64,000 nt of DNA from Liolophura sinensis (lineage: Eukaryota; Mollusca; Polyplacophora; Chitonida; Chitonidae). The stretch is from assembly GCF_032854445.1 (NCBI RefSeq), contig NC_088300.1, forward strand, positions 55,216,984 through 55,280,983. Direction: 5' to 3'. This document shows positions 1 through 64,000 of the stretch, one piece after another; the stretch's first letter is position 1, and every line of letters begins with the position of its first letter. The notes beneath the pieces were generated by a model, which was given only the letters and a program-made list of their open reading frames with translations, searched no databases and had not been told where the DNA came from. The translations under genes were made by a program, and so were the position numbers.

Positions 1-525
1 ATGCTTAAAAACCATTCAAAAAATCCTTCTATTTTGGAACCTTGAGAATGCAATAATATACACAATAATTGTATAATTGGTATCGTATATCAATATTTTA
101 AATAAATTCTTCAGGAAAAAATAAAAACTATTTAACAAAAAAATTATTTTCCTCAACAATGCATTCGGAATAACAATTACATTGGGACTTCTCTAACATC
201 ATTCATCATTCGCGGTGTATCCACATTGTCTCAATGACATCCTAATCTAGATGCCGTCTTCAGCTAAAACAATGACGCCAGAGACATTTTGTTTCGTTTT
301 CATACACGTCTCTCTTTATCTAGTAAACTGTAAAATAATATTAATAAAGATTGGGCGTAAAATTTACAGACAGTTCCAACCGACAAGGCCAAAAGTGCAA
401 TCGTATAGGCATTTGATCGCCTGCACTTTTAGCAGACATTAACACATGACACACAGCAATCTCCATACTTCACTGATTTAAGGTCTTGACATTTGGCTTA
501 AGTGACACACGACACTCGGTATTAC

Positions 526-641
526 CTCGACAGGGACAAGGCTGTTAGACCTCCACGTTTGCCTTTGCCACCAACCAGTCTCTCTATGGCAACAACATTA
601 CCGTTCCTTGCTGCGTCAAGTAAATCTTGCTCTTTTCCCAT
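526..641 (-). CDS. ANKS1: ANKS1-type ankyrin/SAM adaptor, coding exon 1 only
   Basis: The minus-strand ATG at 641 opens 38 codons plus two bases, ending at a GTAATA donor next to 526. The peptide starts MGKEQDLLDAARNGNVVAIE and continues ERLVGGKGKRGG. This closely matches the first residues of ANKS1A/ANKS1B, which begin MGK(E/D)QELLEAARTG and then carry a Gly-rich stretch. Members of that family are adaptors with N-terminal ankyrin repeats, two SAM domains and a PTB domain, acting in Eph-receptor and synaptic signalling. Only the start of the first ankyrin repeat is here; the rest would lie to the left of the window. The 5' leader contains a 17-codon upstream ORF starting MADQEEPKP and ending at 665. 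The gene diverges from TMEM86, whose ATG is 388 bp away. The match is from memory and short, so the family is likely but not proven. Confidence 0.78.
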
Positions 642-1029
642 TGTAAATTGCTGTTTTAAAATAATTACAAAGGAATAAGTGTGATCCTTAGTGGCTTCGG
701 CTCTTCCTGATCAGCCATATTATTCATCAGCCAGCGCCGACTGGCGGTGACCTGAATAATCACATTCAGATTCATCGTGTGCTGCCTTAAGAAGAATGGA
801 TTGGATTGGCCTACATGACGACACTCCCCCAGATATTGACCAATCGCTGATAGTTTCATTTAGAATTGAGCCAGTCCATTTCTGGAGTGACGTCACGTGG
901 CTTTTGGCCTAAAATAGATATCGGATGTAAACAACTGCACAAGTGGTAGGGGAACGACCTGTGCGAAGAAAGGCTGATACTTAATGTGCGTTTGACTTGT
1001 TCTCATTGAGTTAGCGTGAATTTTTCAAG
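642..1029. promoter_or_regulatory. Shared divergent promoter of ANKS1 and TMEM86
   Basis: Only 388 bp separate the two start codons. The gap holds a perfect palindromic cAMP-response element TGACGTCA (888-895) that overlaps a palindromic E-box CACGTG (894-899). It also has two adjacent ATTGG boxes (800-809) and one CCAAT box (840-844). No TATA box is obvious. The motifs are seen directly; their use as a bidirectional promoter is inferred from the spacing. Confidence 0.6.
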
Positions 1030-3007
1030 ATGACGAAACCATTGACTGTCGTAAGTAAAAAAGTGCTTGTTCAATTTAATTTTAGACAAAGCTATTTGTG
1101 CGAGTAACTTTTGATTGAGGATTCCAAACGTCTGACATATTTTATTTCGTCTGATCGAGAGACTGCCAGTGGCAGTCCTCGAACTGCTGGAAAAGTGTCT
1201 TAGTACAATCCTTTTAATTAGAGGTGAAGTGTCAGATAACGTCACCATGTGCCTAATACTTTAATTGACAAGAGTGTAAAATAGGTGGTCTTCTGTTACT
1301 TAGCCGTGAACGTATCCAACAGCTTCGAATAGCTTTCCTTTGTCCCACACAAATGGCGTTTGGCCACCCGTTACGCTAGTGAATGGAGTTTGTCAAGGCC
1401 CATTGAAGTTGATTTCCCGTCCAGATAGGAGCTGTTCTTAAAATTTGTTATGTATATATATACATATATATATATTATACTAGTGGTTTATGTTGTGTGG
1501 GGTGAAGAGAATTATTTAAAAAGCTTTGGTCGAAAAAGCTGGCAAAGAAATGAGCGATCAGCTGGTAGGCGGAAATGACGATTGCTGCCATTATGTACAT
1601 TTGCACGTGACGGTTTAAAAGCACGTGACATTTAGCGAGCTGTGTAGGTGGTGGGTTATTCAGGTTTCTACTCACGTGTTTTATAATTACTTAAAGGCTA
1701 CTTAGTTACAACCAGAATATAGAAACATAATTAAGAGATTTGAATAGGTAATTTAGTCTTCGCGACATTACTTTTTGTAATATTGCAGAATCCCTGTTAA
1801 GATGATGGGGACACAAGCTCATTGATTTTGAGACAGCAAGATTTTCTTCCAGTGATAAAATGCTCGAGTATAATCCTTGAAAGCGTCATATTAAGACATT
1901 TAAATTGGTGTGACTGAAGTATGCTTTTAAAATAATAAAGTTTCATGAATGTTTATTCCTCTGTATGAGATGTTTTATAATCATCTATTAAATGCATTTT
2001 ACTTTTCATTAGTACTAGCTTGTAAATCTATGGTTTGAAAAACTGAAACGGACAGTCAAAGTATTAAGCTGTGTGCATCCTCCTCTTCCTGAGCGTAGAA
2101 CTTTTCTCAAAATAAATATTGTAGTGTTTCTTTTACATACAATGCATATACAACTTTCTCATATAACTTTATCTCACTGTCCTATTCTTATGGTGTGAAT
2201 TAATTTAGCTTGAACACACTGATCTCCAGAAATTTGGATATTGAAATATCGATACATGTGATGCATTGCTGTGTTTTTTCTATATATTTTCAGTTGAAAA
2301 GTGTTGGCCCAAAGCTAGTACCATTCTTCAAAACATTGGCTATCTTTTTTGTGCTTTTTGGAGAAGAGGCCAAGTATGGATCTATCTTCTTCTGCATCAT
2401 CAAATGTTTACCAGTGATATCACTGATATTGTTTGTGTTACTACACGGCATGAGTTTGTCCGAGCACTACTCATATTCCAGGAGAATTCTCACGGGCCTC
2501 ATCTTTGCTTGTCTGGGGGATATCTTTCTTGTCTGGAAAGATATGTACTTTGAACATGGAATCCTGATGTTTGCTGTGGCACAGATTTTGTATGCCTCTG
2601 CATTTGGGTGGTCTCCATTCAACCCGTACGCTGGATCTGTGCTGGGAGCCATAGGTGCGGTTGTGTACTACTACCTACAGCCTGCTTTAGATGGGCCAAT
2701 GGTATACCTGGTGGGGATGTATGTCGTCCTGATCTCCACCATGGCATGGCGGGCCATTGCCCGTGTGCAGTTTTTTGATGACCTGTGGACCTGGACCAAA
2801 CTCTGCGGCTGTGCTGGAGCTCTGCTCTTCATGACTTCTGACCTCGTCATCGCCATTGATAAGTTCCTCTTCATGGTGCCATTTGCCCATCAGATTGTCA
2901 TGCTGACCTACTATGCTGCTCAGTTTGGAATTGCGCTGTCTGTCGTGGACAGTCAAGTGGACTCAGTAATGAAGAAAACCAAGTCTAAGATCAACAGTGT
3001 TATGTAA
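1030..3007 (+). CDS. TMEM86A: TMEM86 (lysoplasmalogenase / YhhN-family membrane protein)
   Basis: There are two coding exons: 1030-1050 (seven codons, MTKPLTV, donor GTAAGT) and 2294-3007 (acceptor TATATTTTCAG). The join is phase 0 and reads MTKPLTVLKSVGPKLVPFFK, which aligns with the start of vertebrate TMEM86A (MVSPVTVVKSEGPKLVPFFK). The 244-aa product matches the family length of about 240. It shows about eight hydrophobic segments and family motifs such as KCLP, FxxxGDxFLxW near the middle, HGxLMFAVAQ, YLVGxYV and SDLxIAxxKF. TMEM86 proteins hydrolyse the vinyl-ether bond of lysoplasmalogens in ER or plasma membranes. An open frame continues upstream of 2294 but lies in the intron and should not be used as the start. 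A run of C (3009-3026) follows the stop directly. Confidence 0.93.
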
Positions 3008-6000
3008 ACACCCCCCCCCCCCCCCCAAAGCTTAGATGATGGGTCAAAGGTTAGTTCTGACCCCATCTTGGGCGGTATTACTGTTTTTACTTGTGGTAAA
3101 TTCCTTCAGTGGTGCCATTGTCAAGTGCTTTGTGTTGTCCAAGTTGCTGTATGCATTTTCTGTACCCTTGATGGTGTTACTTTACCGGGTTGGCAGTAAT
3201 GTGTACATGTAGGTATGTGTAGTCCCTGGGCTAGAGTTTAGCTGTTGGGTACAGATGTTGGTATTATGGACTAAGAAATGAGGTCAAGTTGACCAGCTGT
3301 TGAGTGAGAACGCTATGGAGGAACTTATCCTATGGTTCCCCCAACACTGTGGATAGTTCACTCTGCATCCCTTTGAAGCAGCTGTGTAGAGAGATGAACA
3401 TCCAAGGATAGTAGACATAAGCAGGTTTGTACTGAATAACATGTAGTTGGCTGTTCTGGCCAGCTGATCAACATGGGGTCACGGCCTACTAGGTACATGT
3501 ACATTAGTGAGGAAATCTGCTCTGTTAATAATGTAATGTCCTCAGACTCAAGGTTTCGTTTTCTTCACAAGCACTTTTTGCTCCTTAACATTCACCAAGA
3601 TTAAGAGTAGTTTTGTTATATTACTGTTAGTTTGTTCAGTGTGACTGTCCTGCAGTACTGTCAGTTGAATATATGGTAATGTTAATGGTTCTGGTGACTT
3701 TGATGATTACTTATACTTAAGTACATGTGTAATTTCAGTTGCATACAAGTACATGAGCATGTAGGTTCAACCCATCTTTCAGTGATTAAAAGAGGACTTG
3801 TACATCAGATTTGGTTGAAAATACCTGTGTGATTATCTATGCTGGTTACAGTTAGTGCACCTTCCAGTCATACAGTATATTTCTTGCAGGATTGAAGAAA
3901 AAAAAGAAAAAAAAACACAAAAATGTGATGTGATATATATTAGGACAAGTGATATCTGACCTGTCCATTTGATTTGATGTTTTGCTGAGTTGATTATGTG
4001 AAACCCTGGACAAGCATTTACACATGGACATTCCTGATCTTCAGGGGATCATTGCTTGTTGGCTGACAATGGAGATAGGATTTCTTGGGTTAAAAACATC
4101 AGCCTTGGTCCTGTTTGAATAAGTGTACAGTGCCGAAAAATTAAGCTTTGATAAGCTGGATGCCTATCTCACCCACCAGGTTCGTCTAATCAGCAATGAT
4201 TCCATATCCCTTTAACACTACAGTTGAAAACGAAGCCTGATTCTGAAATTGAGGCTATTGAGATTATTGTGTCACACGACCAGCGTGGTTACAGCCAAAG
4301 ATTTGTAAGGTTATATCCTAGAGATAAACCTGTGTATTGCCATTATGTTGTCTTTCACCAGTTTCACAGTTTTATTGTTGTTCATGTCATGAAAGAACAG
4401 TTATGTCAAGTCACCATTGGTTGATTTTATTGCAATATTTTGTACATACAGCTGATGACCACAAGCTTGTCAAAGTTACCTGTATATTTAAAACCTGTCA
4501 CGCTCTAGTCTCAACCTACCTGACATTGCTCCCTTACCACATAACAAGCAGTTGTTCAGTTTAAACCATAGAAAGATGTTCAGTTTGGAGTTTCCTGATA
4601 AGGGGAAAAAATTCAGGGAACCAATACACATACAAACATGTATATGTATGTACATCTAATAGCTATGTTTACAAGAATATGGGACAATTGAAAAGGCCAT
4701 AAGTACTTTGACAAATCGTAAAACTTTTTACCCAGGTTTGTGTCATCATCAGGCCAAGGTCATGTGATTTACAAGAACTGAGGTATGTAGCAAAAAAGAT
4801 GGACAAGGTTTAATGAACATAGGGCCTGTAACAAGTTAGGAAAAAAAACTTAAAATGTCATTACAATTTTTCACAAATTCATTAGATTGTTCATGTCAGT
4901 AACATTGTGTACCAAAAAGGTAATTTTGTCTTATTTACAATCATGATATTTGATATAGCGACATTTTTGTTTTGAATTGATCCTGTTGGATATTTGTCAA
5001 TGCAATGTCAATGCAACATGTTGAGGACCATAACTGAGTCAGTGAAATCTCTGCTCTGTTTAAATGTTCTCGTCTTTTGTTTTTCTTTTTTAATTTATTA
5101 CACTTTGGAATTGGGAGTAGTGTCTTTAGCAATCTCTATCCATGTATGTGCTACTCATTTGCTTTGGTTGTCTATAACAAAATTATTTTTTAGGATTATT
5201 TTGTTTTGTGGACATTCTCAACTGAAAGGTTTTTTTCTTCAACCAGAAATGTGCTTCTGTTACTTATATCAGCCACTGTACATAGCACCTTGACCAGACC
5301 TCTTACAGACACAGTCTCTCTCTGACACACCAGTAGGAAATATCAACTTTCTAGTTACGTGGGGGCCTCCACGGCAGAGTTAGTAGGAGCATCTTATCAA
5401 TGCGGTCAATGTGCGGGTGGTTGTGGGTTCCCCCCGGGCTCTACCCAGTTTCCTCCCACCATAAACCTGGTCGCTGTCGTAGAAGTGAAATATTCTTGAG
5501 TACGGCATAAAACACCAATCAAATAAATAAATAAATATCAATGCAGTTGCTGCAATTACAAGCTGTTGGCTTGTCTTGCCGTGACTTAATGCCCACCTTC
5601 ACTCAGCCAGTTTGGCCTTATCATCCAAAGGGAGCTAATCTTGTGTGGCTCATGAAACAAACTATTCTGATATGACATACAGAATGATATAATATTCCAG
5701 ACTTGCAGATCTATGTGTGGGCAATGATGTACTATTCAGACCATTTGCACTTCTCTGTGTGTGCTTTATTGAATAATTTAGACACGAACAAAACCCCAAA
5801 TGCCTTTAATTACAGTTTATCTAGAAACATTATTAAACATTAATGTTATTGACTGATTATTTGGTTTTGCACTTTATAACATGCCAGTATGCTTGGAACA
5901 ATAATTGTTGTTACTATCTGTGGTTCCACCACTAAAGTACAGTGTAGTACATTCAGATCGCCTTGTGTTTAACAAGAGTGTATTGTGGATATATGGAAGG

Positions 6001-6800
6001 AAATTTATGAAAACGAAATGATTGTTAAATCAGTGAGAACTTGTCAAATGTTTATTAAGTTTTATTGTAATCCACTTGCCAAAGTGTGCCATTAATAAAA
6101 AAAGTCCTGCACATCATAAACACCTGAACCATATTAATTGTTCTCTGATTGAGAAAAAAAAAGGATCATGGTTGATTAACTTAGTTTTTATTTGCATAAG
6201 TGCTTGCCATAGCATTTTTTGACCAGTATTTTCATGTACAAAAGGTTATTTATGACTTAGTTGTAGAATGTATTCAAATATTGATCTGATATGGTAAAGC
6301 GGGGTATGGTTTGCAACAATATCATATATAGACAAAGAGTGTAATGCTTGGACACGTGTGATTGCAGGGTACATGTAGCTTAAATACATCAGATGATTCA
6401 TCGGGCTTGGCATGCACCTGTGTTTTGTGTGATGCCGTTGTGGTATTGTGTTTTCCAAGACTTACGCTGACTTTACATTTATGCCCTGTAGGCATGTGTA
6501 TATGTAAATACATGTATTTGTACGGGCTCTACATACGGTATCATAGCATTACATTTTTCTCTTATGATCGAATGATGTATATTTTTTATTCACTCCGTGG
6601 TATGAAATGATTACATGTTTACATGTATTTTTTCTCTCTCTCTTTCTCAAGTGTAGCACACATGATATGGAAGTATATAACCTGATTCTTGTCAGTCTTC
6701 CACCATGAATTCCAACGCAACTCCTGTTATATTTACATTGTGAGTTGACCTCTGTTAGTAATATTGTCATATAAATGTCATAAATAAAGGTTTATCTGAT
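3008..6800 (+). other. Probable TMEM86 3' UTR and downstream DNA
   Basis: No further coding sequence is supported here. An AATAAA signal at 6783-6788, in a typical cleavage context, could end the TMEM86 transcript and would give a long 3' UTR of about 3.8 kb. One SINE copy sits at about 5361-5538. The short ORFs in this stretch show no protein signature. Confidence 0.4.
5361..5538 (+). mobile_element. SINE copy, 5'-truncated
   Basis: This copy lacks the tRNA-like head. It retains the core (GGGTTCCCCCCGGGCTCTAC), the stretch CCTCCCACCATAA, and the tail ATTCTTGAGTACGGC followed by AAACACCAATCAAATAAA. The same core and tail recur in the other SINE copies of this window. Confidence 0.8.
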
Positions 6801-8839
6801 CTGAAATCTCGAAAGATTCTATCTTTTCATTTCTCTTGAGTTTTTGTTCTAACTTTTATGTACAGTAAATCGCCTATAATTTTATGCAGTGTCTCACCAA
6901 TTGATTGTTACCCTTTCATTGAAACGCCATGAAAAATGAAGTGTTATATGGTTAACTGTAAATCATAGTCACATAAGTTTCACATTTTCACCAACTTAAT
7001 ACAGCAGGGTGAATAATTGTGGAAAACTGTGATGAATTTATAGTAGGCTATATACTGTACTGGCAATGATAAAACATTGGGTAACAAATGCATCTCCTCA
7101 ATATTCAACTCTTCAAAATGTGTTGCCATGCTCAGTAATTAGTCCAAGGTAGTCCAATGTACATACATTAAATGCTTGACTGGTATGAAGACAACAAAAA
7201 GAAATGTTTAAGATCTCAATTCATTGAGAAGCTTCGAGTGGGTTAGAGGGGTAGTGGATTGATAGGGTGTTAGCTGGATGTTGGCTCCAACTATAAGCAA
7301 AGAGCTCTGATCTTTGAAGCAGTTAAACATTCGTACAATCATCATGTATGATTCGACAAGTGTGTAAGCCAGCTATATTTGGTGTTTTAGATGCATACTA
7401 ATTTCCGCTTCTATAGAATAAAGTGAAAGTGATTGGTGAGAGACAAAAGCTGAACATACTACTGAGTACCAGTATTTATTTAAGAATGATTTTTTATTTT
7501 TTTTGATGTAGTTTGTGTTTGTTGTCTTCGGCATGACACATCAGCACTTTGGCAGTATTGTCTGACTCAGTCACAAGACAACACTGTATATGTACACGCA
7601 CCTAATCGCTCCACATCATCATATGACTGAAAAATTATGAACTACAATGTAAAACTCTAAGTAAGCATTTATTCATTCATTCAGTTCAGTCGATGTTCAT
7701 TTTCAGTGTTCATGTAAATGAGGAAGATATACTGTATTTTTGCATGCCTGTCTAATATATTATTTGAATGTAAATTTATGGTAAGTTTTCAAACATGCAT
7801 TAAATTTGAATTATGACAATATTTTAGAATATATTAAAAACATAAATTTTATTAATATTCTGGTTTGACACATTTGTTACCGTAAAGGATAACACAAAAT
7901 TCTGTCATAAGTATGTTGCAGGAACAAGGGAGGTAATAAGGGTAGTTTCGTTGAAAAATAGGGGGAGATAAGCCAATCTGAACCTAAACTGTTGCACTGG
8001 GATTAGCTCTCTTGCGTGTTGCACAAAAAGGAAATCCGAAGACAGCAAAGATCCGCTCATCATTGCGCAATGCTTCAGTGAACCCACTTTCAGGGGAAAA
8101 GGTGATGCATTGTGATATACAGTGCTCTTGTGTTTGTGGCCATCGTTGAGTGTTGGGTGTTTGGACAGATTTTGTTCTTTGAGACCTCTTGAAAGAGTGT
8201 TAAGTGTCTTTTGTACGTTCATACATTACAACAACAACGCAATAAGTAGGCCTTCAACAGAACCAACTCGCACGAGCCACAGACTTGTAAATTATTGTGT
8301 AAGTGCATTGATTATGATATAGACAAGTATCCTGGTTAGTATTATATTATGGAGTGGAGGGTTGAGAAGTTTATGAAGTTGCCTTTGTTCGTCTTTGACT
8401 ATTTTTGAGCTGTTCATTGTGAAATCTGGTTTTCAAAGAAAAGTTAACGGATTACATGAAAAGGAGTGTAAAACAAAGATTATGTTTCTATGCCAAATGA
8501 AGAAAATTATGCCCCGGAATTTTGGCTAAAAAAATTCATTTGGGGGGTATTTTTATATGTGTTAATTAATCCTCTGTATTATACATACTTTCCATCAACG
8601 GCCAGATTTTTTCAGATTACTTGAACACCACCCTGAAATGTCCAAACCCGGTGAACCAAGTCACTGCAGTGTTGACAAGGTGACAAGTACACAGGTACTG
8701 CATGGCTTTTGTGGACCAGCTTAGTGCCCCTATCCGTCTGTTCTCCAAACCTCTGCACCCATTCAGCCAGAAACTTTCGGTCTGTCCCCAAGAGAGTTCT
8801 TTTTAAACAGGGAACATCATATACCCTTTAACATTGCAG
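6801..8839. other. Intergenic, no gene seen
   Basis: The stretch is AT-rich with only short, compositionally random ORFs. It probably includes the promoter and a non-coding first exon of the downstream four-pass gene, because that gene's first coding exon starts at a splice acceptor (8839/8840). I could not place that first exon. Confidence 0.4.
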
Positions 8840-11800
8840 GTAGAAAGCATTTGTACTGTGTGACCTCACCTCTTGTACAGTGGAAGAAAACTGAGATAAT
8901 TACCTTGGATTCCACTGGACTGTTGAAGCATGGGCTACATTAAGTTGATCTGCTTCTGTATCTGGGCTGTGCAGAAGATTGACAGTCTGAGAGACAAGCA
9001 GGTTACCCAGAAACGGCCTGGCAAAATCTTAAGTTGGATTACTGCCATTGTGATTGCCCTCCAAATAGCTTCAGGTAAGAGACATCATTGTAAGTTTATC
9101 CTCTTGGGACTAGTTTGTTTCAGGGAGACATAGTCATGTATGATAATATGATCGAAATAATGATTATGTTGTTGAAAATAACATGAAAACACAAACAAAC
9201 AAATTAACAAAGAACTGGGTAGAATGTGGCTTATACTGCAGAGATGTCTAGTGCCCTAGAGAAACACTTGTTTTCATGGTGCCTGACAAGGTGAGGTCCT
9301 CTACCAACCAAGTTTCTTCAGATTACACAACACAAATAAATAAGTAAATAAGTGAACTTAACAGTGAATTGTTGGCTGTAAAAGTTTTATTACAGTTATT
9401 CTTTACTGGACTTACTTGTTATTTTTGGTCGCTGACTTTGCCTGCAGCAGATTACACAAAAGTAAAATATCCTGCAGTAGTTTTTAATTTTTCCACTGTG
9501 TACTCAGGTGCGTGCCAGTGTCAGAGAAACTATATATTAATAATGTAAGCTACTCATAGATTCTTTTATGTATGAGTATCTTGGTGTGTAATGCACACAT
9601 GCATACAGTACGCTGACAAATACTGTATTTCACCTGAAGTTTTGTCTGTAAAAATGCGCTTACAGGATCACACATAAAGGCCTGACAAAAAATAATACTT
9701 TTGATACCAAGACTTAAGTTTTTCTTTTGAGAAGTTAATCACACTTCACAAAGAACTCTTTAATGGCCCTGTAAGGTAGATGAATCAATCAGAAGAAAGC
9801 AAACTGTGTCACTTGATAAATGCGTTGAAATAGTCATTAAATGTTCAAAGTTGGTCATGGAGAGTGCGTATATGTGTATAATATAAATTACAAGTATCTG
9901 ACTGTCTGTTTATGTAAAATTGTTCATGTTTGGTTTCACAGGCATTGCTTTGTCAGTGTATGGCACTCTGATCCAGTCCCTGCCATCATCCAAACTGCCT
10001 CCTTCAGTTAGCCTCCCTGTTGTCTGGTGGATTGGGATTGTGGTAAGTGTGATGGTATTTTCCGTTTCCAGAAGTAGTATAGCAAGTGCAACAAATCTTC
10101 CATTGGTAAGATGCACGACTGCCATCTGCTGGAACATATATACAGGGTGCAGGTTCAATCCCGTGTTTGACAAGGACTTTCTAGATTTTCCCACATTCAT
10201 TAAATGTGGGGCATTAAGGGGCCATTCACAGAGTCTTTTGTTTGTTAAGAACCACTTCTCTTCTGCCAATACGATGTCACACTGTGTATGTAACACATGA
10301 AAAGAGTTTGTAATTGATCTCACTGCTTGTAGGGGTCTTGGTGCCAATTAGTGGTTGTCTTTGGCATTGAGACTTTGCCAAGTGTTTTTCACTTTTATGC
10401 AAGTCTGTACATGTATGTCACACGTTGTCATCAGTAACTTGACAACGATCAGTGGTTTTCCCCGGGCTCTCCATTTTCCTCCACCCCTAAAGCTGATTAT
10501 CAGTGTGTACATGTAACTGACATTAGTCAATTTCTCAGCCTGGTCCTCCGTGTCATTGTGTTCTATTTATAATTTTAGCTTTAGGCAGTATTTTGGAAGG
10601 TGTAATCATAACTTTGAGCAAGCACTTCACTTGTAGTGTTATCAGGATGGCTATTGTGATTATATATATATACATGTTTTTTGTTTTTTTTTGGTGATGG
10701 TGATAGTGTGGTAAATGTTCTAATAGCTTGGCACAGCCACTCATCATATTGTATGAATGGTACAGGTACGAAGTTTAAATGATGTCAGATGACTGTGGTT
10801 GTCAGAGGACTGCAAGATGTTCTGTTCCACTCACTAAGCTGTCCTTCCATCAGCAGTTGAGTTTCATAATTTTTATGTGATTCTCCTGTAGAAGAATGCT
10901 AGATTATATGTATGGAGGCATGGGTGAATGATGAAACATTTTTGTCCACGGTCAGCACATATCAGTGTCTGTTGGTTTTCATTTCAGCCCATTGTTGCTG
11001 GGCTCTTGGGAATTATTGCAGTCTACCAAAGAAGAAGAAAACGAGTAAGGTTTTGTAAAGAATTTTGAAATGTGTTGTGCAAGACATCTCTGATTATTAT
11101 GTGTTGTGCTTGTCTTTTTTTTGTGTGTGTAATATTACTTGATAGTGTGTGTCCCATTTGCATTACTTATAACTTGGGTGATTTCATAAGATAGAGATGT
11201 AACAGAGTTTTCTGTTACATGTAGTTGTGGCCTCACACCAGACTGAAGTTGCATGAGAAAGATATTCCCAAGTACACCATATATATAGATGAACAATCCA
11301 AAAAAAAATAAAATAATGATGTATACACAATTTAATTATTGTTTAAATGTAGCCAGTGCTGTTTGAGAACCTTTTAAGATCATAGAGGCACCTGTTTATC
11401 TTGGCTTAGGATATTCAATGTACAACACAGTTTGAGTCTGATGTAACATGTTTAATTTGTCTGTACATGTACCCTACTTTCTTTTCCTGTAGATTGTTAT
11501 CTGGATACTTGTCAATGGAACTTTGTGCCTGGGTAATGGTATCCTGATGTCTTACACTGATGTGCTAACACCTGAAGCTTATGGCTTAAAAAACGATGAC
11601 ATTGACAGGTGCAAGTAAGTGTCAAGGCATTGTTCCCAGCCTCTGTTGTTACACTGTCCACCTAGAATGCTCTGTTATTAAACTCACAGTGGGGTGGCTA
11701 TTTCATACATGTACATATTTTTGGATCTGGGGCCTGTGTGGCTTAGTTGGTTAGCGCACTAGCACAGCATAATGACCCAGGAGTCTCTCACCAATTCGGT

Positions 11801-13332
11801 TGCTGTGAGTTCAAGTCAAGCTCATGCTGGCTTCCTCTCCGGCCGTGAGTGAGAAGGTTTGCCAGCAACCTGTGGATGGTCGTGGGTTTCCGTCATGCTC
11901 TGCCCGGTTTCCTCCCACCATAATGCTGGCCGCTGTCGTATAAATGAAATATTCTTGAGTACAGCGTAAAACACCAATCAAATAAATAAATAAATTTTTG
12001 GATCTGTCCAGAAATGCATCGTGAATGTCAAAGTGTTCTGCCTGATGTGGAAAAGGTTTTTGGTATTCTGTCTGGCATGTAATAAATATATGTATGTTGT
12101 GTTATCATAACCAGGAGAAAAGAATGCAGCAGTATAATTATCAAAGGCAAAATCTTATTTCTGGGTCCTGCCTGGTTTCCTCTATCCATAAACCTTGACT
12201 GCCATTGATAAAAGAAAGTAATTTTGAATATGATATGAAACCAAAATAAATACATAAATTTGATATGAGAATTAAACATCTGTATGTTCGGGAGATAAGA
12301 GTTCATTTGTTCTGTTATGTAGGAATTCCTCATGGATTGATCCAGTAACCACCACCACCACCACCACCACCACCACCACCACCACCACCTCTCCCTATTA
12401 TCCTCATCAAGAAGAAAACTATTATCATGAGGAGTCATCAGAGGATAGTAACAAGGAGGTTCGTCTTAGCTGTGAGATGGTAAAGACCCTGGGGGTGGAG
12501 CTCATACCAGGACTGACCTACAGTCTGCTGACTTACCTGGGGCTGATCATCTTGGTTACAGTGTTTAGCTCTGTTATTGGCTGTTGTCTGCAGGAGTGCA
12601 TCCATGATGAGGTGAGCCACTTGTTAACTTCTACACTCCATACTTGGATCATTGATGCCAGCTATCAGTCTCCCTGATGACAATTTCACTGGGTAGATCA
12701 TTCAACTCAAATCAAAGCAGTTTATATTTATCCTTATTCCTCAACATTTTAGCATACTTTCAGTGCAATTTATGCACATTTTTAATTTGATTTTTTGAGG
12801 CAAACCCACATTGAATGGATTGGTCAGGTGAGGGCTTCACAAATAGTACAGTTTTATTGGTAATAATGCCTTCAGAATATTTTCATTTACTTGTGTCAAT
12901 ATCTCGTAAGCTAACTGGATACATAATGACCATGATTTATCCTAACAATGCGTTGTTCACTCTTTACAGTATGGTGGGCCGGAGTTTGTACCTGTGGAAC
13001 AGTCCATGGACAGAGGTAGGATGAGTCAGCAGTTTATGGCAGTCCCTTCAGGCCACACAGGGGAGATGTTTGCCCCACTGCACAGCCCTCCCCCTGACAG
13101 CTACCCAGGCTATGCCCCACAATCTGGCATTCATCAACCCACCAGCTACTGGCAGAGTCAGTATCCCCAGAGTGTTCCTCAATCTGGATACCCTAGCCAC
13201 TCTCCCCAGACCCAGTTCTGGGCAGTTGGGGGCGCACATCCGGCCCCTCCGAGCGCACCACCTGGAGATAACCACTCTGATGAGGGCAGCGAAGGTTTCC
13301 AAGTGGAGAGCGAGCGCCAACTCCTCATGTAA
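8840..13332 (+). CDS. Four-pass membrane protein with proline-rich tail, TMEM255-like
   Basis: Six exons join in frame: 8840-9074 (acceptor CATTGCAG, ATG at 8930), 9942-10042, 10988-11044, 11493-11614, 12323-12611 and 12970-13332, giving 358 aa. Hydrophobic segments lie near residues 28-50, 66-96, 102-123 and 208-234, so both ends should face the cytosol. RRRKR separates TM2 and TM3. The TM3-TM4 loop holds a run of 14 Thr, then acidic and Tyr residues, and DRCK and RLSCEM cysteines. The 120-residue tail is rich in Pro, Ser, Gln and Tyr (repeated PQSGY-like motifs) and ends ERQLLM. The layout (basic N-terminus, close TM1-3, long Cys-bearing loop, TM4, PY-rich tail) recalls TMEM255/FAM70, but an MS4A-like protein is also possible. 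The function is unknown. The gene model is firm; the family name is not. Confidence 0.7.
10441..10500 (+). mobile_element. Small SINE-core fragment
   Basis: The piece GGTTTTCCCCGGGCTCTCCA followed by TTTTCCTCC resembles the core of the SINE family found elsewhere in the window, without head or tail. It lies in intron 2 of the four-pass gene. Confidence 0.4.
11730..11993 (+). mobile_element. Full-length tRNA-derived SINE with target-site duplication
   Basis: This is the best-preserved copy in the window. The head has a tRNA A-box (TGGCTTAGTTGGTTAGCGC) and a B-box-like GAGTTCAAGTC. Then come the core with CTTCCTCTCCGG and the tail with ATTCTTGAGTACAGC, ending in (AAAT)n. It is flanked by a perfect 13-bp direct repeat ATTTTTGGATCTG (11717-11729 and 11994-12006), the mark of LINE-assisted insertion. 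It lies in intron 4 of the four-pass gene, in the sense orientation. Confidence 0.92.
12347..12388 (+). repeat. (ACC)14 coding trinucleotide repeat, poly-Thr
   Basis: Fourteen uninterrupted ACC codons encode a Thr run in the TM3-TM4 loop of the four-pass protein. The pure repeat is expected to vary in length. In a loop predicted to be extracellular or lumenal, such a run could be O-glycosylated. Confidence 0.9.
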
Positions 13333-16310
13333 ACAGGCATTAGTGACGCAGATGGGCATGATTAAAAATGGCACATTTTCATTTAAATTGGTGTCGACAT
13401 TGCACTCCCTGAAGCTTCCAACAGCCTTATGGTGTAGACTATATAAGCTTCTTGTAACATAAATAGACGATCATGTTCCCTGGCAAGTTACGTAAGCCAT
13501 TACATGCTGACATACAGTAACACCATGCAAACTACATGTATAATACAAACCTATAATGTGAATGTTATGGTGATATATTCTTGATACAAGAGGAAATAAT
13601 TCCACAGAACAAAATGGAGTCCAGTCACTCCCAGCAGTCTTCCTAGTACCAAACACTTTCATCATGAAAATTGTTTCATTGTTTGTAATCGCAGAAATGC
13701 GCAGTAGTTGTGATATGGGGCAAGAATTCTTTGTTGCAGTAAGACACGTGTTAAAAGATGAACATCAAAAATTTGAACCACTAACATGTATGTATCAGGT
13801 AATGTAAAGAATGATTGTCATAGCTAGTAAACAAAAACCTGTGATCACAAGTCAAATTTCTTTTTGAAAAGACTCTGCCATAAGGCAACGCTATTAACAT
13901 GGAAAGTTACAAACTATTCATGACAGACATTTGTGAAAGTGAGCCCTGAATGCCCAAAATAGGTTATTTTCAAGAGTAAAACAAACATTCATTATTGAAA
14001 GGATTAAAGGTCATATTAAATGACCACTATCTTTACTGTTGATAGGGTGCTAATTAAATTGCTCGGGAAATTTGGATTCTGATCTGACAGTGCTTAAGTG
14101 TTTGTGACTTACATATATCGTATTACTGTGTTGATTCACATAATTATTATTATAATTATACTCTTGCTGGGTTCCTCTCCGGTCGTACGTGGGAAGGTCT
14201 GCAGCAACCTGCATATGATATGTTAGTTTCCTGTGGCAGGCCCTGGGCTCTGCTCAGTTTCCTTGCACCATAATTCTGGCCGCTGTTGTATAAGAAAATA
14301 TTCTTGAAAATGGCATAAACACCAATCAAGCATGTTACATACAGTGTAACTGGTGACTTGGCAAGTTCCAAGCTTGCACGTCTTGTCCAGGAATGGAATT
14401 CTAGATTTTTCCTGACTGGTGGTAGAGTTAATTTCATGGCACAAGAGTGTGTCAAGGTCACCTCAACTCCTGGCTGACTAATCTTGAACTAGGTATGGAA
14501 GGAGAAAAGAATAACGTCTACAAGTAGTCTTGAATTTCGACTTCATGTATGTTAAGTGTATCGTTATTAACATTGTTATTGTTTGGTAATTCCCAGTTTT
14601 TAATTGCAGAGATGGAATTTCTGCAACATTTATTGTATGTTTCACTCATATGGTTCAGTCTTGATGAATTCAGACCTTCTGACATTCTGCTTTATACATT
14701 TTGAAATTGTTCCTACATGATTTGGAATAAGTTTTGTGTCATTGTAATGTTTTTGCAGGGGGACATAAGAAATACATATTGTGCAAGTATTTGTTCTGCA
14801 TTGTCCAGACAAAAAAGATTATAGTGTTACACATGTGTGTATTTTTTATATCAGTGGGTTTATGTAGTTTAGTTATTTTTTTTCTCCAGATCTGTATTAT
14901 GTAGCTATAAATATGGGGAAATTTTGAAAAACATCAAAAACTGTTGGCTTATTGAAAGATGAAGTCCTTATATGCCAGTTTGGATATAGATGTATTCTCC
15001 TGTACTGTTATTTCAAATACTCATGCATATGACATGTCATGAATTGTACAGTTTTACATTTATCCCTTTACATGTACTTTATGGAGGAAGTGGTTATATC
15101 AAGAAAGGTCAACATAGTTTAATAAGCATTTGTTTGTTAATATTGAAATCAGCATTCTTAATCTCTGATAAAACAAGAACATAAAAATGAATTTTCTGAG
15201 TTGTCAACAGATATAAAATGTGCAATAATATATATTTGTTACATAAAGGTGAAGTGCATGCCTTCATAGGGCAGAGAGATATTCAGATTGTATTACCTCA
15301 TTTCACATTACACTGCCAAAAATAGGACTTAATTGCTCCCTTACACCATACAAAAAAAAAAAGACAAAGAATTCCAAATAAATAAGAATTGTTCTACTCT
15401 TAGGAAATGAGGATATTCCTTGAATGAACAGTGAAAACTTTAGGCCCTCACCTGAAAGAATTTGATATTAAGTAACCGAAAAAATAGTTCATTTTGGATG
15501 CTGATTAGGATGTTTCCTTTAGATGTAAAATGTCTTGCCACCCTGTTTGGAAATCATGTTTTGACATCATAGTGCAATCAAGCATGTAACTAATCCCTAG
15601 GACATCTGGTTGTCCTATTAACAATAGTCTTGTTTAGGTTTGGTAAGATGTGTCTTCATGTATGACAGTTCAGAATGGTGTACAGGATGACATCTGTCTG
15701 AATCTTTTTGGCTCTTGTTTTCATCAGTACTGTAGGCATTTTGTGCCATTATTGTGGGCTGGCCCCATAGCTTTCCTGAGCTCTGAAATCGGCGGACTAG
15801 GATTCCAGCTGAGCTTCCACACAGACCTATTTCAGAAAGCTAAGCTGTGAAGGATAAAACATATCTCGGATCTAACCTTTCCTGGTCCGTGGCAGACATT
15901 CATATTGAATTTTTTTAACGTCTGGAAAAGCTTAAATTCATTGCTGAATATGTTTGCTTTGGTTTGATTCTGGCCTTTTCATTTTCTTTGTAGTTTTTTT
16001 TTTTGCGACATTTTTCGCACTTTGAATCATTTGATACATATACACATAGGTAAATGTAGTTTTCAATTTTTGGCATTTTTTACCCTTATTCACTGCCTTT
16101 GATTTAGCTCTCTTGTTGATTTAGATTTAGTTTACATGTACTTGGATGTCCATTTTGTTAGTCTTATAGTGTAAACATTTTACAAAAGAATTTCCGTCAC
16201 TTTTCTAAAATGGCATTTATTTTCCTGATGTTTCACTCTTGTACTGGTATGCATCCTTTTGGAACATGTCTAATTGTATTACCATTGATGTCAATAAAGT
16301 GTGACATTTA
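13333..16310 (+). other. Probable 3' UTR of the four-pass gene
   Basis: This follows the stop codon. A good AATAAA at 16293-16298 in the context GTCAATAAAGTGTGA is a likely cleavage signal, which would give a 3-kb 3' UTR. A diverged SINE lies at about 14157-14335. No coding signature is seen. Confidence 0.4.
14157..14335 (+). mobile_element. Diverged SINE copy, head missing
   Basis: The order of recognisable pieces is CTCTTGCTGGGTTCCTCTCC, GGAAGGTCTGCAGCAACCTG, GGCCCTGGGCTCTGC, CACCATAATTCTGGCC, ATATTCTTGAAAATGGC and AACACCAATCAA. This is the core and tail of the window's common SINE, with several differences and no (AAAT)n tract. Confidence 0.75.
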
Positions 16311-17424
16311 CAAATGATACCTGTGTTACTTATTTTGTGAAGTGTACTCATAAGACCAGTAGTGTTTAGAAAGATTTTCATCTCGCTGAAGTCCATATCC
16401 AGTGTAGCCACATTATACTGACTTGTTTGGGTGGATCCATGGTCAAATGGTTATAATGCTTGCCAGTCAATGTTTACTGGGCACAAGAGGTTGGGCTTTA
16501 CAACTGTCCTTGGGCAATGTAACCCCCCACCTCACCCCGATGTTACTGTTTGTGGGGTCAGAGGCTCTTATGTTGCCATTTGCTCAACAAGGTTTGTTCA
16601 CACAGTCCATACATGTATGTCACATGGGAAAGTTTGTCAGGAACTTACCAGAGGTTGGTGGCATGTATTGAATGAATATGACAAATAGTAGACTACAACT
16701 TCACTGTTTTTTCTGCTGTAGCCAAATGCAGTCATGATCACAAACCATTCTGATAGCCAGAGAACTGAGCATGTACATGGGCAAAGTGTTAAACCAACAA
16801 ACTTCTAGCTGTATCCTGACCCTAAATCCTCAACAAATTTGACCGCCTACAAAGTACACAGATGAACAGATGGAAAAGTGTTCTATTTCAGCAAATTATG
16901 TTTTAGATTTTCTGTGAAAACTCCAAGTGACCATTTTACTTTAATCTTCAAAATGTTAAAATGCCTTCAAATCTACTGGTCAAATTTGTTAAGGATTTAG
17001 GGTAGTTACAGGTAAAGCTGGTGGAAACATAAGGCCTATCCTTTTTATGTCCTGTAGTAAATAAATGACACCACCACACTATATATATTTTCACAGACTT
17101 GCTGTGTATGGCTCTTTATCCTGAGCAATATAATTTACACCACTGTGACTACCTTCAAAATCTAGTAATCTACAGGTAACACTGATTTCATAGACAATTT
17201 CATAACAGAGTACAACAGCTGCCTACTTCAAAGAATCTGGACAAATCCGAGGTTTGAACAGCTATGCATGCATGTGAGGAAAACAAGGACTTGTTAACAT
17301 TCAGAAATAAATAACGAGACCGACTTAAACATTTTCTAGTTCAAGCAATCAACATGCACACTGACATCAAACGGGTCTGCTTGACGCAAAGGGGTACATA
17401 AGTCAACATGTGATATATGGCTGT

Positions 17425-17469
<45 letters not shown>

Positions 17470-19290
17470 TTGGTCTTTTTCTATGGCCGACTATATAAGT
17501 TAAACATGTACTTGTATGTTGTAACAGCCAGGCGTATAGGTAAATGGCTGAGCCAGGGTCTTTCCTGGAATATTCATGTTTTCACATTATGGCCAAGTAC
17601 TTCCAAAAGTAAGACTACTGTTAAATTTAGTCTCACTCACTTTGTGTATTAAGATGACAGTGGAATCAACATTTAAGTCTGATTTAACATTTTATACACT
17701 TTCGAGTGGCAAGCTCCTGATAACCTGCCTTAACTCCCCAAACACCACATGCCTTAAAAAGATGGCTGTATTGCATACTCTAATTGTATTTAATGAACAG
17801 CACAGATCACAAATGACATTACATTATTCAAATTTGTCTAAATTTTGACACTATGTAAACAGCATAAATCTATTTAGAGCAGAAACAGCAAGTTCCGATT
17901 GATGCTATAGTTGAAAATGTAGCACTGGTTACCACTTGAAAACTCACAAAACATAAACAATTGACTGTCAGAGATGGCATGGGATTAAGATCCTTCAGCT
18001 ACAATGTGAGCAAAAATTTTTCAAAGGGACTTCTTTGCCTACCAGCTTATTGTGTATTGACACCAGTATGTACTTGACAATACAATATTTATGAAATCAA
18101 TGTCACCACTTTTCCTATTATAACACAAGAGAAAATATCTAACTGTCATACAGATATCTGACATATACTTATTACAAGAAGTTGTCACAGAGAGAAATGT
18201 GTCAAAATGAATACTTCTTGGGACTTCAAAGTTAAATAATTAATGCTGATGGTTCCTTGAGAAATATTATTTCTATTGCATGTATGACGCAGATGACTAT
18301 GTACAGTACTACTACATCCTCCTAAAATGCAGTTCTATTGTTTTGAGGCCTGTCAAATGAATAATATTGTTCACTTAATGCTATCCAATTTAAATACTGT
18401 TCAAACATTTCAAATATATTGTAATCAATTCTACAGATATATGAAAATCTGAACTGCATAATTAATGTCCAATAATGAATTTGATGTCCTAACTAATGCT
18501 GGCGGTGTGGAGTAAGTTACAGGACATTGATGACATTTACAAGCGCAGGTGTACTGAGCGCACTGTTTTAACATGCCTACATGCAGTTGTGGATGATTCA
18601 CTTATTCACACAATTTCCAGAGCCTGGCTCAGGCATGCACTTTTAATTCTATTATTCACCCAGCCAAACTGCTCAAATGTTTACACTACCAATGTAGAGA
18701 ATAAACATCTTAAATTTTCATCAATTTTATACAGTTTACACCAGTTATTAAACAGGTTAAATAACATAAATACTTTGATACATGCATGCTCTGTATCACA
18801 CAAAAAGAATCTTTGAAGCACCCTTTGACAACTATGTGAGCAATCCATTCACACAAAAAAAATATTTCCAGTCACATATAAATATAAAAAAAAAATGCTA
18901 CATGGAAGTTTTGTTTTAGAATTGAGTTCACTGATAAATGACATTAATGAAGAAAAACTCAAATAATACAGATCAAAAGAAAGTCAAAATTCAAATTATA
19001 TAACTGATATGTACGAGATACAAGTACACATCAAAAATTGACATGTACTGATGACAATATTATTTTCAATAATTCCATCATTTATGGCATATTATTAAAG
19101 CAAAACTTCCACAAATATTGAGCTTTATAATTAAAAAAAAAGAAATAGAAAAACTGCAATTCATAACAAAACTATGCACCAATTTGCACCAAGTCATAAA
19201 CAAAAACCAAACAAAATTCATAACAGATGTAGAAACTCAATATTCAAAATTCATAGACATGTTACCAAAAAAAAAAACAAAAAAAAACAA
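16311..19290. other. Convergent intergenic region, includes FOXM1 3' UTR
   Basis: The four-pass gene (+) and FOXM1 (-) converge here. No ORF has a protein signature. A tRNA-like stretch at about 16436-16475 (GGTCAAATGGTTATAATGC) may be a degenerate SINE head. An (AT)n/(AC)n microsatellite lies at 17431-17470. I could not choose a FOXM1 polyadenylation signal with confidence. Confidence 0.4.
17431..17470. repeat. (AT)n-(AC)n compound microsatellite
   Basis: A run of about 12 AT units passes directly into about 8 AC units. Confidence 0.9.
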
Positions 19291-22200
19291 CTATGTGGAT
19301 TGAAAGGGATTAGCCCAGTTCAAACTGGATAAATTAAATTGTGAATTGTCCAGCTCATCTACAAGACATGGGTCAATCTCAGCCAATAAGTGACTGATAC
19401 TCTGAGGGTTGTCTTTAGTCTGGCAGTCAATGTCACCTCCCCCGTGAAGAGGAGAGAGGTCGGCAGAGTTTATCTGTAACAGAGAGGCGTTCGGAGTGTC
19501 AAGCAGACCATTTGCTATCTTCAACCAGGCCTCCAGTGACTTCACGGGAGTCACAATGGTCGGGGAGTCACAGTCGAAGTTAGCAGGTAAACAGTCCAGG
19601 AAGCTCCCGTTGCACAGCCCACCCAGTCTGCCAGGTGTCAGACCAGCAATGGGTGACAGCCACTTGGGAGAGTCCGCCATAGACTTGAGTGGTGTTGATG
19701 ATGCAGTCGGCTCAGCTGCTGGTGTGTCCAGAAGTTGCCGTAATGGAGTAGGTAATCCATTCTCTATATCATTGTCTAACTGGCTTTCAGTGATAATTCC
19801 ACTGTCCTTCACAGGTGTGCTATTTTTCTGGACAGTTCTGTTGCTTTTGCCGGATTTCTTTCTCTTTGATTTTGACTTTGAGTACATTTTTGGTTTAGGT
19901 AGCCCTGGTTTAACCTTTGTTCTCTTGCTGGGCTGTTCATCACCCGTGGATTCCTGGAGGAGTGTGGTTTCTACGTCCATACAGCCTGCTGTGTTCCACG
20001 CTTCTTTGATCACATTGCAGGTGTCAACCTTCCTTTCCTCAGATGCCACAACTTCAGGGCTGCAGGGGACTACACCTGTATTAACAGCACTTGACAGCTG
20101 CTCATTCCCTGAAACATAGCAATACGCTTAGTCCAAGACACAAACAAGCCAAACACAGACGCTGGAGTCAACTGTTCAAACTCCACTAACGGTTCCCTAC
20201 CAGCATCACTACTTTCACGAAACATATTATTTTTCATAAATAAGATTTAATCATTTTAAAGTATTCAGGTTACTAAAAAGTTTGCTAGTTTAATTAGAGC
20301 TCTGTATGAGTGTAATAGTCAATAATCGTATCAAAACAACAAAATGCTATGCTATCCACTTCAGAGAGGTATACATGTGGTAAATGACCTAATGTTTCGT
20401 ACAGGACTAAGTCACCCCTTTTGCCTAAGCTCTATTGATCTTAGACAGTTGTTTTGAGGTTTCTTTAGAAGGTAGGATGACAGACTACTACGAAAGTTTC
20501 AGCACCAAAAGTAATGTTTTACCATGTTTATTTACCTCTTAAAATACATTTTTTCTTACCATATTGTGTTTTACACTATCAAATTATAGAACAACTCTGG
20601 ATTAGATTGGTCTACAAAATTAGGTGCATCCGTTTCTGTATTTATTTAACACACAAACATCTAATAACGACTAATACCCTATAATAAAACTGTACTGAAA
20701 ATATGAATTATTCATTTTGACTGACATACCTTGATACCCTTGGGCCTGATTGAGTATCACACCTGTATCCATGGGCTGGGGAATTGGGACTGGCTGATTA
20801 GCACCAGGAATCATGGATAACTGTGATGTAGTGGATGGCAAGGCACCACCCAGAGAGCTGATGGGTATAAGTGCATAGGCCTGAAGAGTTCCTCCAGGGT
20901 TTCTCATCAAAGGTAACGACACAGGTGGGCGTGGCAGGATGGGCGTAGGACCTTCAAGATAATTATGTATGAATGAATGAATATGGCTTAACACCACTTC
21001 GGTAATAAACAAGAATATGTTTAAGCTTAGGACAATTAGGACAAGTACAGTTACAGACTCCATGATATGAAAATTTTTGATGATGGTTGCACAGATATGC
21101 TCCTTGGCTAAACAGATCTGTGGTCCTTCATCATACTATGCAAAAATACCTTTCTTTTCCTTTTTCTTGAGGTGCCCAGATTGAGCTGCAGGTTGGTTAC
21201 ATGATTGCCCAGGAATATTCAGCTGAGTTAGACCTAATGAGGCTGCATTGAAGAGGGGCACCGATGACAAGACATGTGTAGTCAGGGACTGGTTGTAGTT
21301 ATCCTGTGAGGCTAGAGTATCTGTGAAAAAAGACCGGACATTTAGACCAGCATACAACTACTGACCTGATGTGTCTGTGTTAAACAGCACACAGCAGTTA
21401 GTGTTATAGGTGGAGGATGCCTGAGAGCCCAAGTAAAAGACCACACTTTAAAAAGTAACTGACACTTTCCCACATAAAATGCACAAAACGTCACCTACAG
21501 AGACAGCTCAGTATGTATGCTCGTATGAAAACCCGAAAAACGAAACTTCATGTAAGACCATGAAATATAAAACAAATCCTGTCCAATTTTTTGTGAACAT
21601 TAATGCATGCAAATCTTGGAAATTCTCTGCCCAAGGCAGCCTTGACTCACGACCTCACCCAGTAAATCTGTGACTCAAATTACAAGGCCTATCTCAACTT
21701 TGATTAAGCTACTTTATACCACAACATATTTTTGTTTCTAATCAAAGCAGAAGCATACCTTTAGCCTGGGAGGATTTGGAGTATTTCATTTTCTTGGAAT
21801 TACTGTCCTTCACAGTCCAATGGGAACCGTGCTGTTTTGGGTTAGAAGGAACTCTGACGAATATGTCATAAACAGACAAATTGTGACGGATGGAATTCTG
21901 AAAGACAAGCAGTAAATATAAATCATTTGATCTTCATTGTTGCGCAATATGTGGGTATCTAAAATCTGTAGTAACACATTCTTTCAGAATTTACAAGTAT
22001 AGAAAAAACAGTCTGTTGAGCACATAGTGTAGCCTGAAAGGAAACCCATAGTGTCTCCATTGTGGACCCAGTTTTCATCAGTTACTTAGACCTTGGAAAA
22101 CTTGTCAAAACAGAGTAGCAAAGGCCGCAATACATGCAAGGGTTATAGATAATGTGAATAACAAGCAGTGATGCTTGTGTGAGCAAAAACTGAAAGTTAA

Positions 22201-25200
22201 TCAAACTACACATGCCCAGCCACACTTTGTAACTTTAGTACACTGCTTTTCCCACACTGAGAAATTAAATGCAGTTTGGGTCGGCTGTAAAGCTACAAAA
22301 CACACAAGCACAGTAGCCAGAGGTTAGTGCTGGTAGTTAGCATGCTCCTTGCTAGAGTCCAATCACAGGCTGTCCAACAACTTGGTTGCTCTGATGAATG
22401 TCTTGAATTGTGGACCCAGTTTCGCATAGCCCATGACTGAAGAAAGGCTTTGTGAGGTTACCCCCTGTTTTATGACCCTACTAACACAAGAAGACCGAAC
22501 TACGAATTCAATCTGGTAAGATAAGCTGCTGGACTTATCAATTAAATTGAGTGACCTTCTCTCGTCATCTTCATCAGTCTAGTATCCTCCAAGACGGCAA
22601 GATGGGAGACTAAATTACGGATGAGAGAACTGAAAAAAAGTATTATGACTTAAGCTTCGCATGATCTATCCATCAGTACAATAGTTACCCTCCAACCAGG
22701 TTTTGCGGTGTACTTGTAAAATGGGAATGTGTCTTCAATCCATTTGCAGATTTCTCGCAGTGTCATCTTTTTGTCTTCACGACTGTTCATGGCCATACGG
22801 ATCAACATCATGTACGAGTAAGCAGGTCTTTTGTGTCTTCCACACTCCAGACTTACCTACAAACAACGGCAGTATTATGAAATAGTCAGTAATTGCTTTG
22901 ATTTTCCCTTTTTTTTTTAAGCTTTATTTCAGTTACATGAATATCTTAACACATTTCGTTTGCAGGCCAGATCATTTTTTTTTTATGTATTTATTTATTT
23001 CATTGGTGTTTTACACCGTACTCAAAGAGTATTACACTTATACGACAGCGGGCAGGATTATGGTGGGAAGAAAACGGGCAGAACCCGGGGGAAACTCATG
23101 CCCTTCCCATGTACTGCTAGCGAGGAAGCCAGCATCAAATGGACTTGAACTCATGTTACCGCCTGTGTGAGAGGTTCCTGGGTCATTACACTGCACTAGC
23201 CCACTAACCAACTGAGCCACAGAGGCCCCCATATTTATAAAGATGAGGTCATGCTCTCAAGCTACCTAGTATTGGACTACCTAGTAAAAGACTACATATT
23301 GGAGAATAAACGCAAATGTTCACTTCAAGCCATTCAAACTGAATGTTCTGTATTTTTCCTCTAATAGCGAATTTATGAACTTTCAGAAAATGTGACTCTC
23401 AGTGCCTTGAAATTTTCTGTTTTTGGGCAAAAATTAATTTTTTTTAATACATGTAACTCCAATTCAACTCAAATTATGAAAGGTTATGCATGCATAGAAA
23501 TGTAAAAGCATTGCCATATATGGATGAAGATGGCCGGTGTGCAATGGTCGTTCAAAATGGACCCCTATGATTCCTTTCATTCTCAGCAAAAGCAATTCTG
23601 ACGTCAAGATTCACAGACAGATTGACATATGTAACCCATGTGTTTCCAGCAAGAATGAATACAATTTGTCATATACATGTTCTTGAGAGACAGTTCAGCA
23701 AACAGTGCACCACAGTGTTGAACATTAACCTCATGCATACTGTAGGAAAGTGCAGAGAAATGCTAACCTAATTCATCCTCAAACACTTATATTTAAGCCT
23801 ACAGCCTGCAAGGCTACTTCATTAATTCACGATATACATGTGTAAGCCCTGATAAAGAAATTCTCGTTACCCTTTCAATTTCTTTTCCAGTTGGAATAGC
23901 TCCTGGTTTACTTTTAGGGACCAGCCCTTCAGATGCTAATCCACCAAGCCACTGAATATTTGTCAGGGAATCATCAAGGTTCACACTCTTCTCACCTAGC
24001 GGAACAGACACACAAGAAAATGTTTGGAGGTAATCTGTGGCATTCTGATGTCTTTAAACATATGTGCATTTGAGTACAAAAAACAATGTAAAGACATATT
24101 CATTCATTGTCACAAAAGGATTCTATACACTATTACACATGTTATTGTAAATGTAGTACTTGAGAATATTTCACTCATATAAATACTTATAGGTCACTTT
24201 TATGGATGCAGGAAATCTGATTGACCGGCAAAACCACTGACTCTTACAAGTGACTTTTGAGACTTTCCCCAGTCAGCATTGGTTTTCAACAAAAGCTACA
24301 TATAGCCATACTAGCTAAGCTGAAGTTACGCCAGGCTTAAATCTTAATAAAGGTCATATCCTTGTACAAAGCAAATGACACTTTAGTCTGGGACAAAGTC
24401 AATACAGGACTTGAGTCCTGATACACTTTTGAACAACTGGGCCCAGGATTCTTACTAAAAATGTTTTAGAGTGTCAGTCAGGTTATGTCTAACAAAGGTA
24501 TTTTTAATGATGACCCGATAAAGATGGATTTACATCAGTGTCAAACAGACACTAATATTATAACTGTTACCTTTAATGTCAGAGGTGACCTTCTGACTGG
24601 TGGAGGCCTGCACAGGGCCTTGACTGTCGGAGTTAGCCTGGATGGTAATATGTATTTGTGTCGCAGGGGAGCTAGTTCCAAGAGTATCAACTTTATTCGT
24701 CACTGGTACAGAACTGTAGGTAATTAAAGGTGTTGTGCATGATGTGTTACCGGATGTTAACAGCACTTTAGGGGAATTTGCAGTCTTTCTGGAGCATTTC
24801 TGATTCGGCGTACTTGACTTAGGGAAAGACGGACTTTCCTGAACAACAAATATTTTCCTTACAGCTCCAAGTTTTTCTGGCAATTCAGGAGTAGGTGTTT
24901 TGTATGCATGGCGAACAAAGTCAGGAGTAATGGTGCATTTGTTTTGAGATCCAGAAGACACAGGAGTTTTATTGGAAAATCCTATGACAGTGCTCGCGTC
25001 ACTTCCGCATGATGGGCTTGCAAACAGTTTTCTATTAAGAGCCACGTTCGTTCCCGTCAGATCATTTGGACTGAACGTGATATTACGGCCAAGTGTAGGT
25101 CTTTTTACTGATGTTTTAGCATCTATTACATTTACATCTTTTCTGATACAACCACTTGTCTGATATGTTACTTCTGGAGACTTTGATGCAGATTTAATCC

Positions 25201-26780
25201 ACTTGTCTTTCTGATAGCATAACTTGGGACAGAGTACCAAGCCTGACTTAGTTTGAGTTTCTGGCAGTTTACTAGTAACCCCAAACACCTCGGCCAGTTC
25301 AGATGAAGATGTGTAAATGTCTTCATCCTCAGACTCATCACCAATATTTGCCAAGTTCCTCTTTACTCGGTCTCTGGTCCTCTCATTCAGTTCTAGTCTT
25401 CCTTGTGAAATTGTCACACCAGTATCCTCATTTTCTTTCTTCATGCAGATAGATTTCATTCCACCTGACTCAGCCTGGGCCACATGCTTGTTATCCTTCA
25501 CAGCAATCACATAGGTTTTGTTACCATCTTGAACAATCTTAACATCTCTGAATTTTCCATCAGCTGGGCTACGTACATTGTAGACCACTGCATTGCACAT
25601 TTTATCCAGCAATTTACTTGTTTCTGTCATTTTCAAACAGGCATGTTACATGGAAATTGCATCACTGATCTGCATAAGTTCCCTTGACTTCTGTGGAAAA
25701 AGCAGAATAAAAGCAAATGACATATACAGACTTGATATTTCACTTGGGAATACATGCAGCAGATATTGATCAGCTGTGTCAAATAAGAACTATAAAACCA
25801 TATAAGTCTTCTTGCATAGGAATATCGTACTATCAGAGAAGTGCATGACTAGGCCAGAGGTTCTTTAACCCAACAAAAACATGATACAACATCACAGGGT
25901 GGATCTTGTTGGGCTGTTATAAAGACTAGGGTTACATTACATGTAACTTTCCACCTCACTACTTACGTTAGTTCATTCATGCCTCGCTGAATGAGGCTGG
26001 CCAAACATGGGTTGATACTCGAAGAGACCCTGTTCAGATGTAGTCCATGTGACAAAAGCATGTGACACACCCACATACATCTTCTACCCTTACCCTGTTC
26101 ATCTTTCTTAAAGGCATCTAAAAACCATGTTCTAGCCCATCAACTTGAGTTGCGTAGTGATAAAAGCAAAAGGCTAAGATCCCAATATGCTGTCTGATGC
26201 AAGTTCGAATCCACAGCATTCCAAAACAAATTAAGTAAATCCTTTCAAAAAAGTATAAATCGCCAATTATACAGTGCAACAATGTCATATTAATGACAGT
26301 GACACGTGACAGAATCTACAATGATAAACGTCAAGAAAAATCAGTCAAAGCATACGAGCGTGAGGAAAAAATGACGTCAGAATGCACGTGGAAATCAACA
26401 CGTAAATATAACTTCCTTAGTCCTTACAACTCCCTAGTTGGGGTGGCAGGAATGTACAAAAATTACGTCAACAAAAGACCTAGTCTGGTTGCATAGCAGT
26501 GATATTCAGTATTTCAGCGGGAGGTCCGAGAAGTCTGTCCACATCACTATGTCAGCTGACCAACAGGACAAAGTCTTGCCCATTCTTGACCGAACAACAA
26601 CACCGTCTTTAACTTTGCTTAACAAACACGGGACATCAAAAAAATAAACAACCAAATTCACCAACACTCACCTATCTCCTCAGGAGTACATCATTTTAAT
26701 GCTCGTGTGAAATGATGAGATGTTCACTAACCCAGCGAAAAGGCCTGGACAGATCCGCAGCATGTCTGAGCAGATCTTCG
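19291..26780 (-). CDS. FOXM1: FOXM1, forkhead cell-cycle transcription factor
   Basis: The exons are: 5' UTR about 26672-26780 (upstream edge unknown, donor GTGAGTG), 24571-25690 (ATG at 25630), 23871-23995, 22689-22856, 21759-21897, 21150-21320, 20730-20951 and 19291-20108. The CDS is 2703 nt (900 aa) and every join keeps phase. The diagnostic stretch DDSLTNIQWLGGLASEGL (361-378) matches the FOXM1 N-terminal motif. The forkhead (about 405-495) contains RPAYSYMMLIRMAMNSRED, FYKYTAKPGWRNSIRHNLS and VYDIFVRV. The PTPILPRPPVSLPL stretch after it matches the human MKPLLPRVSSYLVPI region. A KEN box (65-67) and an RxxL D-box (78-81) suggest APC/C-Cdh1 turnover. The acidic C-terminus ends SSLNWANPF, like human DNINWSQF, and carries STPVK, STPLK and VTPVK CDK-type sites. 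FOXM1 activates G2/M genes. The product is longer than human FOXM1 (about 750-800 aa), mainly through the large second exon. Confidence 0.94.
22984..23231 (-). mobile_element. Near full-length SINE in FOXM1 intron
   Basis: This reads as the reverse complement of the common SINE. It starts with TTTATTTATTTCATTGGTG (the tail) and passes through the core with GCAGGATTATGGTGGGAAG. It ends with the tRNA-like head, visible as CACTAACCAACTGAGCCACA, the reverse of the A-box. It lies in the intron between 22857 and 23870 and has the same orientation as FOXM1. Confidence 0.88.
26140..26235 (+). mobile_element. tRNA-like SINE head, second type
   Basis: A near-canonical Pol III B-box (AAGTTCGAATCC, about 26209-26220) is preceded at a suitable distance by GTTGCGTAGTGATAAAAGC, which resembles a decayed A-box. 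It lies in the first FOXM1 intron. It does not fold into a full tRNA by eye, so a SINE head is the better reading. Confidence 0.45.
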
Positions 26781-26792
26781 CCCATTTTAAAT

Positions 26793-26921
26793 TTTGAACC
26801 TTTTAAGCGATTGACCAATGGAATGTTTCGAATTTCTCTCGCGATGAAGAACGAGATTTCGTAAACCGAACGGGTTGCATGACACCAATTTTGATTGGCT
26901 GGCTGTAATAAGTGGACCAAT
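26793..26921 (-). promoter_or_regulatory. FOXM1 promoter: four CCAAT boxes and TTYGAA elements
   Basis: Four NF-Y-type boxes are present: CCAAT at 26815-26819, 26885-26889 and 26917-26921, and ATTGG at 26894-26898. A palindromic TTCGAA (26827-26832) and a TTTGAA (26793-26798) lie beside them, toward the FOXM1 transcript. The CHR consensus for DREAM/MuvB-regulated G2/M genes is TTYGAA, usually next to NF-Y boxes. Vertebrate FOXM1 itself is such a gene. The TTTGAA reads on the + strand. The motifs are visible; their role is inferred. Confidence 0.65.
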
Positions 26922-26924
26922 AGA

Positions 26925-28790
26925 AAGTATTGTAACAAACACAAGTAACTTGACATCTATGGCGGAATGTATCAACAAAAGCATGTGATAAGTCTAGACA
27001 TGCTTTTGCAAGTTAGCCCCTGTCCGTGGAATCAATATTCATCGTTCATGGTACAGAACCCATCACGGTTTAAAATCAGAATGTCAGTAATTGTTTGCTT
27101 TCAGTTACTATGCTGAATGGATTTCTTTTTAGGCACGTTTTGCTTTAAATGTTTAATGGTGGTCATGAATTATTTTATTTATGTTTTACGTGTTACTCAA
27201 GAATATTTTGTCGGCGATGGAGATTTTGAGCTCGCCTATCCAGCTTAAAATTTATACGAATCTTACTGACAAGTAGTAAAACTTAATCGTATCAAGCCCC
27301 ACACATGCTGATTGCAGCTTATGGTTGGCATAAAAATTGCAATGTCATTCGGGTTCTATTCCAATGTAGAGGTAACACATTGGAGAGATGTATATGGCAT
27401 CAGTTGTGCAGAAAAAATTTAAATACATGTACTCAGTAGGAGCAAAATTTAATTTTACAGGTAATGGAATACACTGAAGCTAAATTAAGTACAGTGTGCC
27501 ATCAAACCTGGGATTCCCTCTCCAGTATTCAAATTTATTAAATTACTTTTTTCCATCATATATCTCCTTATCACCATAACCCTTTTCATCCTTCAGTCCA
27601 GAGTAGAAGAATGGTGTACCTAAACACAACATTTATTCCTTATTTCATGCATTAATTCTTAAATTGGCCATTATTTTGTGTTTACATTATGATGTTATGG
27701 TTTGTTACTATAAAACATGATTAAACGCTCCTGTGCCACCAACCCTCAGCAACAAGTCCTCTCAAATGTGTAGTGAAGATTGATGAAGATCATTTCCTGA
27801 CACAGTGGCAATCTTTTTCACCTCAAAAATGAAAACCATTGCTTTCTGAATGTGATGTTCATTTAGGTTGTGTGCTTACATGCCTATTTCGTGTTGAATA
27901 TCCTGTTCTGAGTCTCGAATACCAGAAAGGATTCATGAAAACTGCACAAGTTCACAAAATAAGTACATTTTCAGACACTACACCCACTGTGGCCGCCATC
28001 TGACTCTGATAGTCGTACATCCAACTCATGTGATCAATGTGAGTGCAGAAAAAAATTATGGAATCATTATAGTATCACAAGGCAAGTCTAGTCGTCCATT
28101 TCACTGGTCCACATCCCATGTCGTCAGATGGCACAAATCACTTCAGCCTTGTTCGCAAGTGATCAAGATGGTGACGGACAGTTTACGCCCACAGTGGGGG
28201 TTTGAAAATGTATTAATTTTATGAATTTGTGCGGCTGTCAAGGATCATTTTTCATTCGGCAAGACTCAGAACAGGTTAGTTGATTATGGGGACCAAGATT
28301 TAATACACTTGTGAAGATGCAATAATTGTGGCTTACCATCGATCTGACACATTTGAAGCAGTTTTTCCCAGTAACTCTCCCGATACTTCGTGTTGGAGGA
28401 TCCAGAGAGTTACATTCTGCAACTAAGAAGAATATTACAATACACTCAAATCATGTCATTGTAAACACTTTTAGATGTGCGCTATTAAATTATTACAAGT
28501 CCAGCTCATCTCCGGCAGCAGGAGGGAAGGTCTGCCAGCAACTTGTAGATGGCCATGGGTTTCCCCCAGACTCTGCTCATTTCCTTCCTCCATATTGCAC
28601 AAAACACCAATGAAATAAAAAAATAATTAATTATTCTGATGTTAAGAAAATTTAATTTTACCTCTGTAAATTTAACATAGCTTTAATATGGAATGTAGCT
28701 TGCAGGTGGTAACTTATTATAGTTTGCCCTGGAGATAAATTGAACTTTTCTGCCTTTCTTTCTCGGAGCTTCAGAAATTTCTGTAGTCAG
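26925..28790. other. Gap between FOXM1 and RHNO1
   Basis: This must contain the non-coding first exon of RHNO1, because the ATG exon begins at a splice acceptor (TGTAGTCAG, ending 28790). Several weak donors exist but I cannot choose among them. One partial SINE lies at 28498-28626. No coding signature is seen. Confidence 0.5.
28498..28626 (+). mobile_element. Partial SINE upstream of RHNO1
   Basis: The core is recognisable (GGAAGGTCTGCCAGCAACTT, GGGTTTCCCCCAGACTCTGC) and the tail ends AAAACACCAATGAAATAAA. The 5' head and part of the middle are missing. Confidence 0.75.
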
Positions 28791-31601
28791 GAGAATGCCT
28801 CGAAGGACCAGGAAGAATTCTGCATCACAGAGGAAACCCTCACTGATATTCACAGAGAGTCCAGTCAACCTGACACGGAGCACAGCATCTCCTGTCAGGT
28901 GTGCAAACCATCCCCAGACAGCCAAAGTGATACCAGTGGAAGATCTAGCTGATCTAACATGGGTGGGTGTGAAAATATGTGTGCAATTTATGTGCAAATG
29001 GTGAAAATTTCTGCATGATCAAGGTGGACACATTTATTTATTTATTGATAAGTGTACTCAAGAATATTTGACTTATATGATGATGGCCAGCATTATGGTG
29101 GGAGGAAACCGGGCAGAACCCTGGTGAAACCCACGACCATCTGTAGGTTGCTGGAAGATCTTCCCACAAATGCCCCCGAGGAAGCCAGTGAGAGCTGGAC
29201 TTGAGCTCAAATCCACCACATTGGTGAGAGGCTCCTGGATTATTAAGCCACACATGGAGGCCCCTAAGGGAGACACAGTAGGGTCAAACAGATTTAATAA
29301 AAAATTATGCTCATTGTATTTAAGGAGGCCATACTGTAGCTTTTTGGCAGAAAATTGATCAGGGTTGGTTCAATTGAATTTTGCTATTTTTTTTTTTTGA
29401 ATACTCCAAATAATTACCTTTCACAAAATATCAGCCTCATCTGTGCAAATTTAAATTACCATTCTAAATCAGTAATACATGTTCCTAAAAGTTCCTAAAA
29501 GTTGTAACTTTTTTAAGTACTTAGGTTGCACCCTGAACATCAGCGTCCAATAACAGGGAAAGCAATGTCAAGCAAACTATTAAGGGTGGTATCTTTAAAA
29601 GTAATACAGATGTGGAGATCAAAGTTTGCCCATATGTAGAGCACAATAGCATGAGGGGGATATTCCATTGTTGTTTTGGTATGTACAAATTAAATACCGT
29701 AAAGTACTGGATTCCTGATTTAGTGTATTGTGTACTGAAATCAATGTTATATAAAATGTTTGGGGTGATATCTCAAAAAGTACTGCAGTTATTGAGCTCA
29801 GGGTTTACACAGTAGGACCATAGAGATATTCCATCGTTGATATGATTTTTGCATATTAAATACCGTAAATTCCTGACTTTCCTGACTCCTAACTGTGTGG
29901 TTTATTAGAATCAAAATTAGACAAAATCTTATGGGTGGTATCTCAAAAAACACAGTGTGTATTGTATAAATTACAGTGACACAAGGGAGATGTTCCATCA
30001 TTGATGCTGAGCTCTGTGTGCATATTAATTACCGAATTCACGATTTCAGTACTTTATGTACTCAACTGAAGTTTTGCATCATTTGTCTCCTACAGGCCAT
30101 TTGGTAGCCTTGCTACTAAATCTAATTCAAATTGTAGAATCATTTTGACGATAGATAGTACAACAGTACAGACTCTTTTCAGAAAAATCTACAAAACTAT
30201 GTCAGAAACGTTTCAAAAACATAAACTATTTTCAGCATTTGAAAATGATCTGTAGACCTGCATATATTAGCCAAACGGGTGCCCTTAAGCTAAACAATAC
30301 TGTGTAGAGGAAGTGACATACCTGAAACCCAGATCTTTCTATCTGAATGTGTGATAACGTGTATCCTACTTCCCTTTTTGGCATATGAAAGACCAACTTT
30401 CAGTAAGGTTTCTGCATCTTTGTAATTTCATTTTGAAGACAAAATTGCATTGGTTGTGTTAGCCAATTTCAGGGCTTGGCAAAAAATTTAGTTTTATCAG
30501 TCTACACAAAATAATTCCCTCAAAATATGCATGAATAAACATCTTGCAAACATGTGAAAGGGTTGAGGAATTACATTATCACCAAATTATTTCCCTATCT
30601 TTATCTCTAGAAAATAGAAGACTAACCGAGTTAACAGCAACATTTACATGTCCCTCCAACATCAGATGAGCAGTCAGTTGTTGGATACATAATATTTGAG
30701 CTCACCTTATCTGCATGCTTTCAGCCCATCTTGAACATATACTTCTTTTCGCAATTTTTTAAAGAAAATGATATATTTTTTTTCTGCCACTGATGCTATA
30801 AAAAGGTCTGGAACATATTCCTCTTGCAATTTCATGTATTTGGTGTCTTTATATTGTTTACAGGTGTCTCCACAGTTTCAGGGAGCACGAACTAGCTGTA
30901 GAAGGCGAGGTGGGCGAAGACGAAATCTGTCCAGATCCACCATTAACACACGCTCATGGTCAAATGGAACAGGGAAAGAAAACCTCCAATGTTCCTTTGG
31001 TGCTCGCAGAAAACTTCTCAATGGCTTTGTACCTCTGCGTTTTGAATTGGACAAGTCTGTTGAACTGACAGAAATTGAAGATGTGTCTGATGTCGATGCA
31101 GAGACTGATTTGAACTTCACCAGAAATGTGGGATTGGACCGCACTAGCTTCAATACTACTGCTGCAGTAACTCCCCCAGCACAATCTCCCCACAGGGATC
31201 GTGGTACTGGACAGCAGGGTGACAGTGAGAACAATGGTGAAGCTCAGTCGCGTTTTGTTTTGAGTCTCTCTACACTGAACCAACTGTGTGCAGCATCTGA
31301 GAGAAGAAAGCTTGAAGGTGATATGGTGGACATTGAAATGATCTCGATGCAAAAGATCGAAGACAATGAGCAAAGCAAGAATTCTCCTGACATAGGTAAA
31401 CTACGAAGGTCTTCCAGATTAAGAGACAAATATCGCGAAGCCGTTGAGCTGTTGAGAAGTCCAAGTGGCAGTGAAGTAAATGAGGAAAAGCCGTGTAAAA
31501 TACTGGTGTTAGACACCCCAGAGAGTGAGTATGGACTTACACGTCGTCACCTCAGAAACAAGATTAGGAAAAACTTCATCTACAGCAAACTGCTGCATTA
31601 G
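28791..31601 (+). CDS. RHNO1: RHNO1, 9-1-1 clamp-interacting checkpoint protein
   Basis: There are two coding exons: 28791-28962 (ATG at 28795, donor GTGGGT) and 30864-31601 (acceptor TTGTTTACAG), joined in phase 0, giving 301 aa. The ATG is followed by a basic stretch, MPRRTRKN, like human MPPKKRRR. The join restores LTWVSPQF at residues 54-61, almost the same place as human TSWVSPDF, whose SWV motif binds the RAD9-HUS1-RAD1 clamp. The C-terminus has ILVLDTPESEYGLTRRHL, matching human VLVKDTPEDKYGIKVTWRRR. The middle is low-complexity and not alignable. RHNO1 works in ATR signalling at damaged or stalled forks. The gene lies head to head with FOXM1, as in vertebrates. The identification rests on two short conserved motifs, the basic start and synteny, which together are strong. 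The intron holds a SINE and a diverged tandem repeat. Confidence 0.85.
29032..29268 (-). mobile_element. SINE in RHNO1 intron
   Basis: This is a reverse-complement copy: tail TTTATTTATTTATTGATAAG, core AGCATTATGGTGGGAGGAAA and GAAACCCACGACCATCTG, and head remnant GAGAGGCTCCTGG. The A-box part is degraded. Confidence 0.87.
29580..30060. repeat. Three diverged tandem copies, about 175 bp each
   Basis: Three units begin near 29582 (AGGGTGGTATCTTTAAAAGT), 29759 (TTGGGGTGATATCTCAAAAA) and 29932 (ATGGGTGGTATCTCAAAAAA). Each then repeats a GAGATRTTCCAT-like block, a CATATTAAATACCGTAAA-like block and a TTCCTGA-like block in the same order. The copies are clearly related but heavily diverged. They lie in the RHNO1 intron. 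Confidence 0.75.
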
Positions 31602-34600
31602 GTGTTTTGAAACACCAGTGATTTAGAGCTGTGATGATTGACAGTTGGGTTGTGATGCAACCATAAAATGGATTAATGTTCTGTCATGGTATTACAAAGT
31701 GCTGTAGTGAATCATAGCTTCTACAGTTATCCCTGCGTGTCAAGAATAGATTCAGCACTCAAATTCCGATCCAATATACAAAAATGTTTGTGTATAGTTT
31801 GTTCACATTTGTCAGTGTTACATGTGATTATTACAACCTTGTACCAAATATATGTGCAATACATGACTTTAGTGTCTTATATCACGTATAGGTCACATGC
31901 ACAGTTTTGCTTCATAAATCCCAGTATTTAATATATTGTGGGAATTTTCTTAAATTATTAGGGTATTATAGCCAACTATCAGGGATAGCAGACTATGGAA
32001 AGGCCCGTCACTTTTACACTGCACTCACCAGTTATAAACTCATATTCGAAGGTAAATTATCCTCCTTCTTGCCATGCTTTTCTATGAAATTACCAATGCT
32101 TATTTTTATGTTGGGATGTGCATCAAAGAATAATGAAATGATATCACTGTTGTCCTTCCAAACTGAGTGTAAAGTCACATGCCTTCCCACAATCTTTTAC
32201 CCCTGAGTGGCAAAATCCTTAGTGGCAAAATCCTGTGGCTATAAATTGCTTTGACAGTACTTGACTCAAGGCTGCATTGAGCTGGCATAGCAGCCTCATC
32301 TTTAAAACCAGTTTTACATCTTACAAAGAACGCTAGAAAACGTATGGACACTCATAGTTAAGACATGGTGATGCCACAAACCAAATAAAGGTTACAAGAA
32401 ATATTTCCCCTGCCTCCAGTTCCAGCAGTTCAAATGCAGCACTATGGAATGTGTCATCTAAAGGATCTCAGTTTTGGCTTCATGTATAATCAGGAATCAA
32501 AGTCAAGGTTGCAATGGTGCACAGAAGGACTCACCTTTCAGGCAGTGCCCCCCCCCCCCCCCAAGAAAAGTTTATCTGTGCAGCCATTTTGTAAATATTG
32601 AACTCATTGTCACGTCTAACAGACTGACGTCATTTTTCTTTGTGACACTAAATTTATACACTACGCAGCTAAACTACTGCCCAGGCTGACGTCATTTCTT
32701 TTGTGATGCTGTAATCCATGACCAGCACTATCTGTGGTCCACACAGCTAGTGTGATCAACACATGAATAACTTACAGTGTGTGGACTGACAGTGTGATTC
32801 AGTATATATACCCCTGCCAACTTCACTGTAGGTGGTATAACTAGTATGTGTGCAGGAGTGATCCTGCACACTGACAGCATCTATACTGGCTCTGAGGTGT
32901 TAACTTTCAGTCAAATGATTTGCAGGACAACAGGAATTTTGCAATACAATGCCAATTTATTCTGAGCATGGGTTGTAAGCAGCTTAGCCACAGAATGACA
33001 GATAATGAACACATACTGTACATATAATAGTAAATTGTAAGAGCATTATGGATCGCAAATGCAGCACAAAGCTGTCCAATGTTTATCAAGGACATCAATC
33101 TTGTACAACTTGCCTTATAATGTTGAAAATAAGAGACCATTGGTCAGAAGCGAAAAGTTCAACCTGTGACATGTAACTTCAAAGCAGAATAGGTAAACTA
33201 ATTCAAGGTTGCAGTAATACAAGTTCCAACTTGTAACTAAAGGTCTCTTAATATCTTTCTGTACAACATTTTAACATTACGCTATCATTTTTTCAAAACA
33301 CTTGAACAGTTCAGTACAATTAAATAAGATGATGATGAGGCTAAGCTATATTTTACAAGTACCTTCAAAGACTGTGTCAGTCAGATCTTCATCCAAGTTG
33401 GGTTACAACAATATTGTAATCTGCATCTTGATCTTGTGCCTTTAATTAAGCTACTGGCCCCTTTAGAAATACATATACATGAAGAGAATTTCATATCTGT
33501 CCATTTTATAAGTATGTCCAGACATACAAACTGGCTGTAAAGTACTTAACAGGCCATACAAGAGCATCTATCATACACAACAGTGATCCAAGAAACCTAT
33601 CATCAGCTACATACAGTACTGACATGACCACATTTAGTTCAAAATATGGACAAAAAATGTCAGCAAGCATGTTTGTGTTGTCAGCAGAGCTGAAATGATA
33701 TGTGTAAAATGACAGCAATGTATTTGTTTTTACATGTATGTACAACCAGCAGTTCAAGCAAGTATGTAGTTTTCTGATTGTTTATTTATTTAATTGATTG
33801 GTGTTTTACGCCGTATTCAAGAATATTTCACTTATACAACAGCGGCCAGCATTATGGTGGTGGAAACCGGGCAGAGCTCGGGGGAAACCCACGACCATCC
33901 GCAGGTTACTGCCAGACCTTCCACGCACTCTCATCGACCGCATTGGTGAGAGACTCCTGGGTCATTATTTCCTGATTGTAAAATGTGCAGTAAAATACTA
34001 AGGAGTAATACATCAAGTCTTATCACACATTACCTTTGATAATAACTCTTCACTCAAAGGTATTTTACACAATCAACAGTCTCGTATTCTTATTAAATAC
34101 ACTGGTATCAAAACTTCTTCTCAGCTTGTAGAACATTTGATTCATCAAACTAGTGTGCACAGTAAAGCCTCCAAAATCTCAAGACACGGTGCCAACATTG
34201 TGTGAAGTATGACATTTCATCTCAGCTTTACTCAGCAGAATAATTAGCAAGTTTCTAATATGTCTGGACTACAATAGTTCAAACCTATTTTATCACTAAT
34301 ATCTAAAAGGTACTCATATTAATGATGCACAAATAATCCAATTTTTGTTCATGGTTTATAATGTGAACTAAGCTGCTATTGGTCCTGCTTCATTTTAATT
34401 GGTTTTGACAGCTTTCATTGGTTTGGTTTGGTTTCAGGCAGTGATTAATGATTTGAGGATTTTCATCAGAGTAAAACAATATATTAATGTCTGAAACATG
34501 ACATAATTTTAAATATTTTAAAATATAAAAAATGAATAAAAAAAAGATTAATACATAATTTTTTTCACGTTACATTTTAGGTCACCATAACCCAAGCCAG

Positions 34601-36440
34601 GCCATCAAAGCACTCGGCTGTAATCATGTACAATGTGTATACTGTGACAGAAACACTTATAATTCACCCTTCTCATTATTAACCTCCCACTTCCTATCCA
34701 GGTATAGTCTAAATGACAAATCTTGCTAGATGGAGCATATCTTCTTTGCACCTATTCGTAATTTCTGATATTATTTTATCCCCTTAAGTCTATCAAAATC
34801 TCAAAAATATATTCTTGTGATTAGCAGACATGAGCAGCAAATACCCCTATACTGCAACAATGCTAGTGATTGACACATGTATGTTTCAGAAGTCCTGGTT
34901 TATTCCCTTATCCTTTTTTGACTGTTTTCAGTAATCTAATCAACGATGATTGTCAGACAAGTATACCTGCAACAAGAACAAAAATATATAAAACTCTGTA
35001 ACTTTAAACACTACAAAGTACAGGGAATGCTTTTCAAGGATACAAATTTTGCAAGAGCAAATGATTGTCAAAATGAGTATGCATTATGAATTCATTACCA
35101 CAAAGTTATTTAACATCAGCCAGACAAGATTTGGGCTGAAAACTTACTTTGAAGCATGGCAATGTTTCAATGTAAATGATATTGTCTATGTTTTTGTCAT
35201 GGTAGCCTTACGCCATTTAGTTACTGTGATATTTCTGCATGTTTACTGAACAACGCAATGGCATCATAGAGAGAATAATATCCAGAGAAATATCACATAC
35301 TGGCAGTGAATCACCTTGCGTTTCCAGCAATTTATCATCAACTAATCCCCATCCTATACAAATTGTGGTGTATAAGGTAGATCTGAAATCTGTTTCACTC
35401 TTCTCAGGTTACATGTACATGTAGCTTTCAGAAATAGAGAACTCATTCTTTTCCAGAATGCTGTCCTCAATACATGTATGTAAGGGTTTAAGAGTCTTAA
35501 CTTTTTTTATTGTTTAATAATGAAGATAAGCAACTAATAGCAGCTACTAAAAAGAAAGATGGTTTCAATTTTGTGAACAGCAGCAGAGTCCACCCTAGTA
35601 ACAGTCATTTGATTCAAAACTGGCAGTTTATGAATATAAATTTAGAATTACTGTTTATGTGGCATACGGCAGGTGAGAGGATTGAGTTCTAGGCAAATCA
35701 ATGTAACAATTCTGAGCAATTAACGTGGATGCTTAGATGGGAACGTGGCCAACTGCTTTCAAGAGCTATACACAAGGGTGATAAGTGAATAAAATGAAAG
35801 TCTAGGTGATTTACTCATTTTCACAAAATTTCATGTGATTTTTCACCAGCTTAGTACAACAAGGTGATTGGTTAGGTAAAAAATTCCATGGAAATACTGA
35901 ACCTTTGTAAATAGGCATGGTACTAAAGCAATACTTTGTCAATGTGTAATGGGTAGAATGAGAAAATCTGCAGCGATTTGGTCAACAAACACAACTATAT
36001 CCTCCAAAAACATTTAACACAATATTATCTATCAACAACTTCCACCCATGTAGACAATACTTACACACGTCTAAAGTTTGTAAACAATATGCCTACAAGA
36101 CAATATTCTCTGTCAGCCAACACACTCATACACTATTTACCAAGATACAAATTTACAGTCATTGACAACATATGTAGCAATTAGATATTCTCTGCCTCCA
36201 TATACAACCATAATATACCTCTTAATATTCACAGCCATAGTCTCATAGTCAACAGACAAGACCATATGTACCATTCAACAATAATGGCTTGATGGGAAAA
36301 GTTAGGTACATTTATCTCCCCTTCATTAGGAACCTTTCTGCTTTCTTCTGGACATACTATACTGCTCCTAGGAAAGCCTGAGCTGGTGTTATCACCTACT
36401 AAAGTGTTTTATCACCACTGTCTATGGGTGGTAAGTTGTC
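31602..36440. other. Convergent 3' region of RHNO1 and C2CD5
   Basis: No coding sequence is supported. An AATAAA at 32384-32389 could end the RHNO1 transcript. The rest would hold the C2CD5 3' UTR, coming from the right, and spacer. There is a poly-C run at about 32548-32562 and a SINE at 33779-33967. Confidence 0.45.
33779..33967 (-). mobile_element. SINE, head-truncated
   Basis: The tail TTTATTTATTTAATTGATTG, the core GCCAGCATTATGGTGG and GGGGGAAACCCACGACCATC, and GAGAGACTCCTGGGTCATTA are present. The copy stops before the A-box. Confidence 0.87.
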
Positions 36441-39400
36441 TCAGGTGGTACCACTGTCACTGGACACGATTGACAGGCTGTCTGAGGGGTGGCGACGAGT
36501 CTGTAGTCGGGTAGAGCTGGTGTCAGGAGTCACAGGGGAATAACTCTCCCTCCTTACAAACTCAGGGATGGTGGCCAACTGGACGTCACTGTCAAACAAC
36601 ACACTGACCACGTCTCCACTGACGTTTACCAAGCACTGGGCCTGAAACATGCATGTACACAGCCAACAAGTTACACAGATGTAATGTTTATAACCAATAC
36701 AATTATCCTAGTATACATCCTTCAGCTTACATTAATTCATCATTTTTTTATGATTCTTACATTTTTCCGACGAGAGCCTGGATTGAGTAGATCAGTATAA
36801 ATATGTTCCAAGACACCACACAGGTGGATGGATGGATTGATGGATAATATATGCATTTATTTTCAATGTACCCTGATTATCACTGCCTACAAAAACATCA
36901 TTGAGTTAAGATGAAAATATTCTTTACGAAGCCCGAGTCCTTAATTTGCAGTACATGAGACCACTTAATTTCACGTAACAGTAATACTGACCTGGTTTTT
37001 ATGGGGATTATCCATGAGAACAAACACATTCATCCTGTAGGAGACCAGAGCATTTCCAGCCACAGAGGCCACATTAGCACGCACAATGCTGAGTACCTCT
37101 GCCACAAACGCCTGCAGAAACCCGTTGAGACCACCGAGCTACAAACAGAAGGCCAGTTTACAATACCTGTATAACATTTTAAAACATGTAACTGCATAAT
37201 ATATAAAGGGTCTGTATTGCATTGAAAAAAATATTTATTAACTTGATTGTTGTATTTTGCTGTATGCGCAAATATTTCACTTCTATGATGGCAGCCAGCA
37301 TTATGTTGGGAGGAAACCGGGCAGAATCTCTGGGGAACCCACAACCATCCACAGGTTGCTGTCAGAACTTGCAATGTGTGATATGAAGTATCACTGACAA
37401 GGAAACACACAGAATAGATGTGCAGAAGCAAATTAATTATGTACATAAATTAATATCACTTTCAGTACTATCCTACCCAACACTAATTTATCCTCAGGTG
37501 CATGTGATCACCTCACACCTTTGCCCAAAAAACTGAGACACAGCTCTTGTAATAGGCAGGTGCAAAGTATCTCCCACCTTCCTAATTAGGTAACGTGTTC
37601 TATGAATTATTCCATTTATCCTGTAATGATAAGTTTTGAAACTATGTACAAGGCTGGGGTAAAACCTGGTACTGTCTTAAATAGAAAATAGCTATTGGTA
37701 TATCAGTATATAGATATCTCTTACTAACAAATGTATGAGTATTGACTGAAACTACATGAAACTAGGCAGTCTGTACAAAACCAGCCCATCCTACCTCACG
37801 GACAGATGTGCTCTCTCGGATGAAGAAGAAGTTGTAATTGCCCAAGTAACGGTCAACTTTCCCCCCAGGTATATAGGACAAGGGAGTCAGGTCAATTTCT
37901 CTCTTGGGCTGAATGGGTGCCTGTAAATATGAAAATGAGCAAAATGTTATAAATGAGGCTTTATGTAGCTTCCTAACCACATCAAACAGCATTGTTTCAG
38001 TAGGGTTACTTCTCTTAAAACTGAGTTAAAGTATATTATTCACAAAACATAATTTAAACAACATTATTCATGACATACTTACAGTGTGATACTGAAACTT
38101 CGGAGGTGCAGATATTACACTTGGTTTTTGTACTGCAAAACAAGTTCAGAGAAAAGTTAGCCTATGTTCAACATCAAACCAATATTGAGACCATTTGTTA
38201 GCTAAATCTGATGATTCAAAAATGTTCTTTGCCCTACAGCCAATCTTTTAGTGACCAATGAGTTTGCAGATGGGATTCCTGACTTCTTCTGGTTCATATG
38301 CAACTTTTGGTCAAGGAGTTTGTCAGGTGCCTGTCAAACCAGTGTGGTTTACTCTTTGGTACATAGCTAAACTATCAATCAAATAAATACATAAATACAT
38401 AAATAAATGAAATCATCAAACCACCTTTTTATTTTAATAACTGAAGTATAGATCAGATCAAATTTTACCTTTTCCTTCTTTCTTTTTTTTGTCACTGAAT
38501 AATATATCTATAACTCTTTAGCTATGAAATCTAGCCTCACAGATGAGGATGTCATGTACTTGTAGCCTAAATTCCTATCCTCACTCACAGAACATACACA
38601 CGTATACTGTACCTGATGGATCAGACACTTCCTCCATTTGAAACATCATGTCATCTACCTCAGTGCCTACAGCAGCACCACTGTTACCTGGGGGAAGAAA
38701 CACAGGCCAATACAGAGGACTGGTCATATCCAATACTGTGGTGCACAGGTACAATATTCTGTCTAAATCATTAAACACAAGAAGCATCAGCCATATGTGT
38801 GCATGTGTCTAATAAAGGCTATTCTGATATAAACATCTGTAAGAGCCCAGCATTCCTGTACATTAGTCTGGTCAAACATCAAGTCTATTAAATGTAACCT
38901 AGATCTACAGGCCAATATGATATTAGCTGATTGTTTATCTCCAACACTAATAAATAATAGTTATCATAAATTTTCTTGAAAGTTTTCAGTTGGATTATTG
39001 ATTTCTCCAAACCCTGGCAGATTGTATAACTGGTACTTTGTGGACATAAGTATCAGTTGCTAAACTCAGAAATCAGAAATCTGTCAGACTGTCTATACAA
39101 AATGATTATGACAAAAGAGAGGTTTACCCATAGATTTAAGGAGCAGTTTATTAGTGGCTGAGGCATCCTGGAGATTCGGGTGATATGGATGTAACTGAGG
39201 CTCTCCTAAACCCACACACATGCCAGTCACCAGGATCTGAAGATAACACAACCAGTTAAGACAAACAACCAGGCTGTGACAGATAATCACAGGTTCACTT
39301 CCATCCTGTTTATTACAGTAAGCAGAAAGTATTTCTTAATTTCAGTGAAGGAGTCCCTAAAACTGTTTCACTCACCACAGTGAGTCAATGAATGTTAAAA

Positions 39401-42400
39401 GAGGCACCGTACTTTGAACAGAAATTTTTGGAACTTTCTTAGACACTCTGTACATACATGTTCGCTTCCGATCTCATATTCCTTTCAGTACAAGTCCTCA
39501 AATATAAGTGTTTTCTCATATTTGGACAGCCCCAGTCGAACCATACTTAATACCGTGTTGTCTCACTGAGGTAACATGCATGAACGCCAGCACTGTACCA
39601 ACCAGTCTCTGAGTAGAGAGTGCCAGACAAGGAAACCACATTGCATAACTACATTCATAGTTACATGTAAAAATATGTTCAGCTTTTTTGTTCACTATGT
39701 AATGACTATTTATTTATTTACTTGATTGCTGTTTTATGCCATGCTCAAGAATATTTCACTTATATTGATGGTGGTCAGCATTATGGTGAGAGGAAAGCGG
39801 GCAGAGCCCGGGGGAATCCCACAGCCATCCACAGCTTGCTGATAAACCTTCTCACGAGGAGAGGAAGCCAGCATCAGCTTGACTTTATCTCACAGCGATC
39901 TCATTGTGCTGCATTGGTGTACTGACGATTGTTTTCCTGCCTGCAGTTTCCAAGGCCAAATGTATATATGTAAACTAGGAAAAAACACTCCACTGACACT
40001 CATATACAAGTTTGTATACAATCTTTGCAATGTAAACTTAAAAATAAAAGTACCTGAATAGTCTCTTCATCTGGAATCTTCACATCAAAGTCTAACTCTG
40101 ACAGACAGCAAGGGATTGTCTTCCTCAGTTTATAACAAATTCTCTAATAACAAACAAAAAACATAAATAAAACATTCCAGACATCTTAGCCATGAGAGAA
40201 TAATCAAATTCGGGTGGTCAATGTTTTACGGTATCTACAGATACAAGAGTATCACTTGTTACTTGTACGTTTCAAATAAGGAATATCCATAAACTGCATA
40301 TGTGGCCATATATATGCCTGAAATATACTAAGTTTTAATCTTTTCAGCTAGTAAAAACAAATGAGAAATGTTTACACACACCATTCCAGTGCCGTGGAAA
40401 GAGGTTTTTTGTGTCCAAACCACATATCATACTACAGCACACTTTATACAGTACACAGTTCTTACTCGCATTAGACGCTCAAAAAGCTGTGAGAATTCCA
40501 GGCTATGCTTTGAAGCAAACTGCCCTCTCCATAGCTGGGTGAACATCTGAAAATGATGACAAATAGCAAAGAAGTATCTATTTAAAAAAAACACATCATC
40601 TCCAAGATCTGTGAGAACAATGGTGAGGAGTAGGTGCAGATATTGATCTGCCAAACTTAGAACACAGCCAAATTAAAAGTAGAGCGGATTATCAGAATAA
40701 TCTCATGTGGCTTGTCCTGGGCTTTTCAAACTGAATAATTAAAGCTCACATTCAGTCAAACCCAGCCTTATTTTCATTAACACAAAAGGAAAAGCATCTG
40801 GCAGAACTCCGCAAGCAAAGTATAGAATTCTTGACCTCTTACTCACTCTGTTTACACAACGTTCTGTTGTGCAGTCGGGTACAAGCAAGCATTTAACTTA
40901 AACCTGCCCCTAAAATGAATTTTCTAAAAATATACATTTAATGTAAAGTGGTGTGAATATACATTTTTTTCTCAAAAGACCACATATTTAAACACATACT
41001 AAAGCTTAAAATATACATGTCAAACCCACCCATGCCATACAAATTTAGGCACAACCATATAAGTCACGCCTACTCTTGACCCAAAAGTCACCGCTCTTCC
41101 AATTGCTTGGCAATTTGAGAGGGAATTAGGTTAATAAAATTCTTAAAAGCTGAAATATTTAAGAAATGTGGACATCTTTCCTTGTATTATCTCCTACACT
41201 GTACATGTATGTCTTCATCACAAACTGTCTGGCTAGCAGGAACTGCCATGTTAAATGTCAACTTGTAACTGTTTACATAACATCTACTTTAATCAAGAGC
41301 AAACTAATCCCCCATTTAAAAATGGCATCATCCATTTGAGAACTGATGTACAAACAAAAAAGTTGACAAATAAACTAAAATTTCATTACTTTTTGTTCAG
41401 CATTTTTTCTAGTTAGAAAAGCATACGATGTAATAGATTATGTCCAGTCATACAAGTAGAGTGGGGAGAAACACTGACCTGCAGGTTGGAGATAAAATTT
41501 GGCACTCCAGGTAAAACTGTAGTGTTGCACAGTTCAAACCCTTCAGGTGGGGCTACATCGTTTAGCATAGCACAGACTGCCTCATCTTGGATATCATCTA
41601 CCTGTCACGGAAGACAAATCAACATTACATAACTATTAAACTACATTCATCTCCGGCCAGTTTGTACTCTTGGTGCTAGATGTTGCTTCCAATACTAGCC
41701 TGGGCCAAATACCATCTATAAGATTGCTGAATGCTGAAAATTGTCTTTATCCGCCAGTGCTGGGATATTTACAAATACTACATCAAATTCCTCCATACAA
41801 CATTATCTTCACACTAACGGTGAAGGGAAAATCTGAACATTATATAGAGGTATTCCACAATATATGTATCTACATTTCAGCATCATGCTGTCATATCTAT
41901 CAAACATGATTTATGATTATATAGCTTTAAATGCGTTCCAATAAAATCAGCCATATTGTACTACGTGGTGGTCCTGTACTTGCAGCGATACTGGATCCTG
42001 GTCACATTATTTTCATATTGTACGGTAGCAATTAAGGGAGGTAACTTTATATGCTGAAGCATTTGGGGGCACTACAGTGTGTATTTTTTTGCTCGCCGTG
42101 TATCTGCAAACAATAATGAGGTTGAAATGTTGACTGAGAAAGAAATTTCATTATTTGTTGATTTCCAAATTGCACAAAATACTACTGCAAAGATCAAACA
42201 CAACTTTGGGATATTCAAATGCCAAGTCCAGACCAAATCTGACCAGAACAGGGAGATAAAAACAACTTTCTCCACTCCAGGCCAGCTAAATCTGTACGTC
42301 TATCTTCGGCTGTTATTTGTACAGGAGATGAAAGTCTTTGGATAGGTGGAGCTATATAATATATAGGTCATCTATGTTGTGTTGAAAATCCACGCTGGAC

Positions 42401-45400
42401 TTGTCGCCGCAGCGTCTTGTCCAATACAGATTTTCAACACAACAAAGACTTTCACAATACCACTCTATAATGTACAAGTGGCTCAGTTGGTTAGCGTGCT
42501 AGCAGCGTAATGACCCAGGAGTCTCTCACCAATGCGGTCGCTACGAGTTCAGGTCCAGCTCATGCTGGCTTCCTCTCCGGCCGTACGTGGGAAGGTCTTA
42601 CAGCAACCTGCGGATGGTCGTGGGTTTCCCCCCGGGATCTCCCCAGTTCCACCCACAATAATGCTGGCCGTCGTTGTATAAGTGAAATATTCTGGAGTAC
42701 GGCGTAAAGCACCAGTCAAATAAACAAATAAAATGTAATGCACAAAACACTTCCGAATAACTTAATAATACAGTATGACATGAGATACATGGTGGTTTCC
42801 CAGGATGAATCCTTGCTGCCAAAAATCCCATGTCTGTGTACCATACCATGGAGTCACAGTGATCCTCACCTCTAAAACAAAAGCATCTTTACTGCCGAAT
42901 GACAGCTCCAGATCTGACTGTTCCTCATCACTGTCATCAGTCAGGGTGCTGCTTGGGCTCCTCTGACAAAAATAGTCCTTACAACACAAAAAAAAACACA
43001 AAATACATATAAAGAATTCTGCAGATTCATAACTTCGTTACAACTGATAAGCAGTTTCTATTTATATATTTAATTGACCTTTTAAGCCATATTCATTTAA
43101 GCATTATGGTGGGAGGAAACTGGACAGAGCCCAAGGGAAATGAACTTATACATGTACACACGTACAACTGTAGAGATAAATAACTTTCATAGGAGTTCAT
43201 ATGAGAAAGGAGAATTCTTCTTTGTTGACTGATTAAGTGTTATAATTACATCATTCCAAACAATCTTTTAGTGGTGCATGTGTGATGGCAGACATAGCCA
43301 GTGGAAACCCAAAACAGATATTAGGCACCATAAGTATAAAGTACAGTGTACGTGCAAATTAACTTTTTGAACCAATTCGGTTTTACTGTTCTGGGACATT
43401 ATGGAATTTAGATCAGACTTCATAATGCCATGTACTGTGGGACTTTTATCTGTATGAGTGGTTTGCTAATTTATATCACAATATTATACAGATCAACATG
43501 CAAAACCTATAATCTGAAAAAGGACAAGTTTTTTCCTTAACTTTGCAGTTTTACTCAAATAAAAAACTGCTTTCATCAGAAAATTTGACATTACCACAGC
43601 ATATTAAGGCAACAGTGAACAACTATCAATATTTATCTGTGCTCAGGAATTGAGAGGGAGTGGGTGGGGGGGGGGGGGTGGAGACATAAAAATCTGTAAA
43701 ACATCTGTTGCAAAGACTCTCACTGCAAACAGTGTATTAAAATCATAACAGTTGACAAAATTAGAAGGACTACACATACAGCTGTGCTACCTGTGAACAT
43801 TATTGATAGATCACCAAGAAAACATGTTAAGACAGGCTGTACCATGATTCAACTGACTGATCATGGTGTACCATAGTTGTGATCAGCATTATCTATAGGG
43901 TCATGCCTGAGATCCCTTAGCTGACATCTTGAGCTGTCATGCACCACTAAACTGACAAAAAAACATCACCCTGACCAAAGTGGCAATATGTGGATATATA
44001 CACACATTTTCCTTGACAATCTCAATGACTTTTCTTCTAGATTTTAAAACAGCCTTTGAAAATGGTTTCTAATAAGCACTGACCACTTTAATTAAATAAA
44101 CATAAAGTAATTCCTCAAAAGCTGATCTCAGTTTACAACCAAGTAGTGCTGTCACTGGGGTCTGACTTTTCTGTACTTGTTTAAACACTCGCAGTAAAGT
44201 GTTTACTCTGCCAGGAGTGGTGACAAACAAAATCGCCTACCAGCACTGACTGAATGTGACTGGCTTGAAAGACATGTCTCTTCACTGAAGGCTGAGGCAA
44301 TCACACATGAGCACACACTGTCTATCCAAGGAGAATCTACAGGTAAATACTTCATGTGAGTACTTATATAGAACTCCAGCATTCTATTACATATTAAACA
44401 CCGATCATCACTGATTAGAACATTTTCGCTTCAGTTTTATTTCTGTTAGGTTTAAGTACATTTTTATTTTGGTAGATTTATACTTTCATTTATATCTTTA
44501 GTTTTGAATTCCATGAAAAAAAAAAGACGACTTACATGTACTTGTATCCCCACAAGTAGAGTCTGTCTACCAGATGCTCCAAGTCACTAAATTCTTATGT
44601 AAATAGTAGTATTAGCATACTTGTGTTATCAAATGAAAATTGTGACTACAATCTTATTATTTGCAGTCTCACACATCACATCATGACAGACTTAAGAGCA
44701 GCAGCTTGTAGAGGTGACATACTGGAGCTCCAGATTCTATTGGACGATGGTCAAGATTTTCACTCCAGTGACAGGGTCAGTAAACTGTCAATACCATGTT
44801 ATGGAGAGACAGTACACATGTAGCGTGGTGTCATGATGTTAAAATTTTAATGCTCATTACAGTTTAGTGTTTGATTCTTTAACTTTTAATCCCTTTATGC
44901 TGACATCCACAAAAGAGTAAACGCAAACAATACGAGAAATTTTACAGACATACCGTTACACATTCAAGACTTGTAATTGTTCAAGACCATTCCACTGATG
45001 GTAGGCACAAGTTTTGTCACTACTAAACAATCCCTGAGAATTTACATCAGCAGTTCTTCCCTTTCTGTTCTCTTGACACTGTTCAATGACACCAGATTGC
45101 CTACATGAAGCTCATTAAGTGTTCAACTGATTCTGAGATCGGATGAAAACTTATGTTTAAATCCATGATTTCTTCTTAAATCCATTATTTTGCTGCAAAT
45201 GAACAGTGATCAACTTTGCATTTTTGTAGCCTGGAAACTGCCAGTTGTTACAGGAATATAGCTTAGTTGATTAAAATGTTTTATCAACACTTATGTATCA
45301 TTATTCACAGAATGGAGACACAGCTCTACATTTGGCTGCATTTGAGGGTCATCTGCCTATTGTCCAGGAACTTATTCAGATAGGGTCAGAAGTGAATGCC

Positions 45401-48400
45401 AAAAACAGGGTATAGTAAAGTTCATTTGTATGTAAACACTTGTGGCACAGCCTTGCTTGAAATAATTTAGAAAAAAAATTGGCTTAAATTAGGATCTTTA
45501 ATACTGTGATATTCTTTTTTATCATCTTTACCATTCTACACACATATCATGTCGTAAATATTACAGGCAAAAGCCAACAAAATATGGAAATTCATTCATC
45601 TTTTTTTATAATATAAAATCATTGTTGGACAGCCATACGTGCAGTTAAATACTGTTAATAATTTATAGCAATTTGACTTTTATACTGGTGGAAAGTATTG
45701 AGCAACAGGTGGAGTTGCAGATAGTATACATGCCTGAAGCAGTCAAAGATGTACCAGTACAATGTATATAACTGGTTACATGTACACTGTTTTTCTTGTT
45801 TTTGTCAGAATGGCCAGACAGCTTTACATCTGTCTGCCATCAGAGGTCACACAGATATTGTGATGGAGCTATTACATTCAGGTGGAGAAAGGTCAGCTCA
45901 GACAAAGGTAAGGCATGTTAGTAAAATTACAATCAAGCTTATTAAAGTCCAGGATTTGTGTCACTCACTGATTATTATATACTGAATGCTGTCTAATTTG
46001 GCACTAAAGAATGTAGTCTGAAGAGATCTGCTTTCAGGTAGTACATAATGTGTGCACCTCTGAACACTGAAATAACACAGCTCTCAGAAAAAGCCTTTGA
46101 AAATCAAATTAAGTAATGCACCATGATCAACCATGCCATAACTGAGAAGAGATGTACTGTAATTTATGACCGGTCAGCTGAAACACAACCTCAGCAATGT
46201 ACATGTAGTCAAAGCAGCTTGTGAACTAATATTGTTTTCTCATAAGCATAAGCTAACAATTACTCTGATATCATTGTATCTAACCTGATCCATATGGTCC
46301 TTACATGCTGATACCATTGTATCCAGCATGATCCCTATGGTCCTTACATGCTGATATCATTGTATCCCGCCTGATCCCTATGGTCCTTACATGCTGATAT
46401 CATTGTATCTAGCCTGATCTCTATGGTCCTTACATGCTGATGTCATTGTATCCAGCCTGATCCCTATGGTCCCTATATGTATTTTATTCTAGCTCGTGTG
46501 TAGTGCTAGCTGGTATGTACCTGGTAATATTAAGTCACCCAGCTGGCAGAACTTAACATTTGGAATAAAGTGTATATTTTACAAGGCTGTACATCACACA
46601 AACTTTAAAACATGAGATGGCAACAGATTTAGTACACTCAATAAGTTTGAATTTATTCTCACTGGTGGTTGGGCAATATATGCATATTTACTCTAACTCG
46701 CTTTAGTACAGTGGGATGAGTGCCCTTCACCTGGCCTCGCATAATGGTCACCTGGATGTAGTGAAGCTGTTACTCGAGACGGGAGGGGACGATACTCTGG
46801 ACGATGTGAGTACATGCACTAGTATACCAGACCTATGTGAGGCAGTCAGTCAACACATAGGATAAATCCAGCAATAAAAACTTTAAAACTAGAGTGCTTC
46901 TTTCAAGAATCTGTCATGTTATGCCTCAAAAACATATTTATAATGACTGCCCAAATCAATGAGGGTGCCAAACTCATTCCACTGTTGTCTTTCTAGATAG
47001 GAAAGCCTGCAAGATTCTATAGTACATCTGAAGACATTCGTGAAGCTTTCAGCAAACACGAGCACACTGAAAAGATGATGAATAAAGAAATTCCGCAGCC
47101 AACATTTGGTGATGACAAGATGGAAAGCACAAGAACTACAGCTGACAGGGGGTCGACACTGACTACTGACATGACACTGCTTACAACAGCTAAAATTCAC
47201 AGTAACAGTCTCATGGTATCTAAAACATTTCTAGATTTCCCTGAAGGCAAACGACGGAGAAGTCGATCTCACTCACTGGAGAAAATAAAATACCTCCACG
47301 AGAAAGAAAAGAGTGCTGAAGAAATTCCACCCTTTGAGAGACCAACCAGTAAAATCAAAAGAAGAAGGAGTCGATCTCACTCAGTCCACAAAGTGAAGCC
47401 CTCAGAAACTGAAAGTGAAACTAAGCTATTGTCCCGTCCTCAACCAATCCAAATAGAGGAGAGTGAAGAGATCCAGGAGCTGGAGGTGACCAAGGGAAGA
47501 CCACTGAGGAAAGAGCCTAAGACTGCTACTGAGTTACCTCCCCTCACTAACCCAACTGTTATACCCAGGAAAAAGCAAACGACAAAAGGCAAACCCAAGA
47601 ACAGTCATGTCCTTATAGACAAAAAGTTTCAATTCTCTGAGAAGCATAAACAACGAATGAAAGAGAGCGTGTTTGACAGATTGGCTAAAAAGTAAATAAT
47701 ATCAACAGTCCAACAAACAACCAATGTAGTTGAATTACAGCAAGATCTTATTTTTATTTTCAATGTAACGACAAAATCATGTGAATGAGAACAAAAACTC
47801 ACAGTGTTCTGAATCTCAAATCGCTCTTTATTTTTCTGTATGGTGTGAACAAGTCTCTTCTGCAGCTCTGCCACATCTGAAATGTCCTCTTCATTTGTTC
47901 CCTGTTCACAGAGGCAAATTAAATAATACAAAAATCATTTGGTTCTGTTTAATGAAAGTCTTCAACGAATGCAAGACTGTCTTGTCGAAGACTCGTCAGC
48001 ATATTCATGTTGATTTACGGGAACATATCTGATGTCTACAGGCCTATTTCATTTGCCACAATCATCACACAATAATACCATCTTTCACCCATCTTGCCCT
48101 TTCAAGCTAGTTTTGACAAGTCAAATTTTAATACAATCATTTACACATAAATCAATTTATTTATGAACACTAAATACAATACCGGTACTTCATAATTCCA
48201 TAGAATGGCAAATTACCTTGGCCTGGCTTGTGACTTTTGGAATGTGTGGTGATGGCAGAGGAGCAATGAATACAGCCGTGGCACTCTGAAATACACAGTC
48301 AGCATGAATTATTGTAGTTATAAGTTATGAACACAACAATTTCATTATTTAAGATTTGATTGTAATAATTTTTAGATTTATTGGGGTATAAAAAAACTGC

Positions 48401-51400
48401 TGTGCAAACTGTATGAATTCCCGCAGCAGTTTATACAAAAGTTTACACAGCCTTTTTTTCGTTTAAACCCCAATAACCCTACAAAATATTAGAGTCAATT
48501 CTTATAATTTTACTTTCATTCCAAACTGTGATAAACGTTAGCCATTTGTGTTGAAGAAGAAAAGCTGCAGATTTTATGAATGAGATTCTTTGGGCCATTG
48601 AAAATGGTGATCAAAGTTCTATCGTTACTAAATGTCAAGTGCCCAGCAAGCAAAATGATGGGGCAAAGTTTACATGTCATTTCAAAAAAGAATCGCAAGT
48701 AACTTAACATTTAGGCACTATATGGTGAAATCTGAAAGAACAATTAGCCCAGAATGAGTTGAATTTATTTTGTGAGAAGAATTTTCCTGATGACTGTATT
48801 GGATACGTATAGTTGTAATACATGGAAGATATCTCACTATCTCAATCTTACTGGTTATCCAAACCAACTGTGTGTATTTTAGACATCAGCTGGAAATTGA
48901 TTTTTGATCAAATTGGTTTATTTTGGTGACGTCACTCACTCTCGGCTGCGCACAGCATGCACTTCACTGCACTTCCCTGTCCAAGCCAACTTGTGATCAA
49001 GCTCATGCTGAGGTAGGCACAATTGCTTTAACAGTCTTAATTCCTCCCAGACTAAGCACAGATTTTGTTCTGATTCTTCTTTGTGTGAATGTGATTATAA
49101 TACACATGAAAGCTGATATATTTAATACATAATTAAATTATACATATACTGTGAAACGCATGTCAGTGTACTTGTCTGTTATGAAGAAATGTTTTCAGCT
49201 TCGAATCAGACTGCAGTCAATTCATAATTTTCGGTATAAATGCAAACCAAAAGAACAGATTATACGCTTTGTTCTTCTAAACAATTCCACACTATCCTAC
49301 AGCAGGTCACAGTACAACCACATTTTTATTGATCTGATAAGCATTTCACTTACTGCTAAAGCTACCAGTCGAGCCTCCCCTATTGTAACCTGAACTCTCA
49401 GCCCAAACAATCCATTCATCCCTCGAAGCTGTTGAAGAAAACAAAAAAAAAAAACTGGACAGAGCAACACACCGAAATTTTTTAGGATTTCAAAATGTTC
49501 AACTTTGAATAATCTGAAGATTTAATAATCCCAAGGATTCAATGGAAACATAATGTTCTATTGTGTTAATGTAAAAATCAATGGAGACTTCCTTCATTTA
49601 GAGGAAACAGGATATTAGAGGACAGAATTGACCTACCTTAAGCTTGCTCATCAGCTGATTATGCACTTCGTATTCCATGAAGGGTAAAATCTGCAAAATC
49701 AGAACTGACTTTAATCTTGGTCAACATCCTGTATTTCACCTTACCTTGGGTGTGTAAAAATGCACTTTCAGAAGAGAATCAAGGACACAAAATGATTCTT
49801 TAGATGCCAATACTTTAGTTTTTCTGAGAAGAAATTACTCAAACTTCACAAAAAAACTGTTAAGAGGAACTATAAATGTGGATAAATCAATTAGAATTCA
49901 GCAGAACTTGTCTCTTGGAAAATGCTTGGAAATGTATTTTTCAGAAGCGTGTGAGTTTTTTATATTTTTATTTTTTTTTTTTTAAATATACAGTAATAAG
50001 ATGATGAAGACTTGTCAGAATTAGTTCAAGTCATTAGGAATGAACTGAAGAGGCAAATGTACACCAATATCTTCATACATTCATTCAATGTTCTGTTTTC
50101 AATTTAACACAGTAAGCACCTACATCACTGATTTCTCGCGCATTTGCCTCTCCCTTTGCGTCTTTCTTGTCACGACATATCCTGTTGAGAAAATTAAACT
50201 CTGTTATTCATAGTTAATTTAACACCGAGGAAATAATTAGCACATTAAAAGCACATCATAATTAGATTAACATTTGCACTAAAATATCAACAGGAGTTGA
50301 CAGTTTTGTATCTTCTTCACACAAGATGTTGAGAGACTATGGAAATATGTTCTGAACACAAAATATCCCTTGTCCCAGGGCTCTTGCGATAGGAATGAGA
50401 ATAATTTCTGCAGACAGTCCAAGAATGCTTGTTCAGTGGGGTCCTATCTACCATGAGAGTATAACAAAGCATGCCAAGGTCCTCCAGAATAGAGCAGCCA
50501 GAGGTATTCAGTGTTTCCAGGCTGGAACACCACCAACAATGCGTGTCTCGCAGCCACTAAAAGATTTATTTGATTAGTGTTTTCCATTATACTCAAGGAT
50601 ATTTAAGTTACATGATGGCATCAGTGTGGGATGGCATCGAGCAGAGGCCAGGGGAAACCCACGAACGTTCGCCGGTTGATGTCAGGCTCTCCAATGTACA
50701 ATACGAGAGGAAGCCAGCATATGACCTGAACTTGATCTCTCACCGATCACATTAGCAAGAGGCTCCTGGCTCACTGTGCTGTTCTAGCATGTTAACTACC
50801 TGGGCATGGAGGTCATGTCACTAATAGAGACTAAAGGATCATCTTAACCACAAGACCCACCCCACTATCTTGTGTTATGTTTTAGTTCTGGAGATATAAA
50901 GCCAACTGAGGTATGGACAGGAGAGCAAATGGAAAGACTGCATATATTAGATGATAATATCTATCAATTTTTCTCAAGTCTAGAGTGAGAACCATACAGC
51001 ATAAAGAATTGAAATTTGTCTCATCATATGTATAATTTGTTTTGATGTCTATCTGTATGAAATGTTTTTCCAAAAAAAATGTAGTTCTATAATTCTATAA
51101 TCATTCAGATGATCTTACCTTGCTTGTATTAAACATCCTTTGCCCATCACCTGTAGCTCTGGGGGAGGGTTGATTGTGTTAAACAACACATCTGGTACTT
51201 TCTTCTTCCTTAAAATGGTCATTTTTAATTATAAATTATATAAGGAAACAACAGAAACTGTAACAAACAGGACAATGCTAAATTTTATTTCTGACAGTCA
51301 CAAAACTCAAAAAATGATAAGCAAACCTTTTTAATTAAAAATTCACGCCATAAGCTCATAGCAACTTAACTATCATGATAGCATTTCTAACATGTGTACA

Positions 51401-54400
51401 CCCATAGATTTACTGAAAATTAAATCGGGATTTAACATTTTACCCTGCTATAGTCTGCACCCAACCTGTGTGGTTATTACTGAGGCATCAATGGATCAGC
51501 TTACCTGCAAATGGCACACATGGTCAGGTTGACTGGGAAAGGAGCAGTTGAAGGTTTGTAGGGCACATGACACAGGGAACAGTTATAACACGGGTAACCA
51601 TCTTCTGTGACACTGGATACATATAACAGTGATTCATAAAATCAAAATAATGAGTACATAAACCATAGAAAGCCTGCTTCTTAATATATTTTCAGATTTA
51701 GTGAGAAGCATTTGTCATTAAATTCAGATTTAATGCATATAAAATATTTGTAAGACTTTCAAATAGCACGAGTTGCTAGCAGCTGACAACCTTGATATGG
51801 TTGGTAACCTCTCTCTGGTATTAATAATCTCATTTTCACTGTGGTTTCATGTAAGATGCCTACATGTAGTGTGCCAAGTTTTTTTCTCCCTTACCCCAGT
51901 TGAGATGCCTGGTTAACCAGGTCTTTGTCTGTCATACCCTAGTTGAGATGCCTGGTTAACCAGGTCTTTGTCCCTCATACCCTAGTTGAGATGCCTGGTT
52001 AACCAGGTTTATGTGTCTCCTACTCTGGTTGAGATGCCTGGTTAATCAGGTTTTTGTCTCTCTTACCCTAGTTGAGATGCCTGGTTAACCAGGTTTATGT
52101 GTCTCTTACCCTGGTCGACAGGTCTGGTTAACCAGGTTTTTGTCTCTCTTACCCTGCTTGACAGGCCTGGTTAACCAGGTTTTTGTCTCTCTTACCATGG
52201 CTGACAGGCCTGGTTTACCAGATTTATGTCTTTTATGCTGGTTGACAGGCCTGTTTTACGAGGTTTATGTGTCACTTACCCTGGTTGACAGGTCAGGTTA
52301 GCCAGGTTTATGTGACTCTTACCCTGGTTGACAGTCCTGGTTTACCAGGTTTATGTCTCTTACCCTGGTTGACAGGTCAGGTTAGCCAGGTTTATGTCTT
52401 TCTTACCCTGGTTGACAGACCTGGTTGGCCAGGTTTATGTCTCTCTTACCATGGCTGACAGGCCTGGTTTACCAGGTTTGTGTCTCTCTTACCCTGGTTG
52501 ACAGGCCTGGTTAGCCAGGTTTATGTCTCTTACCCTCGGTGACAGGTCAGGTCAGCCAGGGTTATGTCTCTCTTACCCTAGCTGACAGGCCTGGTTGGCC
52601 AGGTTTATGTCTCTCTTACCATGGCTGACAGGCCTGGTTTACCAGTTTTGTGTCTCTCTTACCATGGTTGACAGGCCTGGTTAGCCAGGTTTATGTCCAC
52701 GTAGAGCCTCTTTTCCTTGTCCTTCTCTTTGGTATTCTCATACTGAGATCTGTCCAGAGACACATTCAGGCTACAGGGGGTCCTGCTTGTACACAGCTCA
52801 CCATCCATCTTCAGGTTCACCTTGGCAGCCGTTCCCATGGCTGAGAGCACAATGATCTCATCACTATAACACAAAAGAATTTATAAAACTTGGCATTTTC
52901 AGATCTGTGTTTATACAAAACTTTAATATTCCTCTCTGGAAACACCTTTAGAATTACAGTATCAGTGAACTACACCAGCACCAGTGACACACTGGACATG
53001 CTGCAGATTTGTGTTTCACAGCCAGAATTTTATCCATTATATCACTATTACCTCAAACTACTGACGTCTAAACTTCAGCAAGAAACTTGCGTAATCATCT
53101 TTGTAATCAGGAATCCACAGATCAGTAAATGTAACTGCACAATGAGAAAGAAGTTTTCAAAACCTCTCTTACCAAATGCTGGTTTGCTCACTGTAGCCAA
53201 GGACAGCATGGCAGCCCATGGCTCTAGTGTGGGAGCGAATCTCTGTCCTTAGCTCTGTCCACCAGGCATCCCTGGTCTCTGGCTCATCTAGGAACACAAA
53301 ACCAAACCACTTCATTTGTAAAGACACATTCAAAGTATATGTAAGAATTACAGTAGAGTGTTGTCAACTTTCTCCTTTGCCAGCAAGAAGTTGGGTAGAC
53401 CCCAAAAACTTGCTCCTCATTTACTCTCTACTGATGAGATGTGATGTCAGACGTAACTGAGTCTCACATCAGCTGTTGTCACTTGCCTTAATACTGTAGT
53501 GACTTGACGTTAAATAACTTGTGACAGTATGACATCTGCCTGATGTTTATTTTTTTTAAGAATGTTCAGTGTGATAAATGTAAGCTTACCTGGATTGTGT
53601 ATTCTGTCCAACAGTTTAACAGATCTGGCAGAGACCACCCCTCCCAGGTGAACAATAAAACCAGGTGGGAAACTCTTCATTGTAAAGAATGGGTACTCCT
53701 GAAAGATGCATAATAATAATTATTATTAAAACCAGTAAATCGCCCAGAAAACTTTACTGGGCAAGGTTTACTGGGCAAAAACAGTTAGTAACTCCATCTT
53801 GATTTCTTCATCAGAAGCCCAGACTACAAATAAACTTGGGTGGGCAAAGAAAACATTTTTACCACCACAGACATCCCTCTTCCCCTAGCTTCCCCCACTC
53901 CCACTTCTTAGAAAAATTCAGCTGTTTTCAATCTTATTTTCTTACTTCCTCAGGTACATGTACACTGTTAGATACATACCAGCATCTCAATGGTTTGTTG
54001 TTGAACCTGAGGCTTGAAGTTAGCAGCCCTGGCAGCTCCTCCACTGCCTCCACTGCTGCCTCCTGCACTACCACCTGTAACAGTAAGGTGAGAGAGTAAA
54101 AAAGCTAAATACATAACTACACTACACTACAGCCTCCTGCCCTCCCACCTGTAAGAGTAAGGTGAGAGAGTGAAAAAGCTAAATACATGTCTATATTACA
54201 CTACTGCCTCCTGCACTACCACCTGTAACAGTAAGGTGAGAGAGTGAAGCGGCTAAATACATGACTACACTACTGCCCCCTGCCCTAGGACCTGTAACAG
54301 TAAAGTTAGAAAGTGAAAAAGCTAAATACATGACTACACTACACTACTGCCTCCTGCACTACCACCTGTAACAGTAAGGTGAGAGAGTGAAGCGGCTAAA

Positions 54401-57400
54401 TGCATGACTACACTACTGCCCCCTGCCCTAGGACCTGTAACAGTAAAGTTAGAAAGTGAAAAAAATTAAATACATGGCTACACTACACTATTGCCTCCTG
54501 CACTACCACCTGTAACAGTAAGGTGAGAGAGTGAAGCGGCTAAATACATGACTACACTACTGCCCCCTGCCCTAGGACCTGTAACAGTAAAGTTAGAAAG
54601 TGAAAAAGCTAAATACATGACTACACTACACTACTGCCTCCTGCACTACCACCTGTAACAGTAAGGTGAGAGAGTGAAGCGGCTAAATGCATGACTACAC
54701 TACTGCCCCCTGCCCTAGGACCTGTAACAGTAAAGTTAGAAAGTGAAAAAAATTAAATACATGGCTACACTACACTATTGCCTCCTGCACTACCACCTGT
54801 AACAGTAAGGTGAGAGAGTGAAGCGGCTAAATACATGACTACACTACTGCCCCCTGCCCTAGGACCTGTAACAGTAAAGTTAGAAAGTGAAAAAGCTAAA
54901 TACATGACTACACTACACTACTGCCTCCTGCACTACCACCTGTAACAGTAAGGTGAGAGAGTGAAGCGGCTAAATACATGACTACACTACTGCCCCCTGC
55001 CCTAGGACCTGTAACAGTAAAGTTAGAAAGTGAAAAAAATTAAATACATGGCTACACTACACTATTGCCTCCTACACTAACACCTGTAACAGTAAGATGG
55101 GAAAGTAAAATGCATAGATACATGACTATACTTAACAAATGCCTCCTGCACTACTACTGTAACAGTAAACTGAGAAAGTGAAACCAGTAGATACATGACT
55201 ACATTACTGTTTCCTGTAACTATCACGAGTAACAGTATTCATGATTTGACTGGTGTTTTACACCATACTCAAGTATAACCCGTGACAGTAAGGTGAGAGG
55301 GTGAAATGGCTAAATACATCACTACACTACACTACTGCTTTCTGCACTATCTGCAAGACTATAAGGAGACATACCTACATCTCCTGATCATACATTTCAC
55401 AAAGGTCTGTTCATAACAAAATTTGAAATGCTTTAACAACATTTTCGCACTAGATAAAGTCTCACTTCTCCAAGTCACTGTGACTACAGGTCCCTGTCTA
55501 GCTCATGAACACACTTACCTTTAGGTGAGCGTCCGAGTCCGAGATTAAAACTACCTAACTTCTCCATGTCGCTTCACTACATCTTACTGTCTAGCTCATC
55601 AACACGCTTACCTTTAGGTGGTGTGCTGATGTCCGAGTCTGAAGACCGTCTCTGCATGGGCATCCCTACCCTGCCGGGTGAGGTGGACATCTTGACAGAG
55701 GACTGCTGGTGGAAGGGCTGGGGTTGTGTCCCTTGGGCCGACCCAGATGCCGGTTGTGGATTGTGCGGAGGTGAGGAGTTGGCCACTGTGGCTTCTGGTA
55801 AAGGAGAGCTAGAAGGAAAACGAAAAGCAGTTTGGCTGAAGGCTGATGGGCTGAGTGGTGGGGCAGAGGCAACGGACCAGTGTTTGAGTGGGGAGGCGGC
55901 TGGAGATACAGACAGCTGACTCATTTCCACCCCCATTTTTGCCAAGGTCTGCGGGAAAGCAAAGTGGGTGTGACGCGTGCTGAAACAAGAAAATGAAGCC
56001 AAGTTGGAATATTTTTTTGCAAACAAATTGATAAAAGCATACAAAAATGAAGCCAAAATCACGAAATATAAACCAGAATGAAGAGAAGTTATTTTGCAAC
56101 AAGACAGTTCCCTTAACATATCAATATCATCCCACCATAAACCTTTAAAGATTACTTTATCTCCCAAAGCTGAACTCAGTGATTTTATACAGGTAAAATT
56201 TAAAAAGAAAAAAAATATGCTTAAAGCTGTATGTTTTCATTTGTAAAGAAAGTGGGACAAAAACTTTACAGTTTTCATCTTGGTCTCAAGACAACTGCAT
56301 CTAATTTTAAATTAGATTTTGCTACAAACTATATTACACCTACATGTATGTCTACACATGCTTGGAAAGTATGTAGTATACACTAGTAACTAATGCAGAT
56401 TTCTTTTACATCTTATGGCAATGAAAACAGAAATTTTGTATGAACAGTGGGAGAATAGGGCCATGACGGTGTAGAGTAGGGGTGCAGTCATAATCACGTG
56501 GCAAATGAGGACAGGTAATGTGTTACAATGCTTGCGGCTTCAGCGTGGGGTACATGCTGTTACTACCATGGGTTTGCCATTGGGTTCAATGATAATAACA
56601 CAAATCCAAATTTAACAAAAACACACCATCATGCATGTTACTGGTAACTGTTGGTGTAAAACTGAGCTTTATATCCAGCATAACCATTTTTAATAATACA
56701 GCAGTGAGGAATACTTCATTACAACACAAAACAAAATGGGCTTATAGCTAGATGAACATGCGAATCCATTCCAACACAAAACTGTTGCTATATTCAACAA
56801 ATGAATATTAATCCATATTAAAGATGTTATTTACAAAACACTTAAATCTGTTTAGTAAGAATTACTAGTATTAATGAAAACATACACACACAAAGAAACA
56901 AAAAAAAAAAAAAAAATAATAATAATAGCCAAGGTGACCTGTTTCAACATGCAAATAATTCTTCCTGAACGTATTGAAGTATAACAATATAAAACATGGA
57001 TGGTAATTATTAGTACAGACAGAAACAACATTCTATGCACTGAACACTACTAATACAACATTTAAGTTGTACAATGTAAATGCTGTGCTAAATCAAGTCA
57101 CACCATACTGTTACTTACCACAAAAAAATTTACTTCGTGATTTTCTGAATGTGATAAAAATATCTACCACAGATTGGGGTTGCATATACATGTTGTACAT
57201 TGGGGACAGGAGGTATATTGTTGTCGAGGTTAAATACTGATATTTATCACCGAGACTAAAAACGTACATAGTATTTATTTCAAGACCATAGTTTTAATGC
57301 AATCATATATGCATACCATGGCAAGAAAGTAAACGTAATCAGAACTTAGTTTCAAATCAGAAATTAAAAGTTTAAGGTAAAACAGTTTAAAATTTTAAAA

Positions 57401-60400
57401 ATAAACCACATGTGTATGTAAAAATGCTACTAAATGTTTCACCTCATCATCTTTATTCTAAATTTACAGTTTTATATATAAATTTACTGTTAATTTAAGT
57501 GAATATCTGACTATTAGTACTATTTAAGAAATAAATCATGGTGCACGTTTTTGGACCAAAGTATCAGTATTTCTGCATGCTCACTTTTGGAAGTCTCATC
57601 TTTAATAAGGTATCACATAACCAGTGAGTGAGTGCTTAGAGTTTAACATCGTACTGAACAATTTTTCAGTCATACGACGACGAAGAAGTCATGTAATGTG
57701 CCTCCTTGTAGCAGGACGGATTTCCACCCCTCTTTTATCCAGTGCTGCTTAACTCAGACGACTTACTGAAGACAAGTAAGCTGTCCCACCTGATACATTA
57801 TGCTGATACAGGTGGAGCAGTTGTTGAGCTATCCCCTTAATGCTGAACGCCAAGCAAGGAAGCTGGAACTGCATCTTTTAAGATCATAGGTGTGACCAGG
57901 ACTGACCAAGATTGACACATAACAAGATGCTCAAGGTACATATAGTAGTATACTATATTAATGTCCTATTTTCACTGTGGGCAGAATAACACTAATACTT
58001 TGTTTTGTCTTCAAATGCACATGTCAGTTTCACATTCAATGTAGTGCTAATATTACAGTCATGTTATCATCTCCATGTATTAATATACATAGGCACAAGA
58101 CCAATGCATAATTAATGTCATTACGTGGTAAACTATACATACATGTGCATATGTGACCCATATATAAAGCATTGCTCTCAATGCAGAAGTCAGATTATTT
58201 TGACGTATATGAGGCAAGACTTTAGCACAAGGGTGTTAGACCTTACAATCTTAAAATACTCTCTATTTACATCATCAGTGATGCTGCCATAATCAAGAAT
58301 AATGTTATCCAGACAAAAAAATGCTGTACAATCTCCCAAAATGCATGTCACTTTTTATGCTGAGTTCATCTATGTACCTGCAGCACAGAAACACTTACTC
58401 TCTCAAGGGAGACAGGCCCAGTGGCGAGGACATCATGCCAATTCTGGCAATGTTTACAGCAGTTCCAATCCCACGCACAACAATCCCAGATTCTCCCTCT
58501 AAATCATAGCACTGCAGGTACCTGCAGAAACACAGAACAAATAAATAATACAATAAGGGGGAAACCTAAGTGTAACAAGCTACATTTCTGGTCTGAATAT
58601 ACTCAGACTGTACAGTAGGGATTATTATTTTTGCACATTATCTCTTATAACGGATATGTTGTCATTTACATAAAGGTAAACACTGAGCACAATCTGTAAT
58701 TCTCAAAGTATGAACTGACCAAAGATATCTAGAAATACAGATGTTTTATGTCCTATCACCTTGAAGATGCAATCCAAGAAATACAGTAATACATAGAAAA
58801 AAGAAGTGTTTAGGACAAATGCCCTGGTAGTTTTGAGAACAAGTTTGGCCTGCAATTAGATTTTTTATCCCCTAATTACCAAGCCACAAATTGGAAAACA
58901 AATGCAAGGTTAGATTGTGTCATCATGACAGAGAAGGTACATCGGTTGAAGAACACTTCTGCGGACAAATCCAACTGTTTCAACATGGAGAGGGGTTGCA
59001 TGTGACATCATCACCCTCACAGAACAATAGCCAGGTAGCTATACTGGAGACCAGATTACATGGACTGGTATAGCCGCAGTAGGCAAATACAGCTGCCGGA
59101 AGTAGTTCATGCAACCCTTTTGATTGAGTAACTTAGCAAAATGACATAACGCCAATTGTTCCCCCATACTGAATTAACTGACATAAAGTTGTTCTTTTAG
59201 ATGTTGATGTAATGACTGAATAACATACCCTATGACTGCATTACCACACATCTCCAGTACCTTCAAACCAATCTTTCGTTGAAGCTCTCCTGAAATATTA
59301 GCATCATTTAATTATACACACTGTACAATGTACATCAGATTCATTTCAACAGATTCAATATTAAAAGGTATATTACCACACTGATGACCAGATCAACTGA
59401 AAAAGAAAACTGCACAAGCACACACTTTCATCTGTATATTCATCAGGTCATTATTACATGTATTTATTTAAATAGAATAATACAAGCCATCATCATTTAT
59501 TGTTTAGAATATCTTTTACAGATAAAAGAGTAAAATTTGCTAGAATTCCCACATCATCCCAACACCCAAACGCCCATGATTCTGCCCATCCACAGATGAG
59601 TGTCCCCACACAAAGCCGAAAACAAAAGCTGTGTATTGTCAAAAGGGTGAGTAAAACAAAAGAGGTATATATAGAGAGAGATTATATATATATAGACAAT
59701 AGAATAACAATTACGTTAAAGAAGAGCTGCAAAAAGTTTATGATCTTAAATGAATGTTATCAGATAAATAAATCAGTAAATAAAAAGTGATGATTTAGTT
59801 TATTTTCTGTGACTTGCCAGAAATAAACTACCCAGACCTGGACTGTCTATAATATGCTCAAAACACCATGGTTTGTTCCACTTGGATTTTGGAATGCCAT
59901 GATAGTTTATTTGTCTCACCAAAAACTGCTACATTTTGCATGTTACATGTACAATGAACCATAGTAAAGATTTATATTAAAAATACCTATGAATTATTTT
60001 CACAAATAAAATTTCGAGAATTTTATTCAAAAACAAGAGAATACTGCAGACAATTTTTTGGGCAAAACCTGGAGGCACTGCAGTTGGACTTAACTAAATT
60101 CAGTAAAAGCAAACAATGTTGTAAAACACGAAAACATATTTACCAGAGAGTTTTGAGAAGAGCCTCTGCCTGGCTTCATTGGAAGCCCTGGGGGTCCTGA
60201 TACGATCTATCCACTGATACTCTGGGTCGTCATTGACAACCAGCTCCTCCACAAATCCCAGGGTGTGCTGTAGTTTATAACCAAATGGTACAGCAGCAGC
60301 TAAAAGAAAAGGACGTCGGATATCAGTAACTCTGGTAGACAGAGTGAGAGACATGTTTAATGGCAGAAGATGGTAAACTACAATGTACTCATGCCAAGGG

Positions 60401-62433
60401 TAATCAGGTTTCTAATTACTACTAAGTTCCATGCCCGTTATACAGAATTCATAAAAGCATGATCTTAGGCAAAAAGTAAGAACATATTACAGCTAAAGAC
60501 TGTAGTTTGTGAAGATAGTTTACCGATATCATGTTCACTATATGTAAAATGTTACCAGTGACTTACTACTGAAGAACTGGACCCCACAAGAAGACTGTCT
60601 GAAGCGGTTGAAATCACTGAAGAGGTCCACCTTCACCATGACACACAGCTCCCCTCGTATGCCTGGAACATCATGAGCATAAATCAATACAACTTTCACT
60701 CACACCTAAGACACTTTCTATACATGTACCATGTATACCTCAGCTCGAGATCTCCAAACCCATGGCCAAACACCACCACACTAACGCTCTAACCTTTGAG
60801 CTTCCCAGTGTAGCATTCTTATATGGCTCATTGCTCCAGATTGTGTAAATGCTCTATTAAAAAACTTCCAAATGCAGATCAGAACAACAGTGTAACTGTA
60901 TTTTATTGGCCAAGTGCTTCTCCTACAGATCAACCGTGAGAGCAAACAATCATACTTTCTGCAGGATGCATGAATTAGCCGATGTACTTTGTAAACTGCA
61001 TCCAAACATGACTTTCCACACAGCCGTAAAGCAATTAAATTACTGCAAAACTGCCTCAAGCAGGATGATGGAATCACTTACCCTGCATGGTGTCATAGAT
61101 GGGAAACCATCCATTGATCATGCCGGGTGCCTCATCTTTGGTCAACAGTGGGTTGAGATCAATGTACACCTTACCAATAGCATCATGGGCACTGTATGTG
61201 TCATAGTCCAGAACTCTGTAACAATAGAGGGCTGGCATATATGTCATTATCACTCTAGCATAACAACAGCTTGTCCGAACACAGAAAGCAATTTATTTCT
61301 TGTACATGGCTTGGAACAAAATCTCAGACTGTACATGTATCTAAATTTTACACTCAAAAATCAATGCATTACAAGGCATGGAAATGTAGTTTAGCCACAT
61401 ACACACCTGAGCTGCAGAGGTTCATCTTGGAGTTCTTCATCCTCTACCTGTCAAACACAAACATTTATTGTTTGAAAAAACACAGAAGGCTCCATTTATT
61501 TATTTGATTGGTGTTTTTACGTCACTCTCAAGAGTATCTTCAGGTTGCTGGAATACCTTCCCACACATAGCCGTAGAGGAAGCCAGAATGAGCTGGACTT
61601 GAACTCACAGTGACCACACTGGTGACAGGCTCCTAAGAAATTGTGCTGGATAGGCAATAGGCAAGCCAACCACGTCCGTTACAGCAGCCCCTCAAAAGAC
61701 TATGTAAATGGTACTATACTGCAACTGTAACTTAAACAATGGAACAAGTAATTAGAATCAAACCATCGTCAACAGTACTTACAGAATTATTAGGTAATAC
61801 ATGGTGACTAAATGTTAAAACTGCAGTACTGTACACTAATTTATATCATACTTAAAAGAAATACTTATATCATACTTAAAAGAAATAAAACAAACCTCAA
61901 ACCTAAACCACTCAGAATTCCACTGGGGATTAAGGGATTTTCTGTAAACATCAGTTTTAAAAATTGTGTTACAGAAACGAACCTGAAAATATGAAGAAAC
62001 AAAAGGATGTTTTAAGATTCTGATAACAATGTGGTGGGTAACTTGAGTCTCTTTGAGCATTAAAGAATTAAAGATCAAAAGGCAATAAGGGTGGTTTGTC
62101 ATACGCTTTGTTATAAGAGAAGTATGCCTTACAATAAACTTGCATAGAAGATTTGTAATAGTCTAATTTGAAATTGGCGAGAAAACAATTATTTCTATTT
62201 TCGTAACATATAAATTGAGATATCTCACACCAAATTTGTCAATTATAATTGTTTCTGATTTATTGTATAACCACATTACCATTGACAATGCATAGAAGAG
62301 ATGGCATGGCATGATTTATATAAATGGTGTTTGGCAACAATAAAATCATACAAAATAAGTAAGGACAATTTTAAATGTTTTAAATAAATGAGCAAATATC
62401 TGCCTTTTCTTGACATTTGTGTGGCACTCTATA

Positions 62434-62484
<51 letters not shown>

Positions 62485-62602
62485 TTTAGTTAACAATGAG
62501 TCATTTTCTTACCTCCACAAAGGCATCTGTCAGCTCACTGGCCCTGTCCATCACTGGCAGGTCCCTTCCCGCCACAACACGCACTTTCAGACGACCAGGC
62601 AT
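36441..62602 (-). CDS. C2CD5: C2CD5 (CDP138), C2-domain protein of GLUT4 vesicle traffic
   Basis: Thirty coding exons give 3324 nt (1107 aa), with all phases agreeing: 62513-62602, 61896-61982, 61407-61447, 61082-61215, 60567-60662, 60144-60299, 59229-59289, 58399-58521, 55612-55979, 53980-54074, 53590-53698, 53173-53287, 52663-52863, 51505-51612, 51119-51208, 50124-50181, 49637-49690, 49354-49428, 48217-48285, 47803-47901, 42870-42962, 41479-41601, 40466-40546, 40054-40143, 39128-39236, 38613-38687, 38083-38132, 37795-37920, 36992-37138, 36441-36641. A non-coding exon must lie upstream, as the ATG follows an acceptor. The C2 domain (1-120) keeps Ca-binding Asp19, 26, 76, 78 and 84. RQRLFS (193-198) fits the Akt consensus RxRxxS at the human insulin-responsive site. 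Exons 14-15 encode a CxxC...CxxC pair before RKKKVPD. The C-terminus (AQCLVNVSGD) matches human. In mammals the protein helps GLUT4 vesicles fuse after insulin. Exons 9, 10 and 13 adjoin tandem duplications containing their splice sites. Confidence 0.95.
37228..37372 (-). mobile_element. SINE fragment in C2CD5 intron 28
   Basis: Tail-side and core pieces are present: TATTTATTAACTTGATTG, CAGCCAGCATTATGTTGGGA, GGAAACCGGGCAGAATCTC and CCATCCACAGGTTGCTG. The head is missing. Confidence 0.8.
39709..39917 (-). mobile_element. SINE in C2CD5 intron 24
   Basis: The tail TTTATTTATTTACTTGATTG, the core GGTCAGCATTATGGTGAGAG and GCAGAGCCCGGGGGAATCCC, and GAGGAAGCCAGCATCAGC are present. The tRNA-like part is mostly lost. 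Confidence 0.85.
42329..42454. repeat. Nested inverted repeat, hairpin-forming
   Basis: The outer arms TGAAAGTCTTTG (42329-42340) and CAAAGACTTTCA (42443-42454) are perfect 12-bp inverted repeats. The inner arms TTGTGTTGAAAATC (42377-42390) and GATTTTCAACACAA (42429-42442) are a perfect 14-bp pair. A 6-bp pair, ACGCTG (42392-42397) and CAGCGT (42410-42415), lies inside those. The 3' outer and inner arms touch with no gap. This sits in C2CD5 intron 21, 24 bp before a SINE. It could be a foldback (MITE-like) element or an element terminus. Confidence 0.75.
42478..42731 (+). mobile_element. Full-length SINE in C2CD5 intron 21
   Basis: All parts are present: A-box TGGCTCAGTTGGTTAGCG, B-box-like GAGTTCAGGTCC, core with CTTCCTCTCCGGCCGTACG and CACAATAATGCTGGCCG, and tail GAGTACGGCGTAAAGCACC followed by (AAAY)n. 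It is antisense to C2CD5. Confidence 0.92.
43058..43141 (-). mobile_element. Short SINE fragment
   Basis: The tail-proximal piece TTTAATTGACCTTTTAAGCC is followed by GCATTATGGTGGGAGGAAAC and GGACAGAGCCCAAGGG, after which the similarity stops. Confidence 0.7.
43664..43678. repeat. Poly-G run
   Basis: A G-rich stretch includes an unbroken run of G of about ten or more bases. It lies in C2CD5 intron 20. Confidence 0.8.
44667..47695 (+). CDS. Ankyrin-repeat protein nested in C2CD5 intron 20
   Basis: Five coding exons join in phase 0: 44667-44775 (ATG at 44683), 45311-45409, 45809-45907, 46707-46805 and 46997-47695, giving 362 aa. Exons 2-4 are exactly 99 nt each and each encodes one 33-residue ankyrin repeat: NGDTALHLAAFEGHLPIVQE, NGQTALHLSAIRGHTDIVME and YSGMSALHLASHNGHLDVVK are their starts. 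Exon 1 encodes the N-terminal cap repeat. The last exon (232 residues) is basic, Ser/Lys-rich and probably disordered, with a motif used twice (KRRRSRSHSLEKIK and KRRRSRSHSVHKVK) that looks like a nuclear signal or basophilic kinase site. It ends FDRLAKK. The whole gene lies opposite to C2CD5 within one 4.8-kb intron and stops 107 bp before exon 20. I do not recognise a named orthologue. A 5' UTR exon ending at a GTAAAT donor near 44342 is possible. Confidence 0.85.
46264..46480. repeat. Five tandem copies of a 43-bp unit
   Basis: The unit contains CTGATATCATTGTATC, then a GCCTGATCCCTATGGTCC core and TTACATG. The five copies run head to tail with a few changes each. They lie in the intron between exons 3 and 4 of the nested ankyrin gene, so also within C2CD5 intron 20. 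Confidence 0.88.
50559..50813 (-). mobile_element. Diverged SINE in C2CD5 intron 15
   Basis: The tail TTTATTTGATTAGTGTTTTC, TACTCAAGGATATTTAAGTT, GGGGAAACCCACGAACG, GAGGAAGCCAGCATATGACC, CAAGAGGCTCCTGGCTCA and the head remnant GTTAACTACCTGGGCATGGA appear in that order. This is a nearly complete but old copy. Confidence 0.8.
51890..52698. repeat. Minisatellite, about 19 units of 42-43 bp, carrying a splice donor
   Basis: The unit includes the perfect palindrome CCTGGTTAACCAGG in several copies. Read on the minus strand (the C2CD5 sense) it gives ACATAAACCTGG, then AACCAGGCCTGTCAACC, then an exon-like end followed by GGTAAGAGAGA. The final unit at the right edge is the 3' end of C2CD5 exon 13, with donor GTAAGA at 52657-52662. 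Most other units keep a similar donor. The left-hand units have drifted to GTATGAG-like forms. Confidence 0.9.
54041..55340. repeat. Minisatellite with higher-order structure, carrying a splice acceptor
   Basis: Monomers of about 71-72 bp alternate between an A form (GCACTACCACCTGTAACAGT) and a B form (GCCCTAGGACCTGTAACAGT), giving a dimer of about 143 bp. The B forms themselves alternate between AAAAAGCTAAATAC and AAAAAATTAAATAC, so the true period is about 286 bp, seen roughly three times (54220, 54506, 54791). On the minus strand each A unit repeats the acceptor TTACTGTTACAG and the first codons of C2CD5 exon 10. Edge units near 55150-55340 are degraded and a SINE tail scrap lies at about 55240-55275. 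Confidence 0.9.
55464..55650. repeat. 94-bp tandem duplication over the C2CD5 exon 9 donor
   Basis: Copy 1 (about 55464-55557) and copy 2 (about 55558-55650) share ACTTCTCCAWGTC, CTGTCTAGCTCAT and CTTACCTTTAGGTG in the same order. Copy 2 contains the real exon 9 end and donor (GTAAGC, 55606-55611). Copy 1 repeats them as a decoy AAAG followed by GTAAGTG. Confidence 0.8.
57624..57925. mobile_element. Second interspersed repeat family, about 300 bp
   Basis: It begins near GTGAGTGAGTGCTTAGAG, passes through TTTTTCAGTCATACGACGAC, CCTCCTTGTAGCAGGACGG and GACGACTTACTGAAGACAAG, and then CTTAATGCTGAACGCCAAGC. I recognise this order of pieces as a repeat common in mollusc genomes. It lies in C2CD5 intron 8, and no other copy was found in the window. 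Confidence 0.6.
61494..61660 (-). mobile_element. SINE with internal deletion, C2CD5 intron 2
   Basis: The tail TTTATTTATTTGATTGGTG and CTCTCAAGAGTATCTTC jump straight to AGGTTGCTGGAATACC and GAGGAAGCCAGAATGAGCTG. The middle of the core is therefore missing. The head is degraded. Confidence 0.8.
62434..62481. repeat. (AT)n microsatellite
   Basis: About 24 AT dinucleotides lie just 3' of C2CD5 coding exon 1, inside intron 1, about 30 bp from the donor. Confidence 0.92.
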
Positions 62603-62904
62603 TGTCTCTGAAAAGGAAAAAGCAACAACTGAATGACATCTCTTGACAGAAAAGGTTCCTTTTAACATAGGGCAAGGCTTTCAAGACCAGTTGGCTGCTA
62701 ATTAAGGAATAAATTTAGGTGAGGCTGCCAAAAGTATAGCACGCACACTTGCGCAGGTTTGCACTTTCACAGGAGACATAAGATGAGTGACTGAGATGCG
62801 TGGAGGCAGAATTTTGGCACTTCTCAACAAAAATTAAATATAAGAATGTATATCTCTACTGGAGTTTCAGCAATGATATAGCTTTGTAGAGATACATTAT
62901 CACA

Positions 62905-62975
62905 AAGTCTCAGATGGTTAAAGCGCTGGTTCACTGTAATCAATGCGGTAGATTGATCGAATCCAGCTTTTATGG
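62905..62975 (+). mobile_element. tRNA-like SINE head
   Basis: A-box-like TCAGATGGTTAAAGCGCTGG is followed by B-box-like GATCGAATCCAGC. No full cloverleaf is seen. It lies upstream of the C2CD5 ATG exon. Confidence 0.4.
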
Positions 62976-63199
62976 CCTTGCTGAAAATGCTTGCGTACAG
63001 AGTTAAACACCTATCAAGTATTGATACATAAATATATAATTACATCCAGCTTGATGTCTGTGATACAATTAAAACAGAGTATGTACTACGATTATTCGAT
63101 GACCAAATATCGCTACCACTTTGTAATTTCCCAATCGTCCATAACATTACCATGTCAAGAACTATTTATGACATAGAAACAAACACAAGATGACAATGG

Positions 63200-63404
63200 T
63201 ATAGAGGGAAAAGTTGAAACCCATGCAAGTACACTGAATCGACGGCTAATTACCGGTTCACGGTCCCGTCGTCTGCATAAAACTTTACACCATCCTGCCC
63301 ACACATGCGCAGGGTTTACCGGATGTCCGGCGAAAAGACAAGTTTAGCAGACGGATTTTAAGTATTTGTGTAGTTTATTGGATGACTTATATGATTTACG
63401 AGAT
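63200..63404. promoter_or_regulatory. Probable shared promoter of C2CD5 and ITFG2
   Basis: The region just upstream of the ITFG2 ATG is locally richer in CpG (ATCGACGG, CGTCGTC, CATGCGCA, CCGGATGTCCGG). It contains TGCGCA (63306-63311), the core of NRF1 sites common in divergent housekeeping promoters. C2CD5 needs a non-coding first exon upstream of 62602, which would naturally lie here. This is an inference from position and composition. Confidence 0.4.
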
Positions 63405-63500
63405 ATGAGAGCCGTATCCTTTGTAGAACGGCTTGAGATTGACTTTCACGGCGGACTGTTTAACCAGGCTGTGGCACTGGGCGATGTGGACAATGACAAG
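63405..63500 (+). CDS. ITFG2: ITFG2, KICSTOR subunit, coding exon 1
   Basis: The ATG at 63405 opens 32 codons, MRAVSFVERLEIDFHGGLF then NQAVALGDVDNDK, before an in-frame stop at 63507. Human ITFG2 begins MRSVSYVQRVALEFSGSLF and continues PHAICLGDVDND, so the match is clear. GDVDND is the calcium-binding loop of the first FG-GAP-like repeat. ITFG2 with KPTN, SZT2 and KICS2 forms KICSTOR, which anchors GATOR1 on lysosomes for amino-acid control of mTORC1. The donor is probably GTTGCG at 63501, which is weak; the exact end is therefore uncertain by a few bases. The rest of the gene lies to the right of the window. Confidence 0.87.
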
Positions 63501-64000
63501 GTTGCGTGAATTGTCATTCAGATTGCGGTTTGCACGCGGATAATGTTAGCATATAAGACAGTGATACATATATGGATTCATGTGTGTTATTTTAGAATTC
63601 TGACATTCTTTATAATCACTACATGAGATATCTGGATCTTAATTTAGAGCTTCATATACAATTTCTTGAGATTGGATTTAGAGGCATGAGTGAAAAACGC
63701 AATTTGATTTAAATAAATTGTTCAGTATGTAGGCCTATTGAAGTTGGTAGTGATTTTAGTTGGGTGAAATTAAGTTGTGGCAAACACTGGACATTGTGTG
63801 ATTGTCGTCCATAAAGTGTGGAATTGGCTCTGTCAGTTGGTTCAATTCAAAATATCCTCCACTGATGCAAAATGACCACTGTGTTTAAATTCATGATGAG
63901 ACGTGACTTCTCATTAGTGATGTGAATGGTGTTAAGCGAGTGAATTTTTAAAATTCTGACATTCCTTTTAACATTTGAGTCCACTTGCCACTCATGGCAA
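63501..64000 (+). other. Start of ITFG2 intron 1
   Basis: No exon with an FG-GAP-type peptide follows before the window ends. The sequence is AT-rich and unremarkable. Confidence 0.6.

Follow-up and report, generated by a model that had tools for sequence, protein, structure and literature searches.

The window analysed here, 64,000 nucleotides of molluscan DNA (C6 55216984-55280983), carries orthologues of FOXM1 and RHNO1 that lie side by side in divergent orientation, FOXM1 on the minus strand and RHNO1 on the plus strand. Their coding starts are 3165 bp apart, and no recognised gene occupies the interval between them. ITFG2, a third member of the corresponding mammalian cluster, is found nearby. 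We consider it highly probable that this locus corresponds by descent to the FOXM1/RHNO1 pair of vertebrates, handed down from the protostome-deuterostome ancestor; it would also have a shared promoter and an RHNO1 product acting much as the human protein does. For the human genes, Barger et al. (2021; PMC8104967) describe a bidirectional promoter (F/R-BDP) that vertebrates conserve. A molluscan source also fits an array on C8 of the same genome, in which eight haemocyanin beta-sandwich units are grouped as in mollusc haemocyanins. A sequence-only reading of this DNA had placed the two genes back to back, and both orthologies hold under the analyses described below.

Gene models and FOXM1 identity

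The two genes are composed of the following parts.

25630 to 19291, minus strand: FOXM1 orthologue, 900 aa, with an intact spliced frame and a Forkhead domain at aa 404-488
25630-24571, 23995-23871, 22856-22689, 21897-21759, 21320-21150, 20951-20730 and 20108-19291, minus strand: the seven FOXM1 coding exons
28795 to 28962, plus strand: first coding exon of RHNO1 (aa 1-56), with K14-P-S-L17-I-F19 (RAD9-pocket type) and W56
30864 to 31601, plus strand: RHNO1 coding exon 2, aa 57-301, holding VSPQF (57-61), a basic stretch, FVPLRFE (111-117) and ILVLDTPESEYG (269-280)

The RHNO1 product of 301 aa is read from two spliced exons without an internal stop, through the donor TGG/GTGGGT and the acceptor TTTACAG/GTG. 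In FOXM1, consensus AG/GT sites flank the exon joins and the 900-aa frame is uninterrupted. A profile search identifies the Forkhead domain (PF00250, aa 404-488, E 8e-29). When the PDB is searched, the three top matches are DNA-binding domains of human FOXM1 (7fj2, 3g73 and 9xs1, at 91-92 bits), and the next Fox protein scores 69.6 bits. Judged by these PDB matches, the Forkhead domain is closer to FOXM1 than to any other Fox class. Beyond this domain, we take the stretch LDDSLTNIQWLGG ahead of it and the C-terminal block ISHLLAEIDP...LSSLNW to be FOXM1-like from their appearance, and LDDSLTNIQWLGGLASEGL in the mollusc protein is presumably the counterpart of the human pre-forkhead block DDSLTNIQWLG. 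A survey of Fox genes in molluscs and annelids has been published (PMC9539403).

The CpG island and candidate promoter

The interval between the coding starts contains four features of interest.

26101 to 27500, no strand: CpG island, candidate shared promoter, with o/e peaking at 1.13 (mean over the window, 0.32)
26793 to 26921, no strand: island core, with CCAAT at 26815, 26885 and 26917 (plus) and 26898 (minus), and CHR-like TTTGAA at 26793 and TTCGAA at 26827
25690 to 26672, minus strand: putative boundaries of a FOXM1 5' non-coding intron, with donor GATAG/GTGAGT (upstream exon ending at 26672) and acceptor TTTTTCCACAG/AAG (next exon beginning at 25690)
27881 to 28560, no strand: dispersed repeat between the island and the RHNO1 ATG, with more than 100 matching pieces genome-wide

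The island is the only one between 25.1 and 42.2 kb. Its 129-bp core combines two CHR-like sites with four CCAAT boxes, of which two have a spacing of 32 bp. Among random Markov sequences of island composition, 1.2% contain four CCAAT boxes within 120 bp and 0.1% contain four together with two CHR sites. Another four-CCAAT cluster occurs at 34338, outside any recognised promoter, and we therefore treat the composition of the core as suggestive only.

The FOXM1-strand donor GATAG/GTGAGT is the strongest in the interval by position weights (6.88), and together with the good acceptor at 25690 it suggests that a non-coding first FOXM1 exon begins in the island, with a start near 26.7-26.8 kb. A search of the island for a strong RHNO1 first-exon donor found none, the best being TACAG/GTAATG at 3.36; the best candidate donors are located at 27371 and 27460. 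Between 27.9 and 28.5 kb there is also a minor CpG rise with a YY1-like CCGCCATC, which is accounted for by the dispersed repeat that sits there.

These observations bear on an alternative in which the genes are true orthologues with an ancestral linkage, but have promoters of their own, the island serving FOXM1 only and RHNO1 starting elsewhere before 28795. Such an arrangement seems to us unlikely, although it deserves serious consideration given that the island's strong donor belongs to the FOXM1 strand and that 3.2 kb separate the coding starts. The weaker, second CpG rise with its YY1-like site would also speak for separate promoters, but a separate RHNO1 promoter at that place was rejected because the stretch is repetitive, and the interval from 25.1 to 42.2 kb offers no further CpG island.

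The preferred reading remains a common promoter for the two genes. Under this reading, the island would drive FOXM1 and RHNO1 together as one cell-cycle promoter, acting via NF-Y at the CCAAT boxes and MuvB/DREAM at the CHR sites. Human FOXM1 and C12orf32 (RHNO1) are both listed as p53-p21-DREAM targets (PMC4705690), which fits control through CHR and CCAAT elements while falling short of proof for the mollusc. The locus resembles the human F/R-BDP (PMC8104967) in having the same gene pair, head to head, with a CpG island in between. The human promoter has close start sites and measured co-expression; in the mollusc the coding starts are 3.2 kb apart. The promoter sites differ as well, with E2F and MYC being named for the human promoter, and CCAAT and CHR elements being present in the mollusc island. 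A shared promoter with common start sites and co-expression is plausible but unproven.

Gene order and ancestry

The exons of ITFG2 lie at C6 55282944-55287402 (window-equivalent 65961-70419), approximately 34 kb beyond RHNO1 and on the RHNO1 side. A further gene is situated between them.

36441 to 60411 (extent approximate), minus strand: C2CD5-like gene, with one exon, 60100-60411, matching PF23025 at E 6.4e-10 and the other exons placed by eye

Scans with NCBIfam, with Rfam and for tRNAs were empty. TEAD and TULP were considered as additional linked genes, and rejected on finding that both reside on C1, another chromosome.

The human order at 12p13.33 is FKBP4, ITFG2, NRIP2, TEX52, FOXM1, RHNO1, TULP3, TEAD4 (PMC8303811), and the same gene set surrounds FOXM1-RHNO1 in horse and pig. 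FOXM1, RHNO1 and ITFG2 are close together in both the mammalian cluster and the mollusc. However, ITFG2 is on the FOXM1 side in mammals, whereas in the mollusc it is on the RHNO1 side with the C2CD5-like gene between. Likewise, TULP and TEAD, which are neighbours of RHNO1 in mammals, are on a different chromosome in the mollusc. The ITFG2 linkage therefore survives in rearranged form, and that of the RHNO1-side mammalian neighbours does not. The position of ITFG2 near RHNO1 supports an inherited linkage.

One could instead suppose that FOXM1 and RHNO1 came to lie side by side twice, once in the molluscan and once in the vertebrate lineage, and the lack of conservation in the wider order, with TEAD and TULP on C1, is what such a history would leave. 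We consider this very improbable, since by our own estimate the chance that two given genes among some 25,000 are divergent neighbours is about 1 in 10^4 to 10^5, and ITFG2 also falls within 50 kb. The latter chance, again by our estimate, is about 2 in 10^4 for one given gene, with three mammalian neighbours tested. The two orthologies, the head-to-head order and the proximity of ITFG2 make common descent much likelier than chance. Judging from the one invertebrate genome covered, the last ancestor that molluscs share with vertebrates probably had the FOXM1-RHNO1 partnership already, and the earlier proposal that the pairing predates vertebrates is supported by orthology, by head-to-head order and by the presence of ITFG2 on the same chromosome.

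The author of the same proposal knew of no description of the arrangement outside vertebrates. In the literature searched we likewise found no account of the pair, but RHNO1 homologues had been noted. Specifically, the TOPBP1 motif has been called 'highly conserved in RHNO1 homologues in metazoa' (PMC6175577, 2018), and the C. elegans protein ZTF-8, which binds MRT-2/RAD1, has been proposed as a functional RHINO counterpart (PMC4199516). With such reports on record, RHNO1 itself is not new outside vertebrates. ZTF-8 is 687 aa long, carries C2H2 zinc fingers and has SSLCPNA as its APSES block (PMC4199516), whereas in the mollusc we find a plain RHNO1, collinear throughout its motifs. Apart from the metazoa remark and ZTF-8, a search of openly accessible literature returned nothing relevant on the pair outside vertebrates or on RHNO1 in invertebrates. 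Automatic annotations may already contain the mollusc pair.

RHNO1 binding motifs and proposed function

A profile search had been proposed as the check on the 301-aa product, and it matches Pfam PF15319 (RHINO) over residues 1-282 with an E of 2.2e-17, its 64.4 bits exceeding the curated cut-off of 25 bits. Residues 1-63 by themselves reach 35.8 bits, with residues 1-62 colinear with profile positions 1-62, and a C-terminal piece of 47 residues scores 17.5 bits. A protein search of the 609-Mb genome recovers both exons of this locus as its sole match. A family search of the whole genome with PF15319 yields zero matches, although the spliced protein does match, apparently because the exons score separately. 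On these grounds we assign the product, from its sequence, as the RHNO1 orthologue. It is scarcely credible that it is a member of some other family, with only a chance likeness to RHNO1 in short motifs of a disordered protein: the middle 200 or so residues show no detectable similarity to PF15319, RHNO1 is mostly disordered and phmmer matched no PDB chain (as expected, because the structures are peptide-only), but the N-terminus exceeds the cut-off unaided, the reversed protein used as a control scores zero, and four functional motifs follow in order with FOXM1 alongside.

The mollusc protein has all four binding motifs known from human RHNO1, and their order is kept. Two of them are encoded in exon 2 as follows.

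31026 to 31046, plus strand: FVPLRFE, aa 111-117, RAD9-pocket type, with the F-x-x-L-x-F-E pattern of human F91-x-x-L94-x-F96-E97
31497 to 31535, plus strand: KILVLDTPESEYG, TOPBP1-BRCT1 type motif, in which positions -5, -4 and -3 relative to the DTP threonine are hydrophobic

Human RHINO contacts RAD1 via 56-WVSPDF-61 and fills the RAD9 pocket with F91, L94 and F96 (PMC10937111). The mollusc counterpart of the former is WVSPQF, at the identical residues 56-61 and with Gln in place of human Asp60, and the RAD9 motif begins at residue 111 rather than 91 with equal F/L/F spacing. A second RAD9 contact in human RHINO involves K13, L16 and F18 (PMC12907562), and mollusc KPSLIF at 14-19, which conforms to K..L.F, has equal internal spacing. 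Similarly, TOPBP1 BRCT1 binds phospho-Thr202 of human RHNO1, with hydrophobic side chains occupying positions -5, -4 and -3 (PMC6175577), and mollusc ILVLDTPE at 269-276 follows the same rule. A basic linker between the RAD1 and RAD9 motifs is common to both proteins, being CRRRGGRRR in the mollusc. The basic start, the WVSPQF motif and the DTPESEYGLTRR block near the C-terminus, on which the sequence-only reading had based its identification, are all in place. Both proteins are mostly disordered (PF15319; PMC10937111, PMC6175577, PMC12907562), with the mollusc form being longer (301 versus 238 aa) and lacking detectable similarity in its middle region.

Genes for RAD9, RAD1 and HUS1 are also found in this genome. 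The RAD9 exon KTHNLAFIECETLQAVF carries an IDC loop, ETLQAVF, that retains the L, V and F of the human RHINO pocket, and hence the ligand and receptor sides have both been kept. From these motifs we infer that mollusc RHNO1 binds 9-1-1 and TOPBP1. The protein would thread along the 9-1-1 clamp, WVSPQF contacting RAD1 while FVPLRF, and KPSLIF as well, occupy the RAD9 pocket. The threonine of DTPE, once phosphorylated, would dock TOPBP1 to sustain ATR signalling. Under the proposed common promoter, the G2/M transcription factor FOXM1 and the 9-1-1/TOPBP1 adaptor RHNO1 would be produced together in dividing cells.

With less confidence than we place in the orthology of the pair, we lean towards a history in which a single FOXM1-RHNO1 promoter has been kept since the protostome-deuterostome ancestor by selection for co-expression, linking mitotic entry to replication-stress signalling, and in which FOXM1, RHNO1 and ITFG2 form an ancient bilaterian micro-cluster. 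Recent papers discuss RHNO1, and the conservation of its promoter with FOXM1, within the vertebrates. The presence of the pair in a mollusc, complete with all the binding motifs known, would place the beginnings of the arrangement in the bilaterian ancestor and speaks for a FOXM1-RHNO1 linkage that is constrained rather than incidental. The mollusc protein provides a deep outgroup for judging which RHNO1 residues matter, and the island provides a candidate non-vertebrate promoter for testing how entry into mitosis and checkpoint signalling are controlled together.

The dispersed repeat beside RHNO1

A dispersed repeat (window 27881-28560) is inserted between RHNO1 and the CpG island that forms the candidate promoter shared with FOXM1. 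It has more than 100 matching pieces across the Liolophura sinensis genome and carries an inverted-repeat pattern within it.

Neighbouring genes

The following genes lie on C6, the chromosome that contains the window; window-equivalent positions are counted on past the window end.

Window 2204-3004, +, YhhN family gene (TMEM86-like lysoplasmalogenase)
Window 44560-47695, +, ankyrin-repeat gene
C6:55282944-55287402, +, ITFG2
Window-equivalent 75-82 kb, -, kinesin-14 (KIFC1-like) gene after ITFG2, recognized only by eye

The 5' end of the YhhN family gene is marked by a CpG island (window -199 to 2100). The C2CD5-like gene (-) apparently encloses the ankyrin-repeat gene, which is encoded on the other strand. 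A further CpG island (window 62801-63800) separates the C2CD5-like gene from ITFG2, and these two genes apparently constitute a second divergent pair adjoining the FOXM1-RHNO1 region.

Loci on other chromosomes

C8:37880506-37891931, haemocyanin gene, eight units
C10, 11.21 Mb, HUS1
C10, 13.61 Mb, RAD9
C10, 15.22 Mb, RAD1

Each of the eight haemocyanin units lies inside a single long open frame. All three subunits of the 9-1-1 clamp, which human RHNO1 binds, are encoded on one chromosome (C10) within a span of about 4 Mb.
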